Assembly (NCBI RefSeq): GCF_900890425.1
Contig: NZ_CAAHFG010000001.1
Coordinates: 2,914,001 to 2,978,000 of the forward strand
Source of the DNA: Pontiella desulfatans
GTDB lineage: Bacteria > Verrucomicrobiota > Kiritimatiellia > Kiritimatiellales > Pontiellaceae
Reading direction: 5' to 3'
DNA: 64,000 bases
Part shown: in pieces, positions 1 through 64,000 of the stretch
How the letters are laid out: each line of letters opens with the position of its first letter
Position numbering within the stretch: the first letter of the stretch is position 1
The notes under the pieces: model-generated
Database searches by the model: none
Told to the model about the DNA's origin: nothing
Seen by the model: the letters and a program-made list of their open reading frames with translations, nothing else
Program-made: the position numbers and the translations under genes

Positions 1-1688
1 GCGGCATCGTTTTTCACATTGTCCACCAACACCGAGTACGTTCCGGACCCTGCAACCGTCGCGCCGATCCGATAGGTTCCGGCTGCGGGTACATCGAAGA
101 TAAATTCGATATACGTGTTCGGCCCTTTTTTAAAATCCACACAAATAATTTTCCCGCCCGATGCGTTTGCGTCCGTTCTCGGGTAATGGGAATTTTCGCG
201 ACGGTTATAGTCCGCCGAAGTCTGCGCGGGAACCGATTCCGCCTCGACCCAGCCGTCGGCGGGGATTTCCGGATAGCTGAACGAGAGATGTTTTTCGAGC
301 TTTCTAATCACCGGCGCATATTCCGGGTTCGCCGCCAGGTTTCTGAATTCGTGCGGATCGTCGGCGAGCTTGTAGAGCTCCGTTTCACCGGTCGCCAGGC
401 GGGTCATGCGGAAATCGTTATCGAGGATCGACTCAAAAAAGACGCCGTCCATCTGGCTGGTCATCCGCACGGGGCGATCCCAATCGGCGTTCGGATTTTT
501 AAGGAGCGGAACGAGGCTGTTTCCGTCCAGTCTTTGCGGCGGGTTCGGCAGGCCGATCAGTTCGACGAGTGTCGGGTAGAGATCGAGCAGCGAAACCGCT
601 TTGCCGCAAACCGCACCTTTCGGCAGACCGGGCCCCGCAATCATGAAATTGCTGCGCGACGAGTCGTACCACGGCTTGATTTTAGACCACGCACCTTTTT
701 CACCGAGCATATAGCCGTGATCGCTCCACAGCACGACGTAGCCGGTTTCGGCGTACGGGCTGGCATACCACGCATCCAGAATGCGGCCGACCTGTTCGTC
801 GGCAAACGTGACACTCGCCAGATAGGCGCGCACGAACTGTTTGTCGTAGCCTTTTTCGACCAGCATGTCGTGATAGCCCTTGCCGAACTTGGCCTCAAAA
901 CCGGCAACCAGTTTAAAGCGCTCCGGCAAATCGTTCAGATCGTCTTCGCGCCGTTCGGAAAGTTGCAAGGTTTCAACGGGGTACATATCGAAATATTTTT
1001 GCGGCACAATCCACGGAACGTGGGGACGGAAAATGCCGACCGAAAGAAAGAGCGGATTCACATTCGATGCAATCGCTTCGATACCCGCCGTCGCCGCCTT
1101 ATAGTCGCCCATTTCCGAGGCGGGGATATCGGCAATATCCCAAATGGCGGAGGCGTTCAATTTAATCCCCACGCCTTTGAGTTTTTTCGGCGTTTTGAAA
1201 GGCGGAATGTAGGTATCGAATTCGGGTTCATCCCCGCTGTGAAAGTTCTTCGCGATGCCAATGCTTTTCCAACCGTTCTGCGAAAAGAGTTTAGGAATGG
1301 TCACCGCATCCGGCCCCACATAAAAGCGCCAGGGTCCTCGGCTGTCATTTGATATCTTACCGGAACGCGACGGCGCGATGCCGGTAAAAAGCGAAGGACG
1401 CGACGGGCCGCACGACGGTGAGGCACAGATCGCGTTGCTGAACGTGACCCCGCGTTCGGCCAGCCGCTCGATGTTGGGTGTAATCGCCTGCGGATGCCCC
1501 TTGAGCACGCTGTTCCAATCATTCCAGTCATCCACATTAATCAACAACACACTCGGCTTCTGCGCTGCGAAAGCAGCAACTGAACTCAACAAACTGAGCA
1601 CCCCGACCATCACACGCCAAGTTCCCCCCTTCGGGCAAAGACTAGGGCGGACACGGAAGGCGAAACTGAATGAATTCATTACCTTCAT
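1..1688 (-). CDS. Sulfatase (type I, alkaline-phosphatase fold), 3' end beyond window
   Basis: Secreted type I sulfatase, probably of the iduronate/choline-sulfatase-like group; its C-terminus lies before position 1. Reading the minus strand gives an open frame from 1688 to the edge. A signal peptide is followed by VLLINVDDWNDW (metal-binding Asp pair near residues 53-54) and the maturation motif C-G-P-S-R with catalytic Cys93 (codon 1412-1410). Later blocks include SVGIFRPHVPW, LWSDHGYMLGEKG and ELYKLADDPHEF. After about residue 500 a separate beta-rich stretch starts (YIEFIFDVPAAGTYRIGATV), probably a CBM6-like or similar sandwich domain, and runs off the window. The start ATG overlaps the stop of the upstream sulfatase as TGATG, so translation is probably coupled. 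Residues 5-25 form an unusual positively charged extension before the hydrophobic core; an internal Met at residue 27 is an alternative start. Its closest relative here is the 1688-3169 gene. Confidence 0.93.
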   Translation of the reverse strand, partial: MKVMNSFSFAFRVRPSLCPKGGTWRVMVGVLSLLSSVAAFAAQKPSVLLINVDDWNDWNSVLKGHPQAITPNIERLAERGVTFSNAICASPSCGPSRPSLFTGIAPSRSGKISNDSRGPWRFYVGPDAVTIPKLFSQNGWKSIGIAKNFHSGDEPEFDTYIPPFKTPKKLKGVGIKLNASAIWDIADIPASEMGDYKAATAGIEAIASNVNPLFLSVGIFRPHVPWIVPQKYFDMYPVETLQLSERREDDLNDLPERFKLVAGFEAKFGKGYHDMLVEKGYDKQFVRAYLASVTFADEQVGRILDAWYASPYAETGYVVLWSDHGYMLGEKGAWSKIKPWYDSSRSNFMIAGPGLPKGAVCGKAVSLLDLYPTLVELIGLPNPPQRLDGNSLVPLLKNPNADWDRPVRMTSQMDGVFFESILDNDFRMTRLATGETELYKLADDPHEFRNLAANPEYAPVIRKLEKHLSFSYPEIPADGWVEAESVPAQTSADYNRRENSHYPRTDANASGGKIICVDFKKGPNTYIEFIFDVPAAGTYRIGATVAGSGTYSVLVDNVKNDA

Positions 1689-3169
1689 CACTTGCTTTTC
1701 CCCTTTTTTTTCTTGTTCTTCTTTGGCTTATCGTCGGGAACGGGTTCGCCCCGACTGACCGCTTCGCTTGCGGCAAATGATTTATGACCAGTTGAATTTT
1801 GACCCAGCACTTCGTGACGTTCCTGCGGAACCTGAGCGCGATGTTTTCGGATCACTGCTGCGTATTCCGGATTGGCAATCACGTTGTTCCATTCGTGCGC
1901 GTCTTTGGTGCGGTCGTAAAACTCCTCCGAGCCGTCGTTGTAATGGATGTAGCGATACCCTTCCGAGACGATCGAATAGTTCCCCGGTCCGAAACTTGTC
2001 CGCGCAGTATGCGGCCAATCGGCCTGCGGGTTTTTCAGCAGCGGAACGAGTGAATTCCCTTCGAGTTTGGGATCGGCATTCAGGCCAGTGAGTTCCAACA
2101 GCGTCGGGTAAATGTCGAGCAACTGGGCAGGTTTGGAGCAGACGCCGCCTTCAACAATGCCGGGACCGGCAATAATCATCGGTGTGCGGGTGCCGTCCTC
2201 CCACAAACTGCGCTTGGCGAAGCGTTCTTTTTCGCCCTGATGAAAACCGTGGTCGGTGTAGAGGATAATGTAGGTATTGTCTTTGTATGGGCTGGTCTCC
2301 AGCGCATCGAGCAACTTTCCAATCTGATGATCCACAAAACTCACACAGGCCAGATAGGATTGCACCAACGGCTTCCACTGATCGTTTTCTTCGACCCATT
2401 CCATGGTCGGCGCAACATGTTTGAGCCGGGTGATGTTGACCCCGTATTCCGAAATATCCTTCAGATCGTTCTCTGCCACCTTCGGCAACTGCAGGGTTTC
2501 CAGCGGATACATATCGAACCATTTCTGCGGTGCATATTGCGGGACGTGCGGGGTCCAATAACCGGCGGCCAAAAACAGCGGTTGATCGTACTCCTTAGCC
2601 AGTTGCTCAGCGCCCCATGCACTAATCTTATAATCCGGCATCAGGTCATCCCTTTCCGGAAATACGCCCCAATCCCACAATTTCATCCCCGGGAACGGGC
2701 TGATTTTCTTTTCGGGATACGGACCAAAGCCACCAAAGGCTCCAGCCCAGTTCGGCAGATAGTCCTGGTGCTGCTTGCCGCTGTGGAAGATTTTTCCGGC
2801 ACCTGTCACATAATAGCCTTCGTCCTGAAAACGCAACGGCATCATGGTGCTGTCCTTGGCGACGGGAGATTCACTGATATCGGGGTTCAGGAAGTAGATG
2901 CCTGAGGTGCTCGGATAGAGCGAGCTCATCATACTAACGCGCGATGGATTACAGACCGGCGACTGGCAGTGGGCATTATTGAACAGTACCCCGCGCGCGG
3001 CGAGCCGGTCCATATTCGGCGTCTGCGCCTGCGGGTGTCCGCCCATACAGCCGATCCAGTCATTCAGATCATCGATCGCAATCAGCAGCACATTCGGCTT
3101 TTCGGCGGCCGTCGCACAAAGCGCGCCCATTAAGAACGCCATGAAAATTTTACCTTTTACACGTATCAC
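1688..3169 (-). CDS. Sulfatase (iduronate-2-sulfatase-like), Lys-rich tail
   Basis: Secreted type I sulfatase of 493 residues that would hydrolyse sulfate esters on a glycan. Visible features are an N-terminal hydrophobic signal (second Met at residue 10 is a possible start), the metal-binding pair D33-D34 in IAIDDLNDW, the formylglycine motif C73-N-P-S-R, GAGKIFHSG, AAGYWTPHVPQ and YTDHGFHQGEKERF. This arrangement is typical of iduronate-2-sulfatase-like enzymes. The C-terminus ends in a strongly basic tail (PKKNKKKKGKSK) beyond the usual fold. The gene follows the GH78 gene by 13 bp and overlaps the next sulfatase by one base, so these belong to one transcript. The exact sulfate position and sugar are unknown. 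Confidence 0.95.
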   Translation of the reverse strand: MIRVKGKIFMAFLMGALCATAAEKPNVLLIAIDDLNDWIGCMGGHPQAQTPNMDRLAARGVLFNNAHCQSPVCNPSRVSMMSSLYPSTSGIYFLNPDISESPVAKDSTMMPLRFQDEGYYVTGAGKIFHSGKQHQDYLPNWAGAFGGFGPYPEKKISPFPGMKLWDWGVFPERDDLMPDYKISAWGAEQLAKEYDQPLFLAAGYWTPHVPQYAPQKWFDMYPLETLQLPKVAENDLKDISEYGVNITRLKHVAPTMEWVEENDQWKPLVQSYLACVSFVDHQIGKLLDALETSPYKDNTYIILYTDHGFHQGEKERFAKRSLWEDGTRTPMIIAGPGIVEGGVCSKPAQLLDIYPTLLELTGLNADPKLEGNSLVPLLKNPQADWPHTARTSFGPGNYSIVSEGYRYIHYNDGSEEFYDRTKDAHEWNNVIANPEYAAVIRKHRAQVPQERHEVLGQNSTGHKSFAASEAVSRGEPVPDDKPKKNKKKKGKSK

Positions 3170-3182
3170 TTCTGCTTCCCCT

Positions 3183-6155
3183 CTACTTTGTCTTAAAATA
3201 ATAGTGTCCCGACTGCAGTTCGTAAACCGCTCGTCCCTTTTCGGTACGCAGGAATTTTACCCCGTTCGCTTTTGCGATGGGATTTCCGGATTCGGTCAGT
3301 GATGCAGCGTTTTCTGGCATATAGACCGTTGCCGTTGTGTTGGGCGGAATCGTAACCGCCCATTCGAACATTCCGTCGTTCCATTTCCAAACGCTGCCAA
3401 TGCGCCCGTGGATGGAATCGTAATGCCCTTTCGCCCACGGTACGCTTTTGCCGAATTCGGGTTTCATTCTGATTTTCCGGTAACCCGCGCCGTCGGTGTC
3501 GATACCCAGCATACTGCGGAACATCCACTCACTGCAGGAGCCGTAGGCGTAGTGGTTAAAGGAGTTCATCTTTACCGGCCCGAAGCCGTCCTTTTTGGTG
3601 TAACTGTTCCAACGTTCCCATATCGTGGTCGCGCCCTGTTCAATGGAATAGCCCCAAGACGGATAGGTTTTGTTTTGGATAAGGCGGTAGGCCAAATCAC
3701 TCCGTCCGATTTCGGTGAGGGCAGGCAAGAGAATGTTCACGCCCAGAAAGCCGACCGACAAGTGATATTCCTTCGCCTTCACCCGTTCAACCAGATGCGC
3801 GGCGGCCTGCTCACGCTGCTCATCGCTGAGCAGGTCGAAACAAATCGCCATACAGTAAGCAGTCTGCGAATGGCCGTCAATCGTTCCATCCGCTTGAACA
3901 AAGCTGCTCTGGAACTCAGCTTTAATCGCGGCCAACAACTGGCGGTAGTTCCCGGCATCTTCCGTCTTACCCAATGCATCTGCGATCTCCACCATCAGGC
4001 TTGTCGAATACGAAAAATAGGCGGCCGAGATGAGTTCCTTAGGCGATTGTGATCCAATCGCCAGCCAATCTCCGAATCCGACATCGCCCGGCCCCTTGAG
4101 TCCTTTGCTTCTACAGTATTCGATAAAGCGCGCCATCTGATCATAGTGTTGCGCGATCATTCGAACGTCGCCGTAGATGTAAAAAATCGTCCAGGGGCAG
4201 ATCACGCCGGCATCTGCCCAGCCCGGACTGCCGTGACCGTAAAACACCGGCGCTTGACTTCCAAACGTACCGGCTCCGTTCTGGGTATCCATCAGATCAA
4301 CCATCCATTTGGTAAAGAACGCGGACACGTTCTGGTGATAGGATCCGGAACGGATGAAGACCTGCGTATCCCCCGTCCAACCCATCCGTTCGTCGCGTTG
4401 AGGGCAGTCGGTGGGAACATCCAGATAATTAGAGCGCTGCCCCCAGACGATGTTGCGATGGAGTTGGTTCAACATCGGATTGGAGCACTCAAACGAGCTG
4501 GTCATCGGTGCATCGGAATGGACGACGATCCCCGTGACCGTCTCCAGGTTCGGCTTCCTGTTGAGTCCGGTCATTTCAACGTAGCGGAACCCATGAAACG
4601 TAAAGTGCGGTTCCCAGACCTCTTCGCCGCCGCCTTTACAGATGTAGGTGTCGGTTGCTCGCGCCGAACGAAGGTTTTCGGTATACACGGTTCCGTCGGC
4701 ATTCAGCATTTCCCCAAAGCGCATCACAATTTTCTCGCCTGCTTCGCCGTTTACTCTCAAACGAATCCAACCCGAAAAATTCTGACCGAGATCGAATACA
4801 AATTTCCCGGGCTGCGGTTCGCTTAGTTTAACAGTCGGTAGCTCCTGTGTTTTACGAACGGGCACGCCGGGATAAGCCTGAATCAGCGGTTCCTCTTTTA
4901 ATGCCGATCCGGCATTGACCGCGGACCAGTTGCTTGCGTCAAAACCGGAACGATCCCAACCGGGCATCTCTTTGCGGGCGTCATAAGTTTCGCCTGCCTG
5001 CATGTCGGATTCCAGAATCGGACCAAAGGCAGCCTTCCAACTCAGGTCGGATACCACCAGCTCGGAACGTCCGTCCGCATAATCGATCTGCAATTGCGCT
5101 CTTACCCGGATACGTTTTCCATACTGATTCTGCCCTTTTGAGGCGATATTTCCTCGGAACCAGCCGTCCCCGAGAATCGCACCAATTGAATTGTCTCCCG
5201 ACTCAAGCATCGAGGTGACATCATAGGTGCGGTAGTAGATCCGCTGCCGGTAATCAGTCCAACCGGGCATGAAGTATTCGTCGCCGACCCGTTTTCCGTT
5301 GAGATGCATTTCGGCAAATCCCTGCGCCGTAACATACAGCGTGGCGCGTGCGACCGACCCGTTCAGCTTAAAGTCCTTTCTGAGATGGGGAGCCGGCAAA
5401 AAGCTTTGGACTCTTCCGTCAGCATATTTCCCCGAAGTCAATATGGTCCGTTTGCCTTCACGAACCTTCACCTGTTTGACTTTCCCATAGGCAATGAAAT
5501 CCAGCAGCAACACCTTCTTTTCCCCGGGTGCGGGGTCTTCACCAACCAGCGCATTGGACGCTCCTACCTTGTAGTTTCCAGCTGCTATCTGCGCTTGAAC
5601 TTTTTCGGTTACGTCGACCCGCTTCTCCGGCTTATCCTCTGCACCATAGACCGCCTTGGTAATCGTAATATCAGGCTTTTGTTCCTTCTCGGGTGTGCCT
5701 TTATCAAAACCAATCCATTCGGCTTTCCAATCGGCAGGACTGAGCAAGCCCATCGTCCAGTGCGCGGACTCGCTCCAATCAGACGGTGTGCCGTCAACAT
5801 CCCAGGCCATCACTTTCCAAAAGCACTGCGTCTGGCTTGTGAGTGCTTTCCCACTGTAGGCGAGTTGGCTCGTCTGACTGGATTGGATTTTGCCCGTATC
5901 CCAAAGGTCGCCCTGCCCCTGCTTCAGTTTTTCAGCGGAACTCGCAACGAGGATCCGATAAGCGGTCTGTTTTTGGCCGCGCGTGTCGGATTCCAGTTGC
6001 CAGCTTAACCGGGGTTGAACCGCATCAATCCCCAGCGGATTTTGCAGATACTCACAACGCAACTCGACCGGAGTAATTTTATCCGCCCCGACCGATTCCG
6101 CACTAACGCAAAACGCGCCCAGTAACAAACCAGTTAGTACAGCGGTTATATTCAT
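3183..6155 (-). CDS. Alpha-L-rhamnosidase, GH78
   Basis: Secreted exo-acting alpha-L-rhamnosidase of 990 residues that releases terminal L-rhamnose by inversion. Signal peptide at residues 1-19. The N-terminal fibronectin-like region (LRCEYLQNPLGID, RPRLSWQLES-like block near 45-55) is followed by an inserted segment (about 152-245, ITKAVYGA and VDVTEKV) also seen in some long GH78 proteins. Then comes the beta-sandwich (YVTAQGFAEMHLNGKRVG) and the (alpha/alpha)6 catalytic barrel. The GH78 signature DCPQRDERMGWTGDTQVF sits near 583-600, with E589 the expected general acid. The C-terminal beta domain holds VYMPENA. Start overlaps the GH106 stop by 4 bp (ATGA), so the two rhamnosidases are co-translated. 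Length is usual for the family. Confidence 0.96.
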   Translation of the reverse strand: MNITAVLTGLLLGAFCVSAESVGADKITPVELRCEYLQNPLGIDAVQPRLSWQLESDTRGQKQTAYRILVASSAEKLKQGQGDLWDTGKIQSSQTSQLAYSGKALTSQTQCFWKVMAWDVDGTPSDWSESAHWTMGLLSPADWKAEWIGFDKGTPEKEQKPDITITKAVYGAEDKPEKRVDVTEKVQAQIAAGNYKVGASNALVGEDPAPGEKKVLLLDFIAYGKVKQVKVREGKRTILTSGKYADGRVQSFLPAPHLRKDFKLNGSVARATLYVTAQGFAEMHLNGKRVGDEYFMPGWTDYRQRIYYRTYDVTSMLESGDNSIGAILGDGWFRGNIASKGQNQYGKRIRVRAQLQIDYADGRSELVVSDLSWKAAFGPILESDMQAGETYDARKEMPGWDRSGFDASNWSAVNAGSALKEEPLIQAYPGVPVRKTQELPTVKLSEPQPGKFVFDLGQNFSGWIRLRVNGEAGEKIVMRFGEMLNADGTVYTENLRSARATDTYICKGGGEEVWEPHFTFHGFRYVEMTGLNRKPNLETVTGIVVHSDAPMTSSFECSNPMLNQLHRNIVWGQRSNYLDVPTDCPQRDERMGWTGDTQVFIRSGSYHQNVSAFFTKWMVDLMDTQNGAGTFGSQAPVFYGHGSPGWADAGVICPWTIFYIYGDVRMIAQHYDQMARFIEYCRSKGLKGPGDVGFGDWLAIGSQSPKELISAAYFSYSTSLMVEIADALGKTEDAGNYRQLLAAIKAEFQSSFVQADGTIDGHSQTAYCMAICFDLLSDEQREQAAAHLVERVKAKEYHLSVGFLGVNILLPALTEIGRSDLAYRLIQNKTYPSWGYSIEQGATTIWERWNSYTKKDGFGPVKMNSFNHYAYGSCSEWMFRSMLGIDTDGAGYRKIRMKPEFGKSVPWAKGHYDSIHGRIGSVWKWNDGMFEWAVTIPPNTTATVYMPENAASLTESGNPIAKANGVKFLRTEKGRAVYELQSGHYYFKTK

Positions 6156-9136
6156 TTTACGGTCTCTCTGCTTACCGTATTCAGTTGGACGGTTTCGCCG
6201 AGCTTCGGTTTTCCTTCCGTAGTGGAGGTGACCCGAACCGCGATCTTATTTCTTCCGGATTTAAGTGCTTTGGTTACATCCAGGGCAAACGGCGGCATCC
6301 AAAGGGTGTCGAAGGTTTTTCCGTTAAGCGTCACCTGCGCCATGATTTCGACATTGCCCAGGTCCAGCATCACACGCTGATTCTTGCCGAAGTTTTTCGG
6401 CAGGCTGAATTCGGCAACACGTGTTTCGGTGAAACCCTCGTTATCGGTCGATGCGGTTTTCCATCCATCGATATTTACCGACTTCGAATCCGCTTTAACT
6501 GCAACGGAGTGCATTTTTCCGTCACTCATCGTAAGCGTGTACGTCCCCGCTTTTCCGGTTTGAGCGACGAGTTCATTTTTCGCGTTGTAAAAGAGGTCGA
6601 GATCGCTGACCGGAGCAGATGCGTTGACCACCGACGGAACCGTCGCTTTCTCGCGGAACAGCACGAAGAAAGAATCGGCTGGATCTTTGACATCGATTTC
6701 GATTTTCGTTCCGCTCGCCGTCTCTTCGAAACGGGCGATTTTTTGGATTTCGCCGGTTACCGGATTGAAGAGTTCCGGGTGTTTTCCTTTCACGTGGAAC
6801 ATAGCCGAAAACGTGCCCGCCTTCTCAAAGTTGGAGAGGAAGAACAGGTGCTGATCGCCGAGTTTGCGTTCAAGCCAGCGGATCGCACAACTCTCGCCGG
6901 AAACAGCGGGTGGCAGGTTCAACTGCTCCGCGCTTACCGGAACCGAGCGGATAATCCGGCCGCCTTTTTTCTCCAGCTCATCAATGCGCTTCTGGATATG
7001 CGGGCGAATGTGTTTGAGCGTGTTCGGCATCGTCATCACCTTCCAGCTCGCGGAAATCCGATTCGGATCGTTTTCGTCGTAAGTGACCCATTTGCCGTCG
7101 ACCACATCCAGTTTACGCAGGATGGCGTCGGAGCCGACGTAATCATACTGGTACCCGTTGGGCACAGGATTCGGGGGGCCGGTCATCTGCGGCGCAAAGT
7201 CGCCGATATAAACCAGCACGTCGTTGGCGGGATCGCCCCATTGCAGCATGGTATGACATCGCTGCAGATAGTTGATCCAGCCCTGCCCCTCGTTAAACCA
7301 TGGCGTATTGCGATGAAACGCCGTGCCGAATCCTGCATTTCTACCCGGCATTCCGCCAGTGCGGGGCTGATGGAGATAGACGTGCAGGACAAAATGATTG
7401 ATCCCGTCGCAGAACATCCGTTCGCCGCGCGCCTTAAAGCTGTAGGGATTATCCTGAAGGTTGAGTCCGCTGGTAAAGGCCTCCGCATACGTGCGGCGCT
7501 TCCCGTAGGTATGCGCAACCGAACTGGTGGCCCGGCATTCAATATTGCCCAGGTTTCCTTTCGACCAGAACTCGCCGCCCACCTGGTCGGCATAACCACC
7601 GTAAATCGTAAAGTCGCCGGGATAGCCCCAATGGCCGTACGGTTCGCACCAGAGCACCAGGCCGTGTTCATTCGCAACATCCCGAAGACCACCCAGATAA
7701 CATTCGGCAATCATGTCGGCAACCGTCCGGCGCAGATCCCAAAGGAACCGGTCGGACTTTTTGGCGCTGTCGACTACGGTTCCGGTAAATGTGGGCAGCA
7801 TCAGAATCGGATTGTAGCCGTTCCGTTTTTCAAACTCGGCAGCAAATCCATCGGTCCAGTTCTGAGCGCCGACTTCGTAGCTGTCGATGGTGATGCCTTT
7901 GAACGCCGCTTTTTCTTCGGACGTCATCTGCTGATAAAGCGAGCCGACATAGGAATTGAAATGATGCCGTGTGTGTGCCCTGCTCATTTTATCAACTTCC
8001 AGTCCCTTCGCTTCAGGCGCAGCCGGATGATTCTTTGCTCCTGTAGTGATCATTCCGAAATAGATAATCCGCCACTCTCCTTTGGGCAGCGTGCAATTCA
8101 AGACCCCGTCAGCATCAAGCTTGTCGCTGAGGTCGATCATCTCTTTTTGCCCGACCAGCACGGATGTGTCCTCCGGCTCGACGCTATCCTTAAAAATATA
8201 GGAGTCCCAGGTGGGGCTCGGTGTAGGATGCATCCGCCCCATCTGTTTATTGAGCACCTGCGCGACTTTCGGCTCGGACGAGAGAGACACCCGGGCAGGC
8301 GGCACGGCCTTTACCGGTTTATTCTTCTTTTTTTTCCTGCCTGCTGGTTTTGGTTTCTCATAATCGAGTTCAAACCGCTGCGCGGTAACATCAGGAAAGC
8401 TGACCGTTTGCGCCTCTTTCAGCAGGAAATCCGTTTTCGCGAATCCGGCCCTGACATCGATCTGCGCGACAGCTTCGCGTTTCCCGTTGCGGAAGGCAAA
8501 CAAGGTCCCTTTCACAGCACCGTGAATGGAGAGTGAACGGGCGGTAAAGGGTTCGCTGTGCGAAAAGATATATTGTTTTTCTGAAGGTTCCCCTTCAATC
8601 GAGACGCTGTTGAGCTGCGGAACCGCCAGCACCGCAATATCCTGACTGCCCCCGCCAGGGACGCCTTTCGCCCGGACCTTTTGTTTAAATGGGCCGCCAT
8701 TGGCGTTGACCTCACTCCAGATTACACGGCGCATGGATTGCTCCGTTTTAATCCACGGTCCCCCCGACTGGCTCCAGCCAGGGCAGTTGAAGAAATAAAT
8801 ATCTACGCCGACCCGCTTCGCCTCGCGCAGGGCATGCATTTTGAGCTCACGCCACGCTGGTGAGAGCACTTCGACCGGACTGCCTTGCCCGTTATTGGTT
8901 TTCACGCCCACATCGACGTTACCGATCATCGCGCGTGCAATACCGACCTCCGCCATATTTTCCAGGTCTTTGGTAATCCCTTCCGCGGTAATATCGCCTC
9001 CAACCCAATACCAATAACACCACGGACGGGTCTCCTCGGAAGGGCTTTTAAAGGTTTCCATAAGCGGATCTGCCTGCGAAACGCTGACGACCATGCTCCA
9101 GACCAGAAGCGATACGTATTTCCATTTTCTACTCAT
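6152..9136 (-). CDS. Alpha-L-rhamnosidase-like glycoside hydrolase, GH106
   Basis: Large secreted hydrolase of 994 residues matching the GH106 (RhaM/BT0986-type) alpha-L-rhamnosidase layout. The signal peptide ends near residue 22 and is followed by the family-typical opening RPWCYWYWVGGDITAEGI and DLENMAEVGIARAMIGNVDVG. Central catalytic-barrel blocks include DIYFFNCPGWSQSGGPW, ITIDSYEVGAQNWTDGF, LWCEPYGHWGYPGDF and VLHVYLHQPR. The C-terminus holds a GH2-like sugar-binding jelly roll (VMLDLGNVEIMAQVTLNGK, LWMPPFALDVTKALKSGRNKIAVRVT). A Lys-rich segment (KPAGRKKKKNKPVK, about 270-285) interrupts the N-terminal half and looks like a surface insertion. It is followed by GH78 with an ATGA overlap, an arrangement suited to rhamnose side-chain removal. 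Substrate linkage is inferred from the family only. Confidence 0.92.
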   Translation of the reverse strand: MSRKWKYVSLLVWSMVVSVSQADPLMETFKSPSEETRPWCYWYWVGGDITAEGITKDLENMAEVGIARAMIGNVDVGVKTNNGQGSPVEVLSPAWRELKMHALREAKRVGVDIYFFNCPGWSQSGGPWIKTEQSMRRVIWSEVNANGGPFKQKVRAKGVPGGGSQDIAVLAVPQLNSVSIEGEPSEKQYIFSHSEPFTARSLSIHGAVKGTLFAFRNGKREAVAQIDVRAGFAKTDFLLKEAQTVSFPDVTAQRFELDYEKPKPAGRKKKKNKPVKAVPPARVSLSSEPKVAQVLNKQMGRMHPTPSPTWDSYIFKDSVEPEDTSVLVGQKEMIDLSDKLDADGVLNCTLPKGEWRIIYFGMITTGAKNHPAAPEAKGLEVDKMSRAHTRHHFNSYVGSLYQQMTSEEKAAFKGITIDSYEVGAQNWTDGFAAEFEKRNGYNPILMLPTFTGTVVDSAKKSDRFLWDLRRTVADMIAECYLGGLRDVANEHGLVLWCEPYGHWGYPGDFTIYGGYADQVGGEFWSKGNLGNIECRATSSVAHTYGKRRTYAEAFTSGLNLQDNPYSFKARGERMFCDGINHFVLHVYLHQPRTGGMPGRNAGFGTAFHRNTPWFNEGQGWINYLQRCHTMLQWGDPANDVLVYIGDFAPQMTGPPNPVPNGYQYDYVGSDAILRKLDVVDGKWVTYDENDPNRISASWKVMTMPNTLKHIRPHIQKRIDELEKKGGRIIRSVPVSAEQLNLPPAVSGESCAIRWLERKLGDQHLFFLSNFEKAGTFSAMFHVKGKHPELFNPVTGEIQKIARFEETASGTKIEIDVKDPADSFFVLFREKATVPSVVNASAPVSDLDLFYNAKNELVAQTGKAGTYTLTMSDGKMHSVAVKADSKSVNIDGWKTASTDNEGFTETRVAEFSLPKNFGKNQRVMLDLGNVEIMAQVTLNGKTFDTLWMPPFALDVTKALKSGRNKIAVRVTSTTEGKPKLGETVQLNTVSRETVK

Positions 9137-9183
9137 CTTACTCTCTCTTGTTCTTTTCCAACTCGGATAGATGCAGGGTTAAA

Positions 9184-10773
9184 CTATTTCTGGGTCACGA
9201 CCTTCCAGTCGTCGCTCCGGAAAGGTGCCAGCGGGAGCCCGGCACCGTTAAACAGGGTCACATCCGTCGGATTGATCCAGTTGGACCACAGATAACGCAC
9301 CGCGACGGGTTCTTTTACCTCCGGGCTGCTGATGACCAGCTTCCCTTTTTTCAGTTCCGCCGTTGCGCTTACAAACAGCTCGTCCGATCCGGCAATGCTG
9401 AATCCACGTATCGCATCGCCCTTTTGCTTCAATCCTTTCGTGTCTTTCAGCGAAACAATTGCTTTACCTGCCGCGAACTCGACCGACTCAAATGAAGGCC
9501 CGGCAAACTGGATATTATCGCCATAGACCGCTCCGCGTGCATAACGCGCGATTCGTTCACCGACCGGGCGCTTGTTGCGCGGATGAATATCCTTCTCGTC
9601 GCCCAGTTCCGGAATCGGAATGGTTCCAACGTTCGCATCGCCGGCGGCCACAGTCACCTGCGAGTCGCGCACAACCGCCCAGATGGGATGCTCCGCGCCG
9701 CCGCACCCGAAGCCCGGCAGCTGCACCACCAGAAATGGCAGGGACGGATCTTCAAAATCCCTCCGCCAGTTACCAATCAGCGTTTTGAGCACGAAGCGAT
9801 AGTCATAAGCCCGCCACATGTTGGATTCGCCCTGATACCACAACACGCCGCGAACCGAATACGGCAGGATCGGTGCGATCATTGTTCCATACAGCCCGCC
9901 TGCCCGGTGCGCGTGATAAGGCCCCATCGGTTCGACCGGCTTCTCCGGGCTCTTTTTATGCACAAACGCCTTCCAGTCCTCTTTGTACTGAATATAGGCC
10001 GCCTTATATTCATCAAAACCGGCATACTTCTCCTGATACGCTGCATCACACCAGGCGGCATACTCGGTGAACGGCTTGCAGCCGGCCGCAAAATCCGAAT
10101 CCATCCAGGCCTCCGCCGGGGTTCCGCCGCGGGCCGACATAATCAGCCCGACCGGCACATCCTTAAACCGTTCTTTGAGTGCGCGTCCGAAATACCACGT
10201 CACCGCGGAAAAGGCAGTTGAGCTTTCCTTCGTACATTTCTGCCATCCTTTAATCGGAAGATCTGCATCCAGCTCATTCACGATTTCCGACATGGCAAAC
10301 AGATGCAGTCCGTCAATCTCCGCCCCACCGGATTCAAAGAGCTCCGCCGCGCCGTCGGTGTTCCACAACGCCCAACGCATGTTGGACTGCCCACCCGCGA
10401 ACCAGACTTCGCCAACGAGGACGTCGGCGAATGAAACCTGAGACTTGAAACCTGAAACTTGAAGCTTCCGAGGTTTGGAAGAGGCGGGCATAGGATCAAG
10501 TGTTATCTTCCACTTGCCAGTGGCACTCGCCACTCCAGACTTCGTCTGGTCGGCAAATTGAACCGTTACCTTTTCGCCCGACTCAGCTGTACCCCAAACA
10601 ATGATCGGCTTATCACGCTGCAGTACCATGTTGTCGGTAAAGAGCGAACCAGTAGACAACTCAGCAAAAGTGCCCAGCGCGCATAGATTCAGAATGTAGA
10701 GCAAGCGTCCCGCTTGCTTAAACGAGCGGGACGCTCGTTCTACTTTTTCTGCAACAATCTCCCTGATCATCAT
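9184..10773 (-). CDS. Sialate-O-acetylesterase-like carbohydrate esterase (SASA family)
   Basis: SGNH-type secreted acetylesterase of 529 residues, likely removing O-acetyl groups from the glycan so that sulfatases and glycosidases can act. Motifs: GGQSNM with nucleophile Ser130, ARGGTPAEAWMDSDF, LWYQGESNM, and DIHPRNKRPVGERIARYA carrying the Asp/His pair. The beta-sandwich N-domain begins at LFTDNMVLQRDKPIIVWG. Three short repeat elements lie in frame in the first 115 codons. Codons 11-26 are a 48-bp near-palindrome just before the signal-peptide core (peptide VERASRSFKQAGRLLY), codons 76-86 are a double hairpin (QTKSGVASAT), and codons 103-113 are a direct repeat (KLQVSGFKSQV). All keep the frame open. 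The start overlaps the stop of the upstream GH5-like gene (ATGA). The family call is firm; the acyl substrate is unknown. Confidence 0.92.
   Translation of the reverse strand: MMIREIVAEKVERASRSFKQAGRLLYILNLCALGTFAELSTGSLFTDNMVLQRDKPIIVWGTAESGEKVTVQFADQTKSGVASATGKWKITLDPMPASSKPRKLQVSGFKSQVSFADVLVGEVWFAGGQSNMRWALWNTDGAAELFESGGAEIDGLHLFAMSEIVNELDADLPIKGWQKCTKESSTAFSAVTWYFGRALKERFKDVPVGLIMSARGGTPAEAWMDSDFAAGCKPFTEYAAWCDAAYQEKYAGFDEYKAAYIQYKEDWKAFVHKKSPEKPVEPMGPYHAHRAGGLYGTMIAPILPYSVRGVLWYQGESNMWRAYDYRFVLKTLIGNWRRDFEDPSLPFLVVQLPGFGCGGAEHPIWAVVRDSQVTVAAGDANVGTIPIPELGDEKDIHPRNKRPVGERIARYARGAVYGDNIQFAGPSFESVEFAAGKAIVSLKDTKGLKQKGDAIRGFSIAGSDELFVSATAELKKGKLVISSPEVKEPVAVRYLWSNWINPTDVTLFNGAGLPLAPFRSDDWKVVTQK
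10433..10468. repeat. In-frame tandem repeat inside the esterase gene
   Basis: Units of about 14 bp built on GAAACCTGA/GACTTGAAACCTG are repeated roughly 2.5 times with small differences. On the coding strand they read KLQVSGFKSQVS, between the N-domain and the conserved FADVLVGEVW block. The low-complexity repeat and its position between conserved blocks suggest an inserted element kept in frame. Confidence 0.7.
10519..10549. repeat. Double hairpin repeat inside the esterase gene
   Basis: Two adjacent perfect hairpins: AGTGGC-ACTC-GCCACT (10519-10534) and CCAGAC-TTC-GTCTGG (10535-10549). On the coding strand they encode residues 75-85 (DQTKSGVASAT), inside a loop of the N-terminal beta-sandwich. 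The paired palindromes resemble a mobile palindromic element tolerated as protein. Confidence 0.7.
10696..10743. repeat. 48-bp near-palindrome in the 5' end of the esterase gene
   Basis: The left half GTAGAGCAAGCGTCCCGCTT and the right half AGCGGGACGCTCGTTCTAC are reverse complements with few mismatches. The element is exactly 16 codons and encodes residues 11-26 (VERASRSFKQAGRLLY), just ahead of the signal-peptide hydrophobic core. Length and frame allow clean read-through. Confidence 0.8.
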
Positions 10774-12038
10774 TCAAACGTTCCCATTTTGCTGAAGAAC
10801 AGTTCCCAATCGTCGGTCGCATGCCAGAGCCGTTTCTGCTCCAGGCAGTCGTAGGTCCAGTAGAGCATACCGTTCACGTTCGCCTGCAGTGCGAGATCGC
10901 GAACAATGACCATATTATCGACGGCCTCCTCGAACGTTTTTTCAACGTGATCAAACGCGCCGAATTCGCCCATGATCAGCGGTTTCTTCATTCGAATGTT
11001 CTTCATCTCCCTGTCGAACAGGCCGGTTGATGCCAGATTATTTTCAAAGGCCCGCTCAACGGATTCCTTTGTATTGCCTCGATAAAAGTGGACATCGAGA
11101 AAATCCAGCGGACCGTCACCGAGCGCCGTCAGCGTGGGCGGATAGCGCTCATCCTTGAACCGGCCGGGCCACAGACCGGCGTCTGTTTCGTAATCCTTAC
11201 CGACCGCCCGCGGAACAAAAACCCCCTCGGCCACCAGCATGTCGGGATCGATGGCTTTAACAGCCCGAACCATACACTGATGATAAAAGCGGTAGCCGTC
11301 ATCCATCAGTGCCTGCCGCTCCTTCGTATCTGAAAGATCGTAGTGCTTTCCGTTGGCCGCCTTAAACTCCCCTTCCGTTTCCGAAAAAGGCCAGGCATCG
11401 GCCTTTAGATAGGCTTCGTTCTGGCACTGCAACCCCAGCAGTGTCGGCAACAGGGCCGGTTCTTTTTCTTTCACATACGCCAGGAAGGAGGTGATGAACT
11501 CGATGCGCGCCTTGATGCCCTCCTGGGTGAGGATCATGACGTTCTTGTTGTTTCCGGTCTTCCTGAACCGATCATAGTAATAGGCATTCCGCGGCAGCTC
11601 GCCGTCGCCGAAGGTGGGGAAGACGCGGATCCCGTGACGCGTCGCCCGCCGCAGGAAATCGAGCACGTTATCCATGTAGGGTTCATAGTTTCCCTGCGTC
11701 GTGTCGTAGTTTCCGCCGATGCCGGGGTTGGCCTTGCTGCGGCCGATGATGAACACCCGCACGGTGTTGTAGCCGTGTTTTTCCAGGGTTTGGAACATGG
11801 CCTCGGCACGCTCCGGTTCATAGTGCGCTTCGGTGCTGTCGGTGGCGGCATCAAAGGTCGAATGCCCCTGTTCCAGACGAACATAATTAAAGCCCTTCAC
11901 AAAGAAGGGCTTCCCGGAATCCTTCAGAACAAATTCCGCCCCATTGATCCCCGGATTAACCGCAATCCGTTCGAGCGGTTTCATCTCAGCTCTCGCAATC
12001 AGCGCACTCATCGTCAAAACTCCTATCAATACGTTCAT
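10770..12038 (-). CDS. GH5-like (clan GH-A) endo-glycosidase
   Basis: Secreted TIM-barrel hydrolase resembling GH5 mannanase/cellulase-type enzymes. The ATG at 12038 is chosen because it is followed by a signal peptide (MNVLIGVLTMSALIARA); the frame stays open to 12119, but that extension is made of repeat-like sequence. Blocks: PFFVKGFNYVRL, TVRVFIIGR, IRVFPTFGDGELPRN, LGLQCQNEAYL with likely acid/base Glu208, and KKPLIMGEFGAFD with likely nucleophile Glu358 (numbered from 12038). It ends WTYDCLEQKRLWHATDDWELF. It is clearly paralogous to the 25226-26542 gene and to the headless copy at 24395. The stop overlaps the downstream esterase start by 4 bp. Substrate is unknown; an internal linkage in the glycan backbone is likely by family. 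Confidence 0.88.
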   Translation of the reverse strand: MNVLIGVLTMSALIARAEMKPLERIAVNPGINGAEFVLKDSGKPFFVKGFNYVRLEQGHSTFDAATDSTEAHYEPERAEAMFQTLEKHGYNTVRVFIIGRSKANPGIGGNYDTTQGNYEPYMDNVLDFLRRATRHGIRVFPTFGDGELPRNAYYYDRFRKTGNNKNVMILTQEGIKARIEFITSFLAYVKEKEPALLPTLLGLQCQNEAYLKADAWPFSETEGEFKAANGKHYDLSDTKERQALMDDGYRFYHQCMVRAVKAIDPDMLVAEGVFVPRAVGKDYETDAGLWPGRFKDERYPPTLTALGDGPLDFLDVHFYRGNTKESVERAFENNLASTGLFDREMKNIRMKKPLIMGEFGAFDHVEKTFEEAVDNMVIVRDLALQANVNGMLYWTYDCLEQKRLWHATDDWELFFSKMGTFE

Positions 12039-12054
12039 CACGCGGCCTTTGGTT

Positions 12055-12106
12055 GTCTGGCTGTCGCACAGACTCGCTTCGCGTCGCAAAGAGCCACGTC
12101 CTACAC
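12055..12106. repeat. Dispersed-repeat-like sequence upstream of the GH5-like gene
   Basis: The stretch around CTCGCTTCGCGTCGCAAAG followed by GCCACGTCCTACA is rich in short inverted parts (TTCGCG/CGCGAA type) and looks like an extragenic repeat. It lies in the optional N-terminal extension of the GH5-like gene, which argues for the inner start codon at 12038. Confidence 0.45.
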
Positions 12107-12166
12107 TTATCGAAACCATTAAATTACTACCCCATAGTTAAAATATCGCGATTGTCCGGATTTTCT

Positions 12167-12211
12167 GGAGGGACAGTGTCCCCGCTGTCCGGACGCCGTC
12201 CCCGGCGTCCC
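12167..12211. repeat. Double-palindrome intergenic repeat
   Basis: Two consecutive hairpin units, GGACAGTGTCCCCGCTGTCC and GGACGCCGTCCCCGGCGTCC, lie between the 12244 sulfatase stop and the GH5-like gene. The 123-bp gap holds no gene. The structure is typical of REP-like extragenic palindromes and could also stabilise the 3' end of the upstream message. Confidence 0.7.
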
Positions 12212-12243
12212 TATATGTAAAGTTCCCACGTTTAGCCGCCTCA

Positions 12244-13692
12244 TCATTCGTCTTTCTGCGGCGGTTCATATTTATAGGGCGGCTCGCTGTACTCGTACTG
12301 CTCCATCGCGTTGGCCAGCAGTTGCTGCATTTTTTTCAGCTGCGCGGCGGCTTCAGGCGAGTGGATTAGATTTTTCAGTTCGTTCGGGTCCTTGCCGAGG
12401 CGGTAGAGCTCGTCAACGTTGCCCTCGGCGGCACTCTCATACGGAAGATGAATATATTTCCATTCCGGTGTGCGGATCGAAAGCGTCGTCGGAATGGCCG
12501 GCGCATATTTTTCCTGGAAATAGACATAGAAGAACGGATCGGTACGGCCTTCCGCCTTGCCTTCCATCACGGGAACAAACGATTCGCCCTGCATCGTTTT
12601 CGGAGTCTGTGCTCCAGCCAGTTCGAGGATGGTCGGACCGATATCAATATTGGCGACCATGCCATCGATCGACTTTCCGGCTTTCAGCTTCGCGGGATAG
12701 CGCATGGCGAACGGAACACGAATGGATTCTTCATAAGCCAGGCGCTTATCGCCGCGGCGATGCTCGCCATAAAACCAGCCGTTATCCGCCATGAAAATGA
12801 TGACCGTATTATCCAGCCGCCCTTGCTTTTCGAGCAGATCCATCACCCGGCCGACGCCTTCATCCACGGCCAGCATACAGCGGAGCATATCCAACCACTG
12901 TGCGGGTGGAGCCCATTTTTGGGGCGACAGTTTTGCCGGCACCTCTAACCCTTCGCTGGCGACCCATTTTTTATAATGCGGGCCGAAGATTTTTTCGCGG
13001 CGCATCCACGTCGGCTTTTCTGAAAAATCAAGCGACCAGCTTTCCGGCTCTTTGATTTTCGCATCCGGAAACGCATCTTTGTGCCGCTCGGCCGGTGTAA
13101 ACTTGGCGTGACACGCCTTGTGCCAAAGCAGCACACAGAATGGATCATTTTTGTTTTCGGAAATAAAATCGACCGCCTTATCCGTAAGGATATCGGTAAT
13201 ATATCCTTCCTGCTTCACGAAGTCGCCGTTGATATTCAGTTCCGGATTATTGTAAACGCCCTGCCCCTTGAAACTAAGCCAGTAATCAAACCCCGGACGC
13301 GGGCGGGCGTGGTGCGCCATATGCCACTTGCCGATCAATGCAGTTTTATAACCGATCTTCTGCAGGGTCTGCGGGAACTGTTCGAGATGCGGCTCGGGGT
13401 CTTGAATCTCGTTATAACGCACGCCGTGAATGTGCGAATAGGTTCCGGTGAGAATCGACGCCCGGCTCGGCGAACAGAGCGACGTCGTCACAAACATATT
13501 ATTGAATACCGCGCCTTCATCAGCCAACCGCTGAAGATTCGGCGTCTCCAGGAAATCAAAGCGATTATGGAAAATGGCGTCCGGCGCCATATCATCAACC
13601 ATCACAAACAAAAAGTTCGGCTTCTCTTTCGCCGCCGAAACCGCGCCTGCAAACACCAGCAACAAAACTACTGCTTTACTCAACCTATTCAT
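12244..13692 (-). CDS. Sulfatase (type I)
   Basis: Secreted sulfatase of 482 residues with a clear signal peptide (VVLLLVFAGAVSA). Metal-site Asp pair D33-D34 in FVMVDDMAPD, maturation motif C73-S-P-S-R, then IGKWHMAHHARPRPGFDYW, LWHKACHAKFTP, FMADNGWFYGEHR and PFAMRYPAKL. The order matches heparan/N-sulfoglucosamine-type and related arylsulfatases. The C-terminal region has the usual YRLGKDPNELKNL block and ends in a short Pro/Lys tail. The gene is flanked on both sides by intergenic repeats, so it may be its own transcript within the array. Substrate position is unknown. Confidence 0.95.
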   Translation of the reverse strand: MNRLSKAVVLLLVFAGAVSAAKEKPNFLFVMVDDMAPDAIFHNRFDFLETPNLQRLADEGAVFNNMFVTTSLCSPSRASILTGTYSHIHGVRYNEIQDPEPHLEQFPQTLQKIGYKTALIGKWHMAHHARPRPGFDYWLSFKGQGVYNNPELNINGDFVKQEGYITDILTDKAVDFISENKNDPFCVLLWHKACHAKFTPAERHKDAFPDAKIKEPESWSLDFSEKPTWMRREKIFGPHYKKWVASEGLEVPAKLSPQKWAPPAQWLDMLRCMLAVDEGVGRVMDLLEKQGRLDNTVIIFMADNGWFYGEHRRGDKRLAYEESIRVPFAMRYPAKLKAGKSIDGMVANIDIGPTILELAGAQTPKTMQGESFVPVMEGKAEGRTDPFFYVYFQEKYAPAIPTTLSIRTPEWKYIHLPYESAAEGNVDELYRLGKDPNELKNLIHSPEAAAQLKKMQQLLANAMEQYEYSEPPYKYEPPQKDE

Positions 13693-13712
13693 ACTTCACC
13701 TTTTCAACTGTA

Positions 13713-13783
13713 TTTTTTGATCACGAATTTCACGAATCGCACGAATCCAGATCTATTCGCGTGATTAGCGTGCTTGGTGATCA
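13713..13783. repeat. Dispersed A/T-rich repeat bounded by TGATCA
   Basis: The 71-bp segment begins TTTTTTGATCACGAATTTCA and ends GTGCTTGGTGATCA. It contains repeated ACGAATYNCACGAAT-like units and fills nearly the whole gap between two sulfatase genes. Its right TGATCA supplies the TGA stop of the chimeric sulfatase, so the repeat may have set that gene's end. Confidence 0.7.
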
Positions 13784-15673
13784 ATAACTCTGCGGAATCT
13801 TGTTCTTTCTGATCTCCGCGGTTCGTTGCTTCATAAATTTCTGCGCCTGGGTCGCAACCGGCCTGATCGCGATCCGCTCATCTTCAAGCTGATCCAGCGC
13901 CTTGCGCATCCGTTCGAGCTGCGGTTTATATTCCGGATCGTAGGCAAAATTACGCCCTTCATTCGGATCGCGCTCCAGATCGAACAACTGCTCGACCCCG
14001 GTTGCGTGCGTCTTCGCGCAGGGGGGCACACCCGTTATTTCATCGTTCTCGATATATTCGCGTACATACTTGATCGTACCGTCGCTCACCATGTGCATAT
14101 AGTTGCTGTTTTCCGCATACACAAACTCGCGCCAGTCGGCTTCCCGGCCTTCCACCAGCGGACGAACGCTCAGTCCGTGCGGAAGTGCCGCGCTGTCCGC
14201 CTGCGCGTAGTCGCACAGCGTCCGCCCAAGATCAACGCCGGACACCAGATGCTGATCATCCCGAATACCTTTGCGGACCTTCAGCTTTCCTAGCGCTGAA
14301 ACAATAAACGGCACGCGGCATACCTCGTCATAAAACGTCGACTTGGCCACCGTCCGGTGACGACTGATTCCCTCCCCGTGGTCAGACGAAAAGATGATCA
14401 ATGTGTTGTCCTTAAAGTCCGACTGCTCCAGCGCGTCGAGCAACACATCCACCTGACGATCCACCATCTCGGTGAAACGGTGATAGTTATAGCGGTGCAT
14501 CCGCCACAGATCATCGCCCCAATCATTGAACGAAGCCTTCTTTTTCTTCGCTGATCCGCGCTTGCAGGCCACCAGGATTCCCGGCTCGCGGGGATCATAT
14601 TCATGCGCCTCCGGCAGCGGTGGAATTTCGCCCTCCTCCAGCACGCCGTCCGCAACATACGGCGGAATCTTGATGCCATCGACCTTGGTCGAGCGCTCGG
14701 CATCGTAGCTGGGTGTAATGCATATATCGTGCGGATTCAGGTAGCCCAGACTCAGGAAAAACGGTTTGGAGCCATCATAGTGGTCCAGAAAAGAAACAGC
14801 ACTGCGGGTCACTTCCGTATCGGTCATCTCCCCCCACCAGCTGCCCTCGTGCAACACATGAAAAAGGTCGCGCACTTTTTTACCGGGCACATGCCACTTG
14901 CCGCTGAAATAGGTGTTGTAGCCCGCCTGCTGCAGCAGCCGTCCGGAACCGTCAACCCAGTAATACGAAGGAATAATGCCCGGCCCTTTATGCGTGTAGC
15001 CGTGCAGCATTACCTTGCGACCGCCGAAATCCGCCTCAAAATCTTCGAGAAATGCAATCGAGTGCCCGGATGAAAAACGCTCGAGATCTTCAAAGTAAGA
15101 AAAGGAAATGCGCCGGTCACGCGGCATGGTTTGCACAGCGGCCAGCAGACTCCAGTTGCAGGCAACCGGCCCGGCCTCCGCCTGCCGGTATAGATACGAA
15201 CTCCCGGATGCACCCTTCTTATAAATCCGGCCCTGGTTCAGCGACCCTTTCTGAAAGTAGGTCCGGTACGGCGCAGCCGGCGCGCTCTGCACATTGCGCG
15301 TTTCCGCTTCAATCTTCCAGTGCGACGAATCCTTCAACGAAAAAAGTTCATCCCGGTTGCAGTCAAATGCCGTCGTCAAAAACTCACGCTCCCTCGGAAA
15401 ATTCTGCCCCATCTGCCGCACGCTGTTCACCGTCAACCGAACCGAATTGCCGGCAAACGTTGCGCCCAGCCGCAGCGATCCGTAAATATATTTGTTCGGC
15501 TCCGTAAAATCCTGCGGTCCGGAATACACCAGGTCATACGAATTTTCCCAGTCCGACGACGGATCAAACGCCCCCGTCGGCAGCGTACTCTCCGCCGCCG
15601 AAAAGCCCTTCGGAAAAATCGTCTTCCGAAGCATCACATTATCGTCAAACGACCAGTGGTAATTCTCGCTCAT
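13781..15673 (-). CDS. Chimera: unassigned N-domain fused to a headless sulfatase
   Basis: A 630-residue protein with two parts. Residues 1 to about 245 are not sulfatase; they align in order with the 17070-18014 protein (for example HGYTHKGPGIIPSYYWVDGSG against EGWVLTGRGIHPTWFWKEKGG). From residue 246 (LLQQAGYNTYFSGKWHVPG) the protein is a sulfatase closely matching the 15670-17070 neighbour: SLGYLNPHDICI, FSSDHGEGISRHR, STFYDEVCRVPFIVS. The first roughly 115 sulfatase residues, with the metal-binding Asp pair and the C-x-P-x-R motif, are missing. The join falls in CGG CTG CTG CAG CAG, a likely microhomology point. There is no signal peptide. The start overlaps the Tat sulfatase stop (ATGA). 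Interpretation: a tandem copy of the two-gene module collapsed by an in-frame deletion. It cannot be a normal sulfatase. Confidence 0.88.
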   Translation of the reverse strand: MSENYHWSFDDNVMLRKTIFPKGFSAAESTLPTGAFDPSSDWENSYDLVYSGPQDFTEPNKYIYGSLRLGATFAGNSVRLTVNSVRQMGQNFPREREFLTTAFDCNRDELFSLKDSSHWKIEAETRNVQSAPAAPYRTYFQKGSLNQGRIYKKGASGSSYLYRQAEAGPVACNWSLLAAVQTMPRDRRISFSYFEDLERFSSGHSIAFLEDFEADFGGRKVMLHGYTHKGPGIIPSYYWVDGSGRLLQQAGYNTYFSGKWHVPGKKVRDLFHVLHEGSWWGEMTDTEVTRSAVSFLDHYDGSKPFFLSLGYLNPHDICITPSYDAERSTKVDGIKIPPYVADGVLEEGEIPPLPEAHEYDPREPGILVACKRGSAKKKKASFNDWGDDLWRMHRYNYHRFTEMVDRQVDVLLDALEQSDFKDNTLIIFSSDHGEGISRHRTVAKSTFYDEVCRVPFIVSALGKLKVRKGIRDDQHLVSGVDLGRTLCDYAQADSAALPHGLSVRPLVEGREADWREFVYAENSNYMHMVSDGTIKYVREYIENDEITGVPPCAKTHATGVEQLFDLERDPNEGRNFAYDPEYKPQLERMRKALDQLEDERIAIRPVATQAQKFMKQRTAEIRKNKIPQSY

Positions 15674-17070
15674 GCGGAAGCCTTAATCTTTTGCAAATTT
15701 TCCCGCCACCCGCTTTCAGGCGGCGTGAGGTTATCCAGCGAGGCTTCGTGCTGTTGCTGGAGTTTTCGATGCGCCTTCAGCACCTCCTGATGGGCCGCGG
15801 ATGAGGCGAGGTTTTGGGTTTCCCACGGATCGGACTTCATATCAAAAAGCATTTCCACCGGGTCGCCCTCATAGGTGATGTATTTATACTGCTTCGTACG
15901 GATCATCCGACCGTCTACGCTCACCTGTGCCGCGGCATATTCAGGACGCTCCGACGGCCGGCCCTGGAGCACCTTTTTCAGGGAAGAGCCCGAAAGACGA
16001 CAGGATGGCTCAAGCCCCGCAAAATCCATCACAGTCGGAAAGAGATCCACGCCGGATGCAAAACAGTCCGTATTAAAAACATCCTTTTTTATTCCGGGAC
16101 CGGAAAAGATGAGCGGAACCCGCACGACTTCATCATAGAGCGTGTTTTTCAACGCGAGTTTATGCCGGCCGAACCCGTCACCATGATCCGCCGAAAAAAC
16201 AACCACCGTATTGTCGGCATGCGGGGAATTACGCAGTGCCCGCAACATTACCCCTACGGCCTCATCCACCATTTCCACATAGCGGTAATAGGCATAGATA
16301 TAGTAGCGCCACTGCAGCTCGCTCCACTCGTCCATTTTCTGGATTTTCTTCCGGTTGAATATCACCACGTTCTGCGGCTCTTTTTCATCAAAATGAAAGT
16401 TCGGAGGAAGCGGCGGAAGTTCTTCCTCCGGCACATTTTCAGGAAGCAGATCCGACGCCGGCTCATTAAGCCTTCGCCAGTAGCAGATGTCATGCGGATT
16501 CAACAGGCCCGCCACACAGAAAAACGGCTTGTCGCCCTTATGGTTCGAGATAAAACCGGCGACGGACCGTGCAGTGATCGCATCCTGGTGTTCGCCCATC
16601 AGCTGGTCGTCGTGGGTCAAGTCAAACATCTGATGCACGTCCCGTCCGGGTACATGCCATTTACCGAAGTGCGCCGTATAATAGCCGCCCTTTTGAAGCT
16701 CCTGACTCAGCAACGGCAACCCTTCCACCATGGGCATGCCGTTGAGTACCACCCGGTTTTCGCTCGTGTACCGCCCCGAAAACCAGGCGGCCCGGCCCGG
16801 ACAGCAAACGGGATCCGCGCTGTAGGACTGCTCAATCGCAAAGCCATTCTCCTTAATGGAATCCATCCAGGGCGTCGAGACCTCCATTGATCCATAGCAG
16901 GAAAGCGCCTGGGCGGACAGCTGGTCCACATTGATGAAGAGTACATTGGGTTTCGTGTTTTGTTTTCCCGGCGAGGCCGCTATGGAACGACCTGCCGAAA
17001 GAGCCGCCGCTCCGGCAGCATAGAGCCCGATAAAATTTCGACGATTTAAAGCACTGGGAGCCTGTTTCAT
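15670..17070 (-). CDS. Sulfatase with Tat signal
   Basis: Type I sulfatase of 466 residues. The N-terminus reads LNRRNFIGLYAAGAAALSAG, a twin-arginine export signal; the other sulfatases whose N-terminus is visible here carry Sec-type signals or none. Metal-site region VLFINVDQLSAQ near residue 48, maturation motif C89-C-P-G-R within DPVCCPGRAAWFSG, then HFGKWHVPGRD, VAGLLNPHDICYW and FSADHGDGFGRHKLALKNTLYDEV. The shorter C-terminus ends near LTPPESGW. It overlaps both neighbours: TAATG with the upstream 314-residue gene and ATGA with the chimera, so the three are translated together. A folded, cofactor-loaded or pre-matured enzyme may explain Tat use, but this is inference. Confidence 0.95.
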   Translation of the reverse strand: MKQAPSALNRRNFIGLYAAGAAALSAGRSIAASPGKQNTKPNVLFINVDQLSAQALSCYGSMEVSTPWMDSIKENGFAIEQSYSADPVCCPGRAAWFSGRYTSENRVVLNGMPMVEGLPLLSQELQKGGYYTAHFGKWHVPGRDVHQMFDLTHDDQLMGEHQDAITARSVAGFISNHKGDKPFFCVAGLLNPHDICYWRRLNEPASDLLPENVPEEELPPLPPNFHFDEKEPQNVVIFNRKKIQKMDEWSELQWRYYIYAYYRYVEMVDEAVGVMLRALRNSPHADNTVVVFSADHGDGFGRHKLALKNTLYDEVVRVPLIFSGPGIKKDVFNTDCFASGVDLFPTVMDFAGLEPSCRLSGSSLKKVLQGRPSERPEYAAAQVSVDGRMIRTKQYKYITYEGDPVEMLFDMKSDPWETQNLASSAAHQEVLKAHRKLQQQHEASLDNLTPPESGWRENLQKIKASA

Positions 17071-18014
17071 TATTTCACCACCTTGATAATCCGGTCTTTC
17101 ACCAGCAAAGCTTTCTTCCCATTAAGATCTTTGTAATAGATCCCTCTTTCATCCTCGCCCAGCACCGTAATTGTCTTGGTCCTTTCGCCGAACTTCTGAT
17201 GCTTGAACGTGATCGTCCATTGTTGTTCGGAAGTTTTCGGCACAATCTTTTCCGGTTTAGCAGCGGACTTCTGCATGGGCTTCATTGGTTTTTTCCCGAC
17301 GGCCAGCCCCTCCCCGGTCAGCACATAAAAAACCGTGGTCGCCGCAATAAACAGGACCGGGCCACCCTTCTCTTTCCAGAACCAGGTGGGATGTATGCCG
17401 CGCCCTGTAAGCACCCACCCTTCCAGCTCGATGGGTTTCCCGCCGACAACAGCCGTCGTTGTTCCAGAGCTGCTCAGCAGGCAGGGCTCTTTAATCATTT
17501 CCCCGCCTTCCAGAAGCGTCAGGGTGCGGGACTCATCCGCCGAAAGCGTCGGGATCAGCTCCAGCAGACTCCAGAACGAATAGAGCGCGTGGGAAATGGT
17601 ATATTTCTGCGCACGGTCGTAGTTCAGGGAAACGGTTTTACCGGAAACCTTCCCCCAAAATGCATTGCGGGTTTGAGGGTCCGGCTGCCCGTTTAAATAG
17701 ACCCCACACATGCACTCCCAATTCCGGAGCACGCCGGGATGATCCGGATCCAATTTTTGACGGGACACAAATTTCTGGCTGTTTTTCATTTTCCGGTTGC
17801 TCAGCAGCGTCGTCAGCTCAACGCTCAATTCACCTTTACCTTTCTTCGAAATGGATGCCGTTCCGCCGTCATAGCTGTTAATACTCTGCAGGCTTTTGGC
17901 ACTGATGGGCACAATGGAATAGTTCAATTGCCAAAGATCACCGGAACCGGCCGACGAAATATGTGGCCTGTATGCCGCGATCAACTCACCGATCGGTATG
18001 AGCGATTTATGCAC
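17070..18014 (-). CDS. Unassigned protein paired with the Tat sulfatase
   Basis: Protein of 314 residues that I do not recognise. The start is GTG at 18014, preceded by AAGGAG at good spacing. There is no obvious signal peptide. Visible parts: a beta-rich body (residues 20-235) with SHALYSFWSLLELIPTL, a GGKPIELEGWVLTGRGIHPTWFWKEKGG block near 192-218 and a hydrophobic VLFIAATTVFYVLTG; a basic linker (240-260); and a C-terminal beta domain (WTITFKHQKF to the end). Its first 225 residues are homologous to the N-domain of the 13781 chimera, so the family occurs twice beside a sulfatase of the same type. The stop overlaps that sulfatase's start (TAATG), pointing to a shared role, perhaps as a companion enzyme or substrate-handling subunit. 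No function is assigned. Confidence 0.8.
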   Translation of the reverse strand: MHKSLIPIGELIAAYRPHISSAGSGDLWQLNYSIVPISAKSLQSINSYDGGTASISKKGKGELSVELTTLLSNRKMKNSQKFVSRQKLDPDHPGVLRNWECMCGVYLNGQPDPQTRNAFWGKVSGKTVSLNYDRAQKYTISHALYSFWSLLELIPTLSADESRTLTLLEGGEMIKEPCLLSSSGTTTAVVGGKPIELEGWVLTGRGIHPTWFWKEKGGPVLFIAATTVFYVLTGEGLAVGKKPMKPMQKSAAKPEKIVPKTSEQQWTITFKHQKFGERTKTITVLGEDERGIYYKDLNGKKALLVKDRIIKVVK

Positions 18015-18194
18015 AAATAAACTCCTTCATTTCACAGCTGGTTCTTCTACCCCTGCTATCCTGATTCACAGAAACTGAACTCACCCACTAACAATACACT
18101 TTGTAATATATTATTCCACATATAAATTCCAATACTGTTATCAGAGAGACGCGCCACAGGCAGGTTTTCAGACAGAAAACCGAAAGCATCACTC

Positions 18195-18450
18195 CTAAAA
18201 ATAGAGCTCCATTTGCTGTTTGGTGACGTTGAGGAAGGAGTTAGTGAGGGTTTCAGGCCCGGTCTGGCCTGGATAGTCCATCCAGCTCTGGAGCACGAGA
18301 CGATCCGCGTTACCGCCAACAGCCGGATAGCCCTGCATGCAGGTCAGGATTCTCAAGAGTCGAAACTGCTCAGAAAACGGATTCCCTCTGCCAGTTCCTC
18401 CGTCGTCAGGTGTTCCTTAACGCTCCAAAGGTTGATTCCGATGTCCTTTT
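18195..18450 (-). pseudogene. Relic of an unidentified gene, frameshifted
   Basis: The 443-bp gap between the split sulfatase and the 314-residue gene holds a decayed coding remnant on the minus strand. One frame reads KDIGINLWSVKEHLTTEELA and on to FLSSFDS before a stop; after a shift the other frame reads LTCMQGYPAVGG, DRLVLQSWMDYPGQTG and LTNSFLNVTKQQMELYF, then TAG at 18197-18195. The pieces look like the conserved C-terminal end of one protein broken by a frameshift. I do not recognise the family. Between 18015 and 18195 I see only A/T-rich sequence. Confidence 0.5.
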
Positions 18451-18457
18451 TTCTTCA

Positions 18458-19338
18458 TTATTTCTCCAGATGTAAAGTCACAGAAATCACTTCACCAACG
18501 CCGGATCCGGCTTTCGCATCGGCAGGCACGCCCAGTGAGAGCGGCGTGGTTCCCGCCGGAAGATCAACGGAGCCGAAGAGGATCCTGTCCGCCGAGCGGC
18601 TTATTACTTCCACCGATATTCCATCAACCAGCAAATCGATAGGTGCGCATTGGTCGAATCCCTTCCCTTTTGCAACGATTGAAACGGTGAGCGGTTTCTG
18701 CACTTCAACGGCATAATCCACCCGGTCGCCCGGAGAACGGAACCCTTTCACGCCGCCGAGCCAGGCATGCATATTCATATCGCCCTCCAGATGCAGCGGC
18801 TGAAGAACCGGGATTTTCCACGCCTTGTCAGGACGGTCGGCATTGTTGATTCGAAGCTGTCGCATCTGGAACGTGCGATTTCGTGCGGCAATGTCTTCCC
18901 ACTGCGCACGGCAGTGCTGGGCCATCGCCTTCGTGCGCTCGGGATATTTTGAGCTCAGGTCGTTTTGCTCGGCCGGGTCTTTTTCCATGTCGTACAGACG
19001 GAACTCGCCGCCCGGCAGATGGTGGAACTTATATTTTCCGTTGCGTAAAATGGTATGCAGCTTTCGATAGCTGACTCCGTCCGCCACGACCGGATTCCCT
19101 TGCCCCGCCCCGCCGGGGGTGCCGGGACCACCGGAAGCCAGACGAAAAATGTCGCGATCATCCGAAAACCTGCGGTCTTTCAATGAGCCGCTGAAGCTCG
19201 TCCCGGAAAACGGGAGATGCTCCGGATGCTTATCTTCCGGAATTAGGCAGAGCTCTAGCAACGTAGGCAGCACATCCTCCACGCCGATCACATGCCTGCG
19301 GATTCCGGGTTTAATTTTTCCCGGCCAGCGAACCAATA
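18458..19338 (-). pseudogene. Split sulfatase, 3' half
   Basis: C-terminal half of a sulfatase interrupted by an IS630-type element. It resumes at LVRWPGKIKPGIRRHVIGVED and continues through the HLPFSGTSFSGSLKDRRFSDD block, YKFHHLPGGEFRLYDMEKDP and the C-terminal beta domain (VDYAVEVQKPLTVSIVAKG, ISVTLHLEK). It matches the intact 30686 and 33949 genes almost end to end. If the element and one TA are removed, the codons at the join read CGC AGT CCG CTA TTG GTT CGC TGG (RSPLLVRW), exactly the paralogue sequence. The gene was therefore intact before insertion. An internal Met could start a fragment, but it would lack the catalytic half. Confidence 0.93.
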
Positions 19339-19356
19339 GAGCATTTAACGGTTGAA

Positions 19357-19749
19357 ATGCCGCAATTAATTGCTATGCTCATGTTCATGGGCATAGCAAC
19401 TTCCGAAGTGCGTAAGAAAGCAATTGAAGCCTATGAGTCGGGCAAGGGAACCCAGTCCGATATCGCCCGGATGTTCGATGTGGATATCAGAACTTTCCAG
19501 CGATGGCTTTCATGCTACAGGCAGAACGGACGAACGTCCCCGCTGCCTAGAGGACACCGCCATGCTGTTTTTGAGGGCGGTGACCTGGAGTATCTCGACC
19601 GGCTCATCTCCGAACATCCCGACGCCACTCTGGAAGAACTTCGGGATATGAGCGGAACCACGGCCTCCATCATGTCGGTTAAACGGGCTTCGGATCGGCT
19701 CGGATACCGATTTAAAAAAAACGCTTCACGCCAGCGAGCAAGAACGTGA
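19357..19749 (+). CDS. IS630 transposase, DNA-binding segment (orfA)
   Basis: Residues 1-130 give the N-terminal helix-turn-helix part of an IS630-type transposase: SEVRKKAIEAYESGKGTQ, DIARMFDVDIRTFQRWLSCY, and a second winged region (YLDRLISEHPDATLEELRD, ASDRLGYRFKKN). The frame ends shortly after a TTT plus eight-A run at 19711-19721. The DDE half lies in the +1 frame; dropping one A continues it directly as TLHASEQERED. Slippage on this A run could make the full protein, as in many IS630 elements; a true frameshift mutation is the alternative. Confidence 0.88.
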   Translation: MPQLIAMLMFMGIATSEVRKKAIEAYESGKGTQSDIARMFDVDIRTFQRWLSCYRQNGRTSPLPRGHRHAVFEGGDLEYLDRLISEHPDATLEELRDMSGTTASIMSVKRASDRLGYRFKKNASRQRART

Positions 19750-19777
19750 AGATGTAAAGCTCAAGAGAGAACAGTGG

Positions 19778-20326
19778 ATGCAGATGCTTCCTACCCTGGA
19801 TCCGCATGCGCTGGTGTTTCTAGACGAATCCGGGGCGAAGACCAACATGACCCGGTTGCGAGGACGATCTCCCGGCGGGTCCCGCCTCTATGCCCATGCT
19901 CCGCATGGCCATTGGTGCACCACGACATTGATCTCTTCAATCCGGCTGAACGGAGAAACAGCAGCCATGGAGTTGCCCGGGGCCACGGATTCGCTCGCCT
20001 TCCGGACCTATGTTGAGGTCGTGCTGGCTCCGAGCCTCCATGACGGGGATGTCGTGGTCATGGACAACCTGGGCGCACATTATGACGAAGCGGCCATAAT
20101 CATGATCGAAAGTCGCGGAGCACGGGTTCTTTTTCTTCCCCCATATAGCCCCGACTTCAATCCCATCGAAAAGATGTGGAGCAAGATCAAGAGCCTGCTG
20201 AGAAAGCTCGAGGCCCGTACCCGGGAAGAGCTTTCCGCTGCAATCACAAATGCTTTTGAGGCCGTAACGGCCAAGGATGCAGAAGGTTGGTTTTCATCGT
20301 GCTACATTACGGCATTACAATCGTGA
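19778..20326 (+). CDS. IS630 transposase, DDE catalytic segment (orfB)
   Basis: C-terminal DDE_3 catalytic part of the IS630 transposase. Motifs: HALVFLDESGAKTNM (first Asp), DGDVVVMDNLGAHY (second Asp), and LPPYSPDFNPIEKMWSKIK (catalytic acid, the typical IS630 ending). Its coding continues upstream in the same frame to the A8 run at 19714-19721, so the ATG at 19778 is probably internal to the fused product. The stop lies just inside the right inverted repeat. Confidence 0.9.
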   Translation: MQMLPTLDPHALVFLDESGAKTNMTRLRGRSPGGSRLYAHAPHGHWCTTTLISSIRLNGETAAMELPGATDSLAFRTYVEVVLAPSLHDGDVVVMDNLGAHYDEAAIIMIESRGARVLFLPPYSPDFNPIEKMWSKIKSLLRKLEARTREELSAAITNAFEAVTAKDAEGWFSSCYITALQS

Positions 20327-20333
20327 TATGCTC

Positions 20334-21230
20334 TAGCGGACTGCGGATGCCGTTGTCCCAGACCTCGCCCTTGCGGCCGATCAGGTTTCCAGGATTACGA
20401 ATCCCCCAATCCGGGGAGTGCGGATTCTTGGGTTTCGCGTTTTCCCAGACGCCCATCTCCTGCTGCCCCATCGCATCTAGCGATCCATTGTCACTCATGA
20501 AGAGCACAATAGTATTCTCCGCCTGACCGGTTTCCTTGACCGCCTTCAGCAGGCGCGCAATCTGGTCGTCCATCTGTTTGATCGAGCCATAGCACTGGGC
20601 AATATCTTCCGAATAGCCCTTTTTACGAAACGGTTCGGCATAGGACTCGGGGCAATACCAATCCAGATGCGGAATCACATAGCCCACGTAGGCCAGCCAC
20701 GGCTTGTCGCCGGCCTGCCGTATTTTTTCAACTGCGGCATCTGTGATCAGCTCCGCGCCCCAGCCCTGCTTATTTCTCTGGGCATACCCCGCCCCCGGGA
20801 GGAATGAATCAAATCCGCGGTCAATGGGCGTCATCTCCATCATATGTAGCCCTCCGTCCATTTTACCGAACGCCCAGGCCGCATAGCCAGACGGAGAGAA
20901 AAACTTCGGCATCAGCGTTTCATCACGCCGCACCCGACCGCGCGAGCCCACACCCCACACGCCCATATCGAGATGATGACGACCGGCAAACAACGACGCG
21001 CGAGTCGGCGTACAGGCCGGCCCGACCACAAAGTGCAGATAAAACGCCGACTCCCTTGATAACCGATCCAGGGTTGGAGTCTGCACCACCTTATTGCCCG
21101 TAAACCCGAAATCCCCATATCCCTGGTCATCCGAAATAATCAGCAGAATGTTGGGCGAACGTGACGCGCCATCTACATCAGCAAAAGCACCGCATGCAAA
21201 AACCAACCCTACAACCATCCACTTAATCAT
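20334..21230 (-). pseudogene. Split sulfatase, 5' half
   Basis: N-terminal half of the IS-interrupted sulfatase. Sec signal peptide, NILLIISDDQGYGDFGFTG with metal-binding Asp pair at 34-35, and maturation motif C73-T-P-T-R. It continues through TPSGYAAWAFGKMDGG-like sequence, QCYGSIKQMDDQIARLL and IVLFMSDNGSLD to VWDNGIRSPL, where the IS630 begins. Read into the IS it gains EHITIVMP and stops. The fragment has the catalytic Cys but lacks the C-terminal subdomain. Compared with the 30686 gene it is also shorter by about 15 residues near the GGYLHQQPELW region, so it had already diverged before the insertion. Confidence 0.93.
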
Positions 21231-21277
21231 TTCTTATCTCTCTGTTATTTCTAAAGCTTAGGTACGTTATCTGACAC

Positions 21278-22720
21278 TCAGTTTGAAAACACAACTGATT
21301 CAGGATCACCCGTCGCGCGCATTTCCTCTTCCAGCGCCCGTTTATATTTTTCGATCCGGCCTTTTTGCTCCGGGTTGCCGATCAGGTTGTTCCAGCAACC
21401 GGGATCTTTCCGCGTGGAATAAAATTCTTCCGGCGGGCGACGGACCAGATGCTCCGCGCGGGCGCGCTCCCGCTCTCCGGAGCGCTTCATCATCTGGATC
21501 AACGGATAGCCGGCATCAAAGGCATTCACACGCTCCGGGTCGCGCAGCGAATGGATATTAAAGACATAGGTATATTCTTTGCCGATCATTGCACGACCGG
21601 GAAAATACGCTCTTGGTTCCGATTGGGCATAATAGGTCATCGCGGCATAGACAAACTCACGCCATTCATCCGGAGTATTCCCTTGAAGAATCGGCCAGAG
21701 CGACTTGCCTTCCAGTCCCTTCACTTCCGGCAGCCCGACCGCCTCAATCACCGTCGGCATGATGTCGATGGACGATACCAAATGCGTTTTATCCACCACA
21801 CTGGGTTGGATCTTTCCCGGCCACGAAAAGATTAGCGGGGTTCGCGTGCTGCTGTCATAGAGCGAGCGCTTCGCGCCCGGCGGCAGCATTCCATTGTCCG
21901 AAAGAAAGATAATCAGCGTGTTTTCCGCCTCGCCGCTCTCCTCCAGAGCGCGGAGGACGGCTCCGATGCAGAGGTCGCCACGGTGCACGGAATCATAATA
22001 CGGGGCGATGTGTTTGCGGATCTCCGGTGTATCCAGGAGATAGGCGGGAACATACACCTCATCGGGATCAAACTGCGTGGTGGCTTCCGGATAAGGATCG
22101 TCTGGATTCCACTCCGCCCGCATGGTCGCTTCGCTTTTCGTGCGCGGCCACGGGTCGTGCGGATCGATCGGGTTAGCATAGAGGAAAAACGGCTTGTCCG
22201 CGTTTTTGGCATTTTCAATCACCAATTGGGTGCGTTCGAAAAACGCATCCGGATCGCGGTCTTTCGCGCCGACCCCGAACGGCTTTTCATGAAAACGGAT
22301 ATCAAAGGTCGGGTTGAGCTGCCGGCTGTTCTTGAGGATGGCGCCGGTATAATAGCCATTCTCGTGCAGGTAGGTGTCCAGGCGGGGCGTGATCACTTCC
22401 GGGGCGACCCACCCTTCCGGCGGCTGCTGTCCATGCCCCATGCTGCCCGAGCAATGCGGATAACGCCCCGTCAGCATCGCGTTACGCGACGGCCCGAAGA
22501 TCGTGCTGGCCACATGGGCATGGTGAAAACGGAATCCCTGCCCGGCCAGCCGGTCGATGTTCGGCGAAATACCGGGAATCGTACAGCCCGTCACCTCCAG
22601 CGAATCCCAGTTCATATCATCCACTGTCAGCAACAGCACATTCGGGGAACGGGACGCTCCCTGCACCATCGCACTGATCATCATGGCCGCGACCAATAAA
22701 TCTTTCATTTTTAGTTTCAT
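21278..22720 (-). CDS. Sulfatase with Phe in place of the catalytic Cys
   Basis: Full-length sulfatase of 480 residues with signal peptide, NVLLLTVDDMNWDSLE (Asp pair 34-35), YFPGRAMIGKEYTYVFN, FLYANPIDPHDPW and IFLSDNGMLPPGAKRSLYD. At the maturation site it reads H-V-A-S-T-I-F75-G-P-S-R: the Cys or Ser that would become formylglycine is Phe, codon TTC at 22498-22496, one base from TGC. Everything around it is conserved (P77, R79), so the active site seems lost by a point change. An AGGAG box precedes the ATG. Either a recent inactivation, a sequencing error, or a non-catalytic binding protein. Confidence 0.92.
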   Translation of the reverse strand: MKLKMKDLLVAAMMISAMVQGASRSPNVLLLTVDDMNWDSLEVTGCTIPGISPNIDRLAGQGFRFHHAHVASTIFGPSRNAMLTGRYPHCSGSMGHGQQPPEGWVAPEVITPRLDTYLHENGYYTGAILKNSRQLNPTFDIRFHEKPFGVGAKDRDPDAFFERTQLVIENAKNADKPFFLYANPIDPHDPWPRTKSEATMRAEWNPDDPYPEATTQFDPDEVYVPAYLLDTPEIRKHIAPYYDSVHRGDLCIGAVLRALEESGEAENTLIIFLSDNGMLPPGAKRSLYDSSTRTPLIFSWPGKIQPSVVDKTHLVSSIDIMPTVIEAVGLPEVKGLEGKSLWPILQGNTPDEWREFVYAAMTYYAQSEPRAYFPGRAMIGKEYTYVFNIHSLRDPERVNAFDAGYPLIQMMKRSGERERARAEHLVRRPPEEFYSTRKDPGCWNNLIGNPEQKGRIEKYKRALEEEMRATGDPESVVFSN

Positions 22721-22814
22721 TATAAAACTCCTGCTCTCAATTCAAACTTTCTTATCATCGATTCCCTTCGGGTAAGCGATCGCGACACCCTGCTCTGCAT
22801 ATCTTGTGTAGGGA

Positions 22815-22838
22815 ACGTTTCCCCGAAGGGAAACGTTG
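22815..22838. repeat. Perfect hairpin with TTCG loop
   Basis: AACGTTTCCC-TTCG-GGGAAACGTT on the minus strand: a 10-bp perfect stem closed by the very stable UUCG tetraloop when transcribed. It lies in the 153-bp gap between the GPH transporter stop and the sulfatase start; nothing else gene-like is seen there. No T-run follows, so it may act as mRNA stabiliser or processing element rather than a terminator. Confidence 0.7.
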
Positions 22839-22873
22839 TGCACCGTTGCATGTATTCAGTCGCGTTTCAGAAC

Positions 22874-24343
22874 CTAGCCCTCTTCCACGCCATACTGAGC
22901 ACGTAATTCGTCCATGGTTTCATGCGTAATCGGATATTTCCGAAGGATAAAAAAGGAAACCACCATCAGGACCGGCCCGACGATGAAGGTCATCAGCGCC
23001 AGGTTATCGAGCGTATCGGCCGTCTGCTTTTCCGCACCGGAAACATAGCCGACCCCTTTGAGAATATAGCCGGTCACAAAAAGTCCGAGCGCTGTGGCAG
23101 CCTTCATGAAGAAAGAGAATCCGGCGGCATAGCGCCCCTCCGTCACCTCGCCGGTTTTCAGTTTTTTCAGCGCCGAAAGATCCGCGATCATAGCCATGGC
23201 CAGCGGCACCAAAATCCCACATCCGCCCCACCACAGCGTCTGCAAAACTCCGAAGACCACCGCAGAAAGATGGAAGGCTTCGCCTTTATAGTCCACAAAC
23301 AGCTGAACCGCTTTCGGTTCCATCAGCCCACCGCTGAAAATCGCCAGCAGCGCGAGGCAGCCCGCGGAACCGATAATCATGGCGAGGTATCCGGTTTTTT
23401 TCTTATCCAGCCGCTTCACTAATCCGCCGAGCAGAAGAGATCCCAGCATGAACCCGACCATCCCGCCCGTATGCACGAAGGTTTTTTCCAGAGCGGAAAA
23501 CCGCATGTATTCCACATAGGTAAACATCTGCACCTGCGAAACCACCATCATGGAAAACTGGGCCAGCCCGAAAAAGCCGAACACAAACCAGACCAGTTTA
23601 TCGGAATAGACATCCTTCAGGTCATGGATAAATGCCTTCAGATGATTCCCTTGGTCTTTGTCCTCAATCTTAAGCTGCCCCTTGTCGGAAAATTTAAAGG
23701 TAACAAAAACACAGAAGAGAACCAGTAGCAGGGCACAGACCGTCAGTATGACCCCCATGCCATTAAAATTTTCCGCGATCTTCGTTCCGTCTATCTTCGT
23801 TCCGTCCGCCGCTTTTCCGTCGGGAAAAAACAGGATCCAGCCCAGTCCGCCGAACACTATGTTAATGATCATGTTGAAACCGCACCGCACGCCCTGAATC
23901 CGGGCGCGATCATCATCGGTTTTGCACATTTCAAATCCAAGGGCGGTAAACGGCACCACAAAGACCGTAAAGGCGGTTTTAATGAGGATGTTGATACCCA
24001 CGAGATACCCGAAGAGCCGCTTTTCACCCTGAAAGGATTCCGGCACAAACCAAAGGAAGAAAAACAGGACGGCCAGTAGCAGTCCACCGATCAGCATATA
24101 CGGGTGGCGCCGCCCAAACCGACTCGTGGTTCGGTCGGAAACCGTGCCCATGACCGGATCGGTGAACGCGTCATAAATGGTTCCGATTCCAAAAGCGATA
24201 CCGGCGAGCTCTGGGCTCAACCCCATAATCTGTGTGTAGAACAGCATCGCATAGTTGGCAATCCCGTTCATGGTGATCGAGTTCGCCCCTTCGCCCGAGG
24301 CATAGCCCCATAGATCACGGATTTTCAGTTTTTTTATGTTCAT
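22874..24343 (-). CDS. GPH-family sugar/cation symporter (MFS_2)
   Basis: Inner-membrane transporter of 489 residues of the glycoside-pentoside-hexuronide:cation symporter family, probably importing mono- or oligosaccharides released by the array. About twelve hydrophobic segments are visible. The family signature DAFTDPVMGTVSDRTTSRFG with RRHPYMLIGG lies near residues 58-88. A charged middle loop (KFSDKGQLKIEDKDQGNH, about 220-237) separates the two halves, and ALGLFVTGYILKGVGYVSG lies near the end. A short internal tandem duplication (DGTKIDGTKIA) sits in a loop near residue 180. The neighbours are the headless GH5-like gene upstream and, after the hairpin gap, the Phe-site sulfatase. With no SusC/SusD in the window, this and the 50841 gene are the only uptake candidates seen. 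Confidence 0.93.
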   Translation of the reverse strand: MNIKKLKIRDLWGYASGEGANSITMNGIANYAMLFYTQIMGLSPELAGIAFGIGTIYDAFTDPVMGTVSDRTTSRFGRRHPYMLIGGLLLAVLFFFLWFVPESFQGEKRLFGYLVGINILIKTAFTVFVVPFTALGFEMCKTDDDRARIQGVRCGFNMIINIVFGGLGWILFFPDGKAADGTKIDGTKIAENFNGMGVILTVCALLLVLFCVFVTFKFSDKGQLKIEDKDQGNHLKAFIHDLKDVYSDKLVWFVFGFFGLAQFSMMVVSQVQMFTYVEYMRFSALEKTFVHTGGMVGFMLGSLLLGGLVKRLDKKKTGYLAMIIGSAGCLALLAIFSGGLMEPKAVQLFVDYKGEAFHLSAVVFGVLQTLWWGGCGILVPLAMAMIADLSALKKLKTGEVTEGRYAAGFSFFMKAATALGLFVTGYILKGVGYVSGAEKQTADTLDNLALMTFIVGPVLMVVSFFILRKYPITHETMDELRAQYGVEEG

Positions 24344-24394
24344 ATTTCCACCCCTATCCAGTCTTAATTCATTTACACTTCAGCATTGCCCTAT

Positions 24395-25120
24395 TTAATC
24401 CGAGAGCTCCTTCAGGAAGGCTTCATCTTCCATCGCCTGCCAGATGCACCGTTGCTCAAAAGTATCAAAAGTCCACATCATGTACCCCTGTGCGTTATCG
24501 CCCAGGGCCAGATCTCGGGTCTTAAGGATGTTCTTGCGAGCCTGATCAAACGTGGTGGCTATAAACTTAAAGGAACCGAACTCTCCGAGGATATACGGTT
24601 TATCCTTCAGAACACCCTGCATCTCCTGCGAATATAATCCGGTGCTCTTCATATCCAGGCGGTAGCTCTCCTCCAGCGTGGTGGATGGCTTGGTGTAGTA
24701 GACATGGACATCAACAAAATCCAACGCCCCATTCAGGATCGTGGAGGCTTTGGGCGGACAGCGAGGATCGCGCCTGCCCATGTTCCGTATGCCGTAATGT
24801 TTTCCCTCATAATCTTTGCCGACCGCGCGCGGGACAAAAACACCCTCCCCGACCAGCATGGAAGGTACCACCTCTTTAACGGCCTTGGACACCCGGGCAT
24901 GATAGGAGAGGATCGAATTCTCATACAACGCCTGCCGCTGGTCATCCTGACTCATATCATACGCCCGGCCATCCGGACCTGTAAACATCCCCTCCGTAAG
25001 GGTAAACGGCCATTGCCTCCCATTCAGTGAAAACTCATCCATTTCCATAGTTCCACATCCCATTCCACCGTAACCAAAACAAAGAAGTCTTCCTCGCAGA
25101 GCCGCAGAGCATTTACTCAA
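24395..25120 (-). pseudogene. Headless GH5-like gene, 5' half replaced by repeat
   Basis: C-terminal half of a GH5-like enzyme related to the 25226 and 10770 genes. Matching starts near residue 25 (EMDEFSLNGRQWPFTLTEG) and runs through MLVGEGVFVPRAVGKDY, DFVDVHVYYTKPSTTL and KPYILGEFGSF with nucleophile Glu180. About 210 residues, the first half of the barrel including the signal peptide, are missing. Residues 1-15 are read from a dispersed repeat (25088-25167) and the proposed start is a TTG in it. The reading frame is otherwise intact, so the deletion may be recent. A functional enzyme is unlikely. Confidence 0.85.
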
Positions 25121-25167
25121 TCCGGAAACGTCCTCTGCGACCTCTGCGCCTCTGCGCGATAAAAAAA
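25088..25167. repeat. CTCTGCG-rich dispersed repeat
   Basis: Repeated CTCTGCG/CGCAGAG units: TCGCAGAGCCGCAGAG, a spacer, then CCTCTGCGACCTCTGCGCC and TCTGCGCG followed by a seven-A run. The two arms are inverted, giving a long imperfect stem. It lies at the deletion breakpoint of the headless GH5-like gene and fills most of the 105-bp gap to the next gene. Confidence 0.7.
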
Positions 25168-25225
25168 TTCCTGTTTCTGAACAATCATGCTGTGTAAATT
25201 CGATCTGACATTACGATTGCGACGA

Positions 25226-26542
25226 CTAATCCTTATCCAGCTCAAAGGTGCCGAGCTTGCTGTAGAACAGATCCCAGTCGTCGGTCGCATGCCAGAGCAG
25301 CTTCTGCTCCAGACAGTCGTAGGTCCAGTACAGCATACCGTTCACCCTTTCCTTCAGCACCAGGTCGCGGACGATCACCATGTTGTCGACCCCTTCCTCG
25401 AACGTTTTTTCCATAAAGTCAAAGGCGCCGAATTCCCCAACGATGATCGGTTTCATCTTGCGGATCTCCGCCATTTCGGGGGCATAAAATCCGGTAGAAT
25501 CCAGACTGTGTTTCACCGCCTCTTCGACAGATTTACGACGGTTGTGGCGATAAATATGGACATCGAGACAGTCGAGCGGGCCGTCGCCCAGGCTCGTCAG
25601 CGTGGGCGGATAGCGTTTGTCCCTGTATTTCTCCGGCCACAGACCGGCCGAATTTTCGGTATCCTTGCCGACCGCCGCCGGCACAAATACGCCCTCGGAG
25701 ACCAGCATCTCCGGATCAATCGCCTTCACGGCATCGACCACACGACCATGATAATAGCGATAGCCCTCGTCCATCAGCGCCTGGCGTTCTTCCGTGCTGG
25801 AAAGGTCATAGGTTTTTCCATTGGCCGCGGTAAAGTTTCCTTCAATCCGGCTGAAGGGGAGTTTATCGGCCTCGAGGTTCGCCTCGTTCTGGCACTGCAG
25901 CCCCAGCAGGGTCGGCAGTACCGCGGGCTCCTTCGCCTTAATATACGACAGGAAGGAAGTGATATATTCCACCCGGGCATCCACGCCCTCCGCAGAAAGG
26001 ATAAACAGGTTTTTCTCCTCGTTATCCCCGTTGAAACGCTTCAGGAAATAGTCGTTGTTCGGAAGCTCGCCGTCTCCAAAGGTTGGAAAAACGCGGATAT
26101 TATGGCGGGTCGCGCGGCGCAGGAAATCGAGCACGTTTTCCATATAGGGTTCATAGAGCCCTTTCGTGGTTTTGTATTCCCCGGCGATACCGGGATTGAA
26201 GGGTTCGCGCCCGATGATGAATACACGAACCGTGTTGTAACCCGAATCCTCCAGTCTCTGAAACATGGCCTCGGCGCGGTCTGGATCATAATCGGCCTTC
26301 GAGAATTCTGTATCGGCTTCAAAGGTCGAATGATCCCCGCCGGGCGTTCCGTCTTCCTTGCGCAGGCGGATATAGTTAAAGCCTGATACATGAAAAGGCG
26401 TCTCGGAATCCTTGAGCACAAACTGCGCCCCGTCCTTGCCTGGCTCAATACCAATCCGCTCTAGCGGTTCAAGCGTTCCCGCACCTGCCGTTGCCACGGT
26501 GGCAACAGCAACCACCCCTTTCAAACAACTCGTTTTCGACAT
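25226..26542 (-). CDS. GH5-like (clan GH-A) endo-glycosidase
   Basis: Secreted TIM-barrel hydrolase of 438 residues, the best preserved of three GH5-like copies. Signal segment with VVAVATVATAGAG; FHVSGFNYIRL-type start of the barrel near 50; TVRVFIIGREPFNPG; IRVFPTFGDGELPNNDY; LGLQCQNEANL with probable acid/base Glu220; LDVHIYRHNRR; KPIIVGEFGAFDF with probable nucleophile Glu370; and the terminal WTYDCLEQKLLWHATDDW. It is longer at residues 62-72 (RKEDGTPGGDH) than the 10770 copy. It lies 8 bp after the 26551 sulfatase, so the two are co-transcribed. Mannanase-like or related endo-activity is only a family-level guess. Confidence 0.9.
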   Translation of the reverse strand: MSKTSCLKGVVAVATVATAGAGTLEPLERIGIEPGKDGAQFVLKDSETPFHVSGFNYIRLRKEDGTPGGDHSTFEADTEFSKADYDPDRAEAMFQRLEDSGYNTVRVFIIGREPFNPGIAGEYKTTKGLYEPYMENVLDFLRRATRHNIRVFPTFGDGELPNNDYFLKRFNGDNEEKNLFILSAEGVDARVEYITSFLSYIKAKEPAVLPTLLGLQCQNEANLEADKLPFSRIEGNFTAANGKTYDLSSTEERQALMDEGYRYYHGRVVDAVKAIDPEMLVSEGVFVPAAVGKDTENSAGLWPEKYRDKRYPPTLTSLGDGPLDCLDVHIYRHNRRKSVEEAVKHSLDSTGFYAPEMAEIRKMKPIIVGEFGAFDFMEKTFEEGVDNMVIVRDLVLKERVNGMLYWTYDCLEQKLLWHATDDWDLFYSKLGTFELDKD

Positions 26543-26550
26543 GCCCTTCC

Positions 26551-27918
26551 TTATTTCTCAATTTTCGGCGGAACCGCCCGTCCATCGGTCATCACCCAGC
26601 CATATCCTTGGGGGGTAGCGGCACCGGGATTTCTATATTTTTCTTCCGGCTTTTTCCAGCAAGGCGCCAGCGTGCTTTTCCATTCTCCGTGTTTGCGGGC
26701 AAGCCGCTCAACCACTTCGGGAAAGCGACCAGCCACGTCCTTTTTTTCCTGCGGGTCTTTTTCAAGATCGAACAGCTGCCATGCATCGGTTTCCACATGA
26801 CGATACAGCCGCCAGTTTTTCCAGCGGACGGCAACCAGGTGGCGATGCTCTGGATCGGTCGGTTCCTTGTTGAGCCAGTAGATATATTCGTGAACATCGC
26901 CTTTCTTTTTGCCCTTCAGGTACGGCATCAGATCAATTCCATCGATGTGTTCGGGAACCGGCAGGTTGGCGGCCGCCAGCATGGTGGCATAGAAGTCGAA
27001 GGTACACGCCATGCCGTCGAATCGTTTTCCTTCCAGAACGGTGCCCGGCCAGGAGACGATGGACGGACTAAGCGTCCAGCCGATCTGCTGGGTATCTTTT
27101 CCCTTTCCACCCCGGTACGGGGTCGAGGTGCCCCCCTCGCCCGTGTTCGCACCATTATCACTCGAAAAAATAATGAGCGTGTTTTCGCGCATCTTATGTT
27201 GATCGAGATAGTCGAGCAGCTTGCCGACCTGATCGTCGAGGCAGACGATACCTCCACCCAGCTTCCGCCGCTTCGGCGGTGCTGTCGTGCGGCTTGCTAA
27301 TTCCTCCGGAATATCCCGGTGCGACGAATGAACCGCCAACGGCGACCAATACATCATAAACGGCTTGTCGGCCTTGCGGTTCCGATCCACAAACTCGATC
27401 AGGTTATCCCCATCGATTTCCGTAATCCAAACCACTTCACCATCCTTGTTTTTACACAGGAAATGGTTTCCTTTCTTGATTCGCGGAGGCAGCTCGGCCA
27501 CTTCCATAAACCCGCGAGCCGACGGCCCCTGCCACTTATCACCCAGATCCCATTTTCCAATCTGCCCGGTGGTGTATCCGTTGTCGCGGAACACTTCGGC
27601 AAACGTCGGTTTGTCCTCCGGAATCGGCATGCCGCGCGACATACCATATTTGCCGAACCGCTGGCCATACATCCCCATCATCAGGCTCGAACGGCTGGGG
27701 CAGCACGGCGGGTTGGTGACATATGCCTGCGTCAGCACAACGCCCCCTTTGGCCAGCCGGTCGATATTCGGCGTCGGAATATCCATGCAGCCAAACGGCC
27801 CGGTATCGCCATAGCCCAGGTCGTCGATAAACAACATTATAATGTTCGGACCGCGTGACGCGGCATCTACAAAGGCTGCACAGCACAAAACAACCAACAA
27901 TTTAATTATCATCTTCAT
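26551..27918 (-). CDS. Sulfatase (type I)
   Basis: Secreted sulfatase of 455 residues. Signal peptide LLVVLCCAAFVDAA; Asp pair 32-33 in LFIDDLGYGDTGPFG; maturation motif C72-C-P-S-R in VTNPPCCPSRSSLM; GQIGKWDLGDKW; MMYWSPLAVHSSH; IIFSSDNGANTGEGGTSTPYRGGKGKD. It ends with a WKSTLAPCWKKPEEK tail typical of shorter arylsulfatases. The first gene after the 276-bp gap at 27919-28194, where a candidate promoter lies, so it may begin an operon that runs to the GH5-like gene and perhaps the transporter. Confidence 0.95.
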   Translation of the reverse strand: MKMIIKLLVVLCCAAFVDAASRGPNIIMLFIDDLGYGDTGPFGCMDIPTPNIDRLAKGGVVLTQAYVTNPPCCPSRSSLMMGMYGQRFGKYGMSRGMPIPEDKPTFAEVFRDNGYTTGQIGKWDLGDKWQGPSARGFMEVAELPPRIKKGNHFLCKNKDGEVVWITEIDGDNLIEFVDRNRKADKPFMMYWSPLAVHSSHRDIPEELASRTTAPPKRRKLGGGIVCLDDQVGKLLDYLDQHKMRENTLIIFSSDNGANTGEGGTSTPYRGGKGKDTQQIGWTLSPSIVSWPGTVLEGKRFDGMACTFDFYATMLAAANLPVPEHIDGIDLMPYLKGKKKGDVHEYIYWLNKEPTDPEHRHLVAVRWKNWRLYRHVETDAWQLFDLEKDPQEKKDVAGRFPEVVERLARKHGEWKSTLAPCWKKPEEKYRNPGAATPQGYGWVMTDGRAVPPKIEK

Positions 27919-28090
27919 ACTCTACCTTCTCCGTTCCTCGATTATTGGGCGGATTTTCAAGCTACCGACCCGCCTCAGCCGTATCCAACGTTAAACTTCG
28001 GTAATCGCCGGAAAATTCATACCCATAAACAACACCCTTGGTAAATCCCTTTGGCAAACACCACCACGTTGCCCAAAACACAAACAATAA

Positions 28091-28118
28091 ATAGTACAAC
28101 GAATGACGCTTTACACAA
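28091..28118 (-). promoter_or_regulatory. Candidate sigma-70-like promoter
   Basis: On the minus strand TTGTGT (28118-28113) and TACTAT (28096-28091) are separated by 16 bp, about 170 bp upstream of the 26551-27918 sulfatase. The surrounding gap is among the most A/T-rich of the window and otherwise without genes. Match to the consensus is partial and there is no other evidence. Confidence 0.3.
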
Positions 28119-28180
28119 CATGCATAACGGCTGATTTTAGTAATCAGCGGTGGATTACTTTATCTCGAGAAAATCAATGC

Positions 28181-28195
28181 ACGCTTCACAAGCGT
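28181..28195 (-). terminator. Weak hairpin at the end of the amidohydrolase gene
   Basis: ACGCTT-GTG-AAGCGT hairpin touching the amidohydrolase stop codon, followed on the minus strand by GCATTGATTTTC. A second stem (GCTGATT/AATCAGC, 28130-28148) lies 30 bp on. Both are short and the T-run is poor, so termination is only possible, but their place between two operons fits. Confidence 0.35.
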
Positions 28196-29094
28196 TATTC
28201 GCCCGCGAGATCAAGGCGGTAGGCTTTCTGTGGATTTTCAACCAGAATCCGAGTCATCAGTGCCGTGTTTGACGAAAGCTGCTGCGCAAACAGGTTGTAC
28301 ATGCCTTCATAATCGGGGGAGATCGGCCAGTTGCTGCCGAACAGCAGCCGGTCGGGACCGAAGGCATCCATAATTGGATTAAATAACGCATCTAGCCGGT
28401 CCGGGCTGTAGTTATGTTGAAACACGGCATCGAACATGGATAGCTTGCAATAAACATTAGGGCACTCGCCCAGTTCCTCAACCAATGGCCCCCACCAGCC
28501 TTGCGGTTGCTTTTCAGTATCCAGTCGTCCGCCGGCCATATGGTTGATGATGATGGTGAGATCAGGATAACGTTGCGCGATTGAAACAATGTCTGTACGA
28601 GTGTGCAGATCGAGACCGGTTTCAAGAACCATTTTCCGACCTTCCAGCCATCGGATATTTTTCCGGACCGTCTCATCGGAAAAATCGACCTTCCCGCGTG
28701 CACGGTTCCGCAGCCCCCGGAACTTCGGATTTTGAGCAAACCGTTCCAGAATGTCCCCGGTTTCGGGATCGGCAAGATCCAGATTACCAATGACTGCCGC
28801 CACAACCGGCTTGTCGGCTGCATGCTCCAGCATCCATTCGTTATGCTCCAGGCTGGTCCCCGCCTCAACCGCAACGGCCCATGTGATGGGCGTGCCGGCA
28901 GAAACCGCCTTGAACCGTTCCGCGTGGTGGGGCTGGTTTAAACGCGTATTATCCGGCTTCAGCCAGTCCAACCCTGCCGGTTCATACAGATGAATGTGGG
29001 TGTCAATACCGCCCGAAGGATTTTCAGCCAGAGCACTGCTGCACAGAACTGCCAATATCAGAACTGTTTTTAGCATTCCACCTGACTTCATCAC
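28195..29094 (-). CDS. Secreted amidohydrolase, sugar-lactonase-like (COG3618 type)
   Basis: TIM-barrel amidohydrolase_2 protein of 299 residues, of the group that includes L-fuconolactonase and L-rhamnono-lactonase. Signal peptide (TVLILAVLCSSALA), then GGIDTHIHLYEP with the metal-binding HxH, FRGLRNRARGKVDF, LTIIINHMAGG and LLFGSNWPISPDYEG near the C-terminus. The final metal/base block has Asn (SNWP), as often seen in this subgroup, where Asp is found in others. A lactonase would fit non-phosphorylative fucose or rhamnose catabolism, but export to the periplasm is unusual for that step, so the true substrate may be another ester or lactone. It lies 8 bp after the 29103 sulfatase. Confidence 0.8.
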   Translation of the reverse strand: MMKSGGMLKTVLILAVLCSSALAENPSGGIDTHIHLYEPAGLDWLKPDNTRLNQPHHAERFKAVSAGTPITWAVAVEAGTSLEHNEWMLEHAADKPVVAAVIGNLDLADPETGDILERFAQNPKFRGLRNRARGKVDFSDETVRKNIRWLEGRKMVLETGLDLHTRTDIVSIAQRYPDLTIIINHMAGGRLDTEKQPQGWWGPLVEELGECPNVYCKLSMFDAVFQHNYSPDRLDALFNPIMDAFGPDRLLFGSNWPISPDYEGMYNLFAQQLSSNTALMTRILVENPQKAYRLDLAGE

Positions 29095-29102
29095 TTAACT
29101 CC

Positions 29103-30689
29103 CTACCGTACAAAAAGCGGACCGACCGGCTCGGGCAGCGCATTATCAGCCTGCGGGTTGTAACGCTTGTTCAGGCTGGTGTCATACCGGGCGGGAATAT
29201 GTTCAAAACGCCATTTGGCCAACGCCTTTTTCATGCGCCCTACCCGTTCGGGCATCGATGCGGAAAGGTCTTTGGCTTCGCCGATGTCTTTCGACAGATC
29301 AAACAGCCGCATCACTCCGTCATGGTAGGCGATCAGTTTGTAGTCGCCTTCAATCATCACCGAACTGGGGGCCGTCATCGGAGAACCTTCCGTAAGGTGA
29401 TCCGGCCTGTAATACGGTTCATGGATAAAGACCGCGCGTTTTTCAAAATCGTCGGGGCGATTCTGTAACAGCGGAACCAGCGATTTTCCCGACCACTGCT
29501 TCTGGATTTTTTCAGGCACCTGCTTACCGGCCAGGGCCGTCAAGGTCGGGGCAACATCTTCCAACGTAACCGGCGTGTCGACCCGGTGCCTTTCTCCATT
29601 CGGCACATACATCATCATCGGCACACGGATTCCGCCTTCAAACGTCTGGGCTTTCTGTCCGCGCAACGGCGTATTGCTGGTCCAGCGCGCCCCCTTCTTG
29701 ACGGCCTGACCGCCATTATCCGAGGTAAACACGATGATCGTATGGTCCGCTACCCCCAACTCCTTGAGGGTCGCGCGGATCGCTCCGACGGAATCATCAA
29801 GCGCCCGGATCATTCCAGCATAGGCAGGGTTGTCCTGCCCGTTCCAGCCGCGGGTTTTCTTCGTTGAAAAATAGGCCACATCCTCCGGCCTGGCCTCGAT
29901 CGGTCCATGAACCGCAAAATGCGCCAGATAGAGCAGGAACGGTTGCTCCGGTTGCTTTTTGACATGCCTGCGAATCCAGTCTGTGCTCAACTCCGTGAGA
30001 TCGTCGGTCAAATATTCGGTCTGCGCCTCCGGCCCGGGATGGTGCCATTTTTTACGCACCCCTTTATGATATTTCGACCACCCCTCATCCTCGTAGGTGA
30101 TCGCCTCAAACCCGAAATCCTGCGGGCGGTGCCCTTCCAGATCGTTTCCGCCGATATGCCACTTGCCGAGGAAGGCACTTCGATACTCCGGCAGCATTTC
30201 CGCCAGCGAATACACCTTCTGCCCCCGGCTGTCGGGCAGCCCGTTCGGCAGGGCATAATTTCCCGTTGCCGTAGCGACCGGAAACGTCGGATTCGTTCCG
30301 GGCATCTTATCATGAAACTGGTACTCAGCCGGCGGTTCCAACCCGTTCTGGGCAAACGTAAACTTGCCTGCTCTCATGGCCGTAGCATTGTTGAACCCGA
30401 AGGTCGCCCCGTTGCGACCGGTGATAATCGTGGCGCGCGACGGCGAGCAGAGCGGCATGCTGTAGCAGCGCGAAAAGGCAACCCCGTCTTTCGCCAGGTC
30501 ATTAAGATGCGGTGTTTCATAATATTGATCGTTCGCCGGTGTGTCTGTGGCGAATTCCGCCGTTGGGTTAATATCCATAAACCCCAGATCATCCGCCATA
30601 ATCAGCACAATATTCGGTTGATCGGCATGGGCATTAAACACGCCGCATAACAGCGCAACATAAATAGCTGTTTTCAATCTATTCATCAT
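29103..30689 (-). CDS. Sulfatase (type I)
   Basis: Secreted sulfatase of 528 residues. Signal peptide ending VFNAHA; Asp pair 33-34 in LIMADDLGFMDINPT; maturation motif C81-S-P-S-R; FLGKWHIGGNDLEGHRPQDFG; YLAHFAVHGPIEARPED; IVFTSDNGGQAVKKGARWTSN with PLRGQKAQTFEGGIRVPMMM. The order and long spacer after the Asp pair (EFATDTPANDQYYET) resemble the 37405 gene and define a subfamily common in marine PVC bacteria. Start overlaps the stop of the 30686 gene (ATGA); the spacing downstream is 8 bp. Substrate unknown. Confidence 0.95.
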   Translation of the reverse strand: MMNRLKTAIYVALLCGVFNAHADQPNIVLIMADDLGFMDINPTAEFATDTPANDQYYETPHLNDLAKDGVAFSRCYSMPLCSPSRATIITGRNGATFGFNNATAMRAGKFTFAQNGLEPPAEYQFHDKMPGTNPTFPVATATGNYALPNGLPDSRGQKVYSLAEMLPEYRSAFLGKWHIGGNDLEGHRPQDFGFEAITYEDEGWSKYHKGVRKKWHHPGPEAQTEYLTDDLTELSTDWIRRHVKKQPEQPFLLYLAHFAVHGPIEARPEDVAYFSTKKTRGWNGQDNPAYAGMIRALDDSVGAIRATLKELGVADHTIIVFTSDNGGQAVKKGARWTSNTPLRGQKAQTFEGGIRVPMMMYVPNGERHRVDTPVTLEDVAPTLTALAGKQVPEKIQKQWSGKSLVPLLQNRPDDFEKRAVFIHEPYYRPDHLTEGSPMTAPSSVMIEGDYKLIAYHDGVMRLFDLSKDIGEAKDLSASMPERVGRMKKALAKWRFEHIPARYDTSLNKRYNPQADNALPEPVGPLFVR

Positions 30690-32521
30690 TTCTCCAACTT
30701 CAGGGTCAACTTAAGCACCTCACCAATCGCCGTGCCAGCTTTGGCATCATTCGCTACGGCCAACGAAAACGGGACCGTTCCCGACGGCAAAGCAATAGGG
30801 CCAAAAACGTTTTTTTCGGCCGAGCGGCTTTTGGCAGTGACCGGTTTCCCATCAATCAGCAGGCTGATCGGTGCGCATCGGTCGAAACCTGTACCTTCGG
30901 CGATGAAAGAGACCGTCAGCGGCTTCTGTACTTCAACCGCGTAGTCGGCGCGGTCCCCTGGGTAGCGGAATCCTTTCACGCCGCCGAGATAATCGTGCAT
31001 GTCCATTTTGCCGGTCAGACGCAACGGCTGCAGCACGTTGATATTCCAGGATGCGCCTGGTCGGTCGGCGTTGTTAATCCGCAGCTGCCGCATCTGGAAG
31101 GTGCGGTTGCGCGCGGCGATATCGTCCCAGCGCAACCGGCAGCGTTGGGCCATGGCCTCGGTGCGCTCGGGATATTCTGCGCTCAGGTCGTTTTGCTCGG
31201 CCGGGTCCTTTTCCATGTCGTACAAACGGAATTCGCCCCCCGGCAGATGGTGGAATTTATAGTTCCCGTTACGCAGAATGGTGTGCAGGGAAGAGTACCG
31301 CAGCGTTTTCATATCGGGCGTATTGGCACCCTCTCCGACCGGAACGCCGGGGCCGCCGGTTGCCAGGCGGAAAATGTCGCGATCATCGCTAAACGTTCGA
31401 TCTTTCAGCGAGCCGCTGAAGCTTGTTCCGGAAAAGGGGAAATGCTCCGGATGTTTCTCCTCCGGAATCTGAGCCAGCTCCAGCAGTGTGGGCAGTACAT
31501 CTTCCACGCCGACCGGCTGCTTGCGGATGCCGGGCTTGACTTTTCCGGGCCAGCGAACCAGCAGCGGACTGCGGATACCGTTGTCCCACACCTCGCCCTT
31601 GCGGCCGATCAGATTGCCCGGATTGCGAATGCCCCAGTCCGGCGAATGCGGCCGTTTGGGTTCACTGTTTTCCCAGACCCCCATCTCGCGGTTGTTCATC
31701 GCATCAAGCGACCCGTTATCACTCATAAACAGCACAATCGTATGTTCCGCCTGGCCAGCTTCCTCGACCGCCTGGAGCAACCGGGCGATCTGATCATCCA
31801 TCTGCTTAATCGAGCCATAGCACTGGGCAATATCTTCCGAATAGCCTTTTTTGCGGAACGGCTCGGCATACGACTCCGGTGAATCCCACCACAGGTGCGG
31901 AATAATGTGCGCCATCACCGCGAGCCAGGGTGTATCTCCCGCCTCATTGATTTTTTCAATCGCCGCATCGGTGATCAGCTCCGCGGACCAACCCTCCGTC
32001 CACGTACGCCCTTCCGGTGTCCAGAGTTCCGGCTGTTGATGCAGATACCCGCCGGTGATTCCGCAAAACCAATCAAACCCGCGGTCCGACGGCGTCATTT
32101 CCATCATTTCCAGACCGCCATCCATTTTACCGAACGCCCAGGTTTTGTAGCCGGATGGGGTGAAGAATTTCGGGATCAGCGTTTCGTCGCGCCGCACCTT
32201 GCCGCGCGAGCCAACTCCCCAGACCCCGGTATCCAGATAATTGCGACCGGTAAACAGCGATGATCGCGTCGGCGTACAGGCCGGGCCGACCATGAAATAG
32301 GGATAAAAGGCCGACTCTGCAGCGAGCCGGTCAATCGCCGGTGTCTGCACCACATCGTTACCTGTAAACCCAAAGTCCCCGTAGCCCTGATCATCAGAAA
32401 TAATCAGCAGAATGTTTGGCATTTCCGATTGCCGATCTCCGATTGCCGATTGAAAAGCAGCAACAGACAGCCCAAACACCACCAACCTCTTCACATTCTT
32501 CATAACCGTTAAGTTGAACAT
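30686..32521 (-). CDS. Long sulfatase with C-terminal beta domain; in-frame repeat at signal cleavage site
   Basis: Sulfatase of 611 residues. ATG at 32521 is chosen because GGAGAAG precedes it at 6 bp; a GTG two codons upstream is possible. The signal peptide is followed by QSAIGDRQSE, read from a tandem DNA repeat, then NILLIISDDQGYGDFGFTG, maturation motif C82-T-P-T-R, FGKMDGGLEMMEM, IPHLWWDSPESYAEP and IVLFMSDNGSLDAM. After YKFHHLPGGEFRLYDMEKDP comes a C-terminal beta domain of about 100 residues (VDYAVEVQKPLTVSFIA-like, ending VLKLTLKLEK). Paralogues: 33949 and the IS-split gene. It sits 2 bp after the TIM-barrel gene and overlaps the 29103 start. Confidence 0.93.
   Translation of the reverse strand: MFNLTVMKNVKRLVVFGLSVAAFQSAIGDRQSEMPNILLIISDDQGYGDFGFTGNDVVQTPAIDRLAAESAFYPYFMVGPACTPTRSSLFTGRNYLDTGVWGVGSRGKVRRDETLIPKFFTPSGYKTWAFGKMDGGLEMMEMTPSDRGFDWFCGITGGYLHQQPELWTPEGRTWTEGWSAELITDAAIEKINEAGDTPWLAVMAHIIPHLWWDSPESYAEPFRKKGYSEDIAQCYGSIKQMDDQIARLLQAVEEAGQAEHTIVLFMSDNGSLDAMNNREMGVWENSEPKRPHSPDWGIRNPGNLIGRKGEVWDNGIRSPLLVRWPGKVKPGIRKQPVGVEDVLPTLLELAQIPEEKHPEHFPFSGTSFSGSLKDRTFSDDRDIFRLATGGPGVPVGEGANTPDMKTLRYSSLHTILRNGNYKFHHLPGGEFRLYDMEKDPAEQNDLSAEYPERTEAMAQRCRLRWDDIAARNRTFQMRQLRINNADRPGASWNINVLQPLRLTGKMDMHDYLGGVKGFRYPGDRADYAVEVQKPLTVSFIAEGTGFDRCAPISLLIDGKPVTAKSRSAEKNVFGPIALPSGTVPFSLAVANDAKAGTAIGEVLKLTLKLEK
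32420..32455. repeat. In-frame tandem repeat at a signal-peptide junction
   Basis: CCGATTG/CCGATCT-type heptads (TTCCGATTGCCGATCT then CCGATTGCCGATTG) repeat in tandem. On the coding strand they give QSAIGDRQSE, between the signal peptide core and the first strand of the 30686 sulfatase. The paralogues at 33949 and 20334 have no such segment, so the repeat appears inserted. Confidence 0.7.
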
Positions 32522-32523
32522 AA

Positions 32524-33933
32524 TCACTTCTCCAAAAAATCCAGCAAATCGATACTCTGTGGCGACAACGCCGAAAGAGGTATATCGCGTACAGCCTCAC
32601 GATCGGCAGGCCGGACCTTCACCTGCTGTTCCGCAACCGAAAGCACCACACAGTTCATGCTGCGCCCCTGCTTATCCACGAGTTCAACCACATAGCCGGC
32701 TTTGCCGACTTCGTTCTTCGCAGCCCGAAGCTGCTCCACGCTTTCAGGGGCCAGCAATTCGAAGGCAATCTTCCGCTGCGCACCGCTCTTCAGATCAAGC
32801 AGCACCGCGGCCTCCTCATATACCGAAAAAACCTTTACCTTCAGCGGCCTGTTTTTGCGATCCGCAAGCACCATCTGGGCTCCACCTAATGAGGTTGCAA
32901 CCACCCTGAACTTCGGCGGCAGCGGTTTGCCCTTATGGGTGTGAATAAAATCGCGGGCCAGATTCATAAAGGTATACGGCTCATCCTCCGGCAGCTCGAC
33001 GGTGGGATGCTTATACCAGGACTGTATGGTGCCCATCGTTGGCCGTAGATCATGCTTCTGCACCTGTTGCAGACAATGTATCACCCCTTCATAAAAGGCC
33101 TGGTTTGATACGTTTCCACCTTCATGGTCGTTAAAGAGGAAAATAAAATCCATCCCGTTCGACCGGCAGAACTGCTCCATCGCCTTCAGCTTACCCCAAC
33201 CGTTTCGGGTATTTTCAATCCGCTGATAGGAATATTCGGGCTGGAACATATCCAGCTTCGTACCCTTCTCCTCACAGGCCTTCATCACATCCAGCAGCAG
33301 TTCCTTCAGATCACCCTGCGACTTCTTAGGATTTCCTTCGGGGGGAAACTGTTCCGGATCCTCCCAGTAAAAGCGAAATGCGGCTTCGATCATACCGATT
33401 TTTATATTCGGATACTTTTCCTTCACTCCCGCGACAAACGTCGCATAGCGCTCTACGGCCTCCTCATAGCTCCAGTTATACTCCTCTTTCGCCCAGCCCT
33501 GTGATTTAATAAATACGTTGTCGGTCACCAGGAAATCAACCCGACCTCCCGCTTCCGTAATCGGATCGAGCAACCGACTAATCAGGTTTTCGTGGCCATG
33601 TCGAATACCGACTTCAATCCCCACTCCGAGATTCAGTTCCGACAGCCGCTGCATAATGGTGCGAAGCAATTCAGGTTCGCCTCGGCACAGGCGTCCCATA
33701 GGTGTTGAATAAAACTTAAACTGCGATAGGTTTTCAGCAACGTAGCTCCATTCATCCAACCGATGTTCGAACAGATCTTCAAAACAACGGAACACAGTCT
33801 CAGCATCCGCTTTCTGTCCTGTTGTAATCGCCGGACAAATCGACATCTGCATGGGAGCGGGTTCCGCCGCCTTTAAAGGAAGCACAAAGAGCAAAAGCCC
33901 CAGCTGGCTGATCCACTGTTTCATTTTCACCAT
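32524..33933 (-). CDS. Unassigned secreted TIM-barrel-like protein with SHD1-like tail
   Basis: Protein of 469 residues with a signal peptide (LGLLLFVLPLKAAEPAP). I do not recognise the catalytic family. The first 370 residues alternate predicted strands and helices as in a (beta/alpha)8 barrel: LGVGIEVGIRHGHE, VDFLVTDNVFIKSQGW, IKIGMIEAAFRFYWEDPE, LDMFQPEYSYQRIEN, FIFLFNDHEGG. Several Glu/Asp at strand ends (GIEVG, MIEAAF, FQPEYS, FNDHEGG) could be catalytic, as in GH-A glycosidases. The last 60 residues (YVVELVDKQGRSMNCVVLS, IPLSALSPQSIDLLDFLEK) match the SHD1-type beta domain found on PVC secreted proteins. Stop lies 2 bp before the 30686 sulfatase start and it follows the 33949 sulfatase by 15 bp. 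Confidence 0.75.
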   Translation of the reverse strand: MVKMKQWISQLGLLLFVLPLKAAEPAPMQMSICPAITTGQKADAETVFRCFEDLFEHRLDEWSYVAENLSQFKFYSTPMGRLCRGEPELLRTIMQRLSELNLGVGIEVGIRHGHENLISRLLDPITEAGGRVDFLVTDNVFIKSQGWAKEEYNWSYEEAVERYATFVAGVKEKYPNIKIGMIEAAFRFYWEDPEQFPPEGNPKKSQGDLKELLLDVMKACEEKGTKLDMFQPEYSYQRIENTRNGWGKLKAMEQFCRSNGMDFIFLFNDHEGGNVSNQAFYEGVIHCLQQVQKHDLRPTMGTIQSWYKHPTVELPEDEPYTFMNLARDFIHTHKGKPLPPKFRVVATSLGGAQMVLADRKNRPLKVKVFSVYEEAAVLLDLKSGAQRKIAFELLAPESVEQLRAAKNEVGKAGYVVELVDKQGRSMNCVVLSVAEQQVKVRPADREAVRDIPLSALSPQSIDLLDFLEK

Positions 33934-33948
33934 GGCTTTCCCATAAGA

Positions 33949-35742
33949 TTACTGCACAAGTGCTATCGTGATCTGGATCACTTCCCCATCGGCGGAGCCG
34001 GCCTGGGCATCGACGGGCACGGCCAGCGCAAGCGGTATGCTGCCGGCCGGCAGCGTGGCCGAGCCGAAAACAATCTGTTTCGCATCGCGGCTTTTAACTT
34101 CAACGGGCTTGCCGTCAATCAGTAGATCGATGGGCGCGCACTGGTCGAGCCCCTTCCCTTCAGCAACGAAAGAGACGGTGAGCGGATTCTGCACTTCGAC
34201 CGTGTAATCTGCGCGGTCGCCGGGCGAACTGAAGCCTCGGGCTCCGCCGTAAAAGATGGACTGCATTTCACCTTCAAAATGGAGCGCCTGGTTGGCACGC
34301 AGCGTCCACGACTTGGCCCAGCGATCCACATTGTCGATTTTTAACTGACGCATCGGGAAGGTCCGGTTGCGCGAGGCGATGTCTTCCCACCGTGCGCGAC
34401 AGCGTTGCGCCAGCTCTTCGGTGCGCTCTGGCATGGTTGCACTCAGGTCGTTCTGTTCGCCGGGATCGTTGATCATGTCATAAAGGCGGAACTGCCCGCC
34501 GGGCAGATGGTGAAATTTATAGTTCCCCCGCCGCAGCACGGTGTGCAGCTTGCTGTAGTCCGCCTCCCGGGCATCCTCAATAATGTCAGACGGCGTGACG
34601 TCCCCCGGCTGTCCGGGGCCATCCAGGGCGATGCGGAAAATATCGCGTTCATCGGCATAATCGGGATCCTTGAGCGACGGATAAATGCTTTGACCATCAA
34701 ACGGCAGATGCTTCGGCTGTTTGGCTTCGGGAATCTGCGCAAGGTCGAGCACGGTCGGCAGAATATCCTCCACCATCGGAACATGCTTCCGGATACCCGG
34801 CTTGATGTTGCCCGGCCAGCGCACCAGCAGCGGACTGCGGATGCCGCCGTCCCACACTTCCGCTTTCGCACCGGTAAGATCGCAGGCGTTGCGCAGTTTC
34901 CAATCATCGGAAAACGTTGCACGTTTAAAGTTTTCGTTGACATAGGCTGGCGTATTTTCGGTTGGGCCGTTGTCGCTGAAGAAAATCACAATCGTATTCT
35001 CCTCCTGCCCCGCGTCGCGCACCGCATCGAGCAGGCGCCCGATCTGGTCATCCATCTGTTTAATGGAGCCATAGCACTGAGCGAACGATTCCGAATACCC
35101 TTTTTTACGATACGGGTCGGCATAGGAATCAGGGCATTCCCACGGCAGGTGCGGAATAATGTAGGCCATATGCATCAGCCACGGCGTATCGCCCGACTCT
35201 TTGATTTTTTCAATGGCCGCATCGGTGATCAGCTCGGCCGACCAGCCCTCGGTCCACTCGCCACCCACCGGCGTGCAGAGCAGCGGACGCTTCTGCAGGT
35301 ATCCGCCGCCGATGCCGCAGAACCAGTCGAAGCCGCGCGCTACCGGGTCAAGCTCCATCATCTTTGCACCGTCCCATTTACCAAACAGCCAGGTATTGTA
35401 GCCGGACGGTTTCAGGAACGACGGCATCAGCACCTCGTCGCGCCGCACATCGCCGCGCGAGCCGACGCCCCAGACGCCGACATCCAGATGGTTGCGACCC
35501 GTCAGCAGTGCCGAGCGTGTCGGCGTACAGGCCGGGCCAACCATAAAGTGGGGATAAAACGCGCCCTCTTTCGAGAGCCGATCCAGCACTGGCGTATCGG
35601 CCAGCTTGTTTCCCGTAAAACCGAAATCCCCGTACCCCTGGTCATCCGAAATAATCAGCAGAATGTTAGGCGGTCGCTCTGCGCCGTGCGCAAACGAACC
35701 AACTACAAGCAGTGCAACAAACCACTTAACTACATTTTTCAT
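33949..35742 (-). CDS. Long sulfatase with C-terminal beta domain
   Basis: Sulfatase of 597 residues; the ATG at 35742 is preferred because AGGAA precedes it at 7 bp, while the upstream ATG at 35748 nearly abuts that box. Signal peptide, NILLIISDDQGYGDFGFTG, maturation motif C82-T-P-T-R, VWGVGSRGDVRRDEVLMP, IPHLPWECPDSYADP and IVIFFSDNGPTENTP. The C-terminus has YKFHHLPGGQFRLYDMINDP, then a beta domain with VEVQNPLTVSFVAEGKGLD. It is a close paralogue of 30686 and of the split gene, and has no repeat insertion at the signal junction. Placed 15 bp before the TIM-barrel gene. The trio probably acts on related sulfate positions. Confidence 0.94.
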   Translation of the reverse strand: MKNVVKWFVALLVVGSFAHGAERPPNILLIISDDQGYGDFGFTGNKLADTPVLDRLSKEGAFYPHFMVGPACTPTRSALLTGRNHLDVGVWGVGSRGDVRRDEVLMPSFLKPSGYNTWLFGKWDGAKMMELDPVARGFDWFCGIGGGYLQKRPLLCTPVGGEWTEGWSAELITDAAIEKIKESGDTPWLMHMAYIIPHLPWECPDSYADPYRKKGYSESFAQCYGSIKQMDDQIGRLLDAVRDAGQEENTIVIFFSDNGPTENTPAYVNENFKRATFSDDWKLRNACDLTGAKAEVWDGGIRSPLLVRWPGNIKPGIRKHVPMVEDILPTVLDLAQIPEAKQPKHLPFDGQSIYPSLKDPDYADERDIFRIALDGPGQPGDVTPSDIIEDAREADYSKLHTVLRRGNYKFHHLPGGQFRLYDMINDPGEQNDLSATMPERTEELAQRCRARWEDIASRNRTFPMRQLKIDNVDRWAKSWTLRANQALHFEGEMQSIFYGGARGFSSPGDRADYTVEVQNPLTVSFVAEGKGLDQCAPIDLLIDGKPVEVKSRDAKQIVFGSATLPAGSIPLALAVPVDAQAGSADGEVIQITIALVQ

Positions 35743-35808
35743 AACCATATTCCTGTTCCAGATTTTGGAAGATTCTGCATTGGATTTTAATAATGGCAGG
35801 AATCCATC

Positions 35809-36465
35809 CTACTCCATTCCACGGTACAGCTCTATCCAATCAATCAAAACCCTACCTTGGGAAATCCCCTTGATATCGACCTGGAGACTATCCGCCATGC
35901 TGATTGAACCCTTCTCGATGACCTCCTTCTCCCCGTTTACCCCGAAAAGCAACTTTCCCTCTTTGAATTCAAAAGTGAGCTCGCCCCAGGTATTGACAGG
36001 GAACGCGATGGCCGACTCGGCGGTCGCCTTCTTGTTGAACTTCATCCGGGTAGATTCCTTCGTGAAAATAAAGCTGTTGATGTGGTGCCCGATATCGATT
36101 TTCACGGCCTTGGCATCCCCTTCATACTTGATCCGCATCCTCAACACGAACTCCTCGGGAACGGGTTTCAGGATAATGACGGGGTTCGCCCCTGTATGAA
36201 TGCCATCCCCCTCGGTTCGGACATGCTCCTGATATTCCCTGCTCGACGGGCTTCCGACCAGCATGCCGTCCTTAACAACCCAGACGGTTTTTTGCTTAAC
36301 CTGCCAGAATGCCCGGTTCACCTTCCCATCCTTATCAAACTGATCGATGTAGACCGGTTCTACTTTCTTAAAAATTTCCGGCCGATACCCTGCATCCGCC
36401 GCACAGTTGAACGATGCCCAAAACAACATCGAAACCATCCATTTAAACATGATTCTCATCATCAA
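35809..36465 (-). CDS. Secreted jelly-roll protein, DUF1080-like
   Basis: Protein of 218 residues with a signal peptide (FKWMVSMLFWASFNCAA). The rest is a single beta-rich domain in the style of the 3-keto-disaccharide hydrolase/DUF1080 and LamG concanavalin-like folds: DKDGKVNRAFWQVKQKTVWVV, KDGMLVGSPSSREYQEH, EEFVLRMRIKYEGDAKA and a final VLIDWIELYRGME. Such proteins bind or cleave glycans or glycosides; no catalytic residues can be fixed here. Start lies 4 bp after the alpha/beta-hydrolase stop, so it is co-transcribed. The 60-bp gap to the 33949 gene shows no clear signal. It could be a lectin-like accessory to the sulfatases. Confidence 0.7.
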   Translation of the reverse strand: MMMRIMFKWMVSMLFWASFNCAADAGYRPEIFKKVEPVYIDQFDKDGKVNRAFWQVKQKTVWVVKDGMLVGSPSSREYQEHVRTEGDGIHTGANPVIILKPVPEEFVLRMRIKYEGDAKAVKIDIGHHINSFIFTKESTRMKFNKKATAESAIAFPVNTWGELTFEFKEGKLLFGVNGEKEVIEKGSISMADSLQVDIKGISQGRVLIDWIELYRGME

Positions 36466-36469
36466 CAGT

Positions 36470-37405
36470 TCATCGCAAGTTGAGTTTATGAATCAGGTAA
36501 TCTGTCGGCGTCTCGAACTTCACATCGGGGACCCCGGGATAAACCAGCTCGCATTCCACACCGAGTGCCCGGCAATGCTCCTGTAGTTTGACGCCGAAGT
36601 TGGCCGAGTGGGTCGGGTCTTTCTGCACCTCGCCGATGGCGGGGGCGCTTTTGAAATACAGATACGCCGGAGGATCGTCGGCATTCACCAGCGCATAGGG
36701 GGAATATTCGGCAATCCACGGCAGGATGCTTTCGCGGTCGGCCAGAAACTCGGCAAAGCTTTTCTTTCCGAAGGCATGTCCGCCATACTTGCTGTTTGGC
36801 GTCCATTCCTTCATCTGCTTCGGATCGAGGCTGGTCTGCGGATTGGTTACGGCAGCACAGAAGAGACGGGTTGATTCCCGAGCCACCGGATCGTTGCTCG
36901 CAGGGTCAGCCAGATCATCATGATAGGCGATCCAAAGGCTGGAACAGGCGCCGGCGGAACCACCGGCCGCACCGATGCGCGTTTTGTCAATATTCCACTC
37001 CTCCGCTTTACTGCGAACAAACTGCAATGCGCGGGAGGCATCGTGCAGCGGCACTTTCACCGGCGGCAGGACATCGCCCTCGATATCGCCCATCAGCCGA
37101 TAGTTGATCGCCACCACCGAAATGCCTGCCTCCAGCAGCGCTTCCGCATCGACAAACTTGCTGAGCCTCTCTTTGCTGCCGCCCTTCCAACCGCCGCCGT
37201 GAATCACAAAAACCAGCGGGGTCGGTGTATCGGACTCCGCCTTCCAGAAATCCATCACATGCTTTTCGTGTTCACCGTAGCGAATGCCGACCTGAGTGGG
37301 CGCAGGAACGGATGCGTCGTATCGAGGGGCTTTCTTCTGCGCGTCGGCGGAGAGGACGAGCAGGCTGGTTAAGGCAATTAAACTTCCCTTCATGAGTTGC
37401 TCCAT
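36470..37405 (-). CDS. Alpha/beta-hydrolase esterase (BD-FAE-like)
   Basis: Secreted carboxylesterase-type alpha/beta-hydrolase of 311 residues, probably removing acyl groups from the polysaccharide. Signal peptide ends near LSADA. Oxyanion HGGGWKGGSKERL near residue 70, nucleophile elbow GAAGGSAGACSS near 150, and the substrate-side block TNPQTSLDPKQMKEW. The usual C-terminal catalytic His is not obvious: the ending is VYPGVPDVKFETPTDYLIHKL, as in a PVC subgroup of the family. Start overlaps the stop of the 37405 sulfatase (TAATG). The ester it cleaves is unknown. Confidence 0.85.
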   Translation of the reverse strand: MEQLMKGSLIALTSLLVLSADAQKKAPRYDASVPAPTQVGIRYGEHEKHVMDFWKAESDTPTPLVFVIHGGGWKGGSKERLSKFVDAEALLEAGISVVAINYRLMGDIEGDVLPPVKVPLHDASRALQFVRSKAEEWNIDKTRIGAAGGSAGACSSLWIAYHDDLADPASNDPVARESTRLFCAAVTNPQTSLDPKQMKEWTPNSKYGGHAFGKKSFAEFLADRESILPWIAEYSPYALVNADDPPAYLYFKSAPAIGEVQKDPTHSANFGVKLQEHCRALGVECELVYPGVPDVKFETPTDYLIHKLNLR

Positions 37406-39273
37406 TATTTCGTTGCCTGGGCTGAAATGGATTCAAGATAGGCGAGGTCTTCCGCAGTCATCACTTTATGCGAAATGTTCACCTCGCTTCCGTCGGCCTG
37501 CCGCAGCGTAACAATCGTCTTCCCTTTCGGGTTCACAAACATCTTCACAAACGAGCCATCCTTCTGCTGCGGCTTTCCTTTCGCCCAGATGCGGACCTTG
37601 GAAGCCGGGGCGGCCTTGACCGTTTTAGGCTTAGAGACCGGTTTGGCAACGGTTGGAATGGGCAGGTTGCGCAGGTTGCGGTAAGGCGAAACCTTGCTTT
37701 TTGCATTCGCTTCGGGATCGTAGAGCGGATTCGGGCGACGCTGATATTTCATAGGAACCACCTCGTCGATCATTTCATCGAGCAGCTTGAAAAGCTCCGT
37801 CGTCTTTTCCGGCATTTTTTCGGAGAGGTCGTTTTTCTCCTCGATATCCTGCGCGAGATTGTAGAGCTCCAGATAGCCCTGTTCGTCAAACATCAACTTG
37901 TAGTCGCCTTTGCGCACGGCCGTACGGGTGGGCGAGTAGTTCCCTTTTTTATCGAGCCCGCCGCCCGCTTTGTGCCAGAAAAAGGTGTCGCGGGTATATT
38001 GCTTCGCCTTGTTTTCCGGATCCTTTAGCAGCGGCAGAATCGATCGTCCATCGACATCAAGATTTTTCAAATCGTCCGCCTGGCCCGCCACCGAGAGAAG
38101 CGTTGGAAAGATGTCTTCGACACCGATCGGGATCTCACACTTCGAGCCGCCGTTGATCTGACCGGGCCAATAGGCGATAAACGGAACACGCACGCCCCCG
38201 TCGTACAACTTTCCCTTTCCTTCGCGAAGCGGAAGGTTCGAGGTGGCGTTTTCGCGATTAATCCCGCCGTTGTCCGACATGAAAATGATCAAGGTATTCT
38301 CGGCAATCCCGAGCTTGTTAAGCTCATCCACTACGCGTCCAACTGAATTATCGAGTCCGCGCAATACACCCGCATATTCCGGCATTGAGTGCCCATTCCA
38401 GCCACGGGTCGGTTTGTTTTCGAAATAGGCGATATCCTCGGGCTTGGCTTCGCGCGGCGAGTGAACCGCGAATTGTGCGAAATAGAGAAAAAACGGCTCT
38501 TTGTTTTTATCGCATTCGCGGATAAAGCGCACGGCACGTTCCGTTAAATCGTCGGTCAGGTATTCGATACCGAGATCCTCGCCAGTCTTCCCTCCGCTTT
38601 TCCAACTGCCTTCGCCTTTTCCGTTCCATTTTTGCTGCCAATCAAAATAGGGCGAACCGCCATGATCGAAATAGGCGAGTTCCTCAAACCCATGATCTTT
38701 CGGCTGATAGCCCTCCGTTCCCAAGGCACCGAGATGCCATTTGCCAAGCATCGCACTGCGGTAGCCTTTAAGCGCTTCGGCAATCGTAAGCGCATCATAC
38801 TCGTCATGGGCTTGCCCGCTTTGCAGCGCATAGGTGAACGGCGCCCCAATGTAACCGAGCGCGGGATTCGTCTGCTCAGGCGTATTTTTCTTTCGGTCGT
38901 GAATGTGATATCCGGCCGGTGGCGTCGTGTTGCGCGAAGAATAACTCCCCTTCATATGCCCTGACGCCGTCAGGAAGCCGAACCGCGCCGGATACAGCCC
39001 CGTCAACAGAGCCGAGCGACCGGGCGAACAGAGCGCGGCGGAATAGGCCTGTGTAAAGCTCATCCCCTGTTTAGCCAGCCGATCAAGATGCGGCGTTTCA
39101 TAAAAACACGCTTCCGGCGTCACGTTCTTTACCCGCGAGGCATAGCTCACCAAATCCATCCAGCCCAAATCATCGGCCAAAATAACAACAACGTTCGGCT
39201 TTTGCGGTGCCGCGGAAACGACGCTGCCCGCCGCAACCAAACCAACGACTATCCATTTAAGACCATTTTTCAT
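37405..39273 (-). CDS. Sulfatase with SHD1-like C-terminal domain
   Basis: Sulfatase of 622 residues from the ATG at 39273, chosen over 39282 for spacing to AGGAT. Signal peptide, VVVILADDLGWMDL, maturation motif C82-S-P-G-R, LGKWHLGALGTEGYQPKDHG, YFAQFAVHSPREAKPED, IIFMSDNGGINRENATSN and LREGKGKLYDGGVRVPFIA. After the fold a Pro/Lys linker (TVAKPVSKPKTVKAAP) leads to a C-terminal SHD1-like domain: RIWAKGKPQQKDGSFVK, IVTLRQADGSEVNI, MTAEDLAYLESI. The linker and tail are beyond the typical length. Near relative of 29103. Start lies 13 bp after the 39287 gene's stop; the end overlaps the esterase start. Confidence 0.94.
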   Translation of the reverse strand: MKNGLKWIVVGLVAAGSVVSAAPQKPNVVVILADDLGWMDLVSYASRVKNVTPEACFYETPHLDRLAKQGMSFTQAYSAALCSPGRSALLTGLYPARFGFLTASGHMKGSYSSRNTTPPAGYHIHDRKKNTPEQTNPALGYIGAPFTYALQSGQAHDEYDALTIAEALKGYRSAMLGKWHLGALGTEGYQPKDHGFEELAYFDHGGSPYFDWQQKWNGKGEGSWKSGGKTGEDLGIEYLTDDLTERAVRFIRECDKNKEPFFLYFAQFAVHSPREAKPEDIAYFENKPTRGWNGHSMPEYAGVLRGLDNSVGRVVDELNKLGIAENTLIIFMSDNGGINRENATSNLPLREGKGKLYDGGVRVPFIAYWPGQINGGSKCEIPIGVEDIFPTLLSVAGQADDLKNLDVDGRSILPLLKDPENKAKQYTRDTFFWHKAGGGLDKKGNYSPTRTAVRKGDYKLMFDEQGYLELYNLAQDIEEKNDLSEKMPEKTTELFKLLDEMIDEVVPMKYQRRPNPLYDPEANAKSKVSPYRNLRNLPIPTVAKPVSKPKTVKAAPASKVRIWAKGKPQQKDGSFVKMFVNPKGKTIVTLRQADGSEVNISHKVMTAEDLAYLESISAQATK

Positions 39274-39286
39274 AATCAGCATCCTG

Positions 39287-41200
39287 TTATTCAGAGATAA
39301 GCGTTACATCATCGATCAGGATGGAACCGGTTCCATCAAGATCGACTCGCATCAGCAGATTGTTCCCCTTGCGCAGTTTATCCGCTTTTACCGTCATTGT
39401 AACCGTCGTCCACTCGGTCGGAATAACACCATCCTTCTGCTCAACCAGCTCCCAGGGGCTGACCAGATACAACGTAGCCGGGGTCGGGCTGTCCAGTGCC
39501 TTGGTACGCAGCGTAAGCGTATAGGTCGCTCCCACCTGCGCATCCACCGCGCGGCTTATTAAAGACCACTTTCCGCCCTCACAGGTAAACTTCAGGCATG
39601 GATTACCGCCGTCCTTTACCGCCTCCACGGAGGCCGAGCCGATGTCGCTACCCTTCTTGAAGGTTTTCAGCTGCCAGCCGGAGGGCAGCTTGCTTCCCTT
39701 CATTTTGTCAAAGCTTCCTTCCAGCAGCAGGTTGCCGGCGGACGGCTTAACCGCTTTCGTTGCGGGCTTCACTTTGCTTAACTCCCTTTTCAGCCGTTCG
39801 GCCACTTCGGGATATTGGCTGAACACATTGTTCTTTTCAGCGGGATCGTTTTCGAGATCATAGAGCTGGTCGCTGTTTTCAGATACCCGTTTGGTCGGGT
39901 TGGCAGGATCGTGCTCGATGTATTTCCATTTTCCTTCGCGGATTGAAAAAATGGAATTGGAGGTGCGCGCTGGAACCGTTTCGCGGGGTGATGCCACGCT
40001 TTTTCCCGACCAGACCGGCCAGAAGCTCTGGCTATCGATCGCGCTTTCGGGAACCGGCGTTTCAAACAGATCTGCAACAGTGGCATACACATCGGTCAGG
40101 CAGAACAAACCTTCGGTCTTCTTTCCGGCCGGAATGTGTTTCGGCCAGCTGACAACAAACGGCACACGGCTGCCGCCATCGTAGACTGCGTGCTTGCCGT
40201 CTCGCAACTCGCCGTTACTGAGATGACCCGCAGCATAGGTTTCCCACATCGGCTCCAGATGCCATTTTTTTGCGAACTCCTCATCTTTGGCCACCACAGC
40301 ACCGTTGTCGCTGGTGAAAATGATCATCGTATTATCCAGTCGTCCGGTTTTGCGCAGCGCGCCAATCAGCTCCCCGACCTGCCAATCCAGTTCCTGCACA
40401 AAGTCGCCATAGACCCCGCATTCACTGCTGCCGACAAACGGCGTTCCAGGCGTAATCGGCTTATGCGGAACCGTTGAAGCGAAATAGAGAAACAGCGGTT
40501 TATCGGTGGGCGCGGACTCAATATATTCCACCGCCTTGCGGGCGGTATCCTGCCCCACCTCATCTTCTTTATAGAGAACGTCCGGCGTCCACGGCGTCAC
40601 TTTCTTGCCATTCACCTCAATGCGGTCGTTCGGACCGCGCCCGACAAACGTGTCGTTTTCAATGTAAAAGGCCGGCTCGTTTACCACATTGGCGGCCAGA
40701 CCGAAGAAATAGTCAAAACCCGATGCCAGCGGCCCGCCCTCGATTGTCGGGCGATTCCAGTCATACCGATCCGTATAGGTTTCACCATACCCGACCCCGA
40801 CATGCCATTTCCCGAACGCTGCCGTGCGGTAGCCGTTTTGCTGGAAAAACTTCGGCAGCGGCTCAATCCCCTTCTCCAGCAGCGCATTCGGCCCCGCCGG
40901 AGCAATTACACCCTTCGGCGGATGCAGCGGACTGCGCCACCAGTAGCGCCCGGTCAACAAACTCACCCGCGACTGCGAACAGGTCGACGACGGCGTATAC
41001 GCATTTGTGAACCGCACCCCGGCTTTCGCAATGCGGTCAATATGCGGCGTCTTCAGCTTCGTCGCGCCATAGCACCCGACATCGCCATAGCCGAGGTCAT
41101 CGGCAAAAATAATTAAAATGTTAGGGCGTTGCTCCACAGCCACCGCCACGCTTCCTGCAAAAACCAACCCGCACAGTATCCACTTAAAGACATTCTTCAT
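39287..41200 (-). CDS. Sulfatase with C-terminal CBM-like domain; atypical C-S-Q-S-R motif
   Basis: Sulfatase of 637 residues, ATG at 41200 preferred for its GGAG box. Signal peptide, ILIIFADDLGYGDVGCYGA with Asp pair near 44-45, and a maturation site reading SSTC74-S-Q-S-R: the Pro of C-x-P-x-R is Gln (codon CAG at 40975-40973). Then LTGRYWWRSPLHPPKG, AFGKWHVGVGYGETY, FASTVPHKPITPG and IIFTSDNGAVVAKDEEF. After the sulfatase fold a CBM4/9-like jelly roll runs from about residue 490 (LLLEGSFDKMKGSKLPSGW, TYTLTLRTKALDS, LYLVSPWELVEQKDG, ILIDDVTL). The change at Pro may affect maturation. A relic of a similar CBM lies just upstream at 41393. Confidence 0.92.
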   Translation of the reverse strand: MKNVFKWILCGLVFAGSVAVAVEQRPNILIIFADDLGYGDVGCYGATKLKTPHIDRIAKAGVRFTNAYTPSSTCSQSRVSLLTGRYWWRSPLHPPKGVIAPAGPNALLEKGIEPLPKFFQQNGYRTAAFGKWHVGVGYGETYTDRYDWNRPTIEGGPLASGFDYFFGLAANVVNEPAFYIENDTFVGRGPNDRIEVNGKKVTPWTPDVLYKEDEVGQDTARKAVEYIESAPTDKPLFLYFASTVPHKPITPGTPFVGSSECGVYGDFVQELDWQVGELIGALRKTGRLDNTMIIFTSDNGAVVAKDEEFAKKWHLEPMWETYAAGHLSNGELRDGKHAVYDGGSRVPFVVSWPKHIPAGKKTEGLFCLTDVYATVADLFETPVPESAIDSQSFWPVWSGKSVASPRETVPARTSNSIFSIREGKWKYIEHDPANPTKRVSENSDQLYDLENDPAEKNNVFSQYPEVAERLKRELSKVKPATKAVKPSAGNLLLEGSFDKMKGSKLPSGWQLKTFKKGSDIGSASVEAVKDGGNPCLKFTCEGGKWSLISRAVDAQVGATYTLTLRTKALDSPTPATLYLVSPWELVEQKDGVIPTEWTTVTMTVKADKLRKGNNLLMRVDLDGTGSILIDDVTLISE

Positions 41201-41334
41201 AAATCGCATCTCCACATTAAAAATACAATCTGTCATTCCGGGGACCTAAGATCAATTCCATTCGTTTATTTAATTCAAATATCATGAATCCCGGGAACGA
41301 ACCGTCCGAACGACAAGCGGTGATTCCGTCACTG

Positions 41335-41361
41335 CCGCCGTCGCTCTTCGAGCTATGGCGG
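41335..41361. repeat. Hairpin repeat in the gap before the CBM sulfatase
   Basis: CCGCC-GTC-GCTC-TTC-GAGC-TAT-GGCGG: nested stem with two paired arms around a GCTC/GAGC core. It fits the style of the other extragenic palindromes here. The 278-bp gap (41201-41478) also holds a CBM relic and otherwise nothing. Confidence 0.6.
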
Positions 41362-41392
41362 ACTAGCCAGAACGGCTGCACCGCAAATCAAC

Positions 41393-41462
41393 TACATCCT
41401 GTCAAAACCATGCCTTCCCGCTGCTCAACAAAATCTCAGGGGCTGATGAGATACAACCTGCC
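41393..41462 (-). pseudogene. Relic of a sulfatase CBM-like domain
   Basis: Minus-strand translation gives RLYLISP-stop-DFVEQREGMV, closely matching TLYLVSPWELVEQKDGVI in the C-terminal domain of the 39287 sulfatase (Trp codon changed to TGA). The homology covers about 23 codons. It suggests a second, almost erased copy of that domain at the 5' side of the gene, perhaps left by a tandem duplication. Confidence 0.5.
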
Positions 41463-41478
41463 CCTCATTAACAATGTG

Positions 41479-44400
41479 CTACTTCGTTTGTGCAGGTAAT
41501 CCGCGGGAGGCCGCGGCTTCCGGATTTTCGGCTCCATTGAGCAGTCGGATGGTGTAACCGAATTCAAACGGCTCGGAAAAGCTGATATTCGGCGCCTTTC
41601 TCATCACCGAAAGTTTTTCATCATACCGTAGAATCCAGCGGTCCTTTTCCGGCAACGCGGTCTGATGCCGGTGCGCATCCATTTCCTCCGCGGTGTTCGG
41701 CATGACCGAACCGTGTCCCGTTGAATCCGACACAATGACCAACCCCAGACCCTGCGCGTTCTGCATCGAAATCCACTCGAGTCCACTGCGGTTTCCACAT
41801 TCCTGCGGACGCACATAATGCCCCATCATGGAAGCGGCATCGGATTCGAAGTGACCGAACCGAACAGAGGTTTTACGCATATCATAGTTTTCGTACGGAC
41901 CGAGCGCCGCGTATTCAACATGGTCCAACTCCTTGATTACCGGCAGGCGGGCACCGATGCGAAGCTGCAGTGAATCGGCAGGAAGACCCAGCTTGCTAAT
42001 ATCATTGTCCACCCGAATCGTACCGTCCGATAAAATCGTATAGGTTGAGGTGTGACGCAGTCCCCGCTTCAGATCGTCCACCAGGTAGTCGCAAACCGTT
42101 TTGACGCGAACACTTCCCTCTGGAGAATCGACGATCACAACGCTGCCGTTCGAGCGTTTCATCCTGAGGAGTCCTGCGGCAATATCATCTTTTACCTTCT
42201 GCGGCTTGTTAAAGACCGCCATGTCATCGACCAGGCACATATTCGGATTAAACTCGATGCCCTGCAAATCGGATTCCGGCACAAGCAGCTTCTCGCCTTT
42301 TACAACCAGCTGTTCGAGCAGACCGGTTTTCTGATTGAAGACGACCTGTCCATTATCGATATCGACGATAAGCCGATCGCCCTGGGTTCGGGTTTTCGGT
42401 GTGCCTTTGGGCATCGAAACTGAAGCCTCCACTTCCGCTTTCGCCTGCAGCGAAATTTGACCCGCCGCCACAAAATCGCCTTTCACGCCGCGAACCTCGT
42501 CGGCTTTCAGCGAAACATCAAAGTTGATGTCGTACCGCGCGCCTTTTTTGAGTGAGAGCGTAATCGGAGCCTTGAACTCGGTTTCGGACAGCGGATCCAG
42601 ATCGAAGTTCACGGATCCGCTTTCGACCGCGCGTCCGTTTTCGAGCAACGTCCAGCGGAAATCGAAATCGCTGAGATTCCGGAGCGCGAATTTATTTTTA
42701 ACCTTCACCACGCCGGGCTTTCCGGACGCATCGAACTGAACCTGCTGATAGACCGCGCGCACTTCGTAGGACTTACCGTTCAATGAACGGTCCGGCAGCA
42801 CCACGCCGTTGTTGCAGAACTGTCTGCTGGAATCAAACGCGCCCCAGTCGCCGCCATACGTCCAGTGCTTGCCTTCCTGCCCCTCTACTTCCATCAGAAC
42901 GGACTGATCGACAAAGTCCCAAATGTATCCACCGTTCATTCCCCGGTGCGCTTCAAAGAAATCCCATTCCCGCTTCAGGTTCGGCACGGAGTTGCCCATC
43001 GCGTGCGCATATTCGCACATCAGGAACGGGCGACGATCCTGCCCGCTCTTATTCCACTTGGCATAGTTTTTAAATCCGCTGTACATCGGCGCGATAAATT
43101 CAATGTCATCGAGATGGATGTTATTATCGGTATGCTTGTGAAACGTCCGTTCTGCAAAGCCGGGGCGGGTCGGATCGGTTTTCTTAGTAGCCGCACATAG
43201 CGCCGTGAGCGTTGGGATTTCTTCGAGATGTTTAGGAAACTGCTCGTTGCCGTATGACCACATAATGATCGAAGGCATATTCTTATCGCGCTGAACCATG
43301 TTGTTCATGCGGAAAAGCGCCTGCGGACGATACAGCGGCTCGACTTTCGGATCCGCGTAGATGCGGTCAAAGGTGTGGCTCTCCATATTATTTTCATCCG
43401 CCACCGCAATGCCGTAGCGGTTGCAGAGTGCATAGTAGCGGATGTCTTTTGGATAGTGCGCCATTCGCAGGCTGTTGATGTTGAGCGCGCGCATGGTGGT
43501 CACATCTTTGACCATCTCTTCGTAACTGAGGGTGCGACCGGTGTGTTCGCTAGTATCGTGCGCGTTCACGCCGCGGATCATATAGCGGGCACCGTTCAGG
43601 TACATATTTCCGAATTCATCCCACGTCAACTTGCGGAATCCGACATCCTGACGAAGCACCTCTTCAACCTTGTTCCCCTTTTTGAGGGTGATGAAAGCCG
43701 TGTATAGATTCGCTTGCTCCACATGCCAGCGGTCGGGGTTATTGATCTCTGCAGTGAACCGGACCTTGCCCTCTCTGGATTTTGCCGTTTGATTGAGCAC
43801 CCGCTTTCCGGTCTGATTATTGAACAGCTCAAATTCGACCGTGCGCGGCTCGGACGATCCATCCAGATCAACGTCGAGCTTTACCATCCCCGTTGCGAGG
43901 TCATCGCTCAGCTCCGGCACGAGGAAAAAGTTTTCAATATAGGTTTTCGGGGTTTGAACGATATACACATCGCGGAAGATCCCGCTCATACGGATCATAT
44001 CCTGGTTTTCCATATAGGTTCCGTCGCTCCACCGGATGACCTTCACTGCCAGTCGGTTTTCGCCCTTCTTCAGCAACGATGTAATATCAAACTCGGCGGG
44101 GGTAAAGCTGTCCTGCGAATAGCCGACAAACTCGCCGTTGAGCCAGCAGTAAAACGCGCTTTTCACGCCGCCGAAATGCAGCACCACGCGCTCTTTGGCC
44201 CAGTTTTTCGGAACCGTGAAATCCGTCACATAGCAACCGACCGGATTAAATTTCGTCGGCACCCAGCCTTCTGTCGCCTTTGCGCTGTAAACAGGCCCGG
44301 GTCTATTATTAAACAGATCCAGGTCATCGCCGGTTAATGTTCCCGCCACCCCGTTCCGCGGCTCGGAAATCATCGGCATCCCGCTGGCAAAATAATAGAG

Positions 44401-44751
44401 CTGACCGTATCCGGCAATCTGCCACGGCAGCGGCACAGGAATCTCGTCCCAGCTTTTCACACTGTAGTTCGCTTCATAAAAATCCTTCGGCGCCGATGCG
44501 GGATTCTCGCTCCACTTGAATTTCCACATTCCGTTCAGCATTTTATAGCGGTCCGGGTGATACGGGGTTTCCCAGTCCGGTTCAGGACGGGCGGCTTCTT
44601 TATTCGGGAACCGATGCGTAAACGCGTGCGCCGGCAAGCGGTTTATTTCAAACACCTCCCGGTCGGCCCATTCGGGTTTGGTTTCCGCCGAAGCCATCAC
44701 CGCAAATAACATCGCCATAGCCAAAAAAGTTTTCTTATCTGCAAACATCAT
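41479..44751 (-). CDS. Beta-galactosidase, GH2 (LacZ-type)
   Basis: Exported GH2 enzyme of 1090 residues with the five-domain LacZ architecture; it would release beta-linked galactose. Signal peptide (LAMAMLFAVMASAE); sugar-binding domain near 60-270 (GYSQDSFTPAEFDITSLL, WSDGTYMENQDMIRMSGIFRD); immunoglobulin-like domain to about 380; TIM barrel with RMAHYPKDIRYY, IAVADENNMESHTF, acid/base Glu503 in WSYGNEQ and nucleophile Glu580 in LMCEYAHAMGNS, followed by GGYIWDFVDQS; then the beta-galactosidase small-chain domain (IEFNPNMCLVDDMAVFN, YAALGPYENYDMRKTS). Length is typical. The 114-bp gap upstream of its start shows no clear promoter. Other GH2 activities (glucuronidase) are less likely given the five domains. 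Confidence 0.95.
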   Translation of the reverse strand: MMFADKKTFLAMAMLFAVMASAETKPEWADREVFEINRLPAHAFTHRFPNKEAARPEPDWETPYHPDRYKMLNGMWKFKWSENPASAPKDFYEANYSVKSWDEIPVPLPWQIAGYGQLYYFASGMPMISEPRNGVAGTLTGDDLDLFNNRPGPVYSAKATEGWVPTKFNPVGCYVTDFTVPKNWAKERVVLHFGGVKSAFYCWLNGEFVGYSQDSFTPAEFDITSLLKKGENRLAVKVIRWSDGTYMENQDMIRMSGIFRDVYIVQTPKTYIENFFLVPELSDDLATGMVKLDVDLDGSSEPRTVEFELFNNQTGKRVLNQTAKSREGKVRFTAEINNPDRWHVEQANLYTAFITLKKGNKVEEVLRQDVGFRKLTWDEFGNMYLNGARYMIRGVNAHDTSEHTGRTLSYEEMVKDVTTMRALNINSLRMAHYPKDIRYYALCNRYGIAVADENNMESHTFDRIYADPKVEPLYRPQALFRMNNMVQRDKNMPSIIMWSYGNEQFPKHLEEIPTLTALCAATKKTDPTRPGFAERTFHKHTDNNIHLDDIEFIAPMYSGFKNYAKWNKSGQDRRPFLMCEYAHAMGNSVPNLKREWDFFEAHRGMNGGYIWDFVDQSVLMEVEGQEGKHWTYGGDWGAFDSSRQFCNNGVVLPDRSLNGKSYEVRAVYQQVQFDASGKPGVVKVKNKFALRNLSDFDFRWTLLENGRAVESGSVNFDLDPLSETEFKAPITLSLKKGARYDINFDVSLKADEVRGVKGDFVAAGQISLQAKAEVEASVSMPKGTPKTRTQGDRLIVDIDNGQVVFNQKTGLLEQLVVKGEKLLVPESDLQGIEFNPNMCLVDDMAVFNKPQKVKDDIAAGLLRMKRSNGSVVIVDSPEGSVRVKTVCDYLVDDLKRGLRHTSTYTILSDGTIRVDNDISKLGLPADSLQLRIGARLPVIKELDHVEYAALGPYENYDMRKTSVRFGHFESDAASMMGHYVRPQECGNRSGLEWISMQNAQGLGLVIVSDSTGHGSVMPNTAEEMDAHRHQTALPEKDRWILRYDEKLSVMRKAPNISFSEPFEFGYTIRLLNGAENPEAAASRGLPAQTK

Positions 44752-44865
44752 CTATTTCCTTTATTTAACAAAATCGCTCCTGAAATCATTTCGTACCCTC
44801 CATCTCCGCAGCGGCCAAGGGAGATTCCTCCCGCATTTCGAGGTCGGTATTATGAACCATGATTT

Positions 44866-46308
44866 CTACTCTACATACGCCTTGGGTCTGTTTTTCCCCT
44901 GCCATATCTTTGATTTGTCGAGGATTTTGCCATTTACTTCCGGGGTGTGAGATTCTTTTGCAAGCCCCATAAGCCGCCCAACGATCTCAGGATGCTGTTC
45001 TGCAATGTTGTCTGACTCAGATACATCACTTGCGAGATTATACAGTTCCTTTTTTTGATATGCTGAATCGGTTATCAGCTTCCAATCTCCCTGACGCACG
45101 GCTACCTGTCCCTTGTATTCCCAGTACAGATAATCATGTTTCTTCTGTTGGTCATCCTGCCCCAATAAGGTTGGCAGGAAGGAGATACCGTCAATCTCTT
45201 GAGGAATTTGCGCCCCGGCCAAAGTCGCGAGGGTGGGAAAAGAATCGGGGAAGTAGCCGAGGTGGTCCGAGGTCGAATTCGCTTTTATTTTCCCGGGCCA
45301 GCGCACCAGATAGGCAACCCGCAATCCTCCTTCATAGACGTGCCCTTTCCCTAAGCGAAACACCACGCCCGTTTTAGGATCTTTGTTGGGCCCAAAAAAC
45401 CCATGCGGATACTTCTTGCTACTGAACGGCTTACAACTCCCTCCATTATCGCCCGTCAAGATAACGATGGTATTATCATCCACTCCGGCTTCTTTCAGGA
45501 TGGCTAGAATTTCACCCAGCTGTCGGTCCATCATAGATACAAATGCTGCATAACGCTGTGCTTCATCCGGCGGAGCAACCTTCGGATTTCTGTGATGCGG
45601 CGGGGCATCCCAGTCTTTATCTTTGTATTTCAAATAATCCGGATCGTTTTCAGGGATTCCGTAATACGCATGAGGTGGTGTATAGGGAAGATAAGCAAAG
45701 AAAGGTCGTTTGCCCGCGTGTTCACGAATAAACTTCTTGGCTTCATCGTGAATTAGATACTGAGAAAAAGTCTCCCCTTTGAATGCATGATTTACGTTTC
45801 CTTTCAGCGGAACAAGTTCACTGTTCTTTATCAGACAGTCCGGATAGTAGGAATGTGCATGGCCCTGATTGTAGTAACCGTAGAAAATGTCAAAGCCGTG
45901 CTTTTCAGGGACTCCTTCGGTACCACGATCGCCAATCCCCCATTTCCCGAACCCACCAACAGCATACCCGGCATCATTGATCACTTTTGCCAGTGTCACA
46001 TCTTCAGCGCGAATCGGAGTCGAACCATCATTTACCCGTACACTGGTATGACCGGAATGCTTCCCGAGCATAAGGGTTGCGCGTGTGGGCGCACATACGA
46101 CGGATCCTGCCAGCATCTGCGTAAAACGCATGCCCTCTTTTCTGAATTGGTCCATATTTGGTGTTTCCAGAAGCGGATGACCCAGATTTGACATCTCGTA
46201 ATAGCCCCATTCATCCAGCATCATGTACACAATGTTAGGCTGTTCAGCAGCCTGGATGCTAACCGCCGCTACAAGACCACTGACTATCAAACTAATTTTC
46301 TTCATCAT
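44866..46308 (-). CDS. Sulfatase (type I)
   Basis: Secreted sulfatase of 480 residues. ATG at 46308 is chosen over the longer open frame because TCAGGAGGT lies directly upstream and a signal peptide follows (SLIVSGLVAAVSIQA). Metal-site block reads NIVYMMLDEWGYYEMSNLG, with Asp-Glu in place of the usual Asp pair. Maturation motif C72-A-P-T-R in GSVVCAPTRATLML; GGFGKWGIGDRGTEGVPEKHG; FAYLPYTPPHAYYGIPEND; VILTGDNGGSCKPFSSKKY. The Asp-to-Glu change is shared by a known subgroup of sulfatases with DELGYYE-type starts. Base composition is slightly more A/T-rich than the neighbours, as in the next gene. Separated by 28 bp from the six-hairpin glycosidase. Confidence 0.94.
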   Translation of the reverse strand: MMKKISLIVSGLVAAVSIQAAEQPNIVYMMLDEWGYYEMSNLGHPLLETPNMDQFRKEGMRFTQMLAGSVVCAPTRATLMLGKHSGHTSVRVNDGSTPIRAEDVTLAKVINDAGYAVGGFGKWGIGDRGTEGVPEKHGFDIFYGYYNQGHAHSYYPDCLIKNSELVPLKGNVNHAFKGETFSQYLIHDEAKKFIREHAGKRPFFAYLPYTPPHAYYGIPENDPDYLKYKDKDWDAPPHHRNPKVAPPDEAQRYAAFVSMMDRQLGEILAILKEAGVDDNTIVILTGDNGGSCKPFSSKKYPHGFFGPNKDPKTGVVFRLGKGHVYEGGLRVAYLVRWPGKIKANSTSDHLGYFPDSFPTLATLAGAQIPQEIDGISFLPTLLGQDDQQKKHDYLYWEYKGQVAVRQGDWKLITDSAYQKKELYNLASDVSESDNIAEQHPEIVGRLMGLAKESHTPEVNGKILDKSKIWQGKNRPKAYVE

Positions 46309-46336
46309 AGTACCTCCTGAATCTCTGAATACTAAA

Positions 46337-48436
46337 TTACTGTGCACGCTTAAGTCCCTCCCAGCGCACCTTCCATTGCCCGTTATCCGGGAAACCGGGC
46401 GCATGGCGTTCGGGAGCCCCGTCCCAACCGGCCGCCATCATGGCTACCGCGTAGAGTACGCCGCCGTTGCCCGGTAAATACCAGTCGCCATTGATGCCCC
46501 GCTCAGAATAGTGGTTTCGAGGATTATCCTTAAGCAACAGTTCAACTGCCAGTTCAGGCTGTTCTGTTCTGGCCGCAGCCATAGCCGCCCAGGGGAAGTC
46601 CCACCCCCAACACCGGGTCCACACCCAGCTGTCGTTAATGTGCCGGACCGTATTAGCCGCAATCTGCGGACTCACTCCGTCGACAAACGGAACAAAACTA
46701 AACCCGCCGATTTGATCCGGGTGTCCATAGTCGGTTCTATTTTTCGGGTTCGTCCACACCCACTCCTCACACCATGCGAAGACCTGCTCCCCCGTCTTAG
46801 GATTTTTTTCAAGCGTCAGCGGGACTAAATTATCACTCACTTCCTGCCAGCTCTTTTCGGGCTTCATGCCCAATCGCTTTCTCCACTCCTGAGCTTTGTT
46901 CAGCCCCCAGCGCCAATACGCCGATTCAAAAGCCGGGTTGTGACAAATTCCGTTTTCATTTGCCGTGACGACAAATTCCAGCTTATACCGCCCTTCTTCA
47001 TCTTTCACTGGAAACGAGGCCATATATTCAGCGGTGGCAAAAACCACCTCGTTCCATTTATCCAGCGTTTTTATATCGGGATTGAGCCGATACTCCTGCT
47101 CTGCAAAAAATATGGGGTGCGGCTGTTGCCAGCTCAGGCCTAAGTTACCGTCCCAAGGCTTCATTCTTCCGTCAGGGCTGTTTTGTTTGCCCCACTTAGC
47201 CCCCTTGTAGTCGAGCTGGGCCGCCCGTTTACGGGCAATCGGAAGAAATCGCTGATACATAGTCAATGCCTCCTCTGCCAGGTGCCAACGATCCCAAACC
47301 CCGTAATGAGCCATATGCCACCAGGCCATTTCCATATGGAACTGACCGGCCCAACCCCCGAATGCCATGAGTCCGTATTCAGCGGTGGGTAGCGAACCGG
47401 CATTATTGGTTCGCATCAGGTATTGGGAAAGAACCAGACGACGCTCTAACTCTTTCCAGCGCGAATCTTTACTCAGGGAAAGATCAATCGCCCCTCCACT
47501 CATCCAAAACGTTTCCCAAAAGTCAGCGGTCTGCTTTTTGGTAACGTCAAAGTCGGTATACGATGCGGAGCCCGGTTGGGTCTGACCGAACAGACAAACA
47601 AACGAAAGAACATCTCCATCACGAGGGATCAGTCGGGCCTTACGTTCTTCGGGGTACGCATTGAAGCTTGCGGTTCCTTCACAGATTCGCCAGCCCCCTT
47701 TGTAGATGTCATTATCCATCTGCCGCTCAAAAGAGAGTTCGTTCCCAGTGACCGTCATCATGGTTTTGTGAACCTCGCAAGGTCCCCCTTCGGCTTTATA
47801 TCTTCTTTTTCCATCCGCAATGGGGAAATCCAGTTCAACACCCATTTTGCCTTCCCGCAACAGTTCCGACTGCACTCGAACAGCCACTCCGTCCTGATCA
47901 GACAGTCCCAGCGTTTCCACCTTGACCTCGACGCCTTCATACATAAACGAGGCCACCTGTATCCCTTGCCACACGTCCAGTTTCCGCTTCGGATTTTTTA
48001 TATGTTCGGAAGCAAGAACCTTGCCCTCAGCGTCGATAAACCGAAGCCTGCCGAGATGGACCGGCCATGGATTATCAGACATCCATCTCCAAACCATCCC
48101 TTTTTCTTTAGGAGTAACCATGTGCCCCTTGATCCGTCCACGATCAAAAGTACCCGTTTCCGGGATATCTTTTTCTGTAACGCCAGGAGGAAGAGGAGCC
48201 GTATGTTTGCCCCAATGGGAAAATGAATTTCCATCCAATGTCTGCAGCCCGGTAGCATCCACACCGAAACAGAACTCACCATTGCCCAGCGGCAATGGCA
48301 TGTCGATTGGAGGATCAATGATATGATGCCGCGATACGACAGCTTTTCGGTCAATAGCCTCCTCTGAGTGCGCAGATGCCCCACCCAACGCGATTACAGC
48401 TAAACAAATGAATGCTTGAAATAACTTCACTGTCAT
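46337..48436 (-). CDS. Six-hairpin (alpha/alpha)6 glycosidase, family uncertain
   Basis: Secreted protein of 699 residues that looks like an (alpha/alpha)6-barrel glycosidase of the GH65/GH95-like group. Signal peptide (ICLAVIALGGASAHS); N-terminal super-sandwich starting PIDMPLPLGNGEFCFGVDATG with later GVEVKVETLGLSDQDGVAV; the helical domain with RRLVLSQYLMRTNNAGSLP, GGWAGQFHMEMAWWHM, YMASFPVKDEEGRYKLE and GWDFPWAAMAAART. The N-G-E/F start and the helix pairs fit that fold, but I cannot fix catalytic residues or a CAZy family. It is slightly A/T-rich. Its start lies 127 bp from the IS4-type element, which may have cut an upstream promoter. Confidence 0.75.
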   Translation of the reverse strand: MTVKLFQAFICLAVIALGGASAHSEEAIDRKAVVSRHHIIDPPIDMPLPLGNGEFCFGVDATGLQTLDGNSFSHWGKHTAPLPPGVTEKDIPETGTFDRGRIKGHMVTPKEKGMVWRWMSDNPWPVHLGRLRFIDAEGKVLASEHIKNPKRKLDVWQGIQVASFMYEGVEVKVETLGLSDQDGVAVRVQSELLREGKMGVELDFPIADGKRRYKAEGGPCEVHKTMMTVTGNELSFERQMDNDIYKGGWRICEGTASFNAYPEERKARLIPRDGDVLSFVCLFGQTQPGSASYTDFDVTKKQTADFWETFWMSGGAIDLSLSKDSRWKELERRLVLSQYLMRTNNAGSLPTAEYGLMAFGGWAGQFHMEMAWWHMAHYGVWDRWHLAEEALTMYQRFLPIARKRAAQLDYKGAKWGKQNSPDGRMKPWDGNLGLSWQQPHPIFFAEQEYRLNPDIKTLDKWNEVVFATAEYMASFPVKDEEGRYKLEFVVTANENGICHNPAFESAYWRWGLNKAQEWRKRLGMKPEKSWQEVSDNLVPLTLEKNPKTGEQVFAWCEEWVWTNPKNRTDYGHPDQIGGFSFVPFVDGVSPQIAANTVRHINDSWVWTRCWGWDFPWAAMAAARTEQPELAVELLLKDNPRNHYSERGINGDWYLPGNGGVLYAVAMMAAGWDGAPERHAPGFPDNGQWKVRWEGLKRAQ

Positions 48437-48563
48437 CCCATAGAGAACGCTAATGAAGTATAAGCGCCCGTTTTTGTTAAGGTTTTTGATGTTCGGTTCA
48501 TTTAGTCGATTTCGATTTTTTATCGAAGGTTAATGATGGTTTCCCGTTTTAAACAGTTGGCTG

Positions 48564-49879
48564 TCCCACAGCTTTTAGACGAACCCCGGCAGATACGCCT
48601 GTTCCGGTGCTCCTCTGATACGACTGGGTGGTTTGGCTGTCCCATAGGATTCCAGCAAGGCCGTCAGATCCCAGCGTCGCCACAGCGCGGCGCGCACAAC
48701 GGTAAAGAGACGCTTGAAGCTGTGTCCCCACCCGTGCATGAACGCCAGGCAGCGCATGAGCAGATGCACCAGCAGCCCCGTCCAGACCTGCCAGCGAACG
48801 GCGTTGGCGCTGTAGCCGAGGAAGTCGGAGAGCTGGAGCGTCTGCTTGATCTCTTTGAAAAATACCTCGATGTCCCATCGGCAACGGTAGAGTTCAGCGA
48901 TCGTCCACGCGCTCCACTCCATGTGGTTGGTCATGAAGACTATTTCGACATCTTTGCCGTTGATCTCCACGAGGGCAACGACGCGGCGCAGCTCGCTCGG
49001 GTAGGCCTCCTTCGATTTTTCGAGCGCCATCTCAATCACCTCGTCGCGAATGATGCGCTTGTGTCCGGTAGTTTCGAGCGTGCGCACCACATCGTATTGC
49101 ATGTTGTCCTTGGCCCGGCCTACCCACCAGATGCCGCGCTCCGTCAGTTCGTAGAGATGCCCGAATTTCGTGTAAGCCTTGTCGAACACGGCGATTTCAC
49201 CGGATTTGAGCCCTGCGCACAACGCCTGCGCCTTGGTGCTATCATGGTGCTTCGCCGTATCAACGATGGCGCACCGGGGCAGAAAGCTCTGCAGGTCGAG
49301 GCGCAGATGACACTTGGCCGCGGCTTTGCGACGGCGGTGCTTCGCCCAGTCCATGCAGTTGGCGACCAGTTGGACCGTGGTCGAGTCCATCGCATGGATC
49401 GCCTTGCTGAAGCGCCGAAGGTATCCGCGCCGAACTTTGCCTTTCGCGAAGCCCGGAACCGTATCCATCAGATGCTTCATCATGCTCCAGTAGAGTTCTT
49501 CAGCCATGTCCGCGCTGCGGACCCTGTTCGCATGGCTCAGGTTGTTGCGCGAAGGAGGAACTGCACCTCGTATAGTCGAGAGCGCCGCCGCATTCATCTG
49601 GAGCGCGTCGCACACATCATTGAGTCCAAGCGCGTGCGAGAAGTGGGCGTACATCAACGAAACCACATGGCTCCACGGCGCGTACGTCCGGCATCGGGCG
49701 TCTACGCCATGCTTCTTCGCAAGGTTCGACACCATGTGTCCGGGAATCAGATTGCACATTTGTTTCAAGGTAGTATACCTATGTCCGGCTGGTTTGTGTT
49801 TTTGTCTTTGTTTTTTCATACCCTCCGAGTGGAGGATTTAAGACGCACTTACCAGCCTTTTTATTTAAGAGCTATGGGA
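48564..49879 (-). mobile_element. IS4-type insertion sequence
   Basis: Contains one intact transposase gene. Likely ends are short inverted repeats TCCCACAGCTTTTAGA (48564-48579) and, reverse-complemented, TCCCATAGCTCTTAAA (49879-49864), 13 of 16 matching. No clear target duplication is found, so the ends could be off by some bases. A truncated integrase gene starts right at the right end. Confidence 0.65.
48575..49819 (-). CDS. IS4-family transposase
   Basis: Transposase of 414 residues, uninterrupted. The N-terminal DUF4372-like region (TLKQMCNLIPGHMVSNLAKK, WSHVVSLMYAHFSHALGLNDV) is followed by the DDE_Tnp_1 fold: AIHAMDSTTVQLVA (first Asp), GEIAVFDKAYTKFGHLYEL (second Asp) and the Y-R-C-R-W-D-I-E-V-F-F-K-E-I-K-Q block with catalytic Glu. 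These mark the IS4 family. It ends close to the left inverted repeat. The gene is probably active or was until recently. The long plus-strand frame over the same span is a shadow. Confidence 0.92.
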   Translation of the reverse strand: MKKQRQKHKPAGHRYTTLKQMCNLIPGHMVSNLAKKHGVDARCRTYAPWSHVVSLMYAHFSHALGLNDVCDALQMNAAALSTIRGAVPPSRNNLSHANRVRSADMAEELYWSMMKHLMDTVPGFAKGKVRRGYLRRFSKAIHAMDSTTVQLVANCMDWAKHRRRKAAAKCHLRLDLQSFLPRCAIVDTAKHHDSTKAQALCAGLKSGEIAVFDKAYTKFGHLYELTERGIWWVGRAKDNMQYDVVRTLETTGHKRIIRDEVIEMALEKSKEAYPSELRRVVALVEINGKDVEIVFMTNHMEWSAWTIAELYRCRWDIEVFFKEIKQTLQLSDFLGYSANAVRWQVWTGLLVHLLMRCLAFMHGWGHSFKRLFTVVRAALWRRWDLTALLESYGTAKPPSRIRGAPEQAYLPGFV

Positions 49880-50595
49880 TGACAGTGTTTGGAGAACTGA
49901 AAAAGTTGGGAATCAAAATTGGTCTTACAACCATTCGCGACATCATGAAACGCAACGGCCTCAATCCGGTGCCGGATAAGGCGTACAAGAACCCCGATAG
50001 CACTTGGTCTAAATTTATTAGCTCGCACATTGAAACCCTGGTCGCTATCGACTTTTTTACGAAGCCTATTTATACGCTCAAGGGAAAATTCGACGCGCAC
50101 GTGCTGGCATTTATCCACCTTGGAAGTCGTCGTGTTTTTATGAGTCCGGCTACGTTTAACCCCAATGAGAAATGGGTGCTTCAACAAGCGCGAAATGCAT
50201 CCATGTGGCTGGATGATATTGGCATCGAAGCAAGCCACCTGATCCGTGATCGTGATACCAAATTCGCTGCGAGCTTCGATGCATTCTGGGAAGGTTCGGG
50301 AACGACAATAACCCGAACGCCACCACGCACCCCTCAAGCGAATGGATTTTCTGAAGCCTACGTAAAAACCGTGAAATCCCAATGCCTTGACCACTTTATC
50401 TGCCTGAGCCTTGAACACCTTGAATACATCAACCGAGAGTGGCTGGCGCATTATAATTTCACACGGCCTCATCAAGGCAAGGAGATCGGCAATAAAGTTC
50501 TCAATGTCGATTTCACGCCGACTACGGAAGGCGAGATCAAACGGGAACAAAAGCTCGGCGGGATCATTTCGCACTACTACCGCGCAGCCGCGTAG
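49879..50595 (+). pseudogene. Integrase-core transposase, 5' truncated
   Basis: The frame reads GELKKLGIKIGLTTIRDIMK (end of the helix-turn-helix linker) and then the rve integrase core: ETLVAIDFFTKPIYTLKGKF with first Asp, HLIRDRDTKFAASFD with second Asp, RTPPRTPQANGFSEAYVKTVK with the Glu, and REWLAHYNFTRPHQGKEIG. Around 120 N-terminal residues normally found in this family are missing, and the frame starts at the IS4 right end, so the IS4 element or a linked deletion removed them. It is the only plus-strand gene remnant besides IS630. Not functional. Confidence 0.8.
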
Positions 50596-50840
50596 TCCTG
50601 CCGCCGCCAACATCAAACCGCACCCCTCCGTTCAAGCTGAACGGCTATTCCATTGCGCCTTGATTGTAAGACATTGGTTGTATTCCGGCTTCTCATAGCT
50701 CTACTTGATCTTTTTCCCCGCTCCGCATCCTGAATTTATCAGCTCAATCTCACTTGCATCACACCTGTTTTACCTAACTTAGGGACGCCACACCAAACCG
50801 CACCCACCAATAGATTTCATTGTGCTCATGTTCTATCTCC
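50596..50840. other. Gap with an orphan start codon
   Basis: The 245-bp gap between the integrase and the MFS gene contains no gene. On the minus strand directly after the MFS stop lies GGAGATAGA and ATG (50829-50827), with a 16-codon frame (MSTMKSIGGCGLVWRP) stopping at 50781-50779. This looks like the ribosome-binding site and first codons of a gene lost to the insertion event. GGTGCGGTTTG occurs in it and again near 50620-50630, perhaps an old element end. Confidence 0.45.
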
Positions 50841-52247
50841 TTAATCCACCAGTTCGCGTTCGATGTCTTCGAGTGATTTCCCTTTGGTTTCCGGCACCAT
50901 CCATTTGATGACGATGAATCCGACGAGACAGATGGCACCGTAGAGCCAGAACGTACCCGCCGCACCGAGCGCCACATTGATCGGCTTGAAGGTAACGGTG
51001 AGCGCGAAACAGGCGATCCAGAGCGCAGAAACACAAAGGCTCATGGCCGCGCCGCGGATACGGTTCGGGAAGATTTCAGAGAGCAGCACCCAGGTGATCG
51101 GCGCAAGCGTCATCGCATAGCAGGCGATCGCGGTGAGTACGACGATCAACACAATCACACCCTGCATCTGGAAGTGATAGCAGGCGCCAAGGATGGCGTA
51201 CGTCACCATCAACCCGCCGGATCCGAGCAGCATCAGCGGGCGGCGGCCCCAGCGGTCGACGGTGTGGATCGCCACGAAGGTGAAGACGAGGTTGACGACG
51301 CCGGTGATCACGATGTTGAACATCATGCCGCTCACGTCATAACCGGCGGCTTCAAAGATTTCCTGCGCATAATTGAAGATCACGTTGATACCACACCATT
51401 GCTGGAACATCGCAATAAAGATACCGAGCCCGAGAATTTTCAACAGCTTCGGGTGGAGCAGTTCTTTGTAGTTAATCTTGCCGCTTTCACCGGCAAGCGT
51501 GTCTCCAATATCAGCCACCTCAGCCGCCGCATAATCAGCTCCGCCAATTTTGGCGAGCACCTTTTCGGCTTCGGCCGTCCGCCCCTGTTTGAGCAGCCAG
51601 CGCGGCGATTCGGGGATAATCAGCGCCATAAAAAAGAAGAGTCCGGCCGGAATGGTTTCGGCGGCAAACATCCAGCGCCAGCCGAACTGGCCGTTCCACG
51701 ATTCAAGGATCACATCGGCCGTCGCGCCGGTATCGACCGGGTGGCTGTTGTAGATCACCAGATTGGCAATCTGCGCCGCCAGCACACCGATCACAATCGT
51801 GAGCTGGTTAACGGAGACAAACTTGCCGCGCATGTGCGCCGGCGAAACCTCGGCAATATACATCGGCGAAACATTGGAGGCCAGCCCGATGCCCGCACCG
51901 CCGATGATACGGGCGATGATGAACGAGGTGAAATCCTGCGAAAGCGCCGTCCAGACGGCGGAAACCGTAAACATGACCGCCGCAGTCACCAGCACCTTTT
52001 TGCGGCCGATGCGGTCGGTGATTCCGCCCGAAAGCAGGGCACCGCCCAGACAACCGGCCAGCGCCGAGCTCATGGCCCATCCGGCCAGCCACGCCTTACT
52101 TTCCCCGACCAGATCGAAGAAAGGTTCGTAGAACGGTTTGGCGCCGCCGATTACGACCCAGTCGTATCCGAACAGCAGTCCGCCCAGCGCAGCCACCAGT
52201 GAGATTTGAAAGATATATCTGACGTTGAATGTATAGTTTGTGTTCAT
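50841..52247 (-). CDS. Sugar-porter MFS transporter (SP family)
   Basis: Inner-membrane sugar:proton symporter of 468 residues with twelve predicted helices. SP-family signatures are all present: GGLLFGYDWVVIGGA near the start, DRIGRKKVLVTAAVM between helices 2 and 3, PESPRWLLKQGR after helix 6, DRWGRRPLMLLGSGG, and PETKGKSLEDIERELVD at the end. It is of the xylose/galactose/fucose-type porter group; the exact sugar cannot be told. The start overlaps the UroD-family stop by 4 bp (ATGA), so the pair forms its own unit. An orphan start follows its stop, suggesting a third gene was lost here. Confidence 0.94.
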   Translation of the reverse strand: MNTNYTFNVRYIFQISLVAALGGLLFGYDWVVIGGAKPFYEPFFDLVGESKAWLAGWAMSSALAGCLGGALLSGGITDRIGRKKVLVTAAVMFTVSAVWTALSQDFTSFIIARIIGGAGIGLASNVSPMYIAEVSPAHMRGKFVSVNQLTIVIGVLAAQIANLVIYNSHPVDTGATADVILESWNGQFGWRWMFAAETIPAGLFFFMALIIPESPRWLLKQGRTAEAEKVLAKIGGADYAAAEVADIGDTLAGESGKINYKELLHPKLLKILGLGIFIAMFQQWCGINVIFNYAQEIFEAAGYDVSGMMFNIVITGVVNLVFTFVAIHTVDRWGRRPLMLLGSGGLMVTYAILGACYHFQMQGVIVLIVVLTAIACYAMTLAPITWVLLSEIFPNRIRGAAMSLCVSALWIACFALTVTFKPINVALGAAGTFWLYGAICLVGFIVIKWMVPETKGKSLEDIERELVD

Positions 52248-53500
52248 GATTGCCTTTTATTGAATTCTTTAACGGCGTCAATCATGGCGACGATGTTTTC
52301 GATCGGCGTCTGCGCCTGCACGTTATGAACGGCATTAAACACGAATCCGCCGTTTGGAGAAAAGGTCTTACAACGTTCCAGCACCTCCTTGCGCACCTCC
52401 TCCGGCGTTCCGAATGGAAGCGTCTTTTGTGTATCCACGCCCCCGCCCCAAAAAACAAGTTTGTCGCCATAGCACGCCTTCAGCGCTTTGGGATCCATCC
52501 CGGTCGCGGAGCACTGGACCGGATTGATGATATCCACCCCGGCATCGATAAAGTTCTGCATAAAGGTCTCTACCGCGCCGCAGGAGTGCTTAAAGACCTT
52601 CCAGTTCGTCAGCTCATGGATGCAATCCGTCATCTTCCGGTAATAGGGTAGCCACAGCTCGCGGAACGTTTCCGGCGAACAGAATGTTCCGCTTTGAGTT
52701 CCGAAGTCGGTGCCGCACAAGAACACCAGATCGACTGAATCCCCGAGAACCGGTGCGATGCGTTTAATGTTTTCCACCGCGATCTGGCTCTGTTTTTCAA
52801 ACAGCTCGTGAATATAGTCCTGGCGAATCGCGGTGGAGACATACCACTCCTCCACATCGCGAATACCCTTCGGCGCCTTCAATTGCACCGCGGGCACGAG
52901 TGCCACATCTCCAAGGGCAGTTCCGGGCAGTCCGCCGAAAACCGCGCGCCCGGTCTTACCGGCCTCATCCGCCGCCATGCGCATGTTCTGGATTTGTTCA
53001 TCAGAAACCGGACCAAACTCTTCCAGGTTTTCTTCAACGTCCAATTCGTCCTCATCGAAGCCGCTGCCGCGGCTCGTCGCATCGAAGAAAAAACCGCCGT
53101 CCGGCATATGCGCAGAGGGCTCGACCGAGCGATCCCCCTGCGGATAAACAAACACGCCCTTTTCGTTTTCAAGGGTCTCGAAGCCTCCCGCCATCAAAAC
53201 GACCTGGTCCCACGGCGTACGCCACTCTTTCCAGTTTTCGTTGGCGGTTCCAAACATCGTGCCGCCCGGCATCGGCGCAGCCACGTCAACGCCCATGGCA
53301 TCCTGCAAATCCTCATCCACCCAGCCAAGCATCTGGAACGGCTCATGCACCTTGACCGGGCGCTCTTCGAGCCCGTAGTGATCGCGCAACTGCGCCACGC
53401 AGGTGCAGTGCAGACCGGTCTGCCCCCCCGCACCAAGATCCACCGGAACCGCCCCGCCTTTATGGCTCAGCGCATTTAGAACTTTCCCTTTTGAGTCCAC
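52244..53500 (-). CDS. Uroporphyrinogen-decarboxylase-family protein
   Basis: Cytoplasmic protein of 418 residues of the UroD/MtaA-like superfamily. The GTG at 53500 is chosen because AGGAG lies just before it; the upstream frame to 53539 is not needed. Conserved blocks: VPVDLGAGGQTGLHCT near the N-terminus, ELWLPYYRKMTDCIHELTNW, FKHSCGAVETFMQNFIDAG with probable metal-binding His/Cys, VDIINPVQCSATGMDPKALK, and VFWGGGVDTQKTLPFGTPEEV. True heme UroD enzymes lack this arrangement; the family includes corrinoid-linked methyltransferases and many uncharacterised proteins near sugar genes in PVC bacteria. It is paired with the SP transporter, so a role in metabolising a methylated or unusual sugar is possible but unproven. 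Confidence 0.88.
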   Translation of the reverse strand: MDSKGKVLNALSHKGGAVPVDLGAGGQTGLHCTCVAQLRDHYGLEERPVKVHEPFQMLGWVDEDLQDAMGVDVAAPMPGGTMFGTANENWKEWRTPWDQVVLMAGGFETLENEKGVFVYPQGDRSVEPSAHMPDGGFFFDATSRGSGFDEDELDVEENLEEFGPVSDEQIQNMRMAADEAGKTGRAVFGGLPGTALGDVALVPAVQLKAPKGIRDVEEWYVSTAIRQDYIHELFEKQSQIAVENIKRIAPVLGDSVDLVFLCGTDFGTQSGTFCSPETFRELWLPYYRKMTDCIHELTNWKVFKHSCGAVETFMQNFIDAGVDIINPVQCSATGMDPKALKACYGDKLVFWGGGVDTQKTLPFGTPEEVRKEVLERCKTFSPNGGFVFNAVHNVQAQTPIENIVAMIDAVKEFNKRQS

Positions 53501-53594
53501 ACTCTCTCCTCTCCGTTTCAGCTTGCGGTGCTCCGCCAATCATGAATCCGGCTTTCCGCAGCAGCTCCATCGTATTGTTGCATGCAAAGGTCTT

Positions 53595-53637
53595 TCACGC
53601 GCCTTTGCGTGAGTTAAAAAGCGCTCGGCGAGCGCCG
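53595..53637. repeat. Two short hairpins before the UroD gene
   Basis: TCACGC-GCCTTT-GCGTGA (53595-53612) and GCGCTC-GGC-GAGCGC (53621-53635) flank an A-run. The second reaches the TAG stop of the 53638 sulfatase. Together with T-rich sequence on the minus strand (TTTTTAACTCACGC) the first pair could end or protect the message. The rest of the 137-bp gap shows nothing else. Confidence 0.55.
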
Positions 53638-55302
53638 CTATTTTTTCTTCTTGTTCGCTTCGCGGGAAGCCTTTTTGGACGGCTTTTTGTCCAAGTAATC
53701 CAGCCGATTGAGGTTGTTGATTTGTGGCGCACCCGGCGTGGAGCGACCCCGCTCCAGATCGTGTTTCAATTTGTCGAACAGGCGCTGCTTCACTTCGGGA
53801 TATTCCAGCAACAGATTTTTATATTCGCCGACATCGTCCTTGAGGTTGAACAAGCCCATCGGCAACTGGTTTTCATCCTTCACGGCCCCGAACGCCGTTT
53901 TCATATACCGTTCACCGGGACGGGTCCAACCGCCCGACCCTTGCGCGACGATCAGTTTCCAGTCGCCGTCGGTGATCGCTAGTTTAGAACTAATCGTATT
54001 ATAAATGGCGCTCTTACGCGGCGAGCTGTCGGAGGTTCCTTTCAGGAGCGGGAGGAAACTGATCGAATCTTCCCCCTCGTTGTCGGCGAGTTGCTGTCCG
54101 GTGAGTTCGGCAAAGGTCTCCAGAAAATCGACATGGGAAATCAGCTGGTCGCTGTTGCGCCCTTTCGGTGCTCCGGCCGGCCACTGGATGACAAACGGCA
54201 CACGATTCCCACCCTCGTACAAATCGGCTTTTTGACCCCGATAGATGTAGCTCGGATTATGACCCTTTTCCAAGTGGACGGTGTAATCGGCATGCGGCGC
54301 ACAGCCGTTATCGGCGGTAAAGATGACGATGGTGTTTTCTTCCAGGCCCGCCTCGCGCAGTGCGTTCAAAACCTGACCCACCACGCCATCGGTCTGCATC
54401 GCAAAATCGGCATACTTTGTGCCAATCGCACTTTTTCCGGCCCATTCCGCCGACGGGACAATCGGGGTGTGCGGCGAGTTCAGCGCGAGATATAAAAAGA
54501 AGGGCGTTCCCTTTTTTGCCTCGGGCCCACACTTTTTGATCAGGGCGGCCGCCTCATCGCCCATACGCGGCAATACATCTACCGTCTCGAACGATTTCGC
54601 CTTCGGGCCTTCGCGCATATAACACTGCTCACCCCTGACGTTGGGCTGTGTTTCTGTGGGCACTTCGCTTGCACGGTCGTCGATCAGCCAGACATAGGGC
54701 GGAATATCGAGCGAGGCGGCAATGCCGAAAAAGCTGTCAAAACCGCGGTCAACCGGTCCCCCGCCAAACGGCTGGGTATAGTCGATATCTTTAAGCGCAA
54801 TGATTTTGCCCTTCTTTACCCCCGGGAGCGCCTCCCAATCCAACCCCAAATGCCATTTGCCGATCATCGCCGTCCGATATCCCGCTTTTTTGAGGAGCGA
54901 AGCCAGCGTCGTGCGTCCCTTTTCGACACGTGCCGGACTGTTTCCTTTCGCAACCTGACCGCTATTTGAAGCGCGCCAGCTGTAACGCCCTGTCAACAAG
55001 CTGTACCGGCTCGGCGTGCAGACGCCCGAACTGCTGTGCCCGTTTAAGAGCGCCAGCCCGTTATTGATCAGGCTATCGATATGTGGCGTCGGGATTTTTC
55101 CTTCCGGGTTCAGCCCCGACACATCCCCCACGCCCATATCGTCCGCATTGATCAACACGATATTCGGCCTGTCCTGAGCTTGTCGAAGGGGCAACTTCGC
55201 CGCAAACGTTGAAAGCGCAGCCATGAAACATAGTGCACCGATGATCACTCGCCGTCCCGCTGAGCGGAACGGAAAACATACCCTATTCATTCTATTGTTC
55301 AT
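53638..55302 (-). CDS. Sulfatase with two repeat-derived peptides at the N-terminus; Lys-rich tail
   Basis: Sulfatase of 554 residues. The signal region contains PFRSAGRR (codons of a near-perfect palindrome, 55252-55272), then the hydrophobic core IIGALCFMAALSTFAA, then LPLRQAQDR (codons of the repeat at 55169-55191) before NIVLINADDMGVGDVSG. Maturation motif C95-T-P-S-R; MIGKWHLGLDWEALPG; FLYLALNSPHTPIVPS; IVIFTADNGCAPHADYTVHLEKG with IYRGQKADLYEGG. The C-terminus ends KKPSKKASREANKKKK, a basic tail. The sulfatase fold is complete, so the repeat peptides are probably removed or tolerated with the signal peptide. Substrate unknown. 21 bp downstream of the GH95 stop. Confidence 0.94.
   Translation of the reverse strand: MNNRMNRVCFPFRSAGRRVIIGALCFMAALSTFAAKLPLRQAQDRPNIVLINADDMGVGDVSGLNPEGKIPTPHIDSLINNGLALLNGHSSSGVCTPSRYSLLTGRYSWRASNSGQVAKGNSPARVEKGRTTLASLLKKAGYRTAMIGKWHLGLDWEALPGVKKGKIIALKDIDYTQPFGGGPVDRGFDSFFGIAASLDIPPYVWLIDDRASEVPTETQPNVRGEQCYMREGPKAKSFETVDVLPRMGDEAAALIKKCGPEAKKGTPFFLYLALNSPHTPIVPSAEWAGKSAIGTKYADFAMQTDGVVGQVLNALREAGLEENTIVIFTADNGCAPHADYTVHLEKGHNPSYIYRGQKADLYEGGNRVPFVIQWPAGAPKGRNSDQLISHVDFLETFAELTGQQLADNEGEDSISFLPLLKGTSDSSPRKSAIYNTISSKLAITDGDWKLIVAQGSGGWTRPGERYMKTAFGAVKDENQLPMGLFNLKDDVGEYKNLLLEYPEVKQRLFDKLKHDLERGRSTPGAPQINNLNRLDYLDKKPSKKASREANKKKK
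55169..55191. repeat. In-frame dispersed repeat (CCTGAGCTTGTCGAAGG)
   Basis: CCTGTCCTGAGCTTGTCGAA and the following GGG match a short repeat widely seen in bacterial genomes, whose translation is LRQAQDR or STSSGQA depending on frame. Here it encodes LPLRQAQDR at the signal-peptide junction of the 53638 sulfatase. Paralogues go directly from Ala to PNIVLI. Confidence 0.75.
55252..55272. repeat. Palindrome inside a signal-peptide n-region
   Basis: CCGTCCCGCTGAGCGGAACG and its final G form a near-perfect inverted repeat (19 of 21 positions symmetric) within the first 20 codons of the 53638 sulfatase. It encodes FRSAGRR, giving the n-region its positive charge. Confidence 0.6.
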
Positions 55303-55323
55303 TTTCTCTCCACTCTAATCTCT

Positions 55324-57684
55324 TCAACGCGGCGCAATCGTATAGGAATTACCGCTTTCGGTCGGAAATGAGATGCTGCCGTCATCATTCTTTGTTACTT
55401 TAACGGCATTCCCCTTGTGCGTCACCGTCACCGGGGCGCTGGTCTTGAGCCTGCAATCGGCTCCTTTCCCGGAAAGAATCGTGGCCTGTTTCAGTTTTGC
55501 GTCTTCCCAAGCCATATCGACCACAAAGGCACCGCGGGCTTTCATCCCTTTGACAGAACCGTTCGCCCAGGCCTTGGGCAGGACTGGCAGTAGCTCCATA
55601 TAGCCCAGATGTGACTGGAGCAGGATTTCGTTGACCCCCGCCGCATAACCAAAATTTGCGTCAATCTGAAAAGCAGAGCCGCTTCGATTTATTTCCGCCA
55701 GCAGGTTGAGCGGCAAATGTCCTTTCATCCACGCCATATTAATGTCGTGAGCCCGCTCTCCATCTCCCAAACGGCTCCAGAGGCTGACCCTCCACATTTT
55801 GCCCCAGCCGGTGGCTTTCGTCGCGGCGCGTGCATTAAGAGCAACGCGGGCGGCCTCTGCGAATTCAGGTGTTCGCTGAGGGGAAATTTGGCGGCCCGGA
55901 TAAATGGCGATCATATGCGAGACATGACGGTGCCCCTTTTTACTGTCCCGGTCGACCATCCACTCCTGGAGCTGGCCCCAGCTCCCAACTTGCGGCCCCA
56001 GCAGACGGCTTTTCATGTCAGCGACCTGCTTGCGGAAGGCTTTGTCTTCGCCCAGCGCCTCGGACGCCTCGATGAAGTTGGTGAACAGGTCCCAGACCAG
56101 TTGCTGGTCAAAACTCACCCCGTCCTCGATCGGGCCGTGCTCGGGCGAGAATCCGTCCGGAGAGACCAGCTTGCCCTTGTGCGGACCATCCGGAAGTTCC
56201 TTGAGCGTGTCCTGCCAGAATTCGCACAGCTCCTTCATCACCGGGTAGGCCCGGTTGCGCAGATAGTCCTCATCCAGCGTGAAGGCGTAATGGTCCCAAA
56301 GGTTCTGCGCCAACCAGGCTGCATCACCCTTCGAAATAAGATAGCAGGAGCCGCCGAAAAGCCCGTTGGCGGCACGCGTGGCCCAGCCGCGCGTCTCTTC
56401 CCCGAAATGCTCCTTGGTGAACTCTTTCTTGACGTCACGAATCGCATGGATCCATTCCGCCAGGGGTGAGAAGCAATCGGACAGGTTGGCCTGGTCGACA
56501 AACCAGTAGTTCATCTGCAAATTGACATCCGAATGATAGTCACCGCGCCATGGCGGTTTGTCGAGGTCATTCCACAGGCCCTGCAGGTTGGCCGGCGCTT
56601 TCCCTTGGCGGGAACAGCCTATCATCAGGTAGCGCGCAAACTGATAAAGCAGTTCCTCCAGATCAGGGTCAGCCGCGCCTTCACGGACACGTAAAACCCG
56701 TTCGTATGTCGGAAGGTCCAGCACATCGGCCGGGGTTGTTCCCAGCTCCAGAGCGAAACGGTCATACAGCGTCCGGTAATCCGCAAGATGCGCGGTCAGC
56801 AGGGCGTCGACTCCCTGCGCACTTGCCGACTTCATGGCTTTTTCAAGCTCGTCATGCGGATGCGCCCCGGTCCAGCCCTTGTTCCGGTCCATCTCAAAGT
56901 TGGTATCACCGCTCAGCAGAATCGTCACGCTGTCACAACCGTTAAAGGAAATCGCACCGTCCCCGGCTTCAAGGGTTCCGCCTTCGTTCAGCACCCGGAC
57001 CTGCGATTCATAATCGAGGTGGATTTTGTATTCGTAGGGAGCAGTCTCGAGATTTCGTTCATATCTTGTGGTGCCATGCCGTAATTGCTTTTTATCCTTT
57101 CCCTGGAGGGGTTTATGATCCTTCATGGATCCGGCGGAAACCATACTGTTACCTGTGGCAGTGATCGTTGCCTCATGATTGTCCGTCAGGCGAATGCGCC
57201 CAGTATGCGCGCCCGGCTTGTCGGCAGTCAGGCGGATCACCACGACACCGGCCGGACGGCTGGCAAAGGCCTCACGGGTATAGGTCACACCACCGCTGGT
57301 GTAGCGCGTACGCTGAATCCCGTTGGGAAGATCCAGCTCGCGGCGGTAATCCGTAAATGTTTCGTGCGCGGGCTGTTCAATGAACAGGTCGCCGAACGAC
57401 TGGTAGACGCCGTTATAGTTCTCGTCCCCGACCCAGAGCGTGTCGGCATTAAACTGAACACGCTCATTGGGTACACCACCGAAGAGCATTGCGCCGAAAC
57501 CGCCGTTGCCGATCGGGTAGGCTTCCTGTTTCCAATCGGTTGCAGGTTTGTTGCTCCAGAGCACCCGATCCGCCCTGGCCGGTTCCAATGCCGGATTCGC
57601 TTTCGCGAAGGAACACAGGGAACCAACGCAAAGGATCGAGAATGTCATCCATACTTTTCTGATAGTCATATTTCTATTGCTCAT
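55324..57684 (-). CDS. Alpha-L-fucosidase-like enzyme, GH95
   Basis: Secreted GH95 enzyme of 786 residues, releasing alpha-linked L-fucose (or L-galactose) by inversion. Signal peptide (TFSILCVGSLCSFAKA); N-terminal super-sandwich opening WKQEAYPIGNGGFGAMLFGG and FNADTLWVGDENYNG; the (alpha/alpha)6 barrel with N388-L-Q-M-N392 (substrate-activating Asn pair), SPEHG with general acid E515, HRHVSHMIAIYPG, and FQIDANFG with base D675. The usual SPEN is SPEH here. The C-terminal sheet has LLPVLPKAWANGSVKGMKAR and GAFVVDMAW. Shorter in the middle than the 59308 paralogue. It lies 6 bp after the 57691 sulfatase, so it is co-expressed. Confidence 0.94.
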   Translation of the reverse strand: MSNRNMTIRKVWMTFSILCVGSLCSFAKANPALEPARADRVLWSNKPATDWKQEAYPIGNGGFGAMLFGGVPNERVQFNADTLWVGDENYNGVYQSFGDLFIEQPAHETFTDYRRELDLPNGIQRTRYTSGGVTYTREAFASRPAGVVVIRLTADKPGAHTGRIRLTDNHEATITATGNSMVSAGSMKDHKPLQGKDKKQLRHGTTRYERNLETAPYEYKIHLDYESQVRVLNEGGTLEAGDGAISFNGCDSVTILLSGDTNFEMDRNKGWTGAHPHDELEKAMKSASAQGVDALLTAHLADYRTLYDRFALELGTTPADVLDLPTYERVLRVREGAADPDLEELLYQFARYLMIGCSRQGKAPANLQGLWNDLDKPPWRGDYHSDVNLQMNYWFVDQANLSDCFSPLAEWIHAIRDVKKEFTKEHFGEETRGWATRAANGLFGGSCYLISKGDAAWLAQNLWDHYAFTLDEDYLRNRAYPVMKELCEFWQDTLKELPDGPHKGKLVSPDGFSPEHGPIEDGVSFDQQLVWDLFTNFIEASEALGEDKAFRKQVADMKSRLLGPQVGSWGQLQEWMVDRDSKKGHRHVSHMIAIYPGRQISPQRTPEFAEAARVALNARAATKATGWGKMWRVSLWSRLGDGERAHDINMAWMKGHLPLNLLAEINRSGSAFQIDANFGYAAGVNEILLQSHLGYMELLPVLPKAWANGSVKGMKARGAFVVDMAWEDAKLKQATILSGKGADCRLKTSAPVTVTHKGNAVKVTKNDDGSISFPTESGNSYTIAPR

Positions 57685-57690
57685 TTTCTT

Positions 57691-59268
57691 CTACTCCTTT
57701 TCAGCCGCTTCTTTTTTTGCCTTTTTGGCCGCCATAAATTTTGCACGCTTCTGGGCCTTCTTTTCCTCGAGGGTCATCTTTTTGCCCTTCTCTGTTTTCG
57801 GCGTTGCGTCACTCGCGGCTTTTTGGGATTCGGGTCCAACCAGATTACCCGTTTCGAGTTGGTGCAGATCGTTAACCATCCCCTGCTTCGCCTCTTCCCA
57901 CCAAGGCTCGAATGCGGCCGCCAACCGTTTTGCAACTTCCGGGTGTTGCTCGATCACATTCTGTTTCTCGCCGGGATCGGATCGGTAATCGTAGAGTGCC
58001 AACGTTCTTTTCGCGTCCTTTTGTGATTTCTGCTTCGTCTCCCATACCAAGCGGAATCGTTTGGTGACGACGGCTGCATGATACTTGAAGCTCTCGATCT
58101 CTGTGGGATAGGTCCAACGCCCGCAGTGATTAAAAAGCATGCGGTCTTCTGGAATGCTCGAAGGTTTGCCCAGGATATCGTTGAACAGGCTGTATCCCTG
58201 AAGCCCCGAATCATCTGACTTGACTCCGATGATATCGCAGAACGTAGGGATGATATCCAGCCCACTGGCAAGCGTATTGTTATCGCGCGCTTTATCCGCA
58301 ACGCCGGGCCAGTGGAAAATAAAGGGAACGCAGGATCCTCCGCGCCACTGCTGATTTTTTCCGCCCCGCAGTCCGGCGTTATACAGGCCATCTTCCATAA
58401 GAAACCCATCCTTGTCATGACCGCCCCACCTAACCGTATGTCCGTTATCCGTCGTAAAAATAAGAATCGTATTGTCTTTATCGGGTCGGTTCTCCAGCCA
58501 TTTCATCAAGCGTCCCATATTCTCATCGATATTTGAGACCATCGCATAATAGCTCTTTTGCCCCTTGCCTAAGGCAGCGTCTTCATACAGCGCGAGGTAT
58601 TCTTTGGGAGCCTTAAGCGGCGAGTGCGGAATGCTGGTGGCGAGATACATAAAATAGGGCTGTTCCTGATTTCCCTCTTCAATCCATTTCATCGCCTGCT
58701 CAAACAGGATATCCCCACAATAGCCCTTAAAATTCTCATCTTTTCCGTTTCGGTTCAAAGCAGGGTCAAACCGACCCACTTGATTGCGAACGTAAAGCGC
58801 CATATCGAACCCGCGCTTGTAAGGGGCGAGCGGCTTTCCCGTTGTCCCCGTCTCCAAGCTGGCCAAATGCCATTTCCCGATCATGGCGGTTCGGTAGCCG
58901 GCATCCTTAAAATACTGAGGCAGGATTTTAAGGTCATCGCGCAAATTGTCGCGTTCATAGCGCGTATCGGTAACCCCGGCATAAAATTCATGCCGCCCGC
59001 TCATCAGCTGGGCGCGCGTCGGCGCGCAATAGGCCGCCACATTGAAATTCCTGAACCGCAGGCTCTGGTCATAGAGTCGATCGATATTGGGTGTTTTAAT
59101 AATTTCGTTGCCACTGCAGCCCAATTCGCCCCAACTCATATCATCCGTCAGGACAAAGATAATATTGGGCTTGTCTGCATCCGTCCCGCTGCGACTTTCC
59201 GGCGCGGCATATGCCGCTGTAACCATCAGCAAGGCTGAAATAATCGTTGTTGTCCTAAATCCTATCAC
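57691..59268 (-). CDS. Sulfatase with Lys/Ala-rich C-terminal tail
   Basis: Secreted sulfatase of 525 residues, start GTG at 59268 preceded by GAGGAG. Signal peptide, a short charged spacer (ESRSGTDADKP), NIIFVLTDDMSWGELGCSG with Asp pair 42-43, maturation motif C81-A-P-T-R, MIGKWHLASLETGTTGKP, YLATSIPHSPLKAP, ILIFTTDNGHTVRWGGHDKDG. After the fold, a 45-residue tail (EKKAQKRAKFMAAKKAKKE and following) is highly charged and probably helical. Placed between the two GH95 genes, 39 bp after 59308 and 6 bp before 55324. It might desulfate fucosyl units to expose them to GH95, an inference from order only. Confidence 0.94.
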   Translation of the reverse strand: MIGFRTTTIISALLMVTAAYAAPESRSGTDADKPNIIFVLTDDMSWGELGCSGNEIIKTPNIDRLYDQSLRFRNFNVAAYCAPTRAQLMSGRHEFYAGVTDTRYERDNLRDDLKILPQYFKDAGYRTAMIGKWHLASLETGTTGKPLAPYKRGFDMALYVRNQVGRFDPALNRNGKDENFKGYCGDILFEQAMKWIEEGNQEQPYFMYLATSIPHSPLKAPKEYLALYEDAALGKGQKSYYAMVSNIDENMGRLMKWLENRPDKDNTILIFTTDNGHTVRWGGHDKDGFLMEDGLYNAGLRGGKNQQWRGGSCVPFIFHWPGVADKARDNNTLASGLDIIPTFCDIIGVKSDDSGLQGYSLFNDILGKPSSIPEDRMLFNHCGRWTYPTEIESFKYHAAVVTKRFRLVWETKQKSQKDAKRTLALYDYRSDPGEKQNVIEQHPEVAKRLAAAFEPWWEEAKQGMVNDLHQLETGNLVGPESQKAASDATPKTEKGKKMTLEEKKAQKRAKFMAAKKAKKEAAEKE

Positions 59269-59307
59269 TTCATCTCCTCGTATTGCCCTAGCAAGCCAAT
59301 ATCCCTC

Positions 59308-61713
59308 TTAAAACTCAGATCGTTGAATCGTTCGCTTCGCGTTCTGCTTGATTTCAAAGGATTTCACTTCTGACCCGTAACGCACCTTACAGGGGGTACC
59401 TGCCAATGAGGTGATTGCCGCCTGTTCCAGTTCGCCGTCTTTCCAGGAAACATCCACCACAAATCCGCCGCGTGCCTTCAAGCCTTTGAACGATCCATTC
59501 TTCCAATCATCCGGCAAAGCCGGTAACAGGTGAATCTCCCCTTCATGGGATTGGATCAACAACTCGGCAACCCCGGCCGTGAAACCGAAATTCGCATCGA
59601 TCTGGAACAACACGCCCTTGGGCTTAATCTTGCTGAACAGGTTGTCCATGGTGTTTTGCGCTAAAAGGTTTGAGAGAAGAAACCGTGCTTTATTCCCGTC
59701 ATACAAGCGCGCAGCACAACTCACTTTCCAGGCCCCGCTCCACCCCGTTCCGTAGTCCCCCCTCTTCAAAAATGATTTTTCAGCAGCCTCGTATAGTTCC
59801 GGGGTGCGCTTGGCTGTGATCTGGCTTAACGGATACAGGCCGATGATATGGGAAAGATGCCGATGATAGGGCTGTGTTTCCGTCACTTCCACTCCCCACT
59901 CGAGGATTGACCCGTCAGCGCCGATACGCGGTTCCTCCAAGTTCTTTAATACCTTTTCCACTTCAGTCGTAAAGGCATCCTCAACGCCCAGGATCGCGGC
60001 GGCTTCCAGATAGTCGGTCAAGGATTGCCAGAAGATCGACAAATCATACGCCGTGCCAATGGCGACCTCCGCCTCGACCTCTTCACCGGTCTCGGTTTTG
60101 TATGAAAACGTATTCTCAGGTGAACAGCTCACCCTGCCGACCAGTTTTCCGGTACGCGGGTCTTCCTTCAACCAGCTCACGGCGAATTCCGCAGCTTCTT
60201 TGAGTACTGGGAATGCGTCGTTTTTCAGATAGTCCGAATCCTGCGTAAAGCGGTAATGCTCCATGAGATGACTCATCGCCCAGTGCCCGTTTACCATGGA
60301 TCCGCCCCAACGCGGCCTACGTGGCAATGACGCGGCACCAAACCACCCATCCGCTGTAATGGCAGAGCACACTCCTTCGGCCCCAAGACTTTCCGCCATG
60401 ACCCGGCCTTCATCCCGCAATTTATCCAACATCCATAGCATCGGACGATGACATTCCGACAGATTGCACACCTCGGCCGGCCAATAATTCATTTGGACAT
60501 TCACATCAAAATGAAAATCAGCGCCCCACGGATTCAGTAATTTGTGCGCCCATATGCCTTGCAGATTCGCCGGCATCGTTCCCGGACGGGAACTGCATGC
60601 CAAGAGGTATCGGCCAAACTGAAAGTACGTCTCGAGCAGGTCAGGGTCGGCATGCCCATCCTTGAGTCGTTTGATCCGCTCTGGTGTTGAAAGCGCGGTG
60701 ATCGCTTCCGGGCTATCTCCAATATCAAACTCACATCTCGCCATTAAGGCAGACAAACTCGACGCCGACTCATTGTAGATGCTATCCCAGCTTTTTGCTG
60801 CAACAGCAGCCAAATCGTCTTCCGCGCGCGTTTTCCAGCCGTCGGAAAGAGGCTCTCGCGGTGATTTCCGGTTATAATCCGTCGCGCAGGTGATCAAGAT
60901 CACGACCGATTGCGCACCACGAATCTCCAGATGATCATCGACTCCGCGTACAACGCCGCCTTCAGGAACCACCTTGATCAGCGTATAAAAAGACGTGCCA
61001 AACTGATATGGCTCCTTGGCGTATTGTGCACGCCCCTCAAAAACAAGCTCATGATCCGATCGCGCTTTCCCCCGGGTTTCCAGTTCAGGCCGAGTCATCG
61101 ACAAGTCGAAGTTCAGTCCCTTCTTTTCAGTTGAACGGATCTCGATTGCAATACAATCGTCTACCGGACTGGATACAATTTTCTGAATCAATGAGCCACC
61201 ACCTTGCAGTGCCTGATTGACCGTAATCAGTCCGGTGTTCAGATCAAGTTCCCGGAGGGTTCCCTCTGTCAATGTGTGTTGCGAAGCAGGCTCTACATGC
61301 GTGATCCATAAATCCCCCAAGGTCTGATAGGATCCCTGACGCCCCCTCACGATAACCTCTTTTTCCATGATCTCATGAGCCGCCCGATAATCCCCCTTCA
61401 GGCAAAGGTTCCACATCTTGTCATAGCTGGACTCTGTACCCGGCTTATGCCGGTTAATTGGAGCCTGGGCCCAGATCGTATCCTCATTCAGCTGGATATG
61501 TTCTTTGGGATAAGAGCCAAACACCATGGCCCCCAGACGGCCGTTTCCTACAGGCAGTGCTTCACTCCATTCTTTTGCCGGCGTATGGGATAAGACCGTA
61601 TGCCTCTGCTTCCATGGGGCTGGTTGCAGTTCTTCTCCCGTGCAAAGACTGCCAATCGATATTGCACAGCACAGGATCGCGATATTCATTCGAGTGTTAT
61701 TTGTGTTCTTCAA
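59308..61713 (-). CDS. Alpha-L-fucosidase-like enzyme, GH95
   Basis: Second GH95 enzyme, 801 residues, with signal peptide ending near ISIGSLCTG. Super-sandwich opening PAKEWSEALPVGNGRLGAM and LNEDTIWAQAP, where the typical family block is fully conserved. Barrel: RPGTMPANLQGIWAHKLLNPW, N405-V-Q-M-N409 pair, SCSPENTFSYKT with general acid E533, HRHLSHIIGLYPLSQI, VLFQIDANFGFTAG with base D706. C-terminal sheet with HLLPALPDDWKNGSFKGLKA. Motifs are closer to canonical fucosidases than in the 55324 paralogue, so the two may differ in linkage or accept galactosyl groups. Upstream sulfatase ends 18 bp before this start, so the group is one operon. Confidence 0.95.
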   Translation of the reverse strand: MKNTNNTRMNIAILCCAISIGSLCTGEELQPAPWKQRHTVLSHTPAKEWSEALPVGNGRLGAMVFGSYPKEHIQLNEDTIWAQAPINRHKPGTESSYDKMWNLCLKGDYRAAHEIMEKEVIVRGRQGSYQTLGDLWITHVEPASQHTLTEGTLRELDLNTGLITVNQALQGGGSLIQKIVSSPVDDCIAIEIRSTEKKGLNFDLSMTRPELETRGKARSDHELVFEGRAQYAKEPYQFGTSFYTLIKVVPEGGVVRGVDDHLEIRGAQSVVILITCATDYNRKSPREPLSDGWKTRAEDDLAAVAAKSWDSIYNESASSLSALMARCEFDIGDSPEAITALSTPERIKRLKDGHADPDLLETYFQFGRYLLACSSRPGTMPANLQGIWAHKLLNPWGADFHFDVNVQMNYWPAEVCNLSECHRPMLWMLDKLRDEGRVMAESLGAEGVCSAITADGWFGAASLPRRPRWGGSMVNGHWAMSHLMEHYRFTQDSDYLKNDAFPVLKEAAEFAVSWLKEDPRTGKLVGRVSCSPENTFSYKTETGEEVEAEVAIGTAYDLSIFWQSLTDYLEAAAILGVEDAFTTEVEKVLKNLEEPRIGADGSILEWGVEVTETQPYHRHLSHIIGLYPLSQITAKRTPELYEAAEKSFLKRGDYGTGWSGAWKVSCAARLYDGNKARFLLSNLLAQNTMDNLFSKIKPKGVLFQIDANFGFTAGVAELLIQSHEGEIHLLPALPDDWKNGSFKGLKARGGFVVDVSWKDGELEQAAITSLAGTPCKVRYGSEVKSFEIKQNAKRTIQRSEF

Positions 61714-61731
61714 AGATGTACCTTTTACCCT

Positions 61732-63282
61732 CTATTCAAAGTCCTTCATCGAATCTGCGGCCAGGATTTTGCTCAACATCTCGCGCAGTTGTTGAGCCAT
61801 TTCCGGGTTGCTCTCGACAAGGTTGTTCTGCTCGCCGATATCCTCAGCGAGGTTATAGAGCTGTTCCGGATCCTTTGTCTTCTTACGACCCGGAATATAT
61901 TTCCAGTTTTTGTAGCGAAGCGCCTTTTGCGCTTTAAACCCCTGGAGCAGGTAGTCGACGCCTTGGTCTGACTCGCCCATAAATACCGGAAGCAAATCAC
62001 GGCTATCCTTGGCTGCGCCTTCGGGAAGCTCCATATCGAGCAAGCTCGCAAACGAGACGAACAGGTCGATTTGCCCCACGGTCGCAGCGGAAACGCCCGG
62101 CTTGATTCTGGCCGGCCAGCTGACCACAAACGGTACGCGCGTACCGCCATCGTGCGGCATATACTTTCCGCCACGATACGGACCCGATCCGTCGTGCCCG
62201 CGATCGAATTCCTCGCCGGGATTATTTTTTCTATCGATCGTGGCGCCGTCCTCGTAGCCGTCGATATAAACGGGGCCGTTATCGCTACTGAAGACAACAA
62301 TTGTATTTTCGAGCACGCCCTTTTCCTTGAGTGCCTTGATGATTTCGCCGACTTTCCAGTCGAACTCGACCATCGAATCGCCGCGCGGACCGAGCTTGGT
62401 TTTTCCCTGAAAACGCTTATTGGGCGTACGCGGTGTGTGGATCGCCTGCGACGGGAAGTAGAGGAAAAAGGGCTCGTCTTTTTTCTGCTTGGCAATGAAC
62501 TTGCGGGCCTCATCAACCATTACATCCGAGATCGTGTAATCGTCCCAAAGTGCGGCTTTTCCGCCCACCATATGGCCGATACGCCCGATGCCGTTGATCA
62601 CGCTGCCGTTGTGGCCTTTGGCGCTTTTCATGGTCGTCATCGCTTCCGGATTGGCTTTCCCATTCGGATATTGCGTGCTGTTCGGCTTATCAGTAATCGG
62701 CTTGCCGGAGATATAGATCGGGTCGTTCGGATCCAGATTCACTACGCGGTGATTCCGCAAAAAGACACACGGCACGCGGTCGTTCGTGCTCGGGATCAGG
62801 AAGGAATAATCGAATCCGATTTCGAGCGGCCCCGGCTTCACTTCGCCATTCCAGTCCGCATTACCAACACGGCCTTCGCCGGGGCCGATACCCAAGTGCC
62901 ATTTACCGATAACGGCGGTGTTGTAGCCCGCTTTTTTGAACAGGTCCGGCAGGGTGAAGGTGTCCGGCTGAATGGCAAGCGGGCCACCCGGAGCAATAAC
63001 GCTCAATCCGCTGCGAAGCGGATGCGATCCGGTCAGCATCGCAAAGCGTGAAGGCGAGCAAACCGAAGAGGAGCAGTGTCCGTCGGTGAAGATGATGCCG
63101 CGTTTCGCGAGGGCATCAATATTCGGGGTCGGAATCAGTTTAGAACCGCCATATCCGACATCGCCGCATCCGACGTCATCGCCGTAAAGAATCACTACAT
63201 TGGGGCGCGGCGCGGCCAGCGTTGAAAGCGCACCCATCCACATCATTGCGACTAATGCCGCGGTCATCGTTTTTTTCATCAT
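61732..63282 (-). CDS. Sulfatase (type I)
   Basis: Secreted sulfatase of 516 residues. Signal peptide (ALVAMMWMGALSTLAA), NVVILYGDDVGCGDVGYGG with Asp pair 35-36, maturation motif C75-S-P-S-R, VIGKWHLGIGPGEGRVGN, FLYFPSQAIHTPRTPNKRF, IVVFSSDNGPVYIDGYEDG, and SGPYRGGKYMPHDGGTRVPFVV. The C-terminal part has YRNKNWKYIPGRK-like sequence and NLAEDIGEQNNLVESNPE. Such a Y-x-G-D-D start with the GPYRGGK block fits arylsulfatase A-type enzymes. The gene begins after a 118-bp gap with a long inverted repeat, and could be the head of the GH95 operon. Confidence 0.95.
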   Translation of the reverse strand: MMKKTMTAALVAMMWMGALSTLAAPRPNVVILYGDDVGCGDVGYGGSKLIPTPNIDALAKRGIIFTDGHCSSSVCSPSRFAMLTGSHPLRSGLSVIAPGGPLAIQPDTFTLPDLFKKAGYNTAVIGKWHLGIGPGEGRVGNADWNGEVKPGPLEIGFDYSFLIPSTNDRVPCVFLRNHRVVNLDPNDPIYISGKPITDKPNSTQYPNGKANPEAMTTMKSAKGHNGSVINGIGRIGHMVGGKAALWDDYTISDVMVDEARKFIAKQKKDEPFFLYFPSQAIHTPRTPNKRFQGKTKLGPRGDSMVEFDWKVGEIIKALKEKGVLENTIVVFSSDNGPVYIDGYEDGATIDRKNNPGEEFDRGHDGSGPYRGGKYMPHDGGTRVPFVVSWPARIKPGVSAATVGQIDLFVSFASLLDMELPEGAAKDSRDLLPVFMGESDQGVDYLLQGFKAQKALRYKNWKYIPGRKKTKDPEQLYNLAEDIGEQNNLVESNPEMAQQLREMLSKILAADSMKDFE

Positions 63283-63321
63283 ACCTATCTCCTATTCATC
63301 CTTTTGATTCTTCCCATAAGT

Positions 63322-63391
63322 ATGTTGTTCCGCCTTCAGGCGGCTCGCTTGAGCAGCTCTGCGGAATGGCCGCCTAAAGGCGGAACAACAT
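63322..63391. repeat. 70-bp inverted repeat between two sulfatase genes
   Basis: ATGTTGTTCCGCCTTCAGGC (63322 on) pairs with GCCTAAAGGCGGAACAACAT ending 63391; 21 of 22 positions match, with a 26-bp loop rich in GCTC/GAGC. Each arm also contains its own smaller palindrome (CCGCCTTCAGGCGG and CCGCCTAAAGGCGG). In RNA it would form a strong hairpin after the 63401 gene's stop. The gap shows no other signal. Confidence 0.8.
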
Positions 63392-63400
63392 GCCTTCCCC

Positions 63401-64000
63401 CTACTCTTTTGCCTTTTTATTCTTTTTGGCCTTCATCTTTTCGAGATTCTTTGCGCTCAGTTTGCGCTCTGTTCCCGGACCGTCTTTCGGGATTCCGGTT
63501 TTACGATCCAGATATCCCTTATAATGACCGGCGCCTTTGAACGGATAATCGCCCACCTTAACCAACTCCTCTTTCAGCCGTTCTGCCATCTTCGTCTGAA
63601 GCGCTTTTGCTTCCGGATTTCCATACAGATTGTTCATTTGATACGGATCTTTTTCGCAATCGAACAGGAGTTTTTCTCCGTTATCCGCCTGCTCGGCATA
63701 CCAGTAGCGGGCGGTGCGAACGCCGCGGTACGGGATGCGTAAAGTCGATTGAGGCTTGATCTGCATCGTCAATGCCGCGCGGCCGATCTCTTTGCCCGGT
63801 TCTTTAATCAATACCGAAAGGTCTTCGCCTTCAATCGTGTCCGGGATCTCAATATCCGTCAGCGCGAGCAAGGTCGGCAGAATATCGGGCGTATTGAGCG
63901 GGGTTTTAATTTTCCGCGCTTTTCCGTCAGTCAACGGAGGATAGCGGAACAGGAACGGAACCAGGTTCGCCTCATCATACGGATGGAGCTTTGCGCTGGG
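63401..64000 (-). CDS. Sulfatase, 5' part beyond window
   Basis: C-terminal 200 residues of a sulfatase whose start lies past 64000; the frame is open to the edge. Visible blocks: LHPYDEANLVPFLFRYPPL, TPLNTPDILPTLLALTDIEI (domain bridging the fold), EDLSVLIKEPGKE, TLRIPYRGVRTARYWYAEQ and KLLFDCEKDPYQMNNLYGN, which mark the C-terminal subdomain. It ends with a basic tail (MKAKKNKKAKE). The catalytic motif is outside the window. It is followed after a long inverted repeat by the next sulfatase. Confidence 0.9.
   Translation of the reverse strand, partial: PSAKLHPYDEANLVPFLFRYPPLTDGKARKIKTPLNTPDILPTLLALTDIEIPDTIEGEDLSVLIKEPGKEIGRAALTMQIKPQSTLRIPYRGVRTARYWYAEQADNGEKLLFDCEKDPYQMNNLYGNPEAKALQTKMAERLKEELVKVGDYPFKGAGHYKGYLDRKTGIPKDGPGTERKLSAKNLEKMKAKKNKKAKE

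Follow-up and report, generated by a model that had tools for sequence, protein, structure and literature searches.

A gene for a sialate O-acetylesterase-like enzyme of the marine bacterium Pontiella desulfatans, carried on a 64,000-nucleotide stretch of the genome (contig 1, positions 2,914,001-2,978,000; referred to here as the window), raises the question of how repeated DNA comes to be translated inside a folded enzyme. A first-pass annotation had proposed three repeat elements in frame in this one gene, as a parallel in another phylum to the palindromic elements of Rickettsia; elements 1 and 3 are indeed dispersed repeats, but element 2 is single-copy (Table 1). What that annotation missed is the most unusual fact of the locus: the same esterase hairpin, encoded here by element 3, has been rewritten repeatedly by two unrelated families of tandem arrays. 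The esterase matches sialate O-acetylesterases among the PDB sequences, and its AlphaFold model has a mean pLDDT of 90.7 over 529 residues. The host genome is 8.66 Mb in size with 56% G+C in the sampled part and numerous sulfatases; genes were called by simple ORF rules and each species is represented throughout by one genome. Rfam yielded zero matches in window positions 9000-12400. The neighborhood shows other duplications and palindromes: two GH5-like genes at window 10774-11864 and 25242-26332, 14.5 kb apart, are 71-75% identical, and the short GC-rich palindromes GGGACAGTGTCCCC and GGACGCCGTCCCCGGCGTCC lie at about 12160-12215, in the intergenic stretch that separates the GH5-like gene from the sulfatase gene that follows.

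Table 1. The esterase gene and the repeat-like features within it, in window coordinates
Feature	Position	Strand	Description
SASA-type (sialate O-acetylesterase-like) esterase gene	9184..10773	-	529 aa; Pfam PF03629, E 2.6e-19
Element 1, head-to-head GTAG-tagged palindrome pair (REP-like doublet)	10696..10743		codons 11-26, signal-peptide region
Element 2, two adjacent hairpins with 6-bp stems and an outer closing stem	10519..10549		codons 75-85; single-copy
Near-copy (1 mismatch) of the 15-bp palindrome TTCCAANNNTTGGAA	10466..10480		codons 98-103, directly 5' of the heptamer array (gene sense)
Element 3, TTTCAAG-family heptamer array	10432..10464	-	encodes beta-hairpin LQVSGFKSQVS, residues 104-114

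Element 3 reads CTTCAAG TTTCAGG TTTCAAG TCTCAGG TTTCA in the sense of the gene; what had been reported as a short tandem repeat is thus a tandem heptamer array belonging to a dispersed family, and it is not palindromic. Nor is it an insert between conserved blocks as proposed. The stretch from Trp to the GEVW motif measures 32-34 residues where an array is present and, in other esterases, mostly 30-34, a net length change of zero to three residues at the site, and the array therefore replaces the native hairpin rather than being an added insert. In the AlphaFold model the array-coded residues 104-114 lie across a beta-hairpin of two strands and a turn (strand 98-107, turn, strand 112-128; local pLDDT about 96). 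Native members of the family have similar strand motifs, e.g. LTVSG...I.F.DVLVGEVW. Because seven is one more than a multiple of three, (TTTCAAG)n yields a single seven-residue cycle, FQVSSFK, whichever frame of one strand is read, and that this cycle is free of stops follows directly from the genetic code. Hydrophobic and polar residues take turns along the cycle, which is predicted to fold as strand-turn-strand at precisely the place of the native hairpin.

Recurrence at this one site was followed through 182 esterase genes related to this one, 325 kb in all, of which 134 were covered by an earlier scan. In the 134, tandem matches of period 7, 8 and 14 occurred inside genes only at this hairpin, with one additional array match upstream of a gene. 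In the 182, all 11 period-7 and all three period-8 arrays sit 6-11 residues before GEVW, a clustering with a naive p of about 6e-21 when relatives are treated as independent. The first tandem-array scan, at a stricter threshold, gave a single array and thresholds were relaxed afterwards; although they were set in the course of the work, the gap in scores is wide, since (TTTCAAG)n scores are bimodal, with 14 of 159 sites at 15 or above and the remainder at 10 or below. For the octamer (ATCCAATA)n, seven sites score at least 13. The two main families at the hairpin are accordingly TTTCAAG (14 genes by scoring) and the ATCCAATA octamers (7 genes), and esterases from other phyla showed no arrays. 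In the 14 site arrays QVS...QVS is kept and the turn residues drift. The peptide GVASA, common to the window gene and L052, was considered as a further repeat and ascribed to similarity of native motifs.

To this extent the first-pass annotation holds: the gene does carry dispersed in-frame repeats, and related genes are without them or have others in their place. Three sister pairs, all supported, carry different array families (the window gene and L038, L320 and L326, L300 and L310): DNA identity at the site is 0.33-0.39, against 0.81, 0.68 and 0.77 downstream. The opposite relation holds between the window gene and the distant L075, with identity of 0.88 at the site vs 0.50 downstream and of 0.94 over the 33 nt of the arrays. 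Within a single genome the 33-bp arrays of L297 and L300 are 0.97 identical. Array similarity is slightly higher within genomes (0.82) than between them (0.76), which leaves room for copying between paralogues, and copying between arrays or paralogues is possible. A tree of 85 Kiritimatiellae esterases, built with the site left out, requires at least 18 changes of array type by a parsimony count that is blind to gain vs loss, and shuffled labels on the same tree give a mean of 20.9 (range 18-22), so that the observed scatter is almost equal to the shuffled one; the tree was built by a quick method and has several long branches.

A near-copy of a second dispersed sequence adjoins the array. The 15-bp palindrome TTCCAANNNTTGGAA, whose loop is nearly always exactly 3 bases, has 45 copies in 2.06 Mb vs 0-4 for permuted hexamers; counts are 245 in this genome, up to 1339 in relatives and 0-6 in other genomes, with 0-3 for the reversed control. 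Spacings between copies cluster near 21-23, 29-32 and 41-43 bp, suggesting helical phasing. It is frequently found in coding DNA, translated as SNxWK, and in many esterases (L091, L295, L310, L320, L323, L326, L332 and others) it supplies the SNHW codons, the conserved Trp among them, at a single homologous position 35-38 codons before GEVW.

Heptamer arrays are in good supply in the genome as a whole. In the 2.06 Mb of the 8.66-Mb genome on which the statistics are based there are 27 period-7 arrays, compared to 0 in codon shuffles and to 0-4 for each of the neighboring periods 4-6 and 8-10; the arrays thus exceed chance. Their units are varied (TACGCAT, GATCACG, CAACCAG, TATCCAG and others), and many of the arrays are read in frame within conserved genes, those for MutL, UDP-glucose dehydrogenase, a glycosyltransferase (four arrays), an epimerase and a sulfatase of the window. 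TTTCAAG itself recurs at many loci, with 21 overlapping pattern matches in this genome, 158 in G021 and 95 in G008 (0-4 for the reversed control), and five genomes have dispersed arrays of both the TTTCAAG and the octamer kind, reversed-pattern controls again giving 0-4. Particular cases are four different in-frame tandem arrays in the glycosyltransferase ORF L240:16385-17704; a TTTCAAG array that, in three species (L334, L341, L355), immediately precedes the likely ATG of a DEAD-box helicase; in-frame TTTCAAG arrays in a GTPase-like protein (NKVDLGNQFSSFKFQVSSF) in L340 (G016) and in a 764-aa protein in L347 (G021); and an in-frame AATCGGC array at window 32420-32453, close to a sulfatase N-terminus. 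Among relatives across the order, the MutL genes (L394-L418) are rich in heptamer arrays of unrelated sequence, almost all of which fall in the interdomain linker. Strand propensity is 1.10 for the esterase-site arrays vs 0.85 for the MutL-linker arrays (p 2e-5), and is also greater for the esterase-site arrays than for other coding arrays (p 0.001), kin being treated as independent in both comparisons.

The STRR of cyanobacteria are heptanucleotide repeats, and the present arrays share with bacterial repeats of this kind a 7-nt unit, dispersal as short imperfect arrays, highest density outside genes and patchy occurrence among species. Unlike the known repeats, they are also found inside the folded domains and linkers of conserved enzymes, and they recur at one homologous hairpin where two unrelated families alternate in sister genes. 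Heptanucleotide repeats are described as common in bacteria, and a connection with polymerase slippage has been drawn (Mrazek 2007, as cited in PMC4679880), examples being GGGAATC in Xanthomonas and Nostoc (PMC4692102) and TAACTGA in Beggiatoaceae (PMC4679880). In the open-access literature on heptamers and on Pontiella no report was found of heptamer arrays lying in frame at a site where they recur.

Element 1 is a separate event, most likely the capture in frame, within the signal peptide, of a REP doublet of the kind mobilized by RAYT proteins. The near-palindrome is confirmed as 48 bp or 16 whole codons, in frame and with related copies in the genome; its RNA folds at -33.9 kcal/mol (z -7.9). 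It consists of GTAG-AGCAAGCGTCCCGCTTGCT and GTAG-AACGAGCGTCCCGCTCGTT facing one another, and relatives occur at about a dozen places, including at least one more doublet, with a spacer (L020). The GTAG tag, the GC-rich palindrome, the head-to-head doublet, the dispersed copies and the existence of in-frame intragenic cases are all features of GTAG REPs and BIMEs; unlike these, element 1 is low in copy number, and no adjoining RAYT gene was found. The commonest GTAG-tagged family in this genome has a different sequence, GTAGCTCGCATATCCGATGCGAG. Addition in frame is seen by comparison with one element-free paralogue, the 75% identical L038, which reads MMRRIWFVVFCALAVSVSAA where the window gene has MMIREIVAEK-[16 codons]-LNLCALGTFA. 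L038 has an insertion of its own near 1660-1690, nine in-frame residues, PSAGSGQAG, coded by CCTTCGGCAGGCTCAGGACAGG, DNA with a related copy at about 55173-55189 of the window. The start codon of the esterase gene overlaps the stop of the upstream GH5-like gene (ATGA, as read from the sequence), and this coupling argues for translation through element 1, supporting it rather than proving it. In-frame intragenic GTAG REPs were described in 2013 in several species, with the caution that amino-terminal cases may be annotation errors (PMC3733652). The same paper notes that the RAYT gene may be lacking or may have different repeats at its sides. Because the species included the verrucomicrobium Opitutus terrae (PMC3733652), a parallel to Rickettsia in another phylum was already known for palindromes. 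Mobilization by a neighboring RAYT was considered and found no support at the loci covered: the genome has 19 matches to the Y1 transposase family (Y1_Tnp), and no copies of element 1 were present at the 10 of these 19 loci looked at.

Element 2 differs from both of its neighbors in being neither mobile nor repeated. The double hairpin proposed for it is real as a structure (fold z -4.6), and comparable double hairpins number about 20 per 2 Mb vs 6 in shuffles. No second copy was found in the 8.66-Mb genome, and protein length around it is ordinary among relatives; it is therefore not counted as a repeat element and was dropped as a repeat family.

For element 2, ordinary protein conservation, under which family motifs account for the peptides and the repetitiveness of the DNA is only apparent, is the best account, the peptide fitting the native length. 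The likeness among native strand motifs would invite the same account of the hairpin, where it is highly improbable and already contradicted for element 3: distant genes resemble one another far more at the site than downstream, array scores are bimodal with clean controls, the arrays recur at other places in the genomes, and esterases of other phyla have none. Nor can the first-pass proposal be dismissed as a matter of peptides shared among related proteins with no repeats in the DNA, because DNA-level copies exist in the genome. In-frame selfish elements of the Rickettsia kind, mobile palindromes that survive by keeping the frame open, would describe element 1 well enough, palindromic, tagged, dispersed, of whole codons and absent from L038 as it is, in a genome that has Y1-transposase genes. 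As an explanation of the whole locus such elements are unlikely. Rickettsia palindromic elements are, like the elements here, repeat DNA in frame within genes of functional proteins, but they are palindromic insertions, whereas element 3, the main one in this gene, is a tandem array that is not palindromic and takes the place of native codons; element 2 has neither a second copy nor any change in length, and even element 1 had no copies at the Y1-transposase loci checked.

Closer to the facts of the hairpin, and still unlikely, is a directed rewriting in which arrays are copied into the site from another esterase paralogue or another array, through ectopic gene conversion or templated repair; the array itself would serve as homology and the families would switch like cassettes. 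Near-identical 33-bp arrays in distant genes (the window gene and L075, L297 and L300), the length-neutral replacement and the sister pairs swapped exactly at the site all speak for such a process, but conversion tracts into the flanks are absent, best array matches are found between genomes as often as within them, and no enzyme or donor has been identified. That a directed process of this sort rewrites the hairpin with the two families as cassettes among paralogues, and so diversifies a hairpin across a large carbohydrate esterase family, seems a little less likely again.

The arrangement is probably due to a mutational supply of heptamer arrays acting together with a filter set by protein structure, which leaves at the hairpin only those arrays that code for beta strands. 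Element 3 is one member of a dispersed, imperfect (TTTCAAG)n family and has taken the place of the native codons of one beta-hairpin. A general process blind to sequence, be it slippage or repair templated by another array, would bring arrays into coding DNA, and where they survive would then depend on purifying selection for protein structure: a flexible linker such as that of MutL may tolerate any array sequence, and the hairpin would keep only beta-coding arrays. The fit to the hairpin and the contrast in strand propensity support this combination of general supply and structural selection. Against it stands that purely random landing with tolerance of the product does not readily explain why this loop alone, among the many of a 500-residue enzyme, should be hit, nor why replacement is length-neutral rather than additive.

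The locus suggests that working parts of proteins can come from junk repeats of the genome, and it offers, as a natural experiment, a clean view of non-coding repeat DNA becoming protein. Here the source of mutation, arrays of heptamers that can be read in any frame of one strand, is separable from the structural filter, and both are testable. Sister genes that have exchanged array families at the same ten or so codons likewise make the long-standing question of whether in-frame repeat insertions are selfish, neutral or useful a directly testable one.

Follow-up and report, generated by a model that had tools for sequence, protein, structure and literature searches.

Phenylalanine at the catalytic cysteine position of a Pontiella desulfatans sulfatase: a probable point-null allele in a degrading locus

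The formylglycine (FGly) of S1 (type I) sulfatases is made only from Cys or Ser, which occupies the first place of the motif C/S-x-P-x-R. The proline of this motif (Pro77 in the protein described here) matters for recognition by formylglycine-generating enzymes (FGE). For the 4058 sequences aligned in the SulfAtlas report, the nucleophile is given as Cys in 3202 and as Ser in 857, with no other residue, and nine sulfatases from Lentisphaerae and Planctomycetes lacking Arg55 were suggested to be inactive (PMC5066984). Compared with the protein studied here, these Arg55-less sequences are likewise a loss from the catalytic signature in sulfatase-rich PVC bacteria; the Arg was lost there and the nucleophile is lost here. 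The sulfatase fold without its Cys is also known from the C84S and C84A variants of PsS1_NC (PDB entries 6pt6 and 6ptk), which are laboratory-made, whereas the loss considered here is natural. A full-text literature search, which covered few subscription papers and is therefore weak evidence of absence, returned no natural nucleophile-less S1 sulfatase or pseudo-sulfatase. For Pontiella desulfatans F1, the genome paper gives 8.6 Mb, 521 sulfatases, 20 FGE-domain genes and a hybrid HiSeq/PacBio assembly, states that Ser-type sulfatases are absent, and lists 5 and 6 contigs for strains F1 and F21 (PMC6388578). The genome analyzed in this work, probably that of strain F1, has 8.66 Mb in 6 contigs and 20 FGE-domain matches.

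The gene under study lies in a P. desulfatans stretch of 64,000 nucleotides, hereafter the window (Table 1). Its reading frame is unbroken from ATG to stop. Read directly, the codon for residue 75 is gaa on the plus strand and hence TTC on the minus; the context of the encoded Phe is ASTIF-G-P-S-R-NAMLTGR. Only the first residue of the formylglycine-maturation motif is thus altered and the remainder is intact. The protein matched Pfam family Sulfatase (PF00884, E 1.5e-38, profile positions 1-300 of 301) as well as SGSH_C, and its N-terminus carries a hydrophobic leader that is signal-peptide-like by appearance. A scan for promoters and terminators was uninformative (3 promoter-like sites vs 5.6 in shuffled sequences; 13 terminator-like sites vs 9.7). 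An AlphaFold2 model obtained with 15 relatives as input had a sulfatase fold that was complete (mean pLDDT 86, pTM 0.89). The nearest solved structures found by Foldseek were the S1_8A lambda-carrageenan sulfatase (9bb9/9bes) and the human sulfamidase SGSH (4mhx/4miv), with TM scores of 0.69-0.77, and S1_8A was again top-ranked in the sequence search. The protein has in common with S1 sulfatases the fold, both Pfam domains and the invariant Asp, Lys, His and Arg residues; it differs from them in having Phe where they have Cys or Ser, and its identity with S1_8A and SGSH is only 24-25%. The gene is probably, by origin, a secreted S1-type carbohydrate sulfatase of the ordinary kind.

Table 1. 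Features of the sulfatase gene and its neighbours in the window.
Feature	Position	Strand	Evidence or remark
TTC codon, Phe75 at sulfatase nucleophile position	22496..22498	-	Cys in 57/57 aligned relatives
S1-type sulfatase ORF, intact, 480 aa	21278..22720	-	ORF call, Pfam, predicted structure
Catalytic signature F-G-P-S-R-N-A-M-L-T-G	22466..22498	-	Pro77, Arg79, Thr84, Gly85 kept
AGGAG, Shine-Dalgarno-like, 7 nt before ATG of the 480-aa ORF	22728..22732	-	Sequence
Asp34-Asp35, metal-site pair, invariant, kept	22616..22621	-	Alignment; role by motif homology
Lys130, invariant, kept	22331..22333	-	Alignment
His188, invariant, kept	22157..22159	-	Alignment
Asp275, metal-site residue, invariant, kept	21896..21898	-	Alignment; role by motif homology
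Lys284, invariant, kept	21869..21871	-	Alignment
Next sulfatase gene, N-terminal part, with Cys, cut off by insertion element	20307..21230	-	47 bp downstream
IS630-type transposase ORF (DDE_3), within the interrupted sulfatase gene	19778..20326	+	Pfam
C-terminal part of the interrupted sulfatase	18458..19336	-	Alignment to paralogue
MFS_2 sugar transporter, upstream neighbour	22874..24343	-	Pfam
Glycosidase-like gene without N-terminal half, upstream beyond MFS_2	24395..25120	-	Covers only residues ~219-451 of paralogues

The replacement of the catalytic Cys by Phe, proposed in the original prediction, was confirmed by alignment with 57 near-full-length homologues (at least 225 bits and 32-46% identity; weaker, partial and identical sequences were excluded), which sets F75 exactly on the nucleophile column, where every one of them has Cys. 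That normal formylglycine chemistry is impossible with Phe, as had also been stated, follows from established knowledge. In a maximum-likelihood tree the protein was sister, with support 100/99, to a sulfatase from a Bacteroidales MAG (locus L058, contig JAOZUK010000083.1), which shares 46% identity with it and has C-G-P-S-R at the position of F-G-P-S-R. As this sister and all the remaining relatives have Cys, the Phe arose on the terminal branch of the protein. On alignment and tree it is thus a derived and unique loss of an essential residue and not a conserved trait of a paralogue group, and the proposal of a binding-only paralogue, understood as a conserved class, was rejected by the comparison of orthologues that had been suggested to check it (Phe in 0/57). 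In a tally that was not used, four far homologues (L005, L089, L081 and L051) have the letters T, T, S and H at this column. These look like alignment slips, given that a Cys lies no more than four residues away in L089, L081 and L051 and that the context of L005 is shifted. A relative closer than L058 was found neither in a set of 58 relatives nor, at E<=1e-70, in 387 genomes of the phylum, 27 of which matched. The same held, at E<=1e-75, for 297 relatives of the L058 genome, 4 of which matched, and for genome contigs (32 loci), and viral contigs gave no match.

The uniqueness of the Phe was also observed within the genome itself. A home-made sulfatase profile was applied to 121 stretches amounting to 2.41 of 8.66 Mb (28%), mostly picked where sulfatases had already been seen. 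It found 422 ORFs, from which 24 without the nucleophile column were set aside (12 at stretch edges and 12 internal, these being fragments, chimeras or false hits). Among the 398 rows covering the column (396 distinct sequences, some stretches overlapping), 396 have Cys, one has Phe, which is the gene under study, and one has Tyr. The Tyr belongs to a 74-aa stop-to-stop remnant (L179:449-670, plus strand; C1 near 300.7 kb) located just before an intact sulfatase. No Ser was found at the column in these rows, which represent 28% of the genome, and this agrees with the absence of Ser-type sulfatases declared for F1 (PMC6388578). When the whole genome was searched with the motif carrying Phe, 37 matches were obtained, compared with 38 in a reversed control; of the 30 matches with a locus only the gene at 21278-22720 is a sulfatase, and the remaining 7 had no locus. 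A chance misreading of the motif was rejected for this gene, as Pfam, alignment and tree all put F75 on the nucleophile.

Apart from this residue the active site is preserved. Of the 19 residues that are fully invariant in the 57 relatives, 18 are kept, including D34, D35, P77, R79, G85, K130, H188, D275 and K284, and the Cys is the only loss; the active-site and metal roles of D34, D35, R79, K130, H188, D275 and K284 were assigned by motif and not by structure superposition. The description of the sulfatase as otherwise fully conserved was therefore nearly right. Among the 63 columns conserved in at least 90% of the relatives, 5 deviate when F75 is counted (E42, F75, H237, H390 and R393). The relatives themselves show from 0 to 8 such deviations, and the Cys-bearing L058 shows 7. 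The lack of the K-x-H histidine (K130-N-S here) was considered as a second lesion and discounted because this residue is not invariant in the relatives and is absent from L058 too. With so many invariant residues kept and so few deviations, the protein lacks, as far as its residues indicate, the eroded pocket to be expected of an old pseudo-enzyme. A rough calculation from the absence of stops and the 18 untouched residues, which assumes neutrality and assumed ts:tv weights, limited the substitutions since selection ceased to at most about 52 (3.6% of sites) at 95%; in it, 2.9% of neutral changes yield a stop and 2.7% strike a kept residue. The open frame and the untouched residues would therefore mean either that the loss is recent or that the protein is still maintained somehow.

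The neighbouring genes are broken. Against the intact paralogue at 30689-32596, the two parts of the downstream sulfatase gene cover residues 37-345 and 346-636, both at 73% identity, and since they join exactly at paralogue position 345/346 the insertion was clean. No other full copy of the IS630-type element was found in the genome, where the other matches were 8 partial ones at 67-68% and two of 45 bp, and its terminal repeats were sought and not resolved. On the upstream side, the gene at 24395-25120, which has an intact paralogue beside it, aligns with its paralogues (25226-26542 and 10770-12119, identity about 41%) in their C-terminal half only, and likewise only with the C-terminal half of the gene of the L058 locus (34% identity); no remnant of the missing half was detected in roughly 100 bp before it. 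Two members of this glycosidase-like family in the window and the one from L058 had no Pfam match, and that at 10770-12119 is weakly GH5-like (Cellulase). Because a member of this glycosidase-like family, 33% identical to 25226-26542, accompanies the Cys-bearing sulfatase in the L058 locus, the comparison suggests that the window locus once served a similar pathway.

Other damaged or atypical genes were also observed. In this window, which is rich in sulfatases, the sulfatase at 13781-15673 (minus strand) covers PF00884 positions 83-300 only, the Cys-bearing part being absent, and for its first 240 residues neither a Pfam family nor a second ORF of the surveyed 2.41 Mb gave a match; it is a putative nucleophile-free chimera or fusion. 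Two more transposase-type ORFs (DDE_Tnp_1 and rve_3) lie at 48575-50595. Elsewhere in the genome a sulfatase is split by a single in-frame TGA (L206:5288-6706, minus strand; C1:2220956-2222266), and C3:1054935-1056104 is the second sulfatase match with an in-frame TGA, two being present among the matches listed.

The original prediction had offered a recent null mutation, a base-call error or a binding-only paralogue without choosing among them, and the local gene decay favours the first. We consider it probable that one point mutation changed an ancestral TGC codon to TTC (Cys75Phe) in a dispensable, degrading sulfated-polysaccharide locus. With neither Cys nor Ser at the site, no formylglycine would be formed and sulfate esters would not be hydrolysed, while the rest of the protein would still fold and is probably made. 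Selection on the pathway is probably relaxed, because the locus is already degrading, its next sulfatase being interrupted by an insertion element and its glycosidase-like gene truncated. In sequence terms the loss is probably recent, and the retention of Pro77 and of all other invariant residues fits this. Against a null allele count the intact ORF, Shine-Dalgarno-like site and leader, the lack of any second lesion, and a nearest relative that is only 46% identical. The decay of the neighbours is in turn circumstantial support. As regards relaxed selection on the gene itself, broken neighbours stand against an open frame.

The same preserved pocket is what a retained pseudo-enzyme would show, that is, a protein which lost catalysis and was kept as a secreted binder of sulfated glycans through its intact metal and substrate sites. 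Both the kept invariant residues, metal and substrate-side ones included, and the entire fold of the model agree with it, and the PDB titles of the PsS1_NC variants name bound oligosaccharide or sulfate, so that Cys-less sulfatases can still bind. However, the sequences searched held no second case of Phe, the proline of the maturation motif has been retained, the neighbouring genes are broken and the bulky Phe might block sulfate binding in the pocket, and we regard this reading as unlikely. Its more specific form, in which a dead sulfatase was recruited for glycan capture and naturally binds sulfated glycans like a lectin or senses them, is more doubtful still. If the Phe codon were an error of assembly or base calling, or had become fixed in the cultured stock alone, the natural gene would have Cys; TTC and TGC are one base apart and the gene was seen in one assembly only. 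Isolated substitution errors outside homopolymers are uncommon in hybrid HiSeq/PacBio assemblies. The likely strain was assembled from both types of reads (PMC6388578), and such an error is improbable. Some other members of the alkaline phosphatase superfamily use Thr or Ser, and Ser72 and Ser78 are close to the site, but Phe cannot act as nucleophile, neither Ser opens the C/S-x-P-x-R motif, and Ser78 is the usual PSR serine, which Cys enzymes, L058 among them, also have. A shifted nucleophile was consequently rejected, and a working enzyme with any other chemistry is very improbable.

A single-base null in a degrading locus explains everything by known processes, and the most likely reading is an ordinary sulfatase allele made null by a point mutation while its locus decays. 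Had the protein been kept as a binder, it would be a natural pseudo-sulfatase, for which the literature search gave no match. Taken as a null allele, the gene is a small and clear case of dead members even in a record-sized sulfatase repertoire (about 520). The locus holds at least two sulfatase genes, this one and its IS-split neighbour, which should not work although a count by profile could take them for enzymes, and sulfatase gene counts would then overstate enzyme capacity.
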